A program made the translations under genes and the position numbers. Source: Spinacia oleracea (Eukaryota > Streptophyta > Magnoliopsida > Caryophyllales > Amaranthaceae). Taken from it: 64,000 nt of DNA. Within the stretch, counting starts at the first letter, position 1. Each line of letters opens with the position of its first letter. The DNA lies in the NCBI RefSeq assembly GCF_020520425.1, contig NC_079491.1, positions 98,673,152 through 98,737,151 on the forward strand. The letters are read 5' to 3'. The notes under the pieces are model-generated. The model did not search any database and was not told the DNA's origin. It saw only the letters and a list, made by a program, of their open reading frames with translations. Of the stretch, positions 1-64,000 are shown piece after piece.

Positions 1-1165
1 TAATGATATTAATCCACAACTTACTCTTGACTGAACCCGTAGGGTCTCACAAATAGTACGTAAACGGATCAAGTATTTAATGGCATTAAATACTCCATCT
101 ATGGATATTCGGAATCGACGGATCTTGGTTTCAGTGGGAGCTGAGATCGTCACAGGCAAGAAATGAATACTCCGGAAACGATGATATTGCCGGAAACGGA
201 AATATGGATCGTATCGGAAATATAAATATTATCCAAGTCGTAGATGTTGCCGGAAACGGAAACATGGTACGTATCGGAAAATATTATCGGAAATGGAAAT
301 ATTGCCGGAATCGGAAATATTGCCGGAAACGGAAATATTAAATATTTGTTCGAAACGGAAATTAATTCCGGAATCGGAAATATTAAATGTTGTTCGTATC
401 GGAAATGAATTCCGGAATCGGGAATTTAATCGGAAGCGTATCGTACGAATTAGCATCGGACGAGGCCCGCTAGACGAAGGCCCAGCACGAAGCCAGGCCA
501 TCGCCCAGCGAGCCGCACGCAACGCACGCCTCGACCAGGCCCAGCGCAAGGCCAGGCCCAGCCAAGGGCGCGCGCGCGCACGCAGCACCGCACATGGGAT
601 GTGCGCTTGTCGTGGGCCGCAAGGCCTGCGCGGGTGCACGGCTTGTGCGATGCGTATGCCGGAAATCCTAATTCTATTGGGATTCGTGCGAAGATTAAAA
701 TCCTAATCTTATTAGAATTGCTTTGTTATTTAGAGTCCTAATAAAGTTCTAATTAACAAATCCACATCCTAGTAGGATTACAATTCCTTTTCCATACCTC
801 TATAAATAAGGGCCTAGGGTCATTATTTATGCACGTGTTTTCAAGTATTCAAAGCTAGGATTTTTAAGCAGAAAAATCAGCCATAACTCTTGCCCATTTA
901 GCCGAAAATAAGTAGTACCTTAAGGGCGATTCTAGTTGGTCAATCTTAAGGCGGATCCGGACGTGCTGTGGACTATCTACGGAGGGACGACACTTGGAGT
1001 CCTAAAGACTTGTTCTTGTTCGGTTCGGGCGCAGCTAGGGAAGGCACGCAACAAAGAGTATGCATCTAAATTATGCTATATGATTATGTGTAAATAATAT
1101 GTATTCCTGGCTTAATGGTTTTTTCCGCATGATTTATGAATTGTCATATGTATCATAACCTAACA
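1..1165 (+). repeat. 5' LTR of Copia A (partial)
   Basis: Position 1 aligns with 8909 in the 3' LTR, so 144 bp are missing and the full LTR is about 1309 bp. It holds an array of short CGGAAATATT-type repeats (about 165-435), a GC-rich block (about 460-660), a TATA box (801-808) and a CA terminus at 1165. Confidence 0.93.
801..808 (+). promoter_or_regulatory. LTR TATA box
   Basis: TATAAATA precedes the GGGCCTAGGGTCATTATT block. The same box occurs at 9711-9718, 32110-32117, 53049-53056 and 61870-61877 in the other LTR copies. This conservation across five LTRs supports it as the retrotransposon core promoter; the transcription start itself is not visible. Confidence 0.75.
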
Positions 1166-1166
1166 G

Positions 1167-1180
1167 TGGTATCACGAGCC
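1167..1180 (+). other. Primer-binding site, initiator-Met type with one extra base
   Basis: It starts one base after the LTR end and reads TGGTATCACGAGCC. The usual plant Copia site complementary to initiator tRNA-Met is TGGTATCAGAGCC, which is exactly what the sister copy has at 62235-62247. This copy, and the one at 53411-53424, carry an extra C after TGGTATCA. Confidence 0.85.
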
Positions 1181-1949
1181 TCTTATTATTTTCATAATCT
1201 AAATTGCATGAACATGGTTAAATATTACAAATTTGCAAGAATTAAAAGGGGTGATTAATTTTCGTAATTGTTAATTAATTGCAAATTGCGTTTATTTAAT
1301 TATACGTACGCAGTTTTTCGGCAGTTTCTTCGTTACTCATCCAAATCGAGTGATTTTTGTGTCAATTACGCATGTAAAAGGCATTCTAAAATTTTGACAA
1401 AAATAATATTTTTCTGCCGAACCCAGAATTCTCAAATTCGAAGCCTAACTATGACTTTTCGAAGGTTTTAGTTTTTCGAATGCAAAATTTCGTAAATTTA
1501 AGATGTTAAATTAAATATTTGCGATTCTTGTTGATAAATCTTGAATTTTTGATTGACCTACTGTATATGTTTAACAAGTTTGAATGCCTAGCCTTGTTAA
1601 TTATGCAATCTAAGTTGTAATTATGATTAATTAGTTGAAAATTAGAATAATTTAGAATTAATTTGATTTTCATAATTAATTATAATTTAATTAGAAACCT
1701 ATGATTAATAACCACCATAAAAATTGTAAATATATGATAAATTTTAAATTTTTATGACCTAGGCTTGAATCCATGATAACCGGAAATCAATTGAATAATA
1801 AATTTTCGATTTTTCGCCCTAAAATTATGAAATTAATATAAATTTATTAATTTGTCATTAATTTTAAATATAAATTTTAAATTTTTATGCGATTCGTTCA
1901 TATAACTTGCACGCACAAAGCAATGGACGCTTCGTGTTACCCTTAAGGG

Positions 1950-2495
1950 GTGTTGTATAGTGCGGGCATGCGACGACGAGCAAGGGAGCTCGATCGTCGC
2001 CCGTGCGGCACGAATGCAATGAGCAAGGGCATGGTGCACGAGCACAAGGCAGCAGCCCTGCCTTGTGTCGTGGGCCACGAGCTATGGACGAATGGGCATG
2101 GGCGAAGGCAAGGCACGGCAGTCGCGTGTGGGCAGCAAGCGAGCTGCGCCACAACGCGCACTGCCTCGCGCAAGCGCGCGCAGCCTCGCGCGCAGCCTCG
2201 CGCAAGCTCGCGTGCCACGAGCGCTGCGCCCAGCGTCGATCGCGCGCAGCGAGCAATTGCTCGCGCACAGCGAGCGATGGCTCGCGCACAGCGAGCGATG
2301 GCTCGCGCACAGCGAGCGATGGCTCGCGTGCATCGAGCGCTGGCGCGCGCGCAGCGAGCACCAACTTGTGCGACGGCTTGTGATGGGTAGATGCAGCAGC
2401 TATGCGACGAGCGCATGGGCTGCGCGCACATGGCCAGCGATGGCTGTGTGCGTGTGGCCCATGGGCGTGCGATGCGTATGGTGTTTGCATTACGA
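1950..2495 (+). repeat. GC-rich minisatellite island in the Copia leader
   Basis: An abrupt switch from AT-rich to GC/CpG-rich DNA built of GCGCAGCGAGCGATGG-like words. About five tandem 21-bp units lie at 2239-2343; those at 2260-2280, 2281-2301 and 2302-2322 are identical. Equivalent islands at 54140-54745 and 63018-63740 contain different repeat units. The many overlapping ORFs here reflect the lack of AT-rich stop codons rather than genes. Confidence 0.85.
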
Positions 2496-3082
2496 TTAGA
2501 TCGTTTTGAATGTTTAATTTGAAATTTTCAGTTTACGTAATTTTAATTAATTTTAAAATTAATAATTTAAATTATTTTCTTGGATTTTAATTTTGAATAT
2601 TGTAATTATAATAAATTTTATTTATTCTAATTATTTTACTAAAATTAAAATCATGAATTAATTTAAATACGACTGAAATTAAATTAAACTTTTTGGATTC
2701 AATTATAAATTTATATGAGCTTTAAATTTTAATTAAATTTGTATGTTTCCGGTTAGACTTGAAATACATTTTTATGTTTAAAATTAGTAAAGCATATGAA
2801 TTTATTGGTTTAAGTGGGAGCCCTTTTAGTCATAAACTCTTGATTAGGTCTACAAATCCTTAAGGTTAAAACAACTTGATTAGAATTAATAAGGACTGAA
2901 TAATTGGTAGATTATTGGTGCCCTTGATTAATTGCTGCAAATGTTTACGTGATGCATAATGTGTTTTAACTAACCAGCTATGTGGGCCATTCATGATAAT
3001 GAATGGGTGAATGGTATATATTGTATATGTACTGTTTTGCAGGTTATGAAGTGACTAGTATGGCCTAAATAGGATAGAAAAT

Positions 3083-3166
3083 ATGGTCTGCGTACCATTA
3101 ATTTGAATGTAATTGGTCTAAAGTACCAAAGTTGTTTTTCAAATTCAAATATGGTCTGCGTACCAT
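3083..3166 (+). promoter_or_regulatory. Three related stem-loop motifs in the leader
   Basis: ATGGT-ctgcg-TACCAT occurs at 3083-3098 and 3151-3166, with TTGGT-ctaaag-TACCAA between them (about 3114-3130). The copy at 55346-55432 keeps the arrangement with a loop change only (ctacg). A role in packaging or dimerisation of the element RNA is an inference. Confidence 0.45.
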
Positions 3167-3936
3167 CAAATAGTTGTAATTAGTTTTAATTATAGCTTAT
3201 CCTATTTGAAGAAAATGGTGCCTCCCACGGAGATTTTCAAGACGGACTTTGAAGTCAAAGCTTCAAGATGAAGTCGGGCCATACTAGATCACATTTATCT
3301 TATGCATGCTTTAAGTTATTTATTGCTTTAAATATGTCTTAATTATGCATAAGATTGTGGCTTGATTATGTTGCATGATTAAGGATTTTAGTTCACTTAA
3401 AATCTAACCAACATAGTAAGAGCCTTAAGTTCCAAACTTAAAAATTGAGTTAAAAGGTGCCATGCCAAAATATACACTTGCTTGGATATCCTTTACATCA
3501 ATCTAGTAATAGTTTTCGCTCAGCGAGGTGTTACTTATTGGTCCTAAAGGGGCAAGGTACACAAATAATTGTGAGTACATGTTAGTTTTGGTGAAACTCA
3601 ACGATATAAGTAAGGAGTCCTTTTATGTCGTGGCAAAATCGATAGGTTTACCTAATAAGTTCTTAGACGTACCTATCAACCAAGAATAGTTTCTAGACTA
3701 TTAGCAAAAGGCTTTTGCTTACCTAAGATGTTTTAGGATTAAGTCGACAAACTGTGCTTAGTTCTTCAATGATTTTAGGATCTTGGAATCATTTTATTCA
3801 CACCTGCCGGAACACATAACTTGAATAAAATGCTTAATAAACATTGAATTATGCATGTATGCTAGAATTTAAGTTTATTAAGAGAAACTGTGAATGGTTA
3901 TTTATTTGTTTATTCTTTTCAATTGTAGTTTTTAAT

Positions 3937-6900
3937 ATGGCAAACAACAATTCATTCAACATTCGATCAATTCTCGAAAAGGAGAAGTTGAACGGGAAAT
4001 ACTTCCTTGACTGACAAAGGAACTTGCAAATAGTTCTTATGCAGGAAGAAAAGGAGTATGTCCTAGATGAGGCGATGCCCGAAGCCGCAGGCGACGGGGT
4101 CACTCAGGCAGCCCTCAATCGTTGGATTGATGCCAACAAGGATGTGAAATGTCTAATGCTCGCCACCATGAGTGCGGATCTGCAGAAAACGTTCATCAAC
4201 TCAGATGCTTTCACAATCATCAGTGAGTTGAAGAACATGTTCCAAGATCTGGCTCGAGTCGAAAGATTCGAGACTCATAGGCAAATTCTTGAGACCAAGC
4301 TTAAGAAAGGTGAGCCCGTAAGTCCACGTGTTCTCAAAATGATTGGACTCATTGAGAATATGAGTCGGCTGGATCAGCAATTTTCTCAGGAAATGGCTAT
4401 AGACACCATCCTCCATTCTCTTCATAGCGGGTATGATCAGTTCAAACTGAACTACAGTATGAATAGTCTGGACAAAACGCTCACTGAGCTTCACGGTATG
4501 CTGAAGACCGCTGAAAAGACGCTCAAAAGTGATAAGCAGGATGTGCTTATGGTGCGTGGGGGCAAGTTCAAGAAATCTGGAAAGAAGAGGAATGCTAAGA
4601 AAGGTGGCGACAAGGCCAGCCCAACTAAGCAAACTGGCGCCAAATCTGTAAAGAGGAAGGTCAGTCAACCCACTTCTGAATCCGAATGCTTCTACTGCAA
4701 GAAGAAGGGGCATTGGAAGAGAGATTGCTTGAAGCTAAAGGAAGATCAGAAGAACGGAACAGTCGTTCCATCTTCAGGTATTTTCGTTATAGACTGTATA
4801 CTTGCTAATTCAACTTCTTGGGTATTAGATACAGGTTGTGGCTCACACTTATGTTCCAATCCACAGGGACTAAGAAGAAGTAGAAAGTTAAGCAAGGGTG
4901 AAGTCGACCTACGAGTGGGAAATGGAGCACGGATTGCTGCATTAGCTGTAGGAACTTACTTTTTGTCGTTGCCCTCCGGGCTAGTTTTGGAACTGGAAGA
5001 ATGTTTCCATGTTCCAAGTCTTACTAAAAACATCATTTCAGTTTCTTGCTTAGATGCTAAGGGATTTTCCTTTTTAATAAAAGACAATAGTTGTTCGTTT
5101 TATTTTAAAGAGATGTTTTATGGATCTGCTAGATTAGTCAATGGACTTTATTTATTAGATCACGACAAACAAGTATATAACATAAATACCAAAAAGGCCA
5201 AAAAGAATGATTCAGATCTCACCTATCTGTGGCATTGTCGATTAGGCCATATAAACTTGAAACGCTTAGAAAGACTTCAAAATGAAGGAATTCTAGAACC
5301 ATTTGACTTAGAGGATTATGGTAAATGCGAATCATGTTTACTTGGCAAAATGACAAAGCAACCTTTCTCTAAAGTTGGAGAAAGAGCAAATGAACTATTG
5401 GGTTTAATCCATACAGATGTATGTGGACCAATGAGTACAAATGCTAGAGGTGGTTTCAGCTACTTTATCACTTTCACTGATGACTTCAGTAGGTATGGTT
5501 ATGTCTACCTAATGAAGCATAAGTCTGAATCCTTTGACAAATTCAAGGAATTTCAGAGTGAAGTAGAGAATCAATTAGGCAAGAAGATAAAGGCACTGCG
5601 GTCTGATAGAGGCGGTGAATATCTGAGCTATGAATTTGATGACCATCTGAAAGAATGTGGAATTCTATCAGAATTGACTCCTCCTGGAACACCACAATGG
5701 AACGGTGTGTCGGAACGGAGGAACAGAACCTTGCTAGACATGGTCAGGTCAATGATGGGTCAGGCCGAACTTCCATTAGAATTTTGGGGACATGCACTAA
5801 ATACAGCTGCACTCACTATAAATAGAGCTCCGTCTAAAGCTGTCGAAAAGACTCCATACGAGTTATGGTTTGGAAAGCCTCCAAATGTGTCATTTCTTAA
5901 GATTTGGGGATGTGAAGTATACGTCAAACGATTAATTTCAGACAAACTTCATCCAAAATCTGACAAATGTATCCTTGTGGGCTATCCAAAGGAAACAAAG
6001 GGGTATTACTTCTATACATCTGAGAACAAGGTATTTGTTTCTCGAGATGGTGTCTTTTTGGAGAAAGATCACATTTCCAAAATGACAAGTGGGAGAAAAG
6101 TAGACCTCGAAGAAATTCGAGTCGAACAACAAACTCTAGAGAATGCTCAAGATGACATTCAGGATGAAACTCAGAGATCTTTAGAAGAATCTGGTGAGAA
6201 TCATGGTCAATCTAGAAATATTACCCCGCGTAGATCGCAAAGATATAGATCTCAACCGGAAAGGTACTTAGGTATTTTGACGAACGAGAGCTATGACGTT
6301 CTATTACTTGAAAGTGATGAACCTGCGACTTACAAACAAGCTATGACGAGCCCTAGCTCCAAGCAGTGGCAAGAAGCCATGCAATCTGAATTAGACTCCA
6401 TGTCTGAAAACCAAGTATGGGATTTGGTCGATTTGCCAGATGGCTACCAAGCCATTGGAAGCAAATGGGTTTTCAAACTGAAAAAGGCCAAGGATGGGAA
6501 ACTTGAAGTTTTCAAAGCTAGATTGGTTGCAAAAGGTTACAGGCAAGTCCACGGTGTGGATTATGATGAAACCTTTTCACCAGTTTCAATGCTAAAGTCT
6601 ATTCGGATAATGTTAGCAATCGCTGCATATTACGATTACGAAATATGGCAGATGGATGTCAAAACTGCTTTCTTAAACGGCGTTTTAACAGAAACTGTGT
6701 TTATGACACAGCCTGAAGGTTTTGAGGATCCAAAGAATGCTAAAAAGGTATGCAAGCTAAAGAAGTCAATCTACGGATTGAAGCAGGCATCCAGGAGCTG
6801 GAATATACGTTTTGATGAAGCAGTCAGTGACTTTGGTTTCATCAAGAACGCAGACGAATCTTGTGTATACAAGAAGGTCAGTGGGAGCAAAATTGCTTTC

Positions 6901-7899
6901 CTAGTATTATATGTCGACGACATATTACTTATCGGAAATGACATTCCTATGTTGAACTCTGTCAAGATTTGGCTTGGGAAATGTTTTTCGATGAAGGATC
7001 TAGGAGAAGCACAGTACATATTGGGCATCAAGATTTACAGAGATAGATCTAAAAGGATGATTGGACTTAGTCAAAGCACTTATATCAATAAGGTGCTTGA
7101 TAGGTTCAAGATGGCGGACTCCAAGCGAGGCTACCTACCCATGTCTCATGGAATGACTCTAAGCAAGACTCAGTGCCCAAAAACACTTGATGAGCGTAGA
7201 CGAATGAATGGGATTCCATATGAATCATTGATTGGTTCAATATTGTATGCTATGATATGTACACGCCCGGATGTTGCGTACGCACTCAGTGCTACGAGCA
7301 GATACCAGTCAGACCCAGGAGAGGCGCATTGGACTGCTGCCAAGAACATTCTGAAGTACCTGAAAAGGCACAAAGATGACTTCCTGGTCTATGGTGGAGA
7401 TGATGAATTAATTGTTAAAGGCTATACGGACGCAAGTTTCCAAACCGACAAAGATGATTTCAGATCACAGTCTGGGTTTGTCTTCTGCCTCAACGGAGGA
7501 GCAGTAAGCTGGAAAAGTGCTAAGCAAAGCACCATTGCGGATTCTACAACTGAAGCGGAGTACATTGCTGCACATGAAGCAGCAAAGGAAGCTATATGGC
7601 TAAGGAAGTTCATAGGTGAACTTGGTGTAGTCCCCTCCATTAAAGGACCAATTGCCCTGTATTGTGATAATAACGGAGCTATTGCACAGGCAAAGGAGCC
7701 TAGACACCACCAGAGAGTCAAGCATGTACTTCGTAGATTTCACCTTCTACGAGAGTTCGTTGAAAGAAAAGAAGTCGAGATAAGCAAAATTGGTACTGAT
7801 GACAACATATCAGATCCATTAACTAAACCTCTGCCGCAGGCGAAGCACAACTCGCACACTGCAGCTATGGGAATCAAGCATATTGGAGAATGGCTTTGA
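3937..7899 (+). CDS. Copia gag-pol polyprotein with one premature stop near its N-terminus
   Basis: The polyprotein makes the particle protein, protease, integrase and reverse transcriptase/RNase H needed for retrotransposition. The likely gag ATG is at 3937. A TGA at 4012-4014 stops it after 25 codons, in frame with the remaining open frame from ATG 4024 (1291 codons). Numbering from 4024: gag; zinc knuckle CX2CX4HX4C at 222-235; protease D-T-G at 269-271; GAG-pre-integrase around 400-450; integrase catalytic D465, D528, E564 (D-35-E spacing); reverse transcriptase with Asp878 and YVDD at 963-966; RNase H Asp1136, Glu1177 (or 1179) and Asp1215. No other stop or frameshift is seen, so the copy looks recently silenced. 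A start at 4024 would lack the first 29 residues. Confidence 0.93.
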
Positions 7900-8753
7900 T
7901 GTCTCTGTTTAATGTTTTAAAGTTTTAGAGTTTAAATCTTTGTAAAACATTATTGGTTAATCATTCACAATAAATGAAAAGAATTCATTTTTCCATTTAA
8001 TTTGTGGTTTATTAAATGATGAGTCCCTTCAATTTGACGATATATTCAAGATAGACTGTCAGGACCAGTCCTGTGACTAAGAAATGTCTATCAAGTGAAC
8101 TTGAATGTCAAAGGTTGAAAATGGTCCCTAGTTGGAGTTTTCTATAAAATTGGACGCATAGAAAACGTTAGACGATTAGAATGCAAGATGACTAGTAGTT
8201 CTGTTTCTTGAACTATGTGGACATGGCAATGTCATAATCATTTGCATAGATACTTACTTTGGGAAGACTAGTATCGGACAAGACCTATGAAACTTTACTG
8301 TAAGAGATGAAAATCTGTCATAAGTAAATTTCATTAAAATTATTAGACACTAAATCCTCAATACCTGAGTGATTTGAGATTACTTGTTTGAGAACTGGTT
8401 GCTTTGACGTTGACCAACCGTCGCACCGTAAAAGGAGGCTATAAAGGCAACGCTCAGGTAATCACCTATCAAACAAAGTCTAATCTCAAGATCGCAAGAT
8501 TGGGATTGTCCTCCCATAAATCGGGATGAGATGCTTAAAAGTTGTACAAGGCCACTCGGAGAGCTAGAAACTGTGAAATGCATGGCCGTGCTCGGATGAA
8601 TCATAGGCTATGATTATCTGTCTATTTGATCAGTTGAACTCTGAAACCGAGAAACACCTCTGGACATAATAAGGATGACAACTCTTACCTTATGTTCAAG
8701 AGCAAGCATCGAGCGACAAAGGAATTAGGAAATGCACACTTGTCCCTAAGGAC
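7900..8753 (+). other. 3' untranslated region of Copia A
   Basis: This stretch between the pol stop and the purine tract has no supported gene. It is almost identical to 60064-60856 in the sister unit, even though the coding DNA between them is not, which marks it as functionally retained element sequence. Confidence 0.8.
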
Positions 8754-8764
8754 AAGTGGGAGAC
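8754..8764 (+). other. Polypurine tract of Copia A
   Basis: AAGTGGGAGAC lies immediately upstream of the 3' LTR start (TGAAGG at 8765). The same tract precedes the LTR at 60868. It primes plus-strand DNA synthesis in LTR retrotransposons. Confidence 0.85.
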
Positions 8765-10073
8765 TGAAGGAAATAATGCCCTTGGTCCAAGTATGCATTC
8801 TATGTTAAGTCTAATAAATGCGGTTCAGTATTAATTAACAAGTTAATAATTCAGTGAGATCAAGTGAGATGAATGCCTAGCTAGAGGCCGCTTCAGTTCA
8901 AGTGGAATTAATGATATTAATCCACAGCTTACTCTTGACTGAACCCGTAGGGTCACACAAATAGTACGTAAACGGATCAAGTATTTAATGGCATTAAATA
9001 CTCCATCTATGGATATTCGGAATCGACGGATCTTGGTTTCAGTGGGAGCTGAGATCGTCACAGGCAAGAAATGAATACTCCGGAAACGATGATATTGCCG
9101 GAAACGGAAATATGGATCGTATCGGAAATATAAATATTATCCAAGTCGTAGATGTTGCCGGAAACGGAAACATGGTACGTATCGGAAAATATTATCGGAA
9201 ATGGAAATATTGCCGGAATCGGAAATATTGCCGGAAACGGAAATATTAAATATTTGTTCGAAACGGAAATTAATTCCGGAATCGGAAATATTAAATGTTG
9301 TTCGTATCGGAAATGAATTCCGGAATCGGGAATTTAATCGGAAGCGTATCGTACGAATTAGCATCGGACGAGGCCCGCTAGACGAAGGCCCAGCACGAAG
9401 CCAGGCCATCGCCCAGCGAGCCGCACGCAACGCACGCCTCGACCAGGCCCAGCGCAAGGCCAGGCCCAGCCAAGGGCGCGCGCGCGCGCACGCAGCACCG
9501 CACATGGGCTGTGCGCTTGTCGTGGGCCGCAAGGCCTGCGCGGGTGCACGGCTTGTGCGATGCGTATGCCGGAAATCCTAATTCTATTGGGATTCGTGCG
9601 AAGATTAAAATCCTAATCTTATTAGAATTGCTTTGTTATTTAGAGTCCTAATAAAGTTCTAATTAACAAATCCACATCCTAGTAGGATTACAATTCCTTT
9701 TCCATACCTCTATAAATAAGGGCCTAGGGGTCATTATTTATACATAAGTTTTCAAGTATTCAAAACTAGGATTTTTAAGCAGCAAAATCAGCCATAACTC
9801 TTGCCCATTTAGCCGAAAATAATAGTACCTTAAGGGCGATTCTAGTTGGTCAATCTTAAGGCGGATCCAGACGTGCTGTGGACTATCTACGGAGGGACGA
9901 CACTTGGAGTCCTAAAGACTTGTTCTTGTTCGGTTCGGGTGCAGCTAGGGAAGGCACGCAACAAAGAGTATGCATCTAAATTATGCTATATGATTATGTG
10001 TAAATAATATGTATTCCTGGCTTAATGGTTTTTTCCGCATGATTTATGAATTGTCATATCACTAGTAGAAAAA

Positions 10074-10405
10074 ACCCTTATTGCAGCGGGCTTTTAGACC
10101 CCTGTTGCAGCATACATCGTATGCTGCAACTGGGGGGCCTGCAACAAGTCTGAACTTGTTGCAGCGTACATTGTTCGCTGCGAAAAGTGCTTTTTTGCAG
10201 CGTACATTTATATGTACGCTGCAACAAATGTGTAAAATTTGGCCAAAATCTAGACTTGTTGCAGCGTACAAATTGGTGTACGTTGCAAAAAACCCATTCT
10301 GTTGCAGCGAACATCTCTTTGTACGCTGCAACAGGTAATGATTTTTGCTAAATTTTACACCCTTGTTGCAGCGTACATATATATGTACGCTGCAACAAAG
10401 AGCTT
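10074..10405. repeat. Left subterminal repeats of the CACTA element
   Basis: Repeated TTGTTGCAGCGTACA and inverted TGTACGCTGCAACA words, often facing each other as short hairpins. In CACTA elements such subterminal motifs are transposase-binding sites; that role is inferred here. Confidence 0.8.
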
Positions 10406-10674
10406 TAGGCGGAATTTTTTTAATTTATTTAGGGATATCTGGAGTGCCTTGCACACAAATATAGAAACCTGTCACAACAATAATAATATCGCTAATAATA
10501 TCGCAACCTGTATAACAATTATAAAAACAATAACTGGTGTTTTGTATATTATATATCCCAAAACAAAGTTCATGTAGTACATTCAAAAATATGTACGTTC
10601 CAATTTCAACGTACGCATACATTTTAATATAAAAGATTGTTCTATAACATCTAAGCCAACTCGATCAAACGCGC

Positions 10675-10776
10675 TCAGGCCAATAATAAATACTTGCTGG
10701 TAAAAAACTTAGCCCATTCCTCAGGAACCACATCAATTTCCTCACTAGCATAAGGCGCATTCCTCGTAGTATAGAC
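10675..10776 (-). pseudogene. Exon-like C-terminal remnant inside the CACTA element
   Basis: On the minus strand an AG acceptor at 10777-10778 precedes 33 open codons and a TGA (10677-10675). The peptide is acidic and aromatic, with EEIDVVPEEWAKFF in its middle. Coding-like composition in an otherwise AT-rich region suggests the last exon of the element's ancestral gene or of a captured gene. The family is not recognised. Confidence 0.35.
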
Positions 10777-10789
10777 CTTCAAAAACAAA

Positions 10790-13190
10790 AATTTGATGGG
10801 AGCATTAGATTAAATGTCATTTTAGTCTAAATATGACATATAACGACCCAATGAGCCTTAAATGTGCATAAATATATTGGAATGAGTATTGAAAACTTTA
10901 AAACTAAGCATATTAATCATGTAATAAGTTTGAAATAAGTCCTTAGGTTCTTTAGTTCAAAGTTGGAACGAAAATGTCATTTTAGTCTAAATATGACCTA
11001 TAACGACCCAATGAGACTTAAATGTGCGTAAATAGATTGGAAGGAGTCTTGAAAACTTAAAACTAACCATATTAATCATGTAAAGAGTTTAAAATGAGTT
11101 TTTAGGTTCCTTAGTACAAGGTTAGGAGCGAAAATGTCTCATTTTAGCCTAAATATGACCTATAACGACCAAACAAGTCTCAAATGTGCATAAATAGATC
11201 GGATTGAGTCTTGAAAAGTTCAAAATAATCATATGAATCATATAATAAGTTGGAAATTAGTTCCTAAGTTCGTTAGTTCAAAGTTGGGAGCGAAAATGTC
11301 ATTTTAGCCTAAATATGACCTATAACGGCCAAAGAAGTTTCAAATGCGCATAAATAGATTGGATTAAGTCTTGGAAAGTTGAAACTAATCATATGAATCA
11401 TGTATTTAAGTTTGACATGAGTTAGGTTCGTTAGTTCAAAGTTGGGAACGAAAGTGACATTTTAGCCTATATATGACCTATAACGGCAAAAGAAGTCTCG
11501 AATGTGCAGAGATAGATTGGAACGAGTGTTGGAAATTTAAAACTAATCATATTAATCATGTAATAAGTTTGAAATGAATCCTTAGGTTATCTAGTTATGA
11601 ATTGGGAGCGAAAATGACTTATTTTAGCCTAACTATGACCTATAACGACCAAAGTCTCAAATGTGCATAAATAGATTGGATTGAGTCTTGGAAACTTAAA
11701 ACTAATCATATGAATCATGTTATAAGTTTGAAATTAGTTCTTAAGTTCGTTAGTTCAAAGTTGGGAGCGAAAATGTCATTTTAGCCTAAATATGACCTAT
11801 AACGGCCAAAGAAGTCTCGATTGTGCATAAATAGATTGGATTAAGTCTTGGAAAGTTAAAACTAATCATATGAATCATGTAGTAAGTTTGAATATGAGTT
11901 CTTAGGTTCGTTAGTTCAAAGTTGGGAGCGAAAATGTCATTTTAGCCTAAATATGACCTATAACGATCCAATTATCCTTAAATGTGAATAAATAGATTGA
12001 AACGAGTATTGAAAACTTAAAACTAAGCATATTAATCATGTAATAAGTTTGACATGAATCATTAGCTTATCTAGTTCAAAATTGGGAGCGAAAATGCCTT
12101 ATTTTAGCCTAAATATGACCTATAACGACCAAACAAGTCTCAAATGTGCATAAATAGATTGGATTGAGTCTTGGAAACTTAAAAATAATCATATGAATCA
12201 TGTTATAAGTTTGAAATTAGTTCTTAAGTTCGTTAGTTTAAAGTTGGGAGCGAAAATGCCATTTTAGCCTAAATATGACCTATAACGGCCAAAGAAGTCT
12301 CGAATGTGCATAAATAGATTGGATTTAGTATTGGAAAGTTAAAACTAATCATATGAATCATGTAGTAAGTTTGAAATGAGTTCTTAGGTTCGTTAGTTCA
12401 AAGTTGGGAGCGAAAAAATGTCATTTCAGCCTAAATATGACCTATAACGATCAAATTATCTTTAACTGTGCATAAATAGATTGAAAAAAGTATTGAAAAC
12501 TTAAAACTAAGCATATTAATCATGTAATAAGTTTGAAATTAGTACTTAGGTTATCTAGTTCAAAATTGGGAGCGAAAATGCCTTATTTTAGCCTAAATAA
12601 GACCTATAACGACCAAACAAGTCTCAAATGTGCATAAATAGATTGGATTGAGTCTTGGAAACTTAAAACTAATCATATGAATCATGTTATTAATTTGAAA
12701 TGAGTTCGTAAGTTCGTTAGATCAAAGTTGTGAGTGAAAATGTCATTTTAGCCTAAATATGACCTATAACGGCCAAAGAAGTCTCGAATGTGCATAAATA
12801 GATTGGATTAAGTCTTGGAAAGTTAAAACTAATCATATGAATCATGTAGTAAGTTTAAAATGAGTTCTTAGGTTCGTTAGTTCAAAGTTGGGAGCGAAAA
12901 TGTCATTTTAGCCTAAATATGACCTATAACGATCCAATTATCCTTAAATTTGCATAAATAGATTGGAACGAGTATTGAAAACTTAAAACTAAGCATATTA
13001 ATCATGTAATAAGTTTGAAATGAGTCCTTAGGTTATCTAGCTAAAAATTGGGAGCGAAAATGCCTTATTTTAGCCTAAATATGACCTATACCGACCAAAC
13101 AAGTCTCAAATGTGAATAAATAGATTGGATTGAGTCTTGGAAACTTAAAACTAATCATATGAATTATGTTATAAGTTTGAAATGAGAAAA
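10790..13190. repeat. ~160-bp tandem satellite array with trimeric higher-order structure
   Basis: About 15 units, each containing GACCTATAACG; this word lies at about 10995, 11157, 11308, 11475, 11637, 11794, 11955, 12118, 12278, 12439, 12601, 12761, 12921 and 13083 (last one with a variant base). From 11637 three unit types alternate: after the word come ACCAAACAAG (A), GCCAAAGAAG (B), ATCCAATTATCC (C). This gives a ~482-bp higher-order period (11637, 12118, 12601, 13083). The first units are less regular. Confidence 0.92.
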
Positions 13191-15130
13191 CTCTACATAG
13201 AAAACTCAAACTCCACATAGAAATAAAATCAGTTTAATAATTGTGTTTGCGAGGGGGTATTTCACAAGCAGGAGATGACTAGTTTGCATGATGTATAAGG
13301 CTAATTATAATTATGGTAAATAAAAAGCAATTTAAAGACATACCAAGTCATCTGTCAGCATGTCCACCTTTTTCACTTCCTTGGAAAAAAACCAACGGTG
13401 ACTGCATATTTTAAGCAAATTACAATTAGTACATGAAAGCTATTGACGGATAGACATACAACGACACTGTAAGTGCGAATAAAATTAGTTATTAGTGTCA
13501 CTGATGTATTCGCCTAGCTAAGGAGATGCAAGACGGACAGCAAACCACCATAGGGTTATAGGGGAAATAGCATAAAGTAGCAAGAATATAAGCACGCACT
13601 TACTGTTCATCTTTGTAAACACGGTAAAATTTCTCTACATGTTGCCGTTGACCAATAACTTGAGCGATTTATATACTAATCAGTTGAGTCGTCCAATAAA
13701 TCTCAACAAGAAGAGAATAAAGTGGAAAACCACTTTTGCATGAACCCTATAGAATCATCAACAATAAGCCAAGGAAAGGCTCATATGAGCGCAAAAGAGG
13801 GAATTACAAATTCACATAACAAGAGACCATAAGCTAACCTACTGAAACTATCATAAACACCTGATTATTTCACATCTCGACATGAAATGGATATTGGATT
13901 CAAGAAACTAGCTAGTAATACCATCAAACTAAAAGAGATCCTAAAAACAAAACAAACAAAACAGATTAATAGATCCCCTAACATTAATATATACTAAATC
14001 CTTCACAAATCCAAGGACGGAGTAGAGAATAATGTAGCTAACTTCTAACCTAACTTACTGCACATAGAATAAATCACTGTTTCAGATTAGCAATTATGGA
14101 ATACATAAATAAGTTACAGAGATAACTAATTATAGTACCAGTATATATTCTGTATACTGCAGACTCTGCAGACAAAAGATAAATTGATGTTTGTGATGCA
14201 GCAAGTCAGCAACTACCCCTTTCAATAGACAATAGTGTTTCCTTAAATATAGAAACAACACAAAAATGGAACTTAAATAACCATTAAAAATCCAAATCCT
14301 TGACACCAACCACCCCTCGCCTCAACCTTCCTCTTGATGAAAATAATTCATGCATGACCCCTTCCCCAAGACCCCTTCATTTGTCCATCATTCTAGCTAT
14401 TAATTTGTCGTCACTGCCACTTAAATGTTGTTGCAGGTAGATTGAACATAAAAAATGGCGAATGAATACAACCATCTAAATCAGAGTAATTACTTGGTCA
14501 TTGACGATGTACTGAACTTCCATAAGTACAGGTGATCGAAATTTTTTCACGATGATAAAAATTGTATTCTGCAGTCTGCTTGTTTCAAACATCTTAAGCG
14601 CATTCTTCTTCACTTAATTATCACTTCAGGAAGACAGGGAGATTGCATTGCTAACAACTGTTTTATGGCTCGGGAATATATCATTTCAAGTTACTAACAA
14701 TGAAAACCACGTAGAAGCTAACAACAGTTTTATGGCCCTGGAATGTATCATTTCAAGTTCTACCAATGATTTATTGCTTTGTAGTATGCATCATTTCATC
14801 CCGAGTATGAAATAATAAGTTATAATATTGAGTGTTCTACAGCTCCAATTGCTAATATGAGTTGCATATCTGTTCTAGTGTATTTTAATTTCACCAGCTT
14901 CTCATATGGAAGCTACTTGTCAATTTAGTTGTCAATTTTTTTCATAGCTGCCTTGTTTATAGCTTTAACTCAAATTTATGACTCATTGATTCATGACTCA
15001 ATTAGAGGAAAAAGAGAAAATTCTGAATACAATTAGAACGAATTGAACAACTAGCAAAAAAGAAAAAAAAAAATTGTACAAACCCTAATTCTGAAAACGA
15101 AAATCAAAAGGGGACAGGAAGAGAATTACT
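13191..15130. other. Unique-looking interior of the CACTA element
   Basis: AT-rich DNA of about 1.9 kb without a supported ORF or a repeat beyond a short CTCAAACTCCACATAGAAA duplication at its left edge. It may be intron sequence of the gene whose terminal exons appear to lie at 10675-10776 and 15299-15445 (inference). Confidence 0.4.
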
Positions 15131-15298
15131 TGTTGTGGCGATTAGATTGACGGCCGAGCAAGCACCGAAGAACAGACCGTTCTTTCTTGGAACCACCGTC
15201 CGAGCTAGCTGAGTTTTCAGCGACTATGTCAGTCATGGTTCAGCGCGGAGAACGTACAGGACGCGACGGGTGGCGAGGAAGCGAGGAAAGACACTCAC

Positions 15299-15445
15299 CG
15301 GCGAGGAGAGTGACGGCGGATCCGAGCAAGCTGAGTTCGACGGCGGCGCAGGACCGGGCAAGCTCTGAGTTCGACGACGACGGAGGGAATTGAAAACTGA
15401 GGGAAGAGTTGAGCGCGGGGAACTCCAAAGTTTTGAGAGAGGCAT
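15299..15445 (-). pseudogene. GC-rich first-exon-like block in the CACTA element
   Basis: On the minus strand an ATG at 15445 opens 49 codons rich in Ser, Pro and Arg, ending at a good donor (CCG|GTGAGT, GT at 15298-15297). A second overlapping frame from 15464 is open as well, so the true frame is unclear. The GC content contrasts sharply with the surroundings. It could be the 5' exon of the transposon's own gene or a captured host exon. No family recognised. Confidence 0.35.
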
Positions 15446-15484
15446 TTTGGTTAAATGAAATCATTAATCAACAATAATATTATT

Positions 15485-15734
15485 GCAGCAAATAAATTTT
15501 GTTACACGGACTTATTGCAGGGTACAATGACATGTACGCTGCAACAGTATATAGCTATTGCAGGGGGCTTTTAATATGTACGCTGCAAAAAACTCTTTTG
15601 CAGGGGGCATTTAATTTGTACGCTGCAATAACCCTTTAAAGGGTTTGACCCGCGTTGACCTACTGCTTGTTGAAGCGTATTAATACATGTACGCTGCAAC
15701 AAGGGGGCTGCAACAGGGGTGTTTTCTACTAGTG
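15485..15734. repeat. Right subterminal repeats of the CACTA element
   Basis: Copies of GTACGCTGCAACA and TTGCAGGG words mirror those at the left end, finishing in the inverted terminus CTACTAGTG. Confidence 0.8.
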
Positions 15735-15753
15735 TATGTATCATAACCTAACA

Positions 15754-16028
15754 TTTGATACATTTCAGAAAACATGGAAGTAGTTCGCGATTTTTGTTAA
15801 ATCTCAGAGTCAGTTCATGAAATAACCCTAGAATATATCATTTCTGTTACATGTAAAATCATAATTATTCAACAGACAAAGGCAAAATATTGATTGGTTT
15901 CGGATGTCAATCAATAGGATGAAGCCATAACATACCTCCACAAACAACTCCTCACAATCAATCATATCCTCCACATTATACAAAGTAGAATTTAAGCCAG
16001 CTGAGTTACACGATTAAGTTAGATTGTA
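15754..16028. other. Intergenic, nothing recognised
   Basis: AT-rich sequence between the Copia element and the first Stowaway-type MITE; no ORF or repeat supported. Confidence 0.6.
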
Positions 16029-16310
16029 CTCCCTCCGTATTTATTTAAGAGATACACTTGGCCGGACACGGGTATTAAGAAAAAGAATTGAATGAAATAA
16101 AGTAATAAAACAAATGGGGTTGAGTAGATATTTTAATAAGAAAAACAAGTGGGGACCATGTCATTTTAGGGAGTGAGGGGTGGGGGTTGGGGTAGATATA
16201 TTATTTAATTAGATGGTGGGGTTGACAAGTTACTAAAAATGGCAAGTGTATCTCTTAAATAAATACGGCCGAAAAAGGCAAATGTATCTCTTAAATAAAT
16301 ACAGAGGGAG
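16029..16310. mobile_element. Stowaway-type MITE
   Basis: The left end CTCCCTCCGTATTTATTTAA has its inverted counterpart at the right end (TTAAATAAATACAGAGGGAG). TA dinucleotides at 16027-16028 and 16311-16312 flank it, as in Tc1/mariner Stowaway elements. A sister copy lies at 27647-27969. Confidence 0.85.
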
Positions 16311-16762
16311 TAGTAATTTTATTCTTGTTATTTTTATGTAAAATGTCTAATACTTGTATCTCCAAGTCAAATGATCCGATCACATGATTACCATCTTCCT
16401 AAGCACTCAATTATAAGTACTAACTTTTTTTTTCGAATTATGTATTCCATCCGTCTCTAAAAATTGTTCCATAGATAAATTTTTTATTAATTCCCGTCAA
16501 TAAAAATTTTGGGAATTAATTTATCTTTGGGCACATGAGGAGAGAGATAGAGAGAAAACAAGTGGAAAATTTTATCATTTAAGGTATGAAACAAACTTAA
16601 ACCGACACCCAAAAACAAATACGGAGTACAAGGTAATCTTTTAGGGATGTAAGGTGTAGGATGATGTACCAAGGCAAAATTCAAAATACAAGTAGAATTT
16701 AATTCCCAACTTCTAAATTGCAATTGGTATAATTAATTAATTTAGTAACTCTTAATTAATAT
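16311..16762. other. Intergenic with a degenerate MITE-like stretch
   Basis: Between about 16444 and 16630 the ends ATTCCATCCGTC and ACGGAGTAC resemble a decayed Stowaway-like element. No gene is supported. The sequence leads into the tRNA gene. Confidence 0.4.
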
Positions 16763-16848
16763 CCGACCTTAGCTCAGTTGGCAGAGCGGAAGACTGTAGT
16801 AGTTTGCAGATAATCTTTAGGTCGCTGGTTCGATTCCGGCAGGTCGGA
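16763..16848 (+). tRNA. tRNA-Tyr (GTA anticodon) with intron
   Basis: The acceptor stem CCGACCT pairs with AGGTCGG, and the discriminator base is A16848. The A box is TAGCTCAGTTGG (16770-16781) and the B box GGTTCGATTCC (16827-16837). Anticodon GTA is at 16796-16798, and a 13-nt intron follows it (about 16800-16812), in the standard position one base 3' of the anticodon, as in plant nuclear tRNA-Tyr genes. A run of seven T from 16850 is the Pol III terminator. The 3' CCA is not encoded, as expected for a nuclear gene. Confidence 0.95.
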
Positions 16849-16849
16849 C

Positions 16850-16856
16850 TTTTTTT
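16850..16856 (+). terminator. Pol III terminator of tRNA-Tyr
   Basis: A T run begins two bases after the tRNA end, the standard RNA polymerase III stop signal. Confidence 0.8.
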
Positions 16857-16954
16857 CACTTTCCCCCAATTTTTTTTTCTTCCCCAATTTCTTCATTTCA
16901 CTCCTCCCTAAAACCCCAGAAACCACCAAATCACCGCCACCAAAACCTCCATCC

Positions 16955-18166
16955 ATGGCTTGGAAACACCTCTTCACCGCCATAGCCAAACACTCCCTTA
17001 AACCCTACTCTCTCTCCAAAACCAAACCCCCCATTTTCTCTCTCCTCCAAACTTCCCCATTTTCAACCTCTTTTCTAATCACAAAAACCCCCAAAAAATT
17101 CAAGAAAAAACGCCAGAAACCCAGCCCTCGCAACACCTCCGTTCAACACCCTTCTTCCTTCAACACCCACTTCGAAAATCTCGTCAATCGTGATAATTCC
17201 CTCCGATTTCTCACCCGATCCAAACTATTTCTCGCGAAACAACCCGAGCATATCCTCCGTTTAGATGACGCCGGAAAACTCTACCGCGAACTGGGTTTCC
17301 CCCGTGGTAGAAAGGTCAACAAATTCGTCGCCAAACACCCCCTCATCTTCGAAATTTACCGCCACGATAACAACAAAATGTGGTTGGGTTTTACCGAATT
17401 CATGGAGAATTTACTCCAGGAGGAGGTAAAAATCATGGAATCCATGGAATTAGAGAGGGTGAAAGTCGTGAAGAAGCTGTTAATGATGTCAAAGGATAAA
17501 AGAATGGCGTTGAGTAAGATTTACCATTGCAGGTCATTGTTTGGTGTTCCTGAGAATTTCAGAGATTGGGTGTTGAAATTTTCCGATGATTTTCGTGTTG
17601 TAAATGGGGAAGACGGTAGTAGAATACTCGAGCTGGTGAGGTGGGACCCAGCATTGGCAATTAGCGCATTAGAGAAGGAGTTCATGGTTGATGAAGAGAA
17701 GGTAAAGAGAGCATTTAAATTTCCTGTAAAACATGGGAAGGAATTGGATTTGGAGGAAGATGATGTGAGGAGGTTGAATTTGTTGAATACATTGCCATTA
17801 GTTTCGCCATATTCAGATGGGTGGAAGCATGAACTTTCGAGTTTGGAGGGGGAGAAGTACAGGGTTGGGATTATTCATGAGTTTTTGAGCTTGACATTGG
17901 AGAAGAAAGGTTCTATACATCATATAGTTGAGTTTAAGGAGGAGTTTAGTCTTACTAAACATACTTATCAGATGCTTAAGAAACAGAGTAGGGCGTTTTA
18001 TTTGGCTGGTACTGAGATGAATTGGGTTGTTTTTCTGAATGATGGGTATGATGAAGATGGGAATTTGATTCAGAAAGATCCTCAGGTTGATTTTAATGAG
18101 AGATTGTATAAGTTTGCTCAAATGCAGCATCCTGATGAATTGTGTTGCGACAGTATGAATGAATGA
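16955..18166 (+). CDS. PORR-domain protein (plant organelle RNA recognition)
   Basis: Single-exon gene of 403 codons. Residues 1-60 are rich in Ser, Thr, Lys and Arg and almost free of acidic residues, as in a mitochondrial or plastid targeting peptide. From about residue 74 the PORR fold (formerly DUF860) begins with a FENLVNRDNSLRF stretch, then the LYRELGFPRGRKVNKFVAKHP and HIVEFKEEFSLTKHTYQML regions typical of the family, ending near 390. Characterised PORR proteins (the WTF1/WTF9/RPD1 group) bind organellar group II introns and are needed for splicing, so the same role is likely. Which member this is cannot be told by eye. The start is the first ATG, 98 bp after the tRNA-Tyr terminator, so its promoter and 5' UTR share space with the tRNA gene. 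The acidic C-terminus is typical. Confidence 0.93.
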   Translation: MAWKHLFTAIAKHSLKPYSLSKTKPPIFSLLQTSPFSTSFLITKTPKKFKKKRQKPSPRNTSVQHPSSFNTHFENLVNRDNSLRFLTRSKLFLAKQPEHILRLDDAGKLYRELGFPRGRKVNKFVAKHPLIFEIYRHDNNKMWLGFTEFMENLLQEEVKIMESMELERVKVVKKLLMMSKDKRMALSKIYHCRSLFGVPENFRDWVLKFSDDFRVVNGEDGSRILELVRWDPALAISALEKEFMVDEEKVKRAFKFPVKHGKELDLEEDDVRRLNLLNTLPLVSPYSDGWKHELSSLEGEKYRVGIIHEFLSLTLEKKGSIHHIVEFKEEFSLTKHTYQMLKKQSRAFYLAGTEMNWVVFLNDGYDEDGNLIQKDPQVDFNERLYKFAQMQHPDELCCDSMNE

Positions 18167-19251
18167 TGGTGACGAATTGAGCTTGATCAAGCGAGAAAGA
18201 TGGGGTAATTGGATACTCTTAGATGATTTTAGCTGTCAACTGTAAGTCTGTAACATGAATTTTTGTATACTGAAGTTTTCAGAAAGGTTTAATGACAAAA
18301 AGAAGTTTTGAACTTATGGTGTTTGGCTTGAAATTTTGGAAGATCAATAGATTTTATTTAGCTAATCACTTAAACTGTGTTCTGTTTTTGTGTTTCTCTA
18401 GCAAATGATGTGTTTGTTTGAATGATTCTATATCTCTGAATGTTGGTTCCGCCATGGCGATTTCTTGCTAGTTTCTGAACTTCAGTCTGATAGAATTTTT
18501 TGAGCATGATCTGAAATGTTGTATTGACTTGTGTATACCTGATCATCACGAGCCTGGGCCGCTGGTCCGGCTCAACCTGCCGGAAAAATAGATGGTTTTG
18601 GACAGAACTTTTAGGCCTGGTCCGATTTTTTAATTTTTGGGACAGGTTTTGGACTACTCAAATTGAAAATTTAGTTATAAAATTAGGCACGCCCGAAACG
18701 ACAGCTATTTTGGCCAGAAACAGTGCGGCTTGGGCAGAAAATTTCGGCAGGATGTCTTGCCCGCCCATGCGCGACCAAATGGGCAGATTTTTTTGTCGTG
18801 GCCCGACCCGAGCCCCTCCCGGCCCACCTTTCTATCATGTCTACCTTGTGTAATGCACAGATATCAAAATAGATTTGAATTCAACTGAGGATCTCTTGTT
18901 TTAAGTTTTCCTTTTGAAAATCTGCCATAATAGAGTTGTACGGAGTACTTGGTTAGAAACTTGCATTGTCATTAGCATCTTTGTGTCATATTTGAGATCA
19001 ATTAAGTGCAGGTTTACATAAATTACTTCAAAGCTTGCTCTTTTTCCATGCCACCAATGAAAAATACAGTCATGTTCCATGCAATGAAGCTTTTCTTGAA
19101 GGTAAAACATCATGTAAACCACCCCGAAAAATGGCGGAGTTGCATTATTTTGAAGAAATTGAAGACAAACAATGACACAAAACCAACAAGGAACCATTCT
19201 TGAGCTTATGTTTATACACAATTGAATCAAAATCAGTATCTTCTTCTTCAG
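18167..19251. other. Intergenic with a decayed GC-biased repeat
   Basis: 3' flanks of two convergent genes. At about 18548-18835 there is a GC-biased stretch with GCCCGACCCGAGCCC-like words, similar in style to the repeat in the neighbouring gene's intron and probably a decayed hAT-like MITE. No ORF is supported. Confidence 0.5.
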
Positions 19252-21468
19252 TCAACTGGTAGTAGTAGTAGTCCTTATCTTCAACCTTGACTGCTGATTC
19301 AATTCCCTTTTCGCCTTATTCCTGGTTCTCTGCCCAACACTCGCGCTACTCCTTACACTGCCAGACAACATCGACCCACCTTGACCCGTCTTCTTCACAG
19401 ACTTCCTACGAGCATTCCAGCTATTGCTTCTCGATGAAGATTTAGCAATAATATCCATTGAAACCTCTCGAGCTTTCTGCTGATTAACAGGTTGCTTGTT
19501 AAGGTATGCTAGCTTAGATAGAAGCCCGCAAACTGCTCTTCTAAGCTGGTCACTGCTAAGGTTGCTGAGTATAGGGTTCCCCAAAATGTTGAGTGCGAGT
19601 AATGAATTGTAGTTGGCAACAAGCTGTCCTAGTGCCTTTGTTGTGGTTATTTTGTTGAAGCTTAGGTCAAGAACAGTGAGCTTTAATAGCCTATGTAGCC
19701 CCTCGACTTCACTTATTTTGTTCCCGGCTAAGTACAACTCCTTGAGTAGTGAGCAGCTTGGAAGTCCTGATCATTTTAACCAACAGTGTGAATTAGAGCT
19801 GGTAAAAGCTGACCCAACCCACCGACCCGACCCGAACTTAACCCAATAATAAAGGGTTGAGTCAAGATTTTCATCCCGTTTAATTAAATGGGTTGGGTCG
19901 GGTCGAAAATTTCAACCCGCCTAACCTATATAACTAAATGTGTCACGTCAACCCTAATTAAAATATTAATTGTGGGTATATTTAGCTTTTTACAAATTAA
20001 AAATATGAAAAACTTAAACTAACATTTAGCAAAATCCATACTTATTTTTCTATCTCTATGGAGTACATACAATGAGTATTAGTTTTTTGCAATGAGATTT
20101 TCCTGGAAAAAAAAATTATCCCTTTAGTTATAAATTCAAGTCAAATAAACGGACAAGTTCAGGTTAAATCGTTTATAATCAGGCCGGGTTGGGTTGAGAA
20201 TCTCAACCCGTTTAAGTAAATAGGTCACGTTGGTTTTGGAAAATCAATGGGTTGACCTGATTCCGACCCAACCCATTGCGTATATACAAAACACATATGG
20301 TGTGATTGAAGCAAAAGATGACTGATAATTACCATGTCCAATACGTGAGATCCGATTGTAGCTGAGATCGAGTACCCTCAATCTGGTTAACTCCCTTAAT
20401 CCTTCAATGGTAGTGATCTTGTTCCTAGATAAATCCAGGACATGAAGACCCTTTGGGAGCGATCCTTGAGTGATTTGAACTGCAAAACAAACAACACAAT
20501 ATAAATGAAAAAAACAGTTCTTTTTGTCAGTGTTCTATCACTCTATCTGAAACAAGATTTTGGTATAAGTTACTACCTATTGAGTTATTGGATAAATTGA
20601 TGGAACGAAGACTCGAGAAATGTGAAATAATGGGGATAACTTTCAACCCCATTCCTGATACATGAGCCACAGTTGAGGATGAATTCAGAGACTGAATTAC
20701 ACTGTTAGCATGCAGTAGTTCCTCTGTTAAATTGATTTTGCTGTTATGTCTGGGAAAGTGAGTTGTATTCTTCACCATTGATTCATCGGCTTTTGGAGAA
20801 GATGGGAACACGATTTGCTCATCATCATCATTATCATCATCATCATCATTTCCTTCTTTAAGAGAAGATATTGCAGGCTGAAACTCAAGGTCTTTCACCC
20901 AATCATCAACCCTCTTTAAAGAAGATGACTCCCCTGAGAAAGCAACCCACTGATTCTGAGGCCATAACCCAGAAAATCTACCTTCTAATCCATTATTATT
21001 GTCTTCTTCATGACTACTCTTGTTGTAACTACTGCATTGTTCAGAAAGTGAACCTGTTGATTCCACTTTCTTAAGCTGCTTAACTCGAGTTGGTTCCATT
21101 GTATCAGATGAGTACCCACCTTGCTGGTTAACAGAAGCAAGAAGAAGGGATGATACTCTTGTTTTAGAAGCAATTTCTGGTTTCTGCAAGTTTCTATGGC
21201 TCCAAAGGAAGAGCTTCCACCATAGTTTCTTGCTCCTCGAAGGAAGGATTTGGCTGTAAGAGTGCTTCTTTAACATTACTTTGTCTGCACTTCGGTGGGT
21301 AAGTGCTGATGAGTGACTGCAACAAAGAGACCTTGCTTCATTTTCATTTGTGTTTGATAGTTCTTGTAATTGCTTAAATGACTGGGTTGTTTTGAGGACT
21401 TCCCTTGACTCGAGATTCGAGCAAGAACGTGAAAGCCTCGGTGAAGCCCATTTTTCTTCCCTTGTCAT
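19252..21468 (-). CDS. Leucine-rich-repeat protein, plant 'outer arm dynein light chain 1-like' type
   Basis: At least three exons on the minus strand: 21468-20577, 20479-20333 and 19766-19252, joined by GT-AG introns in phase 1; this model gives 517 residues. The N-terminal half is Ser-rich and low-complexity, with an Asp run near residues 208-216. SDS22-type LRRs begin near 270 (LRSINLSNNSI, LHVLDLSRNKI, LRVLDLSYNRI, LKELYLAGNKI, LTVLDLSFNKI), and the tail is basic. Plants without flagella keep this family; its function is unknown, presumably protein binding. The frame stays open upstream of ATG 21468 to an AG at about 21587, with an acidic stretch, so a further 5' exon probably exists and the start given is a minimum. 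Convergent with the PORR gene. Confidence 0.82.
19790..20280. repeat. GACCCGACCC-type repeat in an LRR-gene intron
   Basis: The 566-bp intron (19767-20332) is mostly a repeat with GACCCAACCC/GGGTTGGGTCGGG words at both ends in inverted orientation, resembling non-autonomous hAT-like elements. No clear target duplication could be fixed. Confidence 0.5.
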
Positions 21469-21639
21469 ACCCGGGTCACTGACATGCCCGTTTCGGGCCG
21501 TGTCAATAATCTCCTCATTCTTATTAGCATCATCATCTTCCTCAGCAGCACATGGACTACTTCCAATACTCCGTACATTCCATGCACTAAATGTACAAAT
21601 TGGTAGAAATATGCAATTATATTAACACTGATATCCGAA

Positions 21640-22490
21640 GTCCTACTCAGTAAAAGTAGGCAGCCTCAACAATGGCAAAAGAAGGTATTACCACACCGGT
21701 TTTCTGGAGATGTAATGAATCTTTTCCACCAAAATCGAAATTGGCAATAAATCAAAGAGAAATGCTATAACGGATTTGAATTGGGACCAAGACACTGAAA
21801 AGGAAAAAAAAAGAAAAGAGTGATGAATCTTGATGGTGTCAGTTTATAACCGGTGCACTATTTTGGCTACCCGGTGTATTTAATGTGCAGAGAATGGACT
21901 CGAAATCTGTTCCGGTGATACGTGGAGTAACTCCACCAATCTTATATTTCAGTCAATCTCTCTCTATTTCTCCAATGTGGGATAATTAGTCCAATTCTCA
22001 CATGTGGATTATACCCTTAACAATCAGGGTTAAACTTTTAAATTTTAACTGTTATAGAATAGGGAAAATGTGATAATTGTTATTGAGACATGATGCATGT
22101 CAGTTGTCAAGAAAATAGCAGATGGATTTGCTCTTGTTTTTGGATGCTTCAGATTTTTGAGCCAGTATTTTAACCATAGTGGCATTGTGGACCCGACAAC
22201 ACATACCTCGCCATAGGAGCTTGAGCGATTCCACGATATACATGATATTTCATGGAAAGATAAATTATGCAGTCACTGAATAAAATCCATACACGACATA
22301 TGTTACTCGTACACGAAAGACATGGTCTTTCGTACATGGCCCCGAATACCTTGGGATTCTAGTGAGCGCTCTAGTAAGACATACACACAGTCTTTCATAG
22401 AAGGAGGTTATCCCTTCACACTCACGTAGGTGTTCCAATCGAACATTAAGAACATTTAAGCTCATCCTTCCCTCTATACAACTCACCGGT
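21640..22490. other. Intergenic, nothing firmly recognised
   Basis: Upstream region of the LRR gene followed by AT-rich DNA. A phrase of the type CCAATGTGGGATAATTAGTCC near 21975 resembles LTR-derived DNA, but no boundaries are visible. Confidence 0.4.
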
Positions 22491-22885
22491 CATCTCACGA
22501 CACCACTAACTTGAATGGCCTATGTCTGTGAGGCTAGTTATATAGTTCTTCTCATGACACCATTAACTCGAATGACTTCGGACTATGTAGTTAAGCATGA
22601 ACAAATGTATCTACAAGGGCATCTCATGACATCACTTAGGCAAGTGACCTCGGTCTATGAGGCTAGATACAAGAAAATCAACCAGAACATCTCATGACAT
22701 CACTAACACGAGTGACCTCGTTCTATGAGGCTATCATACATATCAATGCTCATACCAACCATCTCACGACCAGTCCAACTGGAAAGCCAACCAGGTCTAT
22801 GAAGCTAACACGTTAAACAATGTATCCATCATAACTTCTCAAGACACCATCCAATCAAGAGGCCTAGGTCTGTGAGGCTAAGCAT
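22491..22885. repeat. Degenerate ~70-bp tandem repeat
   Basis: Six units start at about 22491, 22548, 22620, 22688, 22760 and 22835. Each has CATCTCACGACACCACTAAC (or a close variant), then GAATGGCC-like, then TCTATGAGGCTA. Spacing varies 57-75 bp and unit identity is low, so the array is old. Confidence 0.7.
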
Positions 22886-24180
22886 AGATAGAGCCTTAAT
22901 CTCTAGCTCGTTATCATCCCCTAAGGATGGATCAACACATGGATTTTAAAACCACTCCCCTCAGCGCGTAAAGCAAGAATCATGCTTCATTCTTTATATA
23001 AGGTTCTGAATAAGTATTTTCTCACATATTCCAATTGTGTATCATATTCACAAGAAATGTTTCATTAACTCATGTCTCACACACGAATGTGTCTTAGATT
23101 GTCACCAAACACATAGATCTTGGAAAAACACACATATAAACTTGTGAATCAAAACGTAGATAAGTGGAGATCGCATTACCCCCACAATGAACCATCTTCT
23201 TTCAGATGTTGCGATCAATTATCTTCATGAAATATAAGATCCAATGCAATGAACTCAACTTAATAGTGGATACATATAGTAAAACACACTTCTGCTATGC
23301 ATCTTTACAAAACATTACACTACCACCTAGTGAAAAATAAATTCACTAGTAGTGTTGTGAGAGTACCAGCAAACACTGCAAAGCAACATCAAGTCAAGAG
23401 AAATTATCACCACAAATAGACATAAAAATAAATTAGCATATTATTATTAGAGTAATTTCTCAATAACTATCAACAATAATATACTAGAACCACAATAAGT
23501 CTATACTGGCTATCTAACATGATAATTAAACCGGTCCGGTCCGGATTTTGGACCGATTTTTCCGGTCCAGTCCGGTCCAAGCTTAATCGTTCATGTCTTC
23601 GGGTCTTGAGTTATTAAATTTCGATCTTCCGTCCGGTCTGGGTCGGCCCGATCCGGTCCAAGTTTTGACCGATGAACACCCCTAGTGGCGCTATCTGAGG
23701 TGACATCCGCTAACATTCATGGAACAGGTCCCGTAACACCTCACGTACCGGTCAAAAATCTCTTGTCATCCCTCAATCAAGAAAACACAACACAAAAAAG
23801 AAAACATCCTGACACATCGATAAGATACGAAACACGTAAACACACTCCTTACTTACCGTTTAGTTATCTCTTAACTACATTCAGTAGTCTTACTTAAACA
23901 TCGGAGGGGGATTCTCGAACCACCCCACGACTTGTTAATCCATTCTGTTGTGCAGATCCCAACCAGATATCCCAACGAAAACTCATAATTTCACATTCAT
24001 CTGTTGTCACTCCACACCCGGAAAAATTTGTAAATTTTTAGGTTGAAAACGGATTAAGATAACCCTTTACATTTGTTTGGTTTAGAGTTTATAGTAGCCG
24101 TTACCGTCATAAGGGTAATTTATTCCCCTACTTTGTTACTGCTCTAAATCCCACGGTAACAATTACTGTTTCCCTCAACG
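22886..24180. other. Repeat-derived intergenic DNA, including a CCGGTCCGG-type MITE remnant
   Basis: 23528-23690 carries CCGGTCCGGTCCGG words and ends in GATGAACACCCCTAG, typical of non-autonomous hAT-like remnants in plants. The rest (22900-23500) looks like decayed transposon DNA without a reading frame. Confidence 0.45.
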
Positions 24181-25990
24181 ACAACTGCACCGCCTCCTTC
24201 TTTTCCCTCTCCTTCCCCTCTCTCCTTTGAGCTTTACTCCCATATTCGATTGAATCTCACAAGATTCAGACGTTTCTGTAAGTTTTCTACTTGTATTTTT
24301 TATACATTTTCCTGAAATTTTCTTTCAATCGTGCAATAAGATCCTTGCGAATTATTGTTTAATTTTCGAATTTAATCAACCATAATTTTTAATTAGGCTG
24401 TTGTGCTTCAAATATGCTCTATTTTCATCTGTATTTTTCTGGTCATTGCTTATTATTGGTATTTTCGTTGATAATTGTTCATATGTTGTTGAATGTTAAT
24501 GAAATTACACTTATTTTTTTAGGTTGTTCGAATTTTTCTACATTGTCTGCCACATGTTCGATGAAATGCTCAAAAGAGTTTGATAAATAAATTGAAGTTG
24601 TAGTTAATAGTGTTCTTCGTCTCTAGCAGTGAGAAAATCCCTTAGAGACCGAGGATAGAATTGAGATAAATGAGTTGGATTTAAGGCATTTGGTGTCAAT
24701 GCAGAGCAGCAGAGTAGCTGCCTTGTTGTTCATGTTCATATATCTGCTACGGTTAGGCTTCCACTCGACGTTGTGGCCGACCACTACTTTTTTACCTTTT
24801 TTTAGTTGTGGGGGATAATGTTTGGGTTATCCATTGTGTGATTGAGCCTGTATTGTTGGTTACCATGTTTTCTATAGATTTCCCTGATAAATTAACGTGG
24901 TATATGGTAGTGTTCGTGTCATTATTGTTAAGAAAGGAAGAAGTGTAAGGGGAAGATGGGAATTTGAATTTTCTTCCCTTGTTTGAGATAAATTCCATGA
25001 TGCTTGATTGTTTGTATAGAAAGCTTAACCAGAACATTTGGAAGTATATGTGATAATATCATAATAGTAATAGTTAATATTACCCTTTCCCTTTCTTATT
25101 TGTTTCCATTCCACTCCCTTTCTAACATTCATACCAAACATGCACATAATTGCGACCTCGATGAACAATTTTGGCTGTTGTGGATATCAGCTGGGTCCTC
25201 CTTATTGATTACTCTCCTTAGCCTTCGGGCTATCGGGTTAGTTGTTTCTAGAGATGCTCCTAGCAAGGACATGAAAGGAATTATGATTCTCAGTCTATCA
25301 CGTAATTGCTTATTCATATGAACCTATTTTGTGGGACTGTGTCCATTCCTTGGGATGGTGTTGGCCATACTCCCTTAATTTCTTAATCTAGGAGTGTTTA
25401 AACTTTTAACCCGAAAATCAAATATTTTCTAAAAGACAATAAATAGTAGACTCAACTGCAGGTAGAATAGTTTACTGATTACTATGAAGTGTAGGATATG
25501 TGTCCAAAAGTGGGGATTGTTCCGGGACACTGAATTAGCATAACTGATGTATTCTCATATTACGATTTTATGGTTCTGACAAATGGTAGGCTGGTTAGTG
25601 GAGGCTAGAGTACAGCATCTGGTTCATTGTATATACGGTTTTGGTGTCGTTGCCGTACAGATCTTCACTGCCATTTGATATTTCAAAATAAACTCTACAG
25701 CTGCAGTGATGGCTCTGTAAAACTCAGCTCTTGTATGTGGCACTAGTGGTTCCATTTCTCATTGCTCCAACTGTAACCTACTTCTACTGATGTTGCAGTT
25801 TCTGTCACTTGTAATTAAGGAAAATGTTTTGTTACTTTTATGGTGGGGGAGAAGATTGGTGCTGATACCGTGATAGTATATGAAAGATTCAGATACATGG
25901 AGGTTAGGTAGAAATAGTAATATAGCAGTGTAATGATGAAGGTATTCTTCCAATCTTCCCCCTTCTTTTGGGGATGCATACTGCCTGGCA
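24181..25990 (+). other. Possible transcribed region or gene remnant, no CDS identified
   Basis: A CT-rich block at 24185-24290 (CCTCTCCTTCCCCTCTCTCC), followed by CGTTTCTGTAAGTTTTC, looks like a plant 5' UTR exon with a splice donor. Downstream, a 39-codon hydrophobic ORF (24699-24818) and intron-like T-rich DNA follow. No protein family is recognised. It may be a non-coding transcript or a decayed gene. Confidence 0.3.
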
Positions 25991-25997
25991 GGGGGAG

Positions 25998-26874
25998 GCG
26001 GGTGAAACTTTTAGCTAACGATTGACCTTAGTTTAAAAAAGCGCGCCCAAGGCGCGCCTAGGCGCAAGGCTCACCTAGGCTCAGCCTTCGGCGCCTTGAG
26101 CTCTCCAGGCTCACTGATGTCAACCAGGCGCGCGCCTTCGTGCGCCTTTGTGCGCCTTAGGTAAGGCGCAAGGCGCAGCGCCTTGTGCGCCTTCAGTCTT
26201 TAGGCGTAATAAGATGACGTGGATCTTTTATTTACCTTTTTTTTTTCTTTTTTAATGATATAAACACACCCCATGTGACCTATCAACAGTCATATCTCTA
26301 CAACCTTAGCTTTTTGGGTAGTGGAAGTAGCATAATATGAGTTAATTTTCATATTTCCAGCTTGTAATTACTATGGAAGGTTCTAATTTTGGCACTCCAT
26401 CGACGGGATCACGCAATGTTTGTGAACCGGCAAGAAAATATGGCACTCCAATAGAAATATGTTGTTTTGAGTATAAATAATGTTAATTTTTTTCTTTACC
26501 GAACTTTCAGGTTTATTAGAAAATTATGTGCGCCTTGTATCCAAAAGGCGCGCGCCTGAGCCTTGCGCCTTGCGCCTAGGCTCCATGGCCCTTGTGCGCC
26601 TTAGTGCGCCTTGCGCCTTTTTAAACTAAGCGATTGACACATTTTTTTGTTTGGATCTATTCCATTCTTGGCCCGATGTTGGCCGTACACCGGCCCCTAA
26701 GGCTTACTTAAACTAGTGGTGTGTAAACCCCAAAACCTGAACGGCGGGCGAAACTTTTAGCTAACGATTGACACATTTTTTTGTTTGGATCTATTCCATT
26801 CTTGGCCCGATGTTGGCCGTACACCGGCCCCTAAGGCTAACTTAATCTAGTGGTGTGTAAACCCCAAAACCTGA
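25998..26874. repeat. ~132-bp direct duplication, first copy split by a MITE
   Basis: The unit starting GCGGG(T/C)GAAACTTTTAGC and ending CCCCAAAACCTGAAC is present at 25998-26026 plus 26631-26740 (interrupted) and again at 26742-26874 (uninterrupted). The second copy shows the pre-insertion sequence of the MITE between them. Confidence 0.85.
26027..26630. mobile_element. hAT-like MITE, GC-rich
   Basis: 604 bp with inverted ends CTTAGTTTAAAAA.../...TTTTTAAACTAAG and an interior rich in AAGGCGC/GCGCCTT words. An 8-bp duplication CGATTGAC lies at 26019-26026 and 26631-26638, the length typical of the hAT superfamily. The neighbouring duplicate (around 26769) shows the single-copy CGATTGAC site. 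Confidence 0.88.
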
Positions 26875-27646
26875 ACTTTCCAAGTGTGTGCTAGTGGATT
26901 ATCAGCCATCCTTGAATAATTTTCATTACAATGTTGAACGTGTGGCTGAGAGTAAAGATTGTTTTTGACAGTAAAGTTGCAGAAGTGGTGCAGTTTCCTA
27001 TTACGATTCAGCAGCTATGGGCCTGTGGCTGACTGGTCATGGTGGTTGGGTACTGTTGGATCGTTGCAGGTGATACATTGTATGATTAACTTTGCTATAT
27101 TTGTCATTTAGATCTTAAGGTATAGTCAATAGTGGGAGGGGGGAGGGTGTTTCCGTGTTGGACACATCCTTCACCAAATGGAGTTGAATGTTTGAAAATG
27201 CTACTACTCTTATGATTTGTGTGTTAATGATGGATCGCTGGTAGGGGTTAGAGGGTATTGGACACATCCTTCGCTAAATTGAGTTGGGTATTCGGAAATG
27301 TCACTACTCCTATGAATTTTTCGGTGGATGATGGATTGCTGGTAGGTGGGTGAGGGCCGGAGGTGGTCAAGCTATTAGGAAGGGGAGGAAAGCAGTCATA
27401 GGCATTGAAGGGAAAATGAAAAGATAGAGTGTATTTTGATTTTTGTAAAAAAAGAATTTACGTAAACTTGAATCTAAAATGGAAGTTTTGAAAATGCCCG
27501 AGACCTGGAGTTCCATGATTCATGATTCATGATTCATCACACCTATCAAATGAACTTGAAAGCTTTTTTTCCCCTTCATACTGCAGTTTGTTTAGTCAGT
27601 TTGTGTACAGAACTTCAGATAAAGCTAGGGGGAAATCTCCGAGATA
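26875..27646. repeat. Intergenic with a ~100-bp direct duplication
   Basis: TTGGACACATCCTTC starts at 27158 and again at 27258, each continuing to GATTGCTGGTAGG or GATCGCTGGTAGG (to about 27349). No gene is supported in the interval. Confidence 0.65.
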
Positions 27647-27969
27647 CTCCCTCCGTATTTATTTAAGAGATACACTTGGCTGGGCACGGGTTTTAAGAAG
27701 AAGAATTGAATGAAATAAAGTAATAAAACAAGTGGAGTTGGGTAGATATTTTAATAAGTAAAACAAGTGGGGACCATAAATTTTAGAGAGTGGGAGGTGG
27801 GGTGTAGTTATGAAATTATTTGTTTAATAGAGTGGTGGGACATAAGATATATTAAATAGATTATTTAATTAGATAGTGGGTTGATAAGTTACTAAAAATA
27901 GCAAGTATATCTCTTAAATAAATACGGCCGGAAAAGACAAGTGTATCTCTTAAATAAATACGGAGGGAG
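27647..27969. mobile_element. Stowaway-type MITE (second copy)
   Basis: Ends CTCCCTCCGTATTTATTTAA / TTAAATAAATACGGAGGGAG in inverted orientation, with flanking TA at 27645-27646 and 27970-27971. Same family as 16029-16310. The right end contains a near-duplicate of its own terminal 40 bp. Confidence 0.9.
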
Positions 27970-27971
27970 TA

Positions 27972-28351
27972 TCAAATAAGAATTGCAATCATAGATTACT
28001 GACGGAGAGAGAGTAGCATAATTGAAGTGATGATGTAAAACAGAAGCATTTTTCTCGTGCCTTTTCTTATAATTGATGTAACATCTGCTCATACTTTACT
28101 CCAAGTTTAACTTCTTATCTCTGAAGAGGGAAAGCATCTGGTTAGTGAAAACTTTTTATGTATATTGTTTGGTTAATTTTATTGTTTTGCACCTTGTCTC
28201 ATTGGCTGACACTTTATAACAGACATCACTTGTCACTTTTACCTGATTCTGAGTATCTATGAATACAGCGCCATCACGCAACTAGCATCATCTTGGTACA
28301 AGGTAAAAACATTGCATAAATTTGGTGTTACAAGAGATTACATTGTACTAA
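27972..28351. other. Intergenic, 3' flank of the F-box gene
   Basis: No ORF, repeat or RNA gene is supported here. Confidence 0.5.
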
Positions 28352-29557
28352 TTAGTGCGGATTAGGAGTAATCCATATGGGTGACCCCCAATACAAAGGC
28401 AAACTGGCATCATCTGGAAAACAAGGCAATGCATGAATGCATTTCTCCTCCAAATCAAAGACCCCAACATCATTACTGTTACAATAATCATCTGTAAAGT
28501 AAACACAATTCTTCTTACAACCAGGAAAATCTGAGGATGACAACGCCAACGACGCACTCTCACCTACAAACACCACTCCATCACCCAAGCTTATCACCGG
28601 CTCCCAACAAACACGTCCAGGTTCATACTCACAAAACCTGTACACCTCGAACCCAACGGTCCTGTACAACTCACAGTACGTCCTGATATCAACTTCTGTT
28701 TCCAAACGTCGAGTCAACAGCAATAGTTCACCATTATACCATACCAAATACCGCAGATCACATGGTATCAAATTCACAGCTTGCCAAATGGTTACATCAC
28801 AAACCCCACCAATACTAACTCGAAAACTCCCAACATCCCCAACACCATTAACAGCATAAAACAACCCTTGAGATTCACAGTAAATCACATCTTCAGCAGT
28901 AAAATTCGAAACTGGAACCCACACCCAGTGATCCTCAGAGGTTGTACAGAAAATCATTTCAGTTGTTTTACAAAGGAAGGAAGTGGTAATAGCGAAAGCA
29001 AACCCATTGGAAGGAGAAGAAAGAACGAGTTTCCGAATGAAATCATCCCTCATTTGCTTCAGTTCAAGAGGGTAAATTTGACCAGTTAGCTGATCTTGAA
29101 CAAAGTATTCTCGACCAACATTTGAAAAATTAAAGGAGACAACTCCAGGAAGAGTAGAAAGTGGTGGTAGGTGCACTTTGGATTTGGTAACAGGATTTAG
29201 GCAGAACACCTCAGGTGTGCCAGAGGTTAGTATAAGATAGCCATGGGATGAACCGAGAATACGGCGAGGGTAGGATGATTCTGAAACAGAGAAGGTGTGG
29301 AGTTTGTTGCTGAGAATGTTGTAGAATGTTCGACGAGAGTCGTAGTGAGGGGTTATAGAGGTAGGAGGAGGGAGGAGAAGCCATGGAAGTTGACATGGGA
29401 GAGTGTAAGGTGGAGTAAAAGGAAGAGACTTTCTCCAGTTAAGGCAAACTGCTCTTAACCGGATGTAATCGGAGTAGATTGTCAGAGTTTCTGCAATTTT
29501 AACCAGGATGTCATCTGGGATTGCAGACCAATCTACTTGGATTTCTGTGTCTGACAT
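28352..29557 (-). CDS. F-box protein with DUF295 (KIB1-4-type) domain
   Basis: Single-exon gene of 401 codons; ATG at 29557, stop at 28352. Residues about 9-48 form an F-box (DWSAIPDDILVKIAETL, then RAVCLNWRKS), the SKP1-binding part of SCF ubiquitin ligases. From about residue 65 to 375 lies a DUF295/KIB1-4 beta-propeller-like region, with SHGYLIL, LNPVTKSKVHLP and a GCKKNCVYFTDD motif followed by a C-terminal aspartate-led strand, all usual for the family. Length matches typical plant members (350-420). The substrate cannot be inferred. The gene is transcribed away from the repeats to its right, with no disruption seen. Confidence 0.93.
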   Translation of the reverse strand: MSDTEIQVDWSAIPDDILVKIAETLTIYSDYIRLRAVCLNWRKSLPFTPPYTLPCQLPWLLLPPPTSITPHYDSRRTFYNILSNKLHTFSVSESSYPRRILGSSHGYLILTSGTPEVFCLNPVTKSKVHLPPLSTLPGVVSFNFSNVGREYFVQDQLTGQIYPLELKQMRDDFIRKLVLSSPSNGFAFAITTSFLCKTTEMIFCTTSEDHWVWVPVSNFTAEDVIYCESQGLFYAVNGVGDVGSFRVSIGGVCDVTIWQAVNLIPCDLRYLVWYNGELLLLTRRLETEVDIRTYCELYRTVGFEVYRFCEYEPGRVCWEPVISLGDGVVFVGESASLALSSSDFPGCKKNCVYFTDDYCNSNDVGVFDLEEKCIHALPCFPDDASLPLYWGSPIWITPNPH

Positions 29558-31046
29558 TTCTTTGGAATTTATTTTTTTGTTGAGTTTGTACAGAGCTTAA
29601 TGATGATCAAAGACTATTAGCCTTTATTCGTGGACTTGGATTAACCACGTACTCTTTTTTTTCCTCCCTGTAAAAAATGAAAGGCTTGTGAATACCGATT
29701 CAACTCAAAGAAACCAACCTAACTAGCATAAAATATGATCCACCCGACCCTTCAATAATATTTCAAGTAAGTTTTATTTAATTTTTATTTTGATGGGAAA
29801 AAACAATTTCAATAATAATCAGTCATGCGACATCTATAATGATAAAACATATATGTATATCACATATAAGAGAAAATACATGTCTTTCAATCAACAGTTA
29901 CTATTCTACATCCTAACGGACAACTCGTACTCTACCGTTTCTAACTTCACGTGAGCAGTGCTTTTTGAGATTTTGCGTCTTTTCAAGTAGAGCTATTCGC
30001 AACCCGCGCACGAATTATTTTGATCGATGAGTTAATGATAAACCCTAAACCCGAATGAATCCAGATTACCTTCCCAAGTATTGAAACCCTAAAATTAAAT
30101 TCTCATCAAGGGATGAGAATCAAAAACCTAGAAAATGTAGGGGAAACCCAAGAATAAATTGAAAACAACCTAATGATAAGTTGGGAATAAACCAACAGAA
30201 ATGAAACAAAAAGACAGAACATGGAAAGAAAACAATGGGAAAATACGAAGAAGGGTAAAAAATATTCTAATTTCTTTTGAAAAATTAGACTATTTCAGAC
30301 TATTTATAATCATCAAATAGGATCGTCTTAAAATTTTGATGGATAAAACCCTATTAAGTTAATTGATATTATGATTATGAGTTGTCCCTAGTCTAAGTCG
30401 TTAAATAGGACATAAACGACTAACTAAAAGATAAGTTTGTAAGTTGATTGATAACACCTAGCTTCATGGGCTACGGAGACATAAGGATGTCTAATAATTT
30501 ACATGGATATATATTATGAATATATATTGGATTGCCCTACCTAAAATCCTTTAAACGTGTTACTGAATTTTTGTGGTTAAACTATTTTAGTGAATTGACT
30601 CAATCCTTTAAGACTACAAATTTACAATAAATATAGTAGACAACGTGTACGTATAAGGCCGAACTCTCAGGGACCAAGCGTTTTCTACACCAGTTACAAT
30701 TTACAATAAATATAGTTGACAATGTGTAAGTATGAGGCCGAACTCTCGGGGATCAAGCGTTTTCTATACCATCACACTTCAGTTCAAATAAACAATTGTT
30801 GATTGAGGGTTGTTTGCAAAACTTGTCAATGATTATACAAATGGGGTATCTATATTAAGGGATATATAGGGCTAGGGAGGGGGATTCCTCCTAGTATAAC
30901 CATGACAAATGAAAGTATCTCTACTCCACTCATACATGAACCCAATGCGACTTACTAGTTAGTTTAGGGGGCATTGTGCACTACCGCAGACAATGCCCAC
31001 CCGAGGGTCACAATGCATGCGACCGGATCAAAGAATCGAGATTGTG
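29558..31046. other. Intergenic, one short tandem duplication
   Basis: A 79-bp direct duplication at 30621-30778 repeats TTTACAATAAATATAGT...AAGCGTTTTCTA. Otherwise AT-rich DNA with no supported gene. Bases 29558-29640 are the likely F-box promoter and 5' UTR. Confidence 0.6.
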
Positions 31047-31051
31047 TTTCC

Positions 31052-32484
31052 TGAAGGAAATAATTCTTTTGGTCCAAGCATGCATTCAATGCTAAGTCTA
31101 ATAAATGCGGTTCAGTATTAATTAATTAAACAAGTTAATAATTCAGTGAGATCAAGTGAGCTGAATGCCTAGCTAGAGGCTGCTTCAGTTCGAGTGGAAT
31201 TAATAATATTAATCCACAGCTTACTCTTGACTAAACCCGTAGGGTCACACAAATAGTACGTGAACGGATCAAGTATTAAGTGAATTAAATACTCTATTTA
31301 TGAATATTCGGAATCGACGGATCTCGGTTCCAGTGGGAGCTGAAATCGTCAAAAGGCAAAATATCAATACTCCGGAAACGATGATATTGCTGGAAACGGA
31401 AATATGGATCGTAACGAAAATATAAATATTATCCAAGTCGTAGATGTTGCCGGATACGGAAACATGGTACGTATCGGAAAATATTATCGAAAATAGAAAC
31501 ATTGCCGGGATCGGTAATATTGCCGGAAACGGAAATATTACCGGAATCGGAAATATTGTCGGAATCGGAAATATTAAATATTTGTTCGAAACGGAAATAA
31601 ATTCCGGAATCGGAAATATTAAATATTATTCGAATCGGAAATGAATTCCGAAATCGGAAAACGAATCGGAAGCGCGGCGCGAAACGATCGTCGGACGAGC
31701 TTGTTAGACGCAAGGCCCAGCACTAAGCCAGGCCCGTGCCTAGCGAATCCCGCGCGCAGCAAGGCCAGTGAAGCCCGCGATCAGCGAGCAAGGCAAAGGC
31801 CAGCCAGCCGCAAGCGAGCAAGGCGAGGCCCAGCAGCAGCGCCCACGATGGGCCGCGTGCTGCTAGCGCCTGCCTTGGGCCGAGCCGCGTACCGACGCCC
31901 ATGTGAGATGCGTGTGTGTGTGCAATGCTACGTACGACCGATTCCTTGGTCGTTTAGGATTGCTTGATTAAATCGTTTTCCTAATTCCATAAGAATTAAA
32001 TGTTTTGTGTTTGATTAAACATTAAATTCTAATGGATTAATTTAACTAGAATCCTGATAGAATTAGTTATTTGAATCCTAGTGGAAATCTAAGTTCGATA
32101 TTTCTTCCCTATAAATACGTGGTTCATAATCACAATTTATACACAACAATTAATATCTATTCATATAGTTAAGTTCAAGTACGAATTTAATAATTTTCCT
32201 AAATTAGCAATTAAGCTTTCGAATAAAACATAATACCTTAGAGAATATCCTAGTTGGTTGAATCTAAGGCGGATTCGAACGTGTTGTGGACTATCTACGG
32301 AGGGGCGACATTTGGAGTCCTAAACTTGTTCTTGTTCGGTTCGGGAGCAGCTAGGGAAGGCACGCGTCACATGTATGTATCCTAAATTATGCTAATTGCA
32401 TGACTATGTGACAATTAATTTGGATTCCTGGCTTTATGGTTTTTCCGCATGAAATATATGTTTTATATTTGTCATAACCTGACA
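31052..32484 (+). mobile_element. Solo LTR of the Copia A family
   Basis: 1433 bp from TGAAGG to CTGACA, alignable along its length with the Copia A LTRs (CGGAAATATT repeats, GC block, TATA box at 32110-32117). It is flanked by a perfect 5-bp duplication TTTCC at 31047-31051 and 32485-32489, with no internal region. This is the expected product of LTR-LTR recombination within one element. Its sequence is more diverged than the other copies. Confidence 0.95.
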
Positions 32485-32489
32485 TTTCC

Positions 32490-32721
32490 TATTCCTTACC
32501 TAGGTTCCCGGTGCTCCGATGAAAACTAGATAAATAGAAATGAGGCTCAACACACACTATAGGCACACTCCTAAGGTGAACACGAAGAACGAGTGACTTT
32601 CCGTGTCAAAGGGCGCGTTTCCGGTGTGAACGGTTAACTATAGACCATGAATCACACTTTTCCTTGGGGTTTGGAACCAGGGAAAACGCAAGAAAGACCA
32701 GCCTAATTCCATCTAACATGC
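32490..32721. other. Flank between solo LTR and LINE remnant
   Basis: No gene or clear repeat recognised. It may include the decayed 3' part of the adjacent LINE. Confidence 0.4.
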
Positions 32722-33740
32722 TCATAAATCCATCTCAAGCAAGGACATAATAACACAACAACTAACAAAGTCCAACATACACCAAGAAAAAAGAAACGGG
32801 CTAAGTGCGGAACCTTGATGCACTCCAATCGTAATGGGATATTCTTCGGTCTTACCAATTACACTAGTTTTCACACTCTTGCTAACTCCCTCATACATGT
32901 CCTTGATGATATCAATATATTTCCTCGGGATTCCTTTCCTACTTAATACCCACCAAAGAATTTCCCTTGGTACCTTATCATACGCCTTCTCCAAATCAAT
33001 GAAAACCATATGTAAATCCTTCTTCTTATCTCGATAATTCTCCATTAGTTGCCTTATAAGATGAATGGCCTCCATAGTCGATCTCCCAAGAATAAATCCA
33101 AACTGGTGCTCCGAAATTTTCACATTTCTACTCAATCTTTGTTCATTAATCTGCACCCAAAGTTTTATAGTATGACTCATTAGTTTGATTCCTCGATAGT
33201 TGGCAAAATCTTGGACATCACCCTTATTCTTGTACAAGGGGATGATAGTACTTTTCCTCCACTCTAATGGCATCCTATTACTTTCCGAAATCTTGTTGAA
33301 AAGAGTTGTTAACCATCCAACCCCTCTCTCTCCCAAGCATCTCCAGACTTTGATAGGTATACCATCGGGCCCCACTATCCTCTTGCGTCCCATCTTTTTC
33401 AGTGCCATTTCGACTTATCTCTTTTGAATTATTCGCATAAAGTCTAGGCTAACCATATCCCGAGGGATATTTGTATCCCCATTATCGCGCCCTTGATCCC
33501 CGTTGAAAAGGTTATCAAAGTAGAACCTCCATCTATCCTTGATTTCCTTATCTCCCACCAAAACTTTTTGATCAACATGTTTCACACATTATTCCTCTCG
33601 ATGTCTCGCATCTTTCTATCTCTCATTCGAGCAAGTCTATAGATGTCCTTTTCCCCTTCTTTTGTATCCAATCTTGAGTAAAGATCCTGGTTCACCTTTA
33701 CTCTAACCTCTCTTACGGCCTTTGTAGGGGGTATTTTTTT
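32722..33740 (-). pseudogene. Non-LTR retrotransposon (RTE/L1-type LINE) reverse transcriptase fragment
   Basis: A minus-strand frame of 228 codons (33408-32722) contains reverse-transcriptase motifs: [20 protein letters not shown], the catalytic-Asp motif [15 protein letters not shown] and [13 protein letters not shown]. It breaks before the FADD/YADD catalytic motif. Upstream, 33408-33725 still reads with interruptions as LINE sequence (REVRVKVNQDLYSRLD, then KDIYRLARMRERK). The element is 5'-truncated and dead. The KNKGDVQ and [19 protein letters not shown] wording is closest to plant RTE-like elements. Confidence 0.88.
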
Positions 33741-33758
33741 GTACTTCCCGTTCTACAA

Positions 33759-33824
33759 GGGGGGGGGGGGGGGGCGCGGTTCTTTAGAGAACCATAGAAT
33801 TTTTGTACCTCGAAGGAGTCGCCA
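33759..33824 (-). other. Primer-binding-site motif and G16 homopolymer
   Basis: On the minus strand TGGCGACTCCTTCGAGG (33824-33808) resembles the primer site TGGCGACTCC(G/A)CTGGGGA seen at 45327 and 51310 (tRNA-Arg type in Ogre-like elements). A run of 16 G at 33759-33774 follows; its length is likely to be assembly-sensitive. Confidence 0.55.
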
Positions 33825-33832
33825 CCAAACAT

Positions 33833-35689
33833 TGTTTTTAGTCTAAATTGGAAATACCACAAGTGACTCTATTTTGGATAAGGCTTTGAATCCTCGAAAC
33901 GGATGGGTGAGATCCGGGCACGGGAACGAAATGCTTATTCCGCGAGCTTTAGAAATATTCAAGTACATTGGCACAACATTTTCGAAAATATACCCTAGAT
34001 TAGACTATATGGGTTTGAATTTAGAGCAAATAGAATCTCTACTTTGTATGGTGGTCACTTTGCTTTAAAGATTAATTTAAGGAACCTAAGGCCGGTTTTT
34101 CCAAGAAATTATCTTTGTTAAGCGTGATGTAACCTTTATATTTTGTTGTATTTAGCATGTGCGGTGATGAAAGCAATAAAGCAAATAAACCAACATCACA
34201 ATACTAAATAAAGTGCGGAATTAGTAAATACAAGACCCCCTAGAAATGGACTAGGGAGTAGGTCCACATTGCCTAGAAATGGACTAGGCAAGTAAAGATG
34301 CGGAATTGAAAGTGCGGAATTGAAATTGCGGTATTGCAATTGCGGTATTGAAAGTGCGATATTGAAAGGTGCGATATTGAAATTGCAATATTGAAAGGTG
34401 CATAATTGAAACTTGTACTTGGGCACATGAGATTCGAACGCCAAGCGGCTCCTTAAAAATAAGTGCGCCCGATACGAATTCAAAGCCAAAAATCTCAACT
34501 TGGGAGAGGTTGCTCAACCCAAATATCCTAGATTTTGCATATTAAACTTGAAATTGAAAGCTTGAATATTGAAATGTTTGAACTTGAAATGATTGAAATT
34601 TGAACTTGAAATGATTGAAATTAGAACTTGAAATGATCCTAGTTTAGAGAGGTAGTCATGAACAACTCTAAACATGGTGGGATCTTGAAATTTGAAAACT
34701 TGAACTTGTATATTGAAAAATGGAGTTTTGAATCTCAAAAGACTAAACCTTTAAATGTTAAAAGGTGTCATCTTTGATTACTCCATACTTGAAGGTGATT
34801 CTAGTTCAAAGAGATGATTGCAAGCAACTTTGAACATCCTTGAATCTTGAAAGTTTGCATTTTGTATTTTTGAAAAACATGTATGATTGTTGCAAGTGGT
34901 GTTTTTAATGAGGAAAACACCAACTTGATAATCATTTGAAATCAAAACAACATGGTTGATTGAAATGGGATTCGGATTTACCTATTTAGGTTTAGGCAAG
35001 AGCTCCCAATTGCTTAGAATTTAGGAATTTTTGTATGTGTTTTTGAGGGAGTTTTGAGTTATATTTTGAGGCGTAATGTCAGAATTACGACGTTGTATCG
35101 TTGTTCTCCTCCCCATGATGCTGAAAATGAGGAGTATTTATAGGAGGAATGGGTGCAAGGCGCCAGCACACGCCAGCGCAGTGCGCTGCTGACGTGGTTT
35201 GAATGCCGCCAAAGCAAGGACGCAGGCTCCGTCCTTGTTTCGTCTTGTAGTGTTGTACCTGTTGTACGAATTGTACTAGGTTTGGCGTTTTGTATATGCT
35301 TGGAGGTTAAGGCATTGTTTAGCGTCTAAAAACAAGCCTTTCTTGGGTTTTGAATTACGGTTTTACGGGACGGGATCCGGCATGCTCGGTTTTGTGGGTC
35401 GGCGCCCGAATTTGACTTGCCTTATATGATTTTGAGTGGAAAAGGCCTAATAAAACCAATGGGATGGTCTACTAGTTGAGATTGTATTTGGATTTTGAAA
35501 TTGGATTTTGAAAGTTGTATCTTGTACCGAGTTCCGGGAGGGGAACGGCCTCGGGGATTGGATTTTGGACCTTGAATTTTGGAGATATTCTTAGCAATTG
35601 GGATTTCCGCCTGGAGTTATTCCAATCACCTAGTAAGGATAATGGTATCGTCATCATCCCAAAGGGGAGACACAAATTAGGTGTCTACA
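33833..35689 (-). repeat. 3' LTR of element D
   Basis: It begins, on the minus strand, with TGTAGACACC right after the purine tract and ends in CA near 33833; the right boundary is firm, the left one is estimated. A TATA box (TATAAATA on minus) is at 35142-35135. The segment 34300-34640 is made of short tandem words (ATTGAAAGTGCG, ACTTGAAATGATTG). Confidence 0.7.
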
Positions 35690-35707
35690 GAAGCCCCCAC
35701 TTTGACT
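35690..35707 (-). other. Polypurine tract of element D
   Basis: On the minus strand AGTCAAAGTGGGGGCTTC directly precedes the LTR start TGTAGACACC. The same arrangement, AAAGTGGGGGCTAAC then TGTAGACACC, occurs at 49818-49833 in element C. Confidence 0.8.
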
Positions 35708-36231
35708 GAGCGTTCGGTTAGGAAAGCGCAAGTCAAAGTATTTCGAAAGGGGCGGAGAATGATAAAGATGTTTTGAAATCGAGACCATTCTTTGTACGCC
35801 GGTACCTGCATAAAACAGGCTTTAGAAAAAAAGATAAGAGTCTACCTCGATGGGGTGGTGATGACGCCGGTTTGTACTTGTACTTTTCCGCCTTCAGTTC
35901 AGGACGGAGCTTGGCATCGAAAATTTTGAATCTTGAATTTTTGAGTCTTGAATTTTTGAATTGGAATTTTTGAATTTGAATTCCCGGAGTTGATCCGTTG
36001 GGGATGTGCTTTGCTGGGGATGAGAGCTTTTTACCGGCCCTTAGATTTTTGAAATTTCGACTGACTTTCCCGGAGCTTGGGTCTGTTCGGAGTTGGACGC
36101 CTGAGTAGTTGTATTTTTTGGACTTTATATTCTTGAAATATTCATCTGTTTGTACTTGGAGATGCATGTGTATACCCGTATTCCCAACGGACCCAAGCTC
36201 CGTTGACACTTTGTATTCCACTTGATTTAGT

Positions 36232-38819
36232 ATGCCTCGTCACACTCGGAGGAAGCTCGCCGAATCGTCGGTGGTTCGAGCTGCTGAGGAGGACGCTTCG
36301 GATGATGAAGCGGCTGCAATAAACGTGCCAGATGGGGGTATGGTTCCCCGAGATGCGCCTGCTTTTGCTGGTACTGGTTGGACCCCTTCCGACCTGGTGT
36401 TTCGGCCGGATTGGCACTTGTCTCAGCGGCCTCGCGCTGGCATGGTGAGTCTTGTACTGTGTTTTGGGTTTGTATTTTGTATTTGTATAGGTTCTGAGCT
36501 AACTCGTTTACCTGTAGGCTGATGGAAAGCCGTTCCGTACTTTCTGGTCCTTGGCGGAGGTTCAGAGGGCCTTTAAAGCTCTTCGTGCTGATGAGGAGGC
36601 TATGGAGATTTGGTCGCAGACGGGTCTGGCTGACTTTTGGCGTGCCATGGGAGGTTCTTCGAGGAGAACGGGGATTAAACACCGGCTGTGGGCTTTGTTG
36701 GAGCGATGGTGGGATACCACCAACACTTTCCATATGGCATGGGGGGAGATCACCATTACCCCTTTCGAGTTTTCCATGATTATAGGTCTTCCTTTTTCTG
36801 AGAGGAATGTGACCTTTGATTCTGAGTTGACGTGGCGCTCGGCCGCTGCCAGGGACTTGCTCGACCCTGTTGCTGACTTGTCAGATGACGATTCCCACGC
36901 TTCCGTAACGGTGATCGTGGAGGCTATCTGCGGTGTGGGTGTATCCGCGGAGCAGAGGGTTAGGCTTTTCCTCCTAGCCTTGGTGAGTAGAGTGATGGCC
37001 CCGAGTAGGAACAGTCGGGTGCACATCAGATTCTTGTCCGTTCTGCGGAACTTGAGAGCTGTTTCGAGCTATAACTGGGGTAGCTTGGCATATAGCCACC
37101 TTTTGTATGAGATGAAGCGGGCCTCCCGGACTGCGCTGGGGAGTGACCCGAGCATGGCTGCTCTGTGGAGCGTGCTTCAGGTACTTGAGACTCCTTGTAC
37201 CTCGTACTTTGTATTTGTATGCTTGTATTTTGAACTTGACTGATGTTTTGCTTGCTTCTTGAAAGATTTGGATATATGAGCACTTTCCGACTTTGGCGTC
37301 GGATCGTACTAGGGATGCGGCTTACCCGTATGATGCCTCTTGGATAGGAGCGGTGCGCGTGAGTGTGTCTTTGGCGGCTTCTCGCAGAGCTTGGAGAGTT
37401 CTACCCGGTGATGAGGTAATCTTTTGTACTGGCTTGCTCTCTTGTATTTGTATTTGTACTGTTGCCTGATTTGCTTGTTTTGCAGGTGGTATGGCGTCCT
37501 TTTGCCAACGCGGCTGTACCTGCCTCGGCTGCTCGTGCCCATTTCCTGTCTGGGCGGCGGGTTTTGCTTTTAGGGGTGTACCTCCACATGTGGTATCTGG
37601 GGGAGCGAGTGTCCCTTCAACACCATTCGGGGGATAGGCTTGTCCCCAAGGACCTACTGGAGTCCATGCTGGCTCTAGATGAAGATCTTGCCCGGCTCTA
37701 TGCGGAGGCTAAAGGCGATGCAGTTTTCCGCTCTTGGAGGGAGTTTGTACACAAGAAGGGTAGCTATGATGACTTCTTGAGGAGGCTGGCCCCACCAGTA
37801 CGCTTCGTACCGCCGGTGAGCTTTTGAACCTTGTATCTTGTATTCTTGTATTCTTGTACTAGCTCTTGTATTGATTGCATGAATGTATGTAGGAGGAGGA
37901 GGTTGATCCTGAGGACATCCCCCATGCTGATAGGATCCTCCGCTATGAAAACTCGGACGGGGAAGAGGTGGTGGAGACCATCCCTTTGGCTTCTCCTCCG
38001 CACAGGAAATCATATGATGCTGTACCTAAGCATTACGCCGCTGTAAGTACTGTTGCATTTTTGAAACTGTTTGTAATCTTGTATTGGGAAATTGATCTTG
38101 GATTTTGTATGCAGGCGCCCCGGGCGAGGGTGCGTCGTTGGATGCTCTTGCTTGATTCTTGGAAGAGGCATTGTGCCAAGCTGACCCGGAAGCTTTCTGG
38201 CCGGAACAGAGAGGTGCATTACTTGATCTTGAAATTTGTATTCTGGAAATTTGAATTTGGATGTTGATTCTTGAAATTGTATTTTGTATAGGAGCGCCGT
38301 CGAAACCGTAGAGATTCCGTTGACAGAGAGCCTCAGGCGGAGGCGTCCTTGAGGCAGGAGGGACCGAGCTTGGAGCTGGGACAGGGGTCCGGTGCTGGTG
38401 CTCATCAGAGGCATTCTGATGCTGAGCGGGGAGCTTCCCCTTTTGTATATGTAGATCCCACCAGGCATTCATTTGGAGGTGCTGGCAGTTCACTGCCTTT
38501 TGTTTCTTCCCCTGGTTACTACTTCGGAGGAAGTGGTCCTCAGCCTTGGGGTGCAGATTCATGGGCTTACTATGCAGAGATGGAGAGGATGCGCCAGGCT
38601 CCGATGTTTGGGTCGTACCAATATATGCCGATGCCGCCGCCTTATCAGTATTCCTCTCCTCAACAGGGAGTTCATCCCTCCACTGGCACACTTCGTATCT
38701 CGGAGCAAGATCCTAGTACCCTTGGGATGGAGTTGGATCGGGATTTGGAGTGCCTTAGGAGGCGTAACAGGGACAAGGCACCAATGGTTGATATCACTGT
38801 TGATGAGGATTCAGACTGA
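36232..38819 (+). CDS. Plant mobile domain (PMD) protein, seven exons, carried antisense in element D
   Basis: Exons: 36232-36444, 36518-37180, 37266-37415, 37486-37815, 37893-38042, 38115-38213, 38292-38819. All six introns are GT-AG, 70-85 bp and phase 0; every exon length is a multiple of three and no stop occurs before 38817-38819, giving 710 residues. Exon 1 is acidic with a basic start. Exon 2 holds the PMD/aminotransferase-like signature (LADFWRAMGG, RWWDTTNTFHMAWGEITITP, FEFSMIIGLPF). Exon 7 is Gly/Pro/Ser/Tyr-rich and low-complexity. PMD proteins occur in host genes (MAIN/MAIL1 of Arabidopsis) and in transposons. Here the gene lies antisense between pol and the 3' LTR of a gypsy element, so it is probably a transposon passenger. 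Its unbroken frame is unusual beside the decayed integrase. Function unknown. Confidence 0.82.
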
Positions 38820-39450
38820 CCCTGCATGGCAGCGAGTTCCAGCTTGCCTGGGTTGATTTGGTATAGGCTGGATTGTATTGTATTTGTATGGGTTTGTATG
38901 GTTTGAAACTTGAATTTTGTATGGTTGAATTGGCTTGAAATTTTTGAAGATTGACTTTTGTATGTTTGAATGTTTGAACTTGCATGCGTTGTGTGTGCCT
39001 TGAAATCTTGTAGCTATATGCATGCATGATAAATTTGCAAAAAAATTTTGAAAAAATTTGCCCATTTTTCGGGTGTATATACCCACTATAAGCCCCCACT
39101 TTGACTGCGGTTTTTTGGTTAGGAAAAGCGCAGGTCAAAGTATATTCAACTTTTGCTTATGCATATGCAGACTCGACTTAGGACGCCGATCTAGGACTAG
39201 AATGCTTGAATTTTGAATAAAAATGACCCGAAATCTGCCCGAAGCGTTGATCCGGACTGCTTGAAATTGCGCGGCTTGCGGCTTTGGAAACTTGAATAAT
39301 GGTGGTTGTAGTCTGCTGTCCGAAACACTAAAGAGTGTGTACCCGGAGTCATAAAAGAGGACGGTGGCCTTGTCCTTTGGTGCAGGCTCCCTGCGCGTAG
39401 CGCGGGCTCGGCGCCTAGCGCCCGTGGGCTGTCGTGCAAGCCGACTCTTG
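38820..39450. other. Spacer between the two antisense genes, with a second purine tract
   Basis: 3' flank of the PMD gene, rich in TTGTATG/TTTGAA words. At 39089-39143 a block matches 35690-35740 (AAGCCCCCACTTTGACTG... AAAGCGCA(A/G)GTCAAAGTAT), that is, a second polypurine-type sequence on the minus strand without an obvious LTR start behind it. Confidence 0.6.
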
Positions 39451-39458
39451 TATAAATA
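39451..39458 (+). promoter_or_regulatory. TATA box of the DUF7745-like gene
   Basis: TATAAATA lies 89 bp upstream of the ATG at 39540, a normal plant spacing. This suggests the antisense gene had its own promoter and did not rely on the LTR. Confidence 0.55.
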
Positions 39459-39539
39459 GGGAGGTTGTCGGATCACTTCTTGCATCAATCCTTCCCTGCT
39501 ATCATTGCATATTGCTTCCTCACGAAAAGAAAAGAGAAT

Positions 39540-40910
39540 ATGGCTGTGTCCTTTGAAAGTGCCTTGAACTCGTGGCTTGGTTCGCTAGGCAAATTGGAGA
39601 AAAGGGAGCTTGATGGCATGCATCTTGGGGTGCTCGTCTCTTTCCGGTTTGTAAAATTGGATTTGCACTTCATTCTTGCTGCTCTGGAGGCTTGGGACCC
39701 GAATCATCATGTCTTCCACTTTGGAAATAATGAGGTATGTCCCCTCCCTGAGGAATTTAGTGCCATATTGGGGTGGCCCATGATGCTGGAGCCATGCATG
39801 CCCAGTGTTGAAGAACACTTTTTCTTGAGCTTTGAAAGATATTTGGGCTTGAAGCCCCCACTTTTGAGTGTATGGCAGAGGGGTGGACTTGTCCCTCTTT
39901 GTCACCTACTTTGCTGGGCTTGACGTTCCCAAAGTTTTCCGCCTGAGAGCCTTGAGTTTTTATATATTCGCTCGCTTCCTCTTTTCGAGGCAGGGGTTTG
40001 GCAATGGTGATGCCTCCCTAATAGAGATTGTAGAGCAGTTTGCTAGTGGTCGGGACCCAATGCCGCTCGTGGTGGGCGAAACATTGATGGACCTTGATAT
40101 GCTGAAGTCGGACCCCTCTTCTCTGCCGCCGGGAAGTCCGATATTACTCCAAGTAAGAATCTGGAGCCTTCTTGCATTTTGAATTTGTACTTGTATCTGA
40201 ATTTTGAATGTTGAATGTTGAAATGCATTTCTTGTATACTCCCCAAGGTTTGGCTTATGGAGAGGTTCATGTTGGTGGCACCACCGGAGAACATGGAGAG
40301 CTATAATGGAAAGGGATTCACTGTGCGACCCATGTTGTATGGCCGGCTTTCATTGGACGAGTGGAGATGCGCACTCTCTGGGATTGAATCTTGTATAAGG
40401 TGGGTAGTTCCTTGGTGGGGAATTGCTGCTATGAGATATGCCCCTGGTTCCACAGCTTTGAGGGTGCCAAGCCTCACAATGCTGGTCTTCTAATCGCCTG
40501 CTCGAGTGATGAGACAATATGGCTTGAAACAGGAGATCCCGGATTGTACTGAAGAGAACCCGAAACCTGTTGCGCTGAATGTAAATCGACTTGAAGTTTT
40601 GAGGCGGTATTGGGTTTCCAAACCATTCTTGAGTATCCAGTTCCCACCTGAGCCAGTTACTCTGTCTGCGGGGTACATTGTATGGATGAGAGGCCTAAGC
40701 TAGAGGGACATTTCTCTCTCCGGACCAGCTAGAGTCCGAGGTTCTAGAACTAGACGTCCTGTATCAACTGACTATGAGGAAGGGGACGGGAGTTTGGCCC
40801 ATCTGGTGCTTGACCGTTCGGAATCCAAAGGAGGCTCGTCATCCTCCCGTTTTGGAAGGCTTGCAAGTTCCTTCTCCCGCCGCTTGGGCAAGGGGAAGAT
40901 TGATGATTGA
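39540..40910 (+). pseudogene. DUF7745-like protein gene, frameshifted
   Basis: The N-terminus from ATG 39540 (ALNSWLGSLGKLEKRELDGM, then LDLHFILAALEAWDPNHHVF and PLPEEFSAILGWP) matches the DUF7745 family found in plant gypsy elements. The frame shifts by one base at about 39850-39890, continues (LFVTYFAGLDVPKVFRLRA) to a phase-0 donor at 40152/40153, and resumes after an acceptor at 40247 (VWLMERFMLVAPP). It hits a stop at about 40490 where the frame shifts again (MRQYGLKQEIPDC, RYWVSKPFLSIQFPPEPVTL), and the last piece ends near 40910. At least two frameshifts make it a pseudogene. Function of the family is unknown. Confidence 0.7.
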
Positions 40911-41375
40911 TTGCGGGAGGAGTCAGGGGATAGTACTCAAGGTGCCAAGACTCGAGAGCATAGTCGCCCGACCCTAGATCCTTGTAGGCTAAATGTGTTT
41001 GAAATTGTATTGGAAGGAATTGTGTTTAGAATGTGTTTGGAAGATGTGTTTAGAAAATGTGTTTAGGAAGTGAAAAGGCTTTTGAACTTTGCTTCACTTG
41101 ATCCTGACTTCGTATTTTGAAGTAGCTTTGAAGGCGTTAGGGCCAAATAAAAAGTTATTGTGTTAAATTCCGCTTGAATATGCTTTTCTTTGAATTGGCA
41201 CATTTGGAATAAAGACAACAAGGATTGGGTTTTGAAATTTGATTTGCTTTTTAGGATGTCCTTAATTGAGGAAATTTTGAATTTTTTTGTATTAAAGTGG
41301 TCGGGCCTCGAAATGAGGTTGCCTACGTGTCCCGTAAGGGAATCAGGCCGGACGTAGTTCTGACTACCTTACAGG
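40911..41375 (-). other. Non-coding part of element D downstream of pol
   Basis: Contains, on the minus strand, GGGACACGTAGGCAACC (41333-41317), a block also present as GGATACGTAGGCAATCC at 48824-48840 in element C. This suggests a shared post-pol motif in the two elements. No gene is supported. Confidence 0.55.
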
Positions 41376-41960
41376 ACTTGAATTTGAATTCTTGTACTTG
41401 AACATGGAACTTAGACATAGAACTTCTTGAGTTGATCGAGGTTGGTCAGAGATCTGAATTCTGTTCCGTCGATGTCTGTTAGTTCGACTGCTCCCCCGGA
41501 GAGGATCTTCTTGACAATGTATGGTCCTGCCCAGTTGGGTTTGAATTTTCCCCTTGGGTCCATGGTGCTTTTGCGAAGGGCTTTCAGGACAAGCTTCCTT
41601 GATGTTTCGGGTTCTGACCCTTTTGTTGAAATGTCTGGCCACTAGGTGCTAATAGACTTGTACGTGGTGAGCGGCTTGAAGCCGACGCTCATCGAGCATG
41701 ACTAGCTCGTCATATCTTGCTTATACCCATGCATCTTCTGGGATTTTGCTTTCGAGGACTATCCTTAGAGAAGGTATCTCCAGCTCGATAGGTTGTACTG
41801 CTTCCATTCCATAGACTAATGAGAACGGAGTTGCACCTGTTGAAGTGCGAATTGAAGTTCGATATCCCCACAATGCGAAATGAAGCTTCTGAGGCCAGTC
41901 CTTGTAATTGGTAGTCTTTTTCATGATGATGGCTGACAGGCTTAATCGCACTCCTATCAA
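41376..41960 (-). pseudogene. Gypsy integrase C-terminal remnant
   Basis: The minus-strand reading NYKDWPQKLHFALWGYRTS, STGATPFSLVYGMEAVQPIE and LRIVLESKIPEDAWV is the end of a Ty3/gypsy integrase core. It continues with ARYDELVMLDERRLQAAHHV, VARHFNKRVRTRNIKE and GKFKPNWAGPYIVKKILSGG to its C-terminal tail. Two in-frame stops and a frameshift interrupt it. The sequence breaks at about 41934 where element F is inserted; bases 41934-41960 of the open frame are not integrase. Confidence 0.88.
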
Positions 41961-43320
41961 AGATAAACCTAACGTTCACCAACTAAAAATATAGGAAGGG
42001 AAGCAGGGATCATATCCACAGGGAAACAACGTTCTTCTACTTTAATAGACTAATCTAGACTACTGGTAACAAGAATTGGATTGGTTTGTATATTGAACTA
42101 AAGCAAATAATCAAATCGGAAAATAACAATATTAAAGGAATCTAGGGCAGCGTTTCACCATAAATGCAGACCGGGATTGGACAACGGACAATAACAATCA
42201 ATTAACAATCATAACTAGGAAAACATGCATCGCTCGAATCTTATGAATTCCTTAGGATAGAACAACTAGCGGGCTCTCGCTACGTACTAGAAATAATTCC
42301 TATCTAATAGCCACAGACCAAAAACATCAGATTTGTACCTCTCGGCGCATAATCTAAGGTTAATCAAACTCAAATCAAAATAGTCCGGCCGAACAGAATT
42401 GACGAGAAATAATAATAAGCTATAGAAATTATAATCAATCAATCAAATATCATGTCCACATATAATCCCAATCATGCATTCATGGATCCCCTTAAACCCT
42501 AGAAATTAAACTACTCACTCATGGTAACGAATAACAACGCAATTAACATAATGGAAAACATGATTAAAGCAATAAAACGAATTAAAGTAAGAAGCAATAC
42601 CGAATTGAAGAACAATGAAATAATAAAGCTTGAATCTTTGATTAAAACTAAAACTAAGTGTTTTGAGAAATAGAGAGAACTAAAAACAAACTAAGTAATG
42701 GAAACTAGAATAATAGATGTTCTCTAAAATAATAAAAGCTAGTTTATATAGTTTGCCTAAAATAAAGCTAAAAATCGGAAAAGGAAACACGCGAACAGCT
42801 GCAGAGGTTGGCGTCGCTTCGCCCGATCGGGCGATGTGCTAGACAGTCGGCCCGATCGGGCCAAATTCCGCCCGATCGGGCGGTTTGCGAAGAGTCAATA
42901 TCTGCCTTCTGATGGGTGCCCGATCCGGACCGGGCGAACTGTGCCCGATCGAGCGCGTGTAGATGGCTTCAATTCTCTTTTAATTCCGCCCGATGGTCGC
43001 ATTTCGCCTTCAGCTCACAGGGCGATTTGCAATCCTCAATATCCTTCGCCCATATCACCGAGTCTAACTCTCGGGGCTCAACCATAAGCATCTAAGGCTC
43101 CCGGAAGTCGACGATAAAGGTCCCGAACTTCCTCGGGCTTGTGTAGTGGCCTAAATCAACATGAAACGAGTCTAAAAAGACCGATTCCTCAAAATCAAAC
43201 CTGAAACTCAAGGCACACTCAATAACACATATTAGTACTAAAAACGGCTCCTAAGAGCTCATTTGACGCATAAAAGTACTAAGGGACGGGGGTGAAACAC
43301 TATATAAAACACACATATCA
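41934..43320 (-). repeat. 3' LTR of LTR retrotransposon F
   Basis: On the minus strand the LTR starts TGATATGTGTG at 43320, immediately after the tract TTGGGGGAGTT, and ends CCTGTCA at 41934. A TATA box (TATATAAA on minus) lies at 42750-42743. The U3 region carries three 14-bp GC palindromes (42820-42882). The left junction falls inside the integrase remnant of D. Left flanking pentamer ATGGC (41929-41933) is the expected target duplication, unconfirmed because the other end is outside. Confidence 0.7.
42820..42882. promoter_or_regulatory. Three GC palindromes in the LTR of F
   Basis: CGCCCGATCGGGCG (42820-42833), GGCCCGATCGGGCC (42849-42862) and CGCCCGATCGGGCG (42869-42882) are perfect palindromes sharing the core CCCGATCGGG. 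Weaker relatives lie at about 42918 and 42943. They sit upstream of the TATA box (minus strand), in U3. Confidence 0.7.
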
Positions 43321-43849
43321 AACTCCCCCAAGCTAGATCCTTGCTTGTCCCTAAGAAAGGAAATCATCGATGAATACAAGACCAACTTCACCCCCAACAT
43401 ATTTCAAAATGAAAAATATAATTCAAGGCAAAATCCAATGAGCATGCATCAATGTCAACCAATCAAATCCATCTAACCGCTAATCCACCTTAACAATCGT
43501 CACGCAAAGCGAACCACAAATGCACAATGGAATTCAAGAGTAGTGCTCACACACTCGTCACTCATTTATGTGGCGGATAAAAGATGTACCCGTTCGCTCT
43601 CCTCCCAACATATAAGTGAACAATGCCCTCCCAAACTCACAACACTCGTGTGTCTAGAAAAACATACACTCAACCTAGTGGTCGACTCGAAATGCGTCAT
43701 GTCATAACTTTTGTAATGTTAGGCTTAGGTAGGGGTGTGGTAAATTTGGGAAAAATTTGAGATTAAAGCCTTGACTTCGGGGAGCATAAATCCTAAATAC
43801 AACCATGATCAACTAATATAATGACCATAACTCTCCCACTCAACACATG
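43321..43849 (-). other. Internal region of element F (3' end only)
   Basis: Starts with AAACTCCCCCAAGCTAGATCC (polypurine tract on minus) and continues non-coding to the insertion of element C. No ORF supported. Superfamily not determined; gypsy is likely from the style of the purine tract. Confidence 0.5.
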
Positions 43850-45325
43850 TGTAGACACCTACTTTTGTCCCCATTCCCGAAAGGGAAGGTTCGATGATGA
43901 GAACATAAATCTCCACTTGACAAAGCATCTACTATAAAATAACGAATCTCAATCACCCTTTTCATTTCACCCGAAACCTGCTATTTATAGAAACCTGCTG
44001 TTTATGGAAACCTGCTAAAAATAGTAACTGCCGTAATGGGTAGTTGTTGAAAACGGCAAGTCATAAAAGATAGAAACCTGTCAGAATTAGGTGTTGCACT
44101 CCAACATAAATCCTAAATGAGATAGAAATTACAAGAGGGATCCTATTCCTAATATGATTCGAAAAAAGAGTTACGTATTAATTAAAATCCTAACGAGCCT
44201 AGAGTTCGTAACGGCATCGGACGCATCCCGTCATAAAATTAATACGCACTAAAAGACTCGATTAAGTCTCATGCACTCCGGATTCTAAGAGTCTGAATCT
44301 GACAAAGAAACGGCCCAGACCCTATTTTCAACGCCTGGCTCTGGGCGCCGAAATCTTCTGTGCCCAGCCCTGGGCGCTGAAATTACCTGGGACGTGTTCT
44401 TTCCTAATTCCTCGTGGATTAGAGTTCTACAATTCTATCTTTCCACGAACTCTTTTCTATAAATATAGCCCCAAGTTCGACGTGAAAAAAGACACAACAC
44501 ACAATTTATATTCTGAGTATTGACTCCAACCCCTAAGCCTAAGCCTCACGCTGCGAAATTGATCACGCGTTATGTCGCAATCGATCCAAAAATCGAACAG
44601 GACGTATCCTGTCCCGTAACTTGAGATTCGTTAAATAAAAGGAGAAATAGCAAAGTCAAAGTGGTTAGTTTTCTGAGAACCGTGACGCGCGCACCTCTCA
44701 AGGGTGCGTCGTAATGTGTCCCCTTCGCATGATTTAATCGCTTTCCTCGCCCTTTTATGAATTGTTAAACTAATTAAATCTGATTGTTCTATCACGCCTA
44801 ATAAAGATAATATTTTTGGGAAATTGGATTATCATGCTAGGTCCCTTAATACAATCTAAATCAGATAATCGCGCTCGATCTAGTATTATATGTTGCATAT
44901 TGCTAAAATCAACTCAGATTAGTTTAATAGCTAACGCATGTCCCTTCAATTATTTATGCTGAGCTAGTAAGGATATCCTGCCTCTGGAGTTATCGAAGAG
45001 CGAGTACTCCTCTCGGTAGTTACAGTCCCCCGAACCCTCAATCTCTACCTTGCGGGTGTATGTTGAGAAATCCCCACACCAGGGATCACAAGGGAACCTA
45101 CGGCCGTCGTGGTCAAACATAATTGCACTCCCTTTATGTCACGATAACCGGGTTTTGTCAGTTTTTCTCATTGTCGTTAAAAGCTGAATGGCGACTCCTA
45201 CATTACTAGTTAATTGGGTGTAAACTCACAGGAAATCCAATTACACTTGATTTGACAAAAAGAAGCGTCACACCCACGAGGGATGAGGTCACGCATTAGC
45301 CTCGTGCTTTTTCGACCTCCTCACA
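43850..45325 (+). repeat. First LTR of element C
   Basis: TGTAGACACC...TCACA; TATA box 44458-44465; GC motif 44324-44392 with GGGCGCCGAAA. Confidence 0.85.
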
Positions 45326-45326
45326 G

Positions 45327-45344
45327 TGGCGACTCCGCTGGGGA
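45327..45344 (+). other. tRNA-Arg-type primer-binding site
   Basis: TGGCGACTCCGCTGGGGA starts two bases after the LTR CA end. The copy at 51310-51327 has A for G at the eleventh base. This matches the site described for Ogre-type elements. Confidence 0.75.
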
Positions 45345-47445
45345 TAGTGAAGGAAATACTCGTGCTCGTAGGTAATCAAAATAGCCGAAGGGTAAAACGA
45401 TCCTACCCCGCGTTTATTTCCCCATCAAGTTTGGACGACCTGAAAATCAGCATATTAATGTGAACGGACAGAACCGCATAACGAATCTTGGCTCCCTTGG
45501 ATGTTTCATCTCGGGAGTTGGGACTAAGGATACCCATCGCCAACCGGGGGGTGCATACGCTTCAAATGTTGTCCACTCAGCACTTTCTCTAGTAGTACAC
45601 CCGTCCCAAACCCAATCGCTCGCCCACTAGGTCCCTCTCATTGGTGCATGCCCCCTTAGCTTACATCGTGATTGGCCTCTTGGGCGAAATTCGTCTGTTG
45701 AAGGCACTACCTCGACCGGGGCATGTGTTGGATCTGCGATAGAAGCGGTACCAAGCCAGGCGCAAATACTACCCATAGAAGCCTATCATAAACTACATGA
45801 CATATTATTATTGCCTCATGATGTAATGTTAGTTATGCGTAGCGAAATGTATGATTGTGTGTGACAAACAATGTTAGAAAACCAACGACCTTAAAAATTT
45901 CCCAAACATTCATAAACCAATTGGCCAAAGAGTTATACCAGAATACGTGTTCCGCAAACCCGAACGATCGCCACAAAAATAAGCAACGCTCGGGATGGCC
46001 TGTAACGAATCCCACAAACGCTGCACAACGCGTAAAGGACGTTATAAGGCAAGAACGCAAAATTAAAGTCGCAAAAACAAAAGTATACGCGAACAGAAAA
46101 CGAGAACCTGCCAGGGACGCATTTTCAACGCCCCTGGCTGGGCGCCAAAATTTCTCACGCCCTACGCTGGGCGCTGAAGTTGCTGCCTGGCCTTTGGTCA
46201 GGCGCAGCAGCCTCGGTGCCCGCGCATGAAGAAAATACGTAGCAAAAAACCTTTCGTAAAAATTGCTGCAAGGGCGTATGAAAAGGCACTCGATTCTAAA
46301 AGCGACTTGTAAAAAATAAAATAACTCTTTGTGTCGTTGTTAGGCCTCCTATGACGACAATGTTCGGCTCCAAAACCGAGCACGCTAATTGAAATAACCT
46401 CGAATGTCACATGGGCAAAGTATTTAAAAAATAATGTTCAAATGAAGTTTTGAAGGAAAAATAATGTTCGAATAATAATAAAACAAATATCCGAGTCTAG
46501 ACTACGCTATGCCGAAGTACAATCTAAATCCTAAGTCTTAGTTGTCTTATCCATAGAATCGGTCCTAATGCTTGGTGTCGTTCTGCAAGTTAAAAGGTTA
46601 AACCATATTGAGTCTCCCTTCCTAACATTTAAATCAATAAGCACCCATATGTAATTGTCATCCCTTGCTAAGAATCTACGGCCTCAATACTCTCTCTCTC
46701 ACCAATAAAAAGAATATATTATAGTATTTGCAAAATGGAAACAGTCACATTCTAAAAATCATTCCCCCATAGTCGCACAACCCCCAAAAGTGAACCTAAG
46801 GTGTCAATACCATTAGCAAAATTTAATGGCCTCAAGGCTTATGATCACATTGGGTCACGACTATCATAGTCCTCTCGAGCCACTCGCTCCTTGAAATACT
46901 CCTAAGTACGGACTAAAAGATTTTCCATGAATGCAACATGACGAACCATGAAAACACCCAAATCGGCATGCAATAAGGCTACCATCGGGGTAAAGCAATA
47001 CACACTAAGAGGGAAACCGCACTAATGATTCTAGTCTCGCAAAAAAGAAAAATTCGATCTCCCCAACTAACTACTTTGCCAACATTAAGCAAAATGGCGC
47101 ATGACAAATGAACACCCAAGGGTTAAAATCTAAAGTGTCAACCAATGAAAGTTATGGTCCAATTAGCCTAAGTCTAAAAGTTTCTTGGTCAAGTATTATA
47201 GGCTTACGCCACGTCATTATTTTGAGTCTAGGTCACCTCCTTGTATTCATACACGGGTTATAATCCGAAAGATTAATGAAAGTTCGAGTCTAAATCACAA
47301 CTTCCAATTAAATCCCGAAAACTGAAAAAAATTATTTTCGATGTAATTCTTTCGTTAAATTTCAATAAGGTAAAAACAACATTTTGAATCTACAATATTT
47401 GCACATTTTAAGAAACGACTAAATACGCTTGCAAAGTAAGACAAT

Positions 47446-47583
47446 TTAAAGGTCCACCCTAGGCCTACTAAAATTAAAGGTCCACCCTAGGCCTACTAAA
47501 ATTAAAGGTCCACCCTAGGCCTACTAAAATTAAAGGTCCACCCTAGGCCTACTAAAATTAAAGGTCCACTATAGGCCTACCAA
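47446..47583. repeat. 28-bp tandem repeat, five copies
   Basis: The unit TTAAAGGTCCACCCTAGGCC plus TACTAAAA starts at about 47446, 47474, 47502, 47530 and 47558. The first four are identical and the last varies. Confidence 0.95.
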
Positions 47584-49832
47584 ACGAGGCTCACTCAGTC
47601 TCGCCTCGTGACTCAAAGACCACAACCATCTACCTTTTAGCCCAAATAAAAAAAAAATTTGAAGGATTTATGTTGGGGAGAAATCCCATGCAAAAAGAAA
47701 AAAATAGAAAGAGAAAAGGGAGAGCGAAAAGAGAGAGCCATGATATACTTAAAGAGAGAGAGAGAAAAGGGAGAGCGAAAAGAGCGAGCCATGAAATACT
47801 TGGCCCGTACCTCCCAAAGTGCAAAATATCCCCAAGTAAACGAAGAAAAGAATTGAGTCAACCAATCCAAATCATGCCACAAAAACTACATAAAGTTCTA
47901 CGACGTCTACCCTTTCCAGTCCTTATGTTCTTAGACGCCTTCGCTCTGGGGCGCCTTTTCAGCTTATTTAACCCATCCATGTTCTCATTGCCATAACCCA
48001 AGAAACCATTACCTCGACTCTTGTTCTTGAACTTGTTATCAACTGCAAACCACGTACGGCCATTGACACGTGCGTCATACCCATTATTTCCAAAACCTGC
48101 TCTTACATCACCATTAGCATAATGACCATATAACTTGTTTGAATACATCCTGTTGATATACCCTTGAGCCGTCCCCATGCTATTCATTGGCCTTGCTTGA
48201 TGTAATCCTCGTGCTTGACTAATACCTATACAACTTATCCTATCTCATTCAACCCATCTTTCAAAACCGTCTTGAGTCACGAATAAAAAGAGACAAATGA
48301 AAAGTACATTCTACGCTCAACGTAAAAATAAAAAGAAAAAAAAATGTGAATAATAAAAAAGAAACCTTGCAAAGCGCCTCTAAAGTTAGTCTAAAAAAAA
48401 GAAGCATTTAGCGCACCAAAAAAGATCCGCCCAGAAATAATTTTCAGCGCCCACAGCTGGGCGCCGAAAACTTTGACGCCCCAGCCTGGGCGTTGAAACT
48501 CTCTGCCTGCCAAGTTTTGTTCAGAAGTGCTCGTCATTTTTATCCGCACATGCACGGAAAATAACGAACACTTGGAGGGGTACAACACGTATTCAGATAT
48601 ACGTACCACCAAAAAAAAATACATGTACTCAAAAAAATATAAAATAATTTTTTGGCTTACGGTAAGGCAGCAGATTAAAATAATAATAAATTTCACTTAT
48701 TCCACCGTTTCAAATAATATGTTTCCACCTCAGAACGTACTTGTTTAAAATCGGCATTCTAAGAAACCATTTTCTGGCTAAGAACTACGCAAGACCTGAT
48801 TCCAAATTAAATTTATTTAAGGCGGATACGTAGGCAATCCATGATTCGGTCCAACCAATTTGCAAAAATGTTAAAGCCTATAGAATAACAAGAATAAGAA
48901 ATAGAGTCCCTTATTGAAATTTAAATTACTTGCAACCCACGTCGAAAGAAAAATTTAAGTCAAAGGAAGAATCCAAGTCATCAAGATGCCAAAACGAGCA
49001 CACATCGAAAAATAATAAGGGCACGTACCCTTGCCAGAAGGAGCACTCACACTCCTAGGCACTTAGCCAAGACTCAAAGGATCGCTTTGCCTCAATTGAA
49101 TGGGGGCTAGCGCAAGCGTCCATGACCTCTAAAGTACTCGACTTGACCCTCCCTAAAGCGAACTAACTCACTTAAAGACTTTCTTTCACCACTAGACATA
49201 GTCGTTCGCTTAAAGACCTTCTTTCACCACTAGACACAGTCATAATCGCCAACAAGTAATAAAGGCAGTAAGCTTGCAATAAAGAGGATTGTCCTACGGC
49301 ATCGCCCCATCGTTCCTTCGAACTCAGGACACCCGTTCATGGTAATTCAAATGCTTGCGAATCTCCGTTGAAAAGAAATCAGACATTGTCAATAGGACTT
49401 GGCACGTAACCAAGGCTCACCCTACTCAGACATATGACACGGGCATCTAAAATCAAAATCTAAAAGCATCATCAATGGGAAAACATAATAGCAACTGGGG
49501 GCTAAAAAAATTGAAATGAAAGAGTTAGGGAAAGAACTAAGTATACCTTGACCTTTTGTGCAGACATACACCAAGTAAATCTAAGTCAATTTGAAAACGG
49601 TTTATATTCCCGCAATTCTGGAAAAGATGGCCCTAAAAGCCTAAAACATATGTGTAGACACGTGAGGGATATGTCGACATTTCAAGTGATGACCCTTAAG
49701 TCAAATGTTATCACTCGGGGGCTCGTGAGACCCTCGCAAAACAGGTCACATACACCATGGCTTGTGTGACGCACTCCGTCTAATACTTTGACCATCGTCT
49801 TACTCCAAGACTCAGTCAAAGTGGGGGCTAAC

Positions 49833-51308
49833 TGTAGACACCTACTTTTGTCCCCATTCCCGAAAGGGAAAGGTTCGATGATGAAAGCATAAATCTCCAC
49901 TTGACAACGCATCTCCTATAAAATAAACGAATCTCAAATCCCCTTTTCATTTCACCCGAAACCTGATATTTATAGAAAACTGCTATTTATGGAAACCTGC
50001 TAAAAATAGTAACTGCCGTAAAAGGTAGCTTCTAAAAGTGGAAAATCATAAAGGATAGAAACCTGTCAGAATTAGGTGTTGCATTCCATCATAAATCCTA
50101 AATGAGATAGAAAACTGCGAGAATCCTATTCCTAATATGATTCGGAAATAAGAGTTACGTATTAATTAAAATCCTAACGAGCCTAGAGTTCGTAACGGGC
50201 CCAGACGCATCCCGTCGCAAGGTTAATACGCACTAAAAGACTCGATTAAGTCTCAAACGCTACGGATTTCAGGAATCCGAATCTGACTAAAAAAACAGCC
50301 CAGACCCTATTTTCAACGCCTGGCTCTGGGCGCCGAAATCTTCGGCGCCCAGGCCTGGGCGCTGAAAATACCTGGGTACGTGTTTTTTCCTAATTCTTTG
50401 TGGATTAGAACTCTGCAATTCTATCTTTCCACGAACTCTTACCTATAAATACAGCCCCAAATTCGACGTGAAAAGGACACACAACACACAATTATATTCT
50501 GAGTATTGACTCCAACCCTTAGCCTAAGCCTCACGCTGTGAAACTGTTCACGCGTTCTGTCGCAATCGATCCATAAACCGAACAGAACGTATCCTGTCGC
50601 ATAATTGAGATTCGTTAAATAAAAAGGAGAAATAGCAAAGTCAAAGTGGTTAGTTTTCTGAGAACCGTGACGCACCTCTCAAGGGTGCGTCGTAATGTGT
50701 CCCTTTTCGATGATTTAACTGCTTTCCTCGCCCTTTTTATGAACTGTTAAACTAACTAAATCTTATTGTTCTATCACGCCTAACAAATATAATATTTTTG
50801 GGAAATCGGATTATCATGCTAGGTCCCTTAATACTATTTAAATCAGATAATCACGATCGATCTAGTATTATATGTTGCATATTGCTAAAATCAACTCAGA
50901 TTAGTTTAATAGTTAACGCATGTCCCTTCAATTATTTATGCAGAGCTAGTAAGGATATCCTGCCTCTGGAGTTATCGACGAGCGAAGTACTCCTCTCGGT
51001 AGTTACAGTCCCCCGAACCCTCAATCTCTACCTTGCGGGTGTATATTGAGAGATCCCCACACCAGGGATCACAAGGGAACCTACGGCCGTCGTGGTCCAA
51101 CATAATTGCACTCCCTTTATGTCACGATAACCGGGTTTTGTCAGTTTTTCTCATTGTTGTTAAAAAATGAATGGCGACTCCTATATTACTAGTCAATTGG
51201 GTGTATACTCACAGGAAATCCAATTACACTTGATTGAATAAAAAGAATCGTCACACCCACGAGGGACGAGGTCACGCATTAGCCTCGTGCTTTTTCGACC
51301 CCCTCACA
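49833..51308 (+). repeat. Second LTR of element C
   Basis: Same length as the first LTR. TATA box 50444-50451; GC motif 50308-50371, containing a perfect 10-bp stem with 3-nt loop (50328-50350). Preceded by a polypurine tract and followed by a primer site, so it faces internal sequence on both sides. Confidence 0.85.
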
Positions 51309-51984
51309 GTGGCGACTCCACTGGGGATAGTGAAGGAAATACTCGTGCTTGTAGGTAATCAAAATAGCCGAAGGGTGAAACGATCCTACCCCGCGTTTAT
51401 TTCCCCATCAAGTTGGGACGACCTGAAAATCAGCATATTAATGTCAACGGGCAGAACCGCATAACGAATCTCGGCTCCCTCGGGAATGGGGACTAAGGAT
51501 ACCTTTTTCCGCCAATAGGGGGGTGCATACGCCGCGCATGTTTCCCACTCGGTACTTGTGCAGGTAGTACACCTATCCCGAACCCAATCGCTCGCTCATT
51601 AGGTCCCTCTCGCCTGCATGCCCCCTTGGCTTGCACTTGCGGGTTGGCCTCTTGGGCGAAATTCGTTTGTTGAAGACACTACCTCGACCGGGGCATGTGT
51701 TGGATCTACGATAGAAGCGGTACCATGCCAGGCGCAAATAAACTACCCATAGAAGCCTATCATAAACTACGTGACATATTTAATTTTCAAATCCATGTTT
51801 GTAATGTAATTATGTGTAGCGAAATACGTGATTGTGTGTGACAAACTATCCTAGAAAATCAACGACCTTAAAAATTACCCAAACATTCATAGACTAATTT
51901 GCCAAAAGAGTTATACCGAAACACGTGTTCCGCAAACCCGAATGATCGCCACAAAAATAAGCGACGCTCGGGATGGCCTGTAAC

Positions 51985-53409
51985 TGAAGGAAATAATGCC
52001 CTTGGTCCAAGTATGCATTCTATGTTAAGTCTAATAAGTGCGGTTCAGTATTAATTAATAAGTTAATAATTCAGTGAGATCAAGTGAGCTGAATGCCTAG
52101 CTAGAGGCCGCTTCAGTTCAAGTGGAATTAATGATATTAATCCACAGCTTACTCTTGACTGAACCCGTAGGGTCACACAAATAGTACGTAAACGGATCAA
52201 GTATTTAATGGCATTAAATACTCTTTCTATGGATATTCGGAATCGACGGATCTTCGTTTCAGTGGGAGCTGAGATCGTCACAAGCAAGAAATGAATACTC
52301 CGGAAACGATGATATTGCCGGAAACGGAAATATGGATCGTATCGGAAATATAAATATTATCCAAGTCGTAGATGTTGCCGGAAACGGAAACATGGTACGT
52401 ATCGGAAAATATTATAGGAAATGGAAATATTGCCGGAATCGGAAATATTGCCGGAAACGGAAATATTGTCAGAATCGGAAATATTATCGGAATCGGAAAA
52501 TATTTCCGGAAACGGAAATATTAAATATTTGTTCGAAACGGAAATTGATTCCGGAATCGGAAATATTAAATATTGTTCGTATCGGAAATGAATTCCGGAA
52601 CCGGGAATTTAATCGGAAGCGTATCGTACGAATAAGCATCGGACGAGGCCTGCCGGACGAGGGCCCAGCACGAAGCCAGGCCATCGCCCAGCAAGCCAAA
52701 CGCGCCACACGAACAGCCAAGGCCACGCCAGGCCCAGCGCAAGGCCAGGCCCAGTAGGACATGGCAGCGCGCGCAGCGATGGGCTGCGAGCTGTGCTGCT
52801 GCTCGCGTGGGCTTGCGGCTCGCGTGGGCCGAGCGGCCGTGTGGGCTGTGCGCGGGCATGGCCTGCACGCTCGTGGGTCATGCTCGTGTAGAGTTTGTGT
52901 TCACATACGAAACCTAAATTGTGTAGGATTTGTTTGATGATTAAATTCCTAATCCTAAAAGGATAAAATTAATTAATTAGAGTCCTACTAGGATTCTAGT
53001 TTAACTAATTAGTATCCTAATAAGATTCCAGTTCCTTTTCCATACCTCTATAAATAAGGGCCTAGGGTCATTATTTGCAAGAACGATTGAAGTATTCAAA
53101 GGGTAAGTTTTTGAAATAAAATTAACCATACACTTGCAAACACTAGCCGAAATTCCTAGTAACCTTAAGGGCGATTCTAGTTGGTATAACTTGAGGCGGA
53201 TCCGGACGTACTGTGGATTATCTACGGAGGGACGACATTTGGAGTCCTAAAGACTTGTTCTTGTTCGGTTCGGGCGCAGCTAGGGAAGGCACGCTACAAC
53301 ATGTATGCATCAATTCTATGCTAAATGATTATGTGAATATAATATGCTTTCCTGGCTTTATGGTTTTTCCGCATGATTTATGAATTGTCATATGTATCAT
53401 AACCTAACA
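51985..53409 (+). repeat. 5' LTR of Copia unit B
   Basis: TGAAGG...TAACA. It has more CGGAAATATT units (about 52295-52615) than the A LTRs and a different GC block (52640-52880). TATA box 53049-53056. Primer site with the extra C at 53411-53424. Confidence 0.92.
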
Positions 53410-54139
53410 GTGGTATCACGAGCCTCTTATTATTTTCATAATCTAAATTGCATAAACATGGTTAAATATTACAAATTTGCAAAAATTAAAAAGGGGTGAT
53501 TAATTTATGTAATTGTTAATTAATTGCAAATTGCGTTTATTTAATTATACGTACGCAGTTTTTCGGCAGTTTCTTCGTTACTCATCCAAATCGAGTGATT
53601 TTTGTGTTAATTCCGCATGTAAAAGGCCTAACTATGACTTTTCGGAGGTTTTAGTTTTTCGAATGCAAAATTTCGTAAATTTAAGATGTTTAATTAAATA
53701 TTTGCGATTCTTTTTGAAAAATCTTGAATTTTTGATTGACCTACTGTATATGTTTAACAAGTTTGAATGCCTAGCCTTTTTAATTATGCAATCTAATTTG
53801 TAATTATGATTAATTTGTTGAAAATTGGAATAATTTAGAATTAATTTGATTTTCATAATTAGTTATAATTTAATTAGATACCTATGATTAAAAACCACCA
53901 TAAAAAATTGTAAATTTATGTTAAATTTTAAATTTTTATGACCTAGACTTGAATCCATGTTAATCGGAAATCAATTAAATAATAAATTTTCGATTTTTCG
54001 CCCTAAAATTATGAAATGAATATTATTTATTAATTTGTCATTAATTTTGAATATAAATTTTTAATTTTTAATGCGATTCGCTCATATAACTTGCACGCAC
54101 AAAGCAATGGACGCTACGTGTTACCCTTAAGAGGTGTTG

Positions 54140-54745
54140 TATAGTGCGGGCATGCGACGACGAGCAAGGGAGCTCGTCGCCCATGCGGTATGAATGCAGC
54201 GAGCAAGGGCATGGTGCACGAGCACAAGGCAGCAGCCCTGCCTTGTGTCGTGGGCTGTGAGCAATGGGCGCATGGGTAAGGGCGAGAGCAAGGCACGAGC
54301 AGTCGCGTGAGGGCAGCAAGCGTGCTGCGCCACAGCGCGCACTACCTCGCGCAAGCATGCGGAGCCTCGCGCGCAGCGAGCGCTAGTGTGCGTGCGACGA
54401 GCGCTGCGCCCAGCGATGGCGTGCAGCGTGCTTGTTGCGACGTGCGACGAGCGCTGTGCCCAGCGATGGCGTGCAGCGTGCTTGTTGCGACGTGCGACGA
54501 GCGCTGCGCCCAGCGATGGCGAGCAGCTTGCTTGTTGCGACGAGCGACGAGCGCTGCGCCCAGCGATGTGCTGCGGCAGCATGCTTGTTGCGTCGAGCGC
54601 TGGCGCGCGCAGCGAGCACTGGCTCGCGTGTTCGATTGATGCCTTGTGATGGGTAGCAGCAGCGATGCGACGCAGCGCATAGGCTGCGCGCACATGGCCA
54701 GCGATGGCTGTGTGCGTGTGGCCCATGGGCGTGCGTTGCGTGGGG
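54140..54745 (+). repeat. GC-rich minisatellite island of unit B
   Basis: Contains four 50-bp units (54391, 54441, 54491, 54541) of CG(T/A)GCGACGAGCGCTG(C/T)GCCC followed by AGCGATGGC and a CTTGTTGCGA end. The flanks match 1950-2495 but the repeat unit is different from the 21-bp one there. Confidence 0.88.
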
Positions 54746-56099
54746 TTGTTGTGTTGCGATTAGATCGTTTTGAAATTTTAATTTGAGATTTTCAGTTTAA
54801 GTAATTTTAATTAATTTTAAAATTAATAATTTAAATTATTTTCTTGGATTTTAATTTTGAATATTGTAATTATAATAAATTTTATTTATTCTAATTATTT
54901 TACTAAAATTAAAATCATGAATTAATTTAAATACGACTTAAATTAAATTAAATTTATGGATTCAATTATAAATTTATATGAGCTTTAAATTTTAATTAAA
55001 TTTGTATGTTTCCGGTTAGACTAGAAATACATTTTTATGTTTAAAATTAGTAAAGCATATGAATTTATTGGTTTAAGTGGGAGCCCTTTTTAGTCATAAA
55101 CTCTTGATTAGGTCTACAAATCCTTAAGGTTAAAACAACTTGATTAGAATTAATAAGGACTGAATAATTTGTAGATTATTGGTGCCCTTGATTAATTGCT
55201 GCAAATGTTTATGTGATGCATAATGTGTTTTACTAACCAGCTATGTGGGCCATTCATGATAATGAATGGGTGAATGGTATATATTGTATATGTACTGTTT
55301 TGCAGGTTATGAAGTGACTAGTATGGCCCAAATAGGATAGAAAATATGGTCTACGTACCATTAATTTGAATGTAATTGGTCTAAAGTACCAAAGTTAATT
55401 GTTTTTCAATTCAAATATGGTCTGCGTACCATCAAATAGTTGTAATTAGTTTTAATTATAGCTTATCCTATTTGAAGAAAATGGTGCCTCCCACGGAAAT
55501 TTTCAAGACGGACTTTGAAGTTAAAGCTTCAAGATGAAGTCGGGCCATACTAGATCACATTTATCTTATGCATGCTTTAAGTTATTTATTGCTTTAAATA
55601 TGTCTTAATTATGCATGAGATTGTGGCTTGATTATGTTTCATGATTAAGGATTTTAGTTCACTTAAAATCTAACCAACATAGTAAGAGCCTTAAGTTCCA
55701 AACTTAAAAAATTGAGTTATAAGGTGCGATGCCAAAATATACACTTGCTTGGATATCCTTTACATCAATCTAGTAATAGTTTTCGCTCAGCGAGGTGTTA
55801 CTTATTGGTCCTAAAGGGGCAAGGTACACAAATAATTGTGAGTACATGTTAGTTTTGGAGAAACTCAACGATATAAGTAAGGAGTCCTTTTATGTCGTGG
55901 CAAAATCGATAGGTTTACCTAATAAGTTCTTAGACGTACCTATCAACCAAGAAGAGTTTCTAGACTATTAGCAAAAGGCTTTTGCTTACCTAAAATGTTT
56001 TAGAATTGAGTCGACAAACTGTGCTTAATTCTTCAATGGTTTTAGGGTCTTGGAATCATTTTATTCACACCTGCCGGAACACATAGTTCGAATAAAATG

Positions 56100-59000
56100 C
56101 TAATGACTTGTTTAAATTGCATGATTGCTTTCATTTTCAAGTTATTATTTATGATAAATGTTTAGACTTTGCATGCTTCAATGTATGTTTTAATTAAATA
56201 TCTTGCACTGCAATAAATCCTTTTAGAAAGGTAACAGTAAATTTCCTCGATTGGTAGTGAATTCAAGAACGATTCACGGAAATGAGAGAAAATGAGCGAT
56301 TTAAAATGTACGTTTCTTTTAGCGACTTTTATGGTTGTTTTCGAGTATCAAAGTCGAATGGCAAACCGATTGGTGCTTGTGAATTCAAAATACAATGTAG
56401 TTTTGAGATCATAAAGCATTGAGTTTAAACACCCAGCTTTACCAATGGTTAACAACCTAATATCTTTGTCCATTGAATTCTCGAATGAGTCTAGTCACTA
56501 GACATTCGAATAGATTGATGCTTAGAGAACTTTAGAAGCTTCTAGTAAGATCATCTAGTTGAAACAGAATATTCAACATAAATAAAATGGTAAGAACTCT
56601 GTTGGAATGACATCGGACATGTCTAACAAAGTATAAAAGTCAACACTATAGAATTCAATTATTAAAGACTATAAGAAAGGGTACAAGAAATAGGAAAACA
56701 AGGAACAAATGAAAGGAATTTACGATTCCGTTTCTACCTATAAGTTTATGTTTAAAGAGAAGTGACCTAGAAATCAAACTTCCTTGGTATCATATACCGC
56801 TTGAGGTTCTTACTTCGGTAATAACTCAAACAATGGAAGCTAGGCTACACTAATGGCCTACAAGTGGGAAATGAAACATGGCATTGCTACATTAGTTGTA
56901 GGGTCATCTAGTTTGTTTTAAGTCCTTTCAAAGGCTGGAACTTAATGGCTATTTTGTTCCATAATCAGCATACCTAAATTTCTGCTTCAAACACAGAAAG
57001 ACTCACATTCAGAAGAACGAAAACAATGCTTGTTTGTTTGTTTATTTGAATGAAATGGTCATTTTTGGGTTGAGTCAATATGCTTGATTAAAACAAACAA
57101 CTCTTTAACAATAAAACTTTACTAGGTTCAAATCAACCCCTTGATTTGAGTTCCACTAATCTTTGGCATTGTTGCTTAGACCATGTCAACAAGTTAAAAT
57201 TCAAAAGCTCTATTTTGATGGACTTTTGAAAGTTGATTGATTTCTAGATCAATTTAAGACAACTAGTCTTACTTGTTGAAAGTAACAAAAGATATGAACT
57301 ATTGTTAGAACGCCTAGACAATAGAGTTCAAAGCTAAAGAAAGATTTTATAACTTTATTATTTCACATGGATTTGAGTGAATATAGGTTTATTTACTCAA
57401 ATGTGATATAAGTTGAATCTGTTTGGCTACTTCAAAGATTCAGAAGTATAAAATCCACTTGGCAATAAATCATAAAGATCTAGGTTAGATCATGTTGATG
57501 ATTACTTGAGACCAAATATGATCATCAATGATTGTGTGTTGTAATTTCACAATCTAGCTCCATAAGATATGGCATATCTACGTTGGAATGATCGAAGTCA
57601 ATTAGTACTTGATTCGATCAATGATGAATCATAAAGACTTTTCCTATAATTTCTAAAACAAAATGCTCAACTACCACCAAACTAAACCAAATTCGTCAAA
57701 GCTATTGAAAAATAATTTTAGAATAACTTTTCATAAAATATATCTAGAGAGTTGCAAAACTCAGTGGGAGCTTAGTGTTTGTCATTCAACAAACTAAGGC
57801 CCAAGTATAGATATATGTTTCATTGTGATTTATTCAAATGAGACACAAGGGTATTGTTTCTACCACGAATTTTGAGAACATAATGTTTGTTTGCTCGAAA
57901 TAATGTCCTTTTGGAGATTCGTTTCCAAAATGACAAGTGGGAGAAAATAGACCTCGAAAGGTCTTCGTGCGAACAACAAACATAAACGGACAATCCGGAG
58001 GCTTTTCGAAGTTCTTTAGAAAATCCGAACATGTATTCTTTAAGGACTTTAGAAGTGGCTTTAAAGAATAGACATCTCTTAGAAGACTTTACAAATTCTT
58101 CAAGTAGAACAGAATATTCAAAGGACTCTCAAAGTGCCTGTTGATATTCTATTGTTTGATGTTCTATACCCAAGTAGGCATAGAGTTCAGGTCAATGAAA
58201 CTATGAGATTCTTCTATTAATAGTAAAGAAACCTAAAACTTGCAGTCAAACTATTAATGAGTTTGTGACCTGTAAGAAAGCTATGACGAAACCCAGATTC
58301 CCTAAAATGGTTAGAGGCCATATATAGACTCAAATGTTTTAGATGGTTAAAGGCCATAAAACATAACCAATGTTTTGATGACAAAATTGAAATTTTGTTG
58401 ATTTGCAAGAATAGGTTAACACCTGTTGGTTGAAAATTGGTTTTAAGGATAAAAACCATCAAACATGGAATTGAGTTCACACACAAAGCTAAATTAGTTG
58501 CTAAAGGTTACAAGAAAATTCATGGCATGGATTGTGTTGAAACCTCATGCATAATCGTAATGCTCAAGTCTATAAATCAAGCAATGATTGCATATTGGTA
58601 CATATGGCAATGGATGACAAAACAAATTCCTCAATAAAATGTTGGAATAAACTATGTACATGGTATGTCATAGGATTTGTGGATCCAAATAAATGCTTGA
58701 AAAGGAATGCTAGCTTATGAAATCTAAGTACAGATTTAAGCAAGCAATTGGGAATTGGAACTGTAATTTAGTGAAACTAATAAGTATTTTAGTTTCATAA
58801 AACGTACATAATTCTTATAGATATATAAGAAGTTTAGTGGGAGTACGTAAAACTTAATTGGTCCTGTGTGTATCACACACATATCTCTCTATTGTGAAAT
58901 AACATTCAAATGCTAATGACTTAGATTTGAAATTATTCATCAATGATGGACCATGGCGAAACTTAGTACATATTGGGTATTAAGATCTATTTACAAAGAT

Positions 59001-60063
59001 CTTATAATATTGTTTTGGATTAAGTAATGGCATTTACTAACTCAAACAAGAAAGTCTCCAGTGGAGACATTTGACCCATATGAATAAATCTAAGTAAAGG
59101 ATGTTTGAACTATGTATAAGCATTTACTAAGTTAAACATCAAAGATCTAAGTAAGATTCTTAACCTAAATTATATGTCAAAGAATTTACCTGGATTTAGT
59201 GAAACTAGAATGAGCTAAAGTTACATGAATAGAATTCAATTGGGAATTATTTTACAAAAGAATTTATCATGTATGATATAATATGAGGATCGCCAAAAAC
59301 GTATCGTATGACTTTAGGCATGAGGAACATATACCAATCTCTATTGATCTAAGTGAAGATCAACTAGATTGAGATCAAGAAAAACTTACGGTACTTGAAA
59401 AGGTACATAAGAGTAGTTCTTGATTCAAGGAAATAAAGATAATCCTAAATATTGATGCTACACGCATAAACACTGGCAAAGGATCAAGCAAGACCCTTTG
59501 GAATTAACCATTGATAAGGACGAGCTATAGAGCATCGTGTTTTGAAATGGCAACATGGATTGGAGACCATCAGTTGTTGCGTGGGAAATTAAATTTCTAA
59601 GTTCTAAGATATAGTTGGAAAGTCTTCCGCATATATGTGAACTGCTTGGATAAGTAAATCCAAACAAAGCATCACTAGCAACCTATACAGTTGAAGTAAA
59701 AGTACTTATTGCCTAAGAAGCAATAAAACAGAGTTGTTTATATTAATGAGTTCTTCATTGAACTTGGGAAGATCACATGTTTGTTGACTTAATGGTTCTT
59801 CATTGCAAAATGCGTAGAACCACTATTGCAGCAAGAAAGACTAGATCACAAAATAAACATACTCAAAAGATCTTATCATCTATCTCGAAGAACATTCGAT
59901 GAAAAGGATATTAAGATTGGCAAAGAATGATAACTAAACCTATGCAACAAGTGAGAAGCAACACTCACATTGTAGCACTGGAAATCAAGCATAGCTTTGA
60001 ATTCCATGAACTGTTTTAAAGATGGGTTTGAGGCCCATGGTTCTAAAACAATGGGGTTGAACA
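56100..60063 (+). pseudogene. Degenerate Copia gag-pol remnant of unit B
   Basis: Only scattered matches to the A polyprotein remain: a GTGGGAAATG...GCATTGCTACATTAG block at about 56865 (protease region), CTTTGGCATTGTTG at 57161 (GAG-pre-integrase), CAAAATGACAAGTGGGAGAAA at 57928, and an RT stretch at 58480-58580 reading KLVAKGYKKIHGMD. Stops and indels occur throughout; no frame exceeds about 90 codons. The flanking leader and 3' region are, by contrast, well preserved. Confidence 0.8.
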
Positions 60064-60867
60064 TTTATCATATATGAAATGTATTTTCATATTCCATTTA
60101 ATCTTGGTTTAGTATTAAATGATGAGTCCCTTCAATTTGGCGATATATTCAAGATAGACTGTCAGGACCAGTCCTGTGACTAAGAAATGTCTATCAAGTG
60201 AACTTGAATGTTAAAGGTTGAAAATGGTCCCTAGTTGGAGTTTTCTATAAAATTGGACGCATAGAAAACGTTAGACGATTAGAATGCAAGATGACTAGTA
60301 GTTCTGTTTCTTGAACTATGTGGACATGGCAATGTCATAATCATTTGCATAGATACTTACTTTGGGAAGACTAGTATCGGACAAGACCTATGAAACTTTA
60401 CTGTAAGAGATGAAAATCTGTCATAAGTAAATTTCATTAAAATTATTAGACACTAAATCCTCAATACCTGAGTGATTTGAGATTACTTGTTTGAGAACTG
60501 GTTTCTTTGACGTTGACCAACCGTCGCACCGTAAAAGGAGGCTATAAAGGCAACGCTCAGGTAATCACCTATCAAACGAAGTCTAATCTCAAGATCGCAA
60601 GATTGGGATTGTCCTCCCATAAATCGGGATGAGATGCTTAAAAGTTGTACAAGTCCACTCGGAGAGCTAGAAACTGTGAAATGCATGGCCGTGCTCGGAT
60701 GAATCATAGGCTATGATTATCTGTTTATTTGATCAGTTGAACTCTGAAACCGAGGAACACCTCTGGACATAATAAGGATGACAACACTTACCTTATGTTC
60801 AAGAGCAAGCATCGAGCGACAAAGGAATTAGGAAATGCACACTTGTCCCTAAGGACAAGTGGGAGAC

Positions 60868-62233
60868 TGAAGGAAATAATGCCCTTGGTCCAAGTATGCA
60901 TTCTATGTTAAGTCTAATAAGTGCGGTTCAGTATTAATTAACAAGTTAATAATTCAGTGAGATCAAGTGAGCTGAATGCCTAGCTAGAGGCCGCTTCAGT
61001 TCAAGTGGAATTAATGATATTAATCCACAGCTTACTCTTGACCGAACCCGTAGGGTCACACAAATAGTACGTAAACGGATCAAGTATTTAATGGCATTAA
61101 ATACTCTATCTATGGATATTCGGAATCGACGGATCTTGGTTTCAGTGGGAGCTGAGATCGTCACAAGCAAGAAATGAATACTCCGGAAACGATGATATTG
61201 CCGGAAACGGAAATATGGATCGTATCGGAAATATAAATATTATCCAAGTCGTAGATGTTGCCGGAAACGGAAGCATGGTACGTATCGGAAAATATTATCG
61301 GAAATGGAAATATTGCCGGAATCGAAAATATTGCCGGAAACGGAAATATTGTCAGAATCGGAAATATTATAGGAATCGGAAAATAATTCCGGAAACGGAA
61401 ATATTAAATATTTGTTCGAAACGGAAATTAATTCCGGAATCGGAAATATTAAATGTTGTTCGTATCGGAAATGAATTCCGGAATCGGGAATTTAATCGGA
61501 AGCGTATCGTACGAATTAGCATCGGACGAGGCCCGCTAGACGAAGGCCCAGCACGAAGCCAGGCCATCGCCCAGCGATCCGCACGCAGCAACGCACGCCT
61601 CGACCAGACCCAGCGCAAGGCCAGTCCCAGCCAAGGGCGCGCGCGCACACGCAGCACCGCACATGGGCTGTGCGCTTGTCGTGGGCCGCAAGGCCTGCGC
61701 GGGTGCACGGCTTGTACGATGCGTGTGCGGGAAATCCTGATTCTATTAGGATTCGTGCGAAGATTAAAATCCTAATCTTATTAGAATTGCTTTGTTATTT
61801 AGAGTCCTAATAAAGTTCTAATTAACAAATCCACATCCTAGTAGGATTACAATTCTTTTTCCATACCTCTATAAATAAGGGCCTAGGGTCATTATTTATA
61901 CACGTGTTTTCAAGTATTCAAATCTAGGATTTTTAAGCAGAAAAATCAGCCATAACTCTTGCCCATTTAGCCGAAAATAAGTAGTACCTTAAGGGCGATT
62001 CTAGTTGGTCAATCTTAAGGCGGATCCGGACGTGCTGTGGACTATCTACGGAGGGACGACACTTGGAGTCCTAAAGACTTGTTCTTGTTTGGTTCGGGCG
62101 CAGCTAGGGAAGGCACGCAACAAAGAGTATGCATCTAAACTATGCTAAATGATTATGTGTAAATAATATGTTTTCCTGGCTTTATGGTTTTTCCGCATGA
62201 TTTATGAATTGTCATATGTATCATAACCCAACA
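60868..62233 (+). repeat. Shared LTR between Copia units B and G
   Basis: TGAAGG...CAACA, preceded by the AAGTGGGAGAC tract (60857-60867) and followed by a canonical TGGTATCAGAGCC site (62235-62247). Its GC block matches the Copia A LTR rather than the LTR at 51985. TATA box 61870-61877. Confidence 0.92.
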
Positions 62234-64000
62234 GTGGTATCAGAGCCTCTTATTATTTTCATAATCTAAATTGCATGAACATGGTTAAATATTACAAATT
62301 TGCAAGAATTAAAAGGGGTGATTAATTTTCGTAATTGTTAATTAATTGCAAATTGCGTTTATTTAATTATACGTACGCAGTTTTTCGGCAGTTTCTTCGT
62401 TACTCATCCAAATCGAGTGATTTTTGTGTCAATTCCGCATGTAAAAGGCATTCTAAAATTTTGACAAAAATAGTGTTTTTCGGCCGAACCCAGAATTCTC
62501 AAATTCGAAGCCTAACTATGACTTTTCGGAGGTTTTAGTTTTTCGAATGCAAAATTTCGTAAATTTAAGATGTTAAATTAAATATTTGCGATTCTTGTTG
62601 ATAAATCTTGAATTTTTGATTGACCTACTGTATATGTTTAACAAGTTTGAATGCCTAGCCTTGTTAATTATGCAATCTAATTTGTAATTATGATTAATTT
62701 GTTGAAAATTGGAATAATTTAGAATTAATTTGATTTTCATAATTAGTTATAATTTAATTAGATACCTATGATTAAAAACCACCATAAAAATTGTAAATTT
62801 ATGTTAAATTTTAAATTTTTATGACCGAGACTTGAATCCATGTTAATCGGAAATCAATTGAATAATAAATTTTCGATTTTTCGCCCTGAAATTATGAAAT
62901 TAATATTATTTATTAATTTGTCATTAATTTTGAATATAAATTTTAAATTTTTATGCGATTCGCTCATATAACTTGCACGCCGAAAGCAATGGACGCTACG
63001 TGTTACCCTTAAGGGGTGTTGTATAGTGCGGGCATGTGACGACGAGCAAGGGAGCTCGTCGCCCATGCGGTACAAAAGCAATGAGCAAGGCCATGGTGCA
63101 CGAGCACAAGGCAGCAGCCCTGCCTTGTGTCGTGGGCTGTGTGCAATGGGCGAATGGGCGAGAGCAAGGCCGAGCAGTCGCGTGTGGGCAGCAAGCGAGC
63201 TGCGCCACAGCGCGCACTGCCTCGCGCAAGCGTGCGGAGCCTCGCGCGCAGCGAGCGCAAGCTCGCGTGCCACGAGTGCTACGCCCAGCGTCGATGCGTC
63301 GCGCGCAGCGAGCGCCAGCTCGCATACTGCTGCCTCGTGCGATGAGCGCAAGCTCGCGTGCGGGAAAGGCAGGCGCGCAGCGAGCGATGGCTCGCATGGA
63401 TCGAGCGCTGGCGAGCGCGCGCAGCGAGCGATGGCTTGCATGGATCGAGTGCTGGAGAGCGCGCGCAGCAAGCGATGGCGTGCGAGCGCTATTGTGCGTG
63501 CGACGAGCGTTGCGCCCAGCGATGGCGTGCGGGTGCGTGTTGCGACGTGCGACGAGCGCTGCGCCCAGCGATGGGCTGCGGCAGCATGCTCGTGCGTCGA
63601 GCGCTGGCGCGCGCAGCGAGCACCATACGTGATGCCTTGCGATGGTAAGCAGCAGCGATGCGAGGCAGCGCATGGGCTGCGCGCACATGGCCAGCGATGG
63701 CTGTGTGCGTGTGGCCCATGGGCGTGCGATGCGTAAGGTTGTTGCGTTGCGATTAGATCGTTTTGAAATTTTAATTTGAAATTTTCAGTTTACGTAATTT
63801 TAATTAATTTTAAAATTAATAATTTAAATTATTTTCTTGGATTTTAATTTTGAATATTGTAATTATAATAAATTTTATTTATTCTAATTATTTTACTAAA
63901 ATTAAAATCATGAATTAATTTGAATACGACTGAAATTAAATTAAACTTTATGGATTCAATTATAAATTTATATGAGCTTTAAATTTTAATTAAATTTTTA
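62234..64000 (+). mobile_element. Copia unit G, leader only (runs off the window)
   Basis: Follows the shared LTR directly and is colinear with 1166 to about 2740 of element A. GC-rich island at 63018-63740, with a 44-bp repeat (63377, 63421) and units like those of B near 63500-63600. Coding capacity is not visible. Confidence 0.9.
63018..63740 (+). repeat. GC-rich minisatellite island of unit G
   Basis: Mosaic of GCGCAGCGAGCGATGGCT words (as in A) and GCGACGAGCGCTGCGCCCAG words (as in B). The overlapping ORFs in several frames are compositional. Confidence 0.85.

What the first reader, a model, noticed from the sequence alone, without database searches (positions are those of the whole stretch)
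36232..38819. Intact seven-exon plant-mobile-domain gene riding antisense in a gypsy element
Seen: seven exons all keep frame, six GT-AG introns are phase 0 and 70-85 bp, and 710 codons are open. The gene lies on the opposite strand to an integrase remnant, purine tract and LTR of the same element. Known: Tat-lineage elements can carry extra ORFs, and PMD domains occur in transposons. Inference: introns survive retrotransposition because the element's RNA is antisense to the gene. An intact frame beside a decayed integrase suggests recent selection or a recent arrival, so this may be a passenger gene that serves the element or the host.
Basis: partly seen in the sequence, partly recalled or inferred. 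Interest (0 to 1): 0.8.

Follow-up and report, generated by a model that had tools for sequence, protein, structure and literature searches.

The report
Intron-bearing antisense gene in spinach retrotransposon
A repeated jumping element in the spinach genome carries, on its opposite strand, a seven-exon plant-mobile-domain gene that keeps its introns from copy to copy and shows signs of natural selection on its protein, so it looks like one of the element's own accessory genes rather than a stray host gene.

Summary
The gene is not unique. In five further copies sampled on five chromosomes the integrase is on the opposite strand (5 of 5) and gene 1 is at the same place (4 of 5 full length, 1 of 5 last exon only). 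The four full-length copies retain all six introns (47 of 48 splice dinucleotides). dN/dS is 0.25-0.29 in 9 of 10 pairs, near integrase (0.22 pooled) and below every one of 800 neutral simulations for the four window pairs. So it is most likely a selected accessory gene of an Ogre/Tat-like Ty3/gypsy family, beside a second, decayed antisense PMD gene. A sister family shows an antisense PMD gene with one predicted intron and dN/dS 0.27. The intact frame beside a dead integrase needs no host selection: gene 1 is broken in the other four full-length copies, while 3 of 5 integrase segments are open. PMD in Ogre elements and antisense ORFs in Tat elements are published; intron-rich antisense coding under purifying selection is the new part. 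No RNA evidence was available; molecular function is inference.

The parts
36232..38819 (+). Gene 1: seven-exon plant-mobile-domain gene, 710 codons, intact; exons 36232-36444, 36518-37180, 37266-37415, 37486-37815, 37893-38042, 38115-38213, 38292-38819
   Evidence: Splicing; PF10536 3.4e-31; junctions in annotated proteins; introns in 4 of 4 full-length copies
36445..36517 (+). Intron 1, 73 nt, phase 0
   Evidence: copies
37181..37265 (+). Intron 2, 85 nt, phase 0 (SVLQ|IW)
   Evidence: copies (acceptor altered in 1 of 4)
37416..37485 (+). Intron 3, 70 nt, phase 0
   Evidence: copies
37816..37892 (+). Intron 4, 77 nt, phase 0 (89-120 nt in the four other copies)
   Evidence: copies
38043..38114 (+). 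Intron 5, 72 nt, phase 0
   Evidence: copies
38214..38291 (+). Intron 6, 78 nt, phase 0
   Evidence: copies
39540..40910 (+). Gene 2: second PMD-type gene, two exons (about 39540-40152 and 40248-40910), decayed here: one frameshift and two premature stops
   Evidence: tblastn with spinach P0033, 80-87% identity; P0033 passes the PF10536 cut-off; 196 exon matches in the genome
39451..39458 (+). TATAAATA about 80 nt upstream of the gene 2 start; possible promoter element, untested
   Evidence: sequence match only
41414..41921 (-). Integrase C-terminal remnant of the element, with two stops and a frame change; interrupted at about 41985
   Evidence: 87-100% identity per piece to integrase of five other copies
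33723..35689 (-). Probable 3' LTR (TGTAGACACC at 35689 reading down; other end at 33723 less certain); no partner LTR found in the window
   Evidence: window sequence only
35690..35741 (-). Purine tract region next to the LTR
   Evidence: sequence; repeated at 39090-39143 (85%)

Best explanation
Gene 1 is a standing accessory gene of a high-copy, Ogre/Tat-like Ty3/gypsy retrotransposon family of spinach. It lies between pol and the 3' LTR, antisense to pol, next to a second antisense PMD gene. Because the element's genomic RNA is complementary to it, its introns are not splice sites in that RNA and are copied unchanged at each transposition (inferred from the copies). The protein would come from a separate antisense transcript that is spliced (inferred; no RNA seen). 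Purifying selection acted while the family spread (shown by copies); after insertion single copies decay, and this copy happens to keep gene 1 while integrase and gene 2 are broken (inferred). The molecular role is a guess: a nuclear PMD protein acting on transcription or silencing of the element, by analogy with the host PMD proteins MAIN and MAIL1; I put about 0.3 on that particular role.
For: Gene model and PMD domain; junctions in annotated spinach proteins; spinach relatives on several chromosomes (31 of 32 hits); the gene 1-gene 2 order also in spinach model P0006; gene 2 with 196 exon matches, 98 of 9557 candidates scored; integrase on the opposite strand in 5 of 5 sampled copies, gene 1 full length in 4 of 5; introns in 4 of 4, 47 of 48 splice dinucleotides, dN/dS 0.25-0.29 in 9 of 10 pairs, integrase 0.22 pooled; below all 200 neutral simulations for each of four pairs; a sister family with antisense PMD, one predicted intron, dN/dS 0.27 pooled and RT, two RNase H-type domains and integrase in its pol.
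Against: No transcript evidence. Only 5 copies sampled, chosen for gene 2 matches without stops. One of the 5 has only the last exon of gene 1. All four other full-length copies have a broken gene 1: 1-4 frameshifting indels, 0-3 stops. The closest pair has dN/dS 0.52. The neutral expectation of the estimator is below 1 (0.62-0.81), so the constraint is weaker than the raw 0.25 suggests. Upstream of the start codon only 29 nt match, in 2 of 5 copies, and the fetched stretches stop short of the LTR, so a shared promoter and the LTR position in the copies were not shown. RT and the doubled RNase H were not examined in this element itself.
Confidence: 0.82

Rival explanations
1. Gene 1 is a host PMD gene captured once by an element and carried as a neutral passenger.
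For: Host PMD genes exist and capture by MULE transposons is reported (PMC5418596, passages). The other four full-length copies are broken.
Against: dN/dS about 0.25 across diverged copies, below 800 of 800 neutral simulations; splice sites kept in 47 of 48 cases; the same arrangement in a sister family.
Confidence: 0.04
2. This one copy has been recruited by the host, and selection after insertion keeps gene 1 open while integrase and gene 2 decay.
For: 0 lesions in 2133 nt of gene 1 against 6 in 1788 nt of gene 2 plus integrase; about 0.009 if lesions fell evenly.
Against: The finding was picked because the frame is intact. In other copies the pattern is reversed: gene 1 broken in 4 of 4 full-length copies, integrase segment without stops in 3 of 5. 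No expression or population data.
Confidence: 0.06
3. The antisense transcript, not the protein, is what matters: it forms double-stranded RNA with the genomic RNA and regulates or silences the element.
For: Proposed for antisense ORFs in PMC7264820 (parts 1-2 of 3 read); 175 phased-siRNA loci at PMD genes reported in tea (PMC10673657, passages).
Against: A role of the RNA alone does not predict low dN/dS, conserved frames and conserved splice sites. Both roles could hold together.
Confidence: 0.08

Closest known systems
PMD-bearing extra ORFs of Ogre elements (PMC6317226, section 13 and passages; Steinbauerova 2011 known only through citations, not held)
   Same: Plant mobile domain reported in extra ORFs of 57% of Ogre elements; Tat-type pol in the sister family here
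   Different: That survey took uninterrupted ORFs of at least 250 codons, so a seven-exon gene would not be scored as such; the passages read do not give the orientation of the PMD ORFs, introns in them, or selection
Retand antisense ORFs with the TRP28 domain (PMC11963269, parts 1-3 of 5 read)
   Same: Antisense ORF between pol and 3' LTR, present across clusters, suggested regulatory role
   Different: Domain is TRP28 (PF04195), not PMD; ORFs of at least 600 bp were counted; introns not discussed in the parts read
Grande gene23 and other antisense extra ORFs (review PMC7264820, parts 1-2 of 3 read)
   Same: Accessory gene in the 3' internal region, antisense, with its own promoter and a nuclear protein in Grande
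   Different: No PMD domain named; the review itself asks for a look at antisense and spliced transcripts
Gypsy-borne PMD-A clades and host MAIN/MAIL1 (PMC5418596, passages; PMC7156037, passages)
   Same: PMD proteins encoded by gypsy elements and related to host silencing proteins
   Different: Clade of this protein not tested; the passages read do not treat orientation or introns of the gypsy genes
Antisense spliced genes of deltaretroviruses such as HBZ (mentioned in PMC11963269; splicing recalled)
   Same: Accessory gene on the opposite strand of a retroelement
   Different: Unrelated protein and a different class of element; analogy only

Membership tests
Plant mobile domain protein (PF10536) | Pfam PMD match above the curated cut-off | tested here: met
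   109.1 bits against 34.9 for gene 1; gene 2 relative P0033 38.7 bits
Ogre/Tat lineage of Ty3/gypsy | Integrase of Tat-type pol | tested here: inconclusive
   Integrase pieces 49% and 34% identical to a spinach family whose pol has RT, two RNase H-type domains and integrase; no tree of lineages was made
Ogre/Tat lineage of Ty3/gypsy | Second RNase H between RNase H and integrase in its own pol | not tested
   That part of pol is not in the window element, and the copies were fetched only at integrase; seen in the sister family
Ogre/Tat lineage of Ty3/gypsy | Extra ORF between pol and 3' LTR | tested here: met
   Window order integrase, gene 2, gene 1, probable LTR; gene 1, gene 2 and opposite-strand integrase in 4 of 5 copies; LTR side not fetched in the copies
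LTR retrotransposon insertion | Two matching LTRs and a target-site duplication | tested here: inconclusive
   One probable LTR; self-comparison of 33700-42100 with the window found no partner
Retand antisense TRP28 ORF | PF04195 domain | tested here: not met
   No PF04195 match in gene 1 at E up to 1 or P0033 at E up to 10
MULE-associated PMD | Mutator transposase fused with or next to PMD | tested here: not met
   No transposase match in gene 1; neighbour in five copies is integrase
PMD-A clade of Ikeda 2017 | Position in the PMD tree | not tested
   No reference sequences of the clades at hand

The most novel reading that the evidence does not exclude
Tat-type retrotransposons of spinach keep intron-rich antisense genes on purpose: the introns act as a strand and transcript check, so that only a nuclear, antisense, correctly spliced RNA can make the PMD protein while the genomic RNA carries the introns unread. 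The element thereby maintains a two-gene PMD module over many transposition cycles that counters the host MAIN/MAIL1 silencing pathway, and intron-bearing accessory genes are a general class overlooked because surveys look for uninterrupted ORFs.
Probability: 0.25. Interest if true: 0.75.

Novelty: new variant of a known kind. Interest (0 to 1): 0.55.

Why it matters
Genes that LTR retrotransposons depend on are normally expected to lose introns, because the element passes through RNA. Here a seven-exon gene persists across dispersed copies under purifying selection, apparently because it is antisense to that RNA. Surveys based on uninterrupted ORFs would miss or split such genes, so the coding repertoire of Tat elements may be underestimated. 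Host PMD proteins (MAIN, MAIL1) silence transposons, and which came first, the gypsy or the host PMD, is described as open (PMC5418596, passages); intron positions of element-borne PMD genes give a new character for that question, and a counter-silencing role becomes testable.

Tried and rejected
AlphaFold model of the homologue P0002 from 14 sequences had mean pLDDT 36 and was dropped; no fold search was run. The PDB sequence search gave only 2 weak matches (E 0.48 and 0.62). Pfam on read-through frames did not detect the window integrase. Chance assembly of the frame was rejected by recurring junctions and copies. Recent arrival or host rescue as the cause of the intact frame was weakened by the other copies. 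LTR dating was not possible: no second LTR in the window. The upstream regions of the two genes share a 54-nt purine-tract-like stretch at 85% and otherwise short weak matches. A different, abundant 310-codon PMD family was looked at and set aside as MULE-like on one weak, below-cut-off hit (PF03108, 17.3 bits against 25). In one search one sequence of the second-exon comparison was read in the wrong frame and the integrase comparison included unaligned ends; both were redone and only the redone values are used. The five copies were chosen because both gene 2 exon matches had no stop and lay on the plus strand, so they lean towards less decayed copies. In one search the second control (per-exon values) is noisy for short exons and is not used.

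Full report
What is there. Splicing the plus strand at the stated junctions gives seven exons and a 710-codon frame with six GT-AG introns of 70-85 nt, all phase 0. The protein has a plant mobile domain (PF10536, E=3.4e-31; DUF1985 below its cut-off). Exons are 56% GC, introns 34%.

Where it is. The window is G000:C5:98673152-98737151 of an 894 Mb assembly with 242 contigs. Lengths of five of its large contigs equal those given for contigs with Spinacia oleracea proteins, so the genome is spinach by inference; the sixth, C5, differs slightly. The first protein search returned 9 hits, 8 from spinach and 1 from Vaccinium darrowii at 32% identity; a profile search returned 32, 31 from spinach. 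Both scored only the 7997 candidates sharing most words.

Is the gene model real. Among the 34 fetched proteins (33 spinach; P0033 and P0034 are gene 2 relatives), the script counted junctions 1-6 in 7, 15, 14, 17, 15 and 12; one of the 7 joins exon 1 to exon 4, so junction 1 has 6. These are annotated models, some labelled isoforms, and not independent of gene prediction. I saw no RNA evidence.

The second gene. After 720 nt follows another plus-strand gene, 39540-40910, with one intron (about 40153-40247). Its spinach relative P0033 passes the PMD cut-off. In the window it has one frameshift and two premature stops. Its intron (LLQ|VW) and intron 2 of gene 1 (SVLQ|IW) lie at the same motif and phase, judged by eye. 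Spinach model P0006 contains gene 1 sequence followed by gene 2 sequence. A genome search with P0033 gave 196 exon matches with 98 of 9557 candidates scored; the listed ones are spread over C1-C6 and a few small contigs, many as two exons some tens of nucleotides apart (list cut).

The host element. Minus-strand integrase pieces lie at 41414-41921 with two stops and a frame change. Pfam missed them. Two of the three match, at 49% and 34%, a spinach family; one pol frame of that kind in the same stretch has RT, RNase H, RVT_3 and integrase core in this order, the order that PMC6317226 gives for Ogre and Retand. Beyond about 41985 the element is interrupted (by eye). The probable 3' LTR is 33723-35689; no partner was found in the window.

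Other copies. Using gene 2 positions I fetched five copies on C6, C5, C4, C3 and C2. Integrase lies on the opposite strand in 5 of 5, 87-100% identical per piece. Gene 1 is colinear along its length in 4 of 5; the fifth has only a 267-nt match to the last exon. In the 4 full-length copies all six introns are present (67-120 nt), with 47 of 48 splice dinucleotides and the ATG in 4 of 4; each has also 1-4 frameshifting indels and 0-3 stops. So introns survive transposition, and copies decay afterwards. Upstream of the start codon only 29 nt match, in 2 of 5 copies; the fetched stretches end before the LTR.

Selection. Pairwise dN/dS (Nei-Gojobori) among the window and 4 copies is 0.25-0.29 in 9 of 10 pairs and 0.52 in the closest pair. 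Integrase gives 0.22 pooled over 10 pairs (range 0.12-0.50), with no stop in 3 of 5 segments, 1 and 2 stops in the others. Because transition bias lowers this estimator, I simulated neutral change with the spectrum of fourfold sites, 200 runs for each of the four window pairs: means 0.62-0.81, lowest run 0.48-0.61, observed 0.25-0.28; the runs hold 8-15 stops on average, the copies 0-3. Intron divergence (0.089-0.195) is close to exon divergence (0.092-0.206) and below synonymous divergence; I do not explain this, and cytosine deamination in GC-rich exons is a guess.

A sister family. Of 15 matches of one PMD type (103-111 bits; 14 of 15 without stops) I examined 9. Integrase is on the opposite strand in 8 of 9 within the stretch held. 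A 687-codon PMD frame is followed, across a predicted 74-75 nt phase-0 GT-AG intron, by a frame of about 269 codons. The intron is visible in 6 of 9; in L032 the pattern did not match, and L036 and L037 are diverged. PMD dN/dS is 0.27 pooled over 21 pairs of 7 copies; printed pairs range from 0.24 to 0.37 or 0.43, one close pair 0.86 on four changes, 0.15-0.16 against L036 and 0.42-0.45 against L037. The second exon gives 0.32 (15 pairs) and integrase 0.22 (21 pairs). Copies over 99% identical share the intron, so it came through recent transposition.

Intact gene beside a dead integrase. Gene 1 has 0 lesions in 2133 nt, gene 2 plus integrase 6 in 1788 nt; about 0.009 if lesions fell evenly. 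The finding was picked for intactness and other copies show the reverse, so I do not read this as host selection, although I cannot exclude it.

What is known. PMD in 57% of Ogre elements (PMC6317226, section 13 and passages); PMD-A clades exclusively in gypsy elements, and silencing by MAIN/MAIL1 (PMC5418596, passages); [quoted passage not shown] the class of antisense extra ORFs with Grande gene23 (PMC7264820, parts 1-2 of 3); PMD the most frequent atypical domain in a screen of plant LTR elements (PMC9289625, passages); Ogre/Tat the most abundant Gypsy lineage in spinach (PMC6337768, passages). Nine searches listed no title or abstract that I recognised as a multi-exon antisense PMD gene in an LTR element. 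The library lacks most subscription papers, among them Steinbauerova 2011, so this does not show absence.

Mechanism. Shown: antisense placement, intron persistence, purifying selection, two-gene arrangement. Inferred: own promoter, splicing, nuclear action on silencing or transcription. I put 0.82 on an accessory gene of the element and about 0.3 on that molecular role.

Noticed in passing
window 35691-35741 and 39090-39143: The purine-tract stretch next to the LTR is repeated inside the element upstream of gene 2 (85% identity); a related stretch lies at 49782-49855 on the other strand (78%). A second priming site or a trace of how gene 1 was added are possible.
   Followed up: partly
window 43850-51310: Plus-strand LTR element with LTR starts at 43850 and 49833 (parts 94-95% identical); a primer-site-like TGGCGACTCC follows both LTRs (45327 and 51310), as in a tandem of elements sharing an LTR.
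   Followed up: no
window 4015-7896: Uninterrupted 1294-codon copia-type gag-pol frame, with repeats 99% identical at 1-300 and 8909-9208 on either side.
   Followed up: no
window 10853-13196: Tandem repeats at multiples of about 161 nt, possibly a satellite array.
   Followed up: no
window 32725-33414: Minus-strand reverse transcriptase of RVT_1 type, LINE-like by eye, close to the probable LTR.
   Followed up: no
L001, L004-L008 (G000:C4, 141.7-143.7 Mb): 13 of the 126 PMD matches fall within about 2 Mb of one chromosome, several with frames of over 600 codons.
   Followed up: no
L011-L015: An abundant PMD family with 310-codon frames and near-identical scores has a weak MuDR transposase hit on the same strand, so it is perhaps MULE-borne.
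   Followed up: partly
proteins P0008 and P0030: Spinach models named as an MFS transporter and a histone RNA hairpin-binding protein contain exons of this element's gene 1; element exons appear to have been drawn into host gene models.
   Followed up: no
gene 1, window 36232-38819 against L039-L042: Introns are less diverged between copies than synonymous sites of the exons.
   Followed up: no
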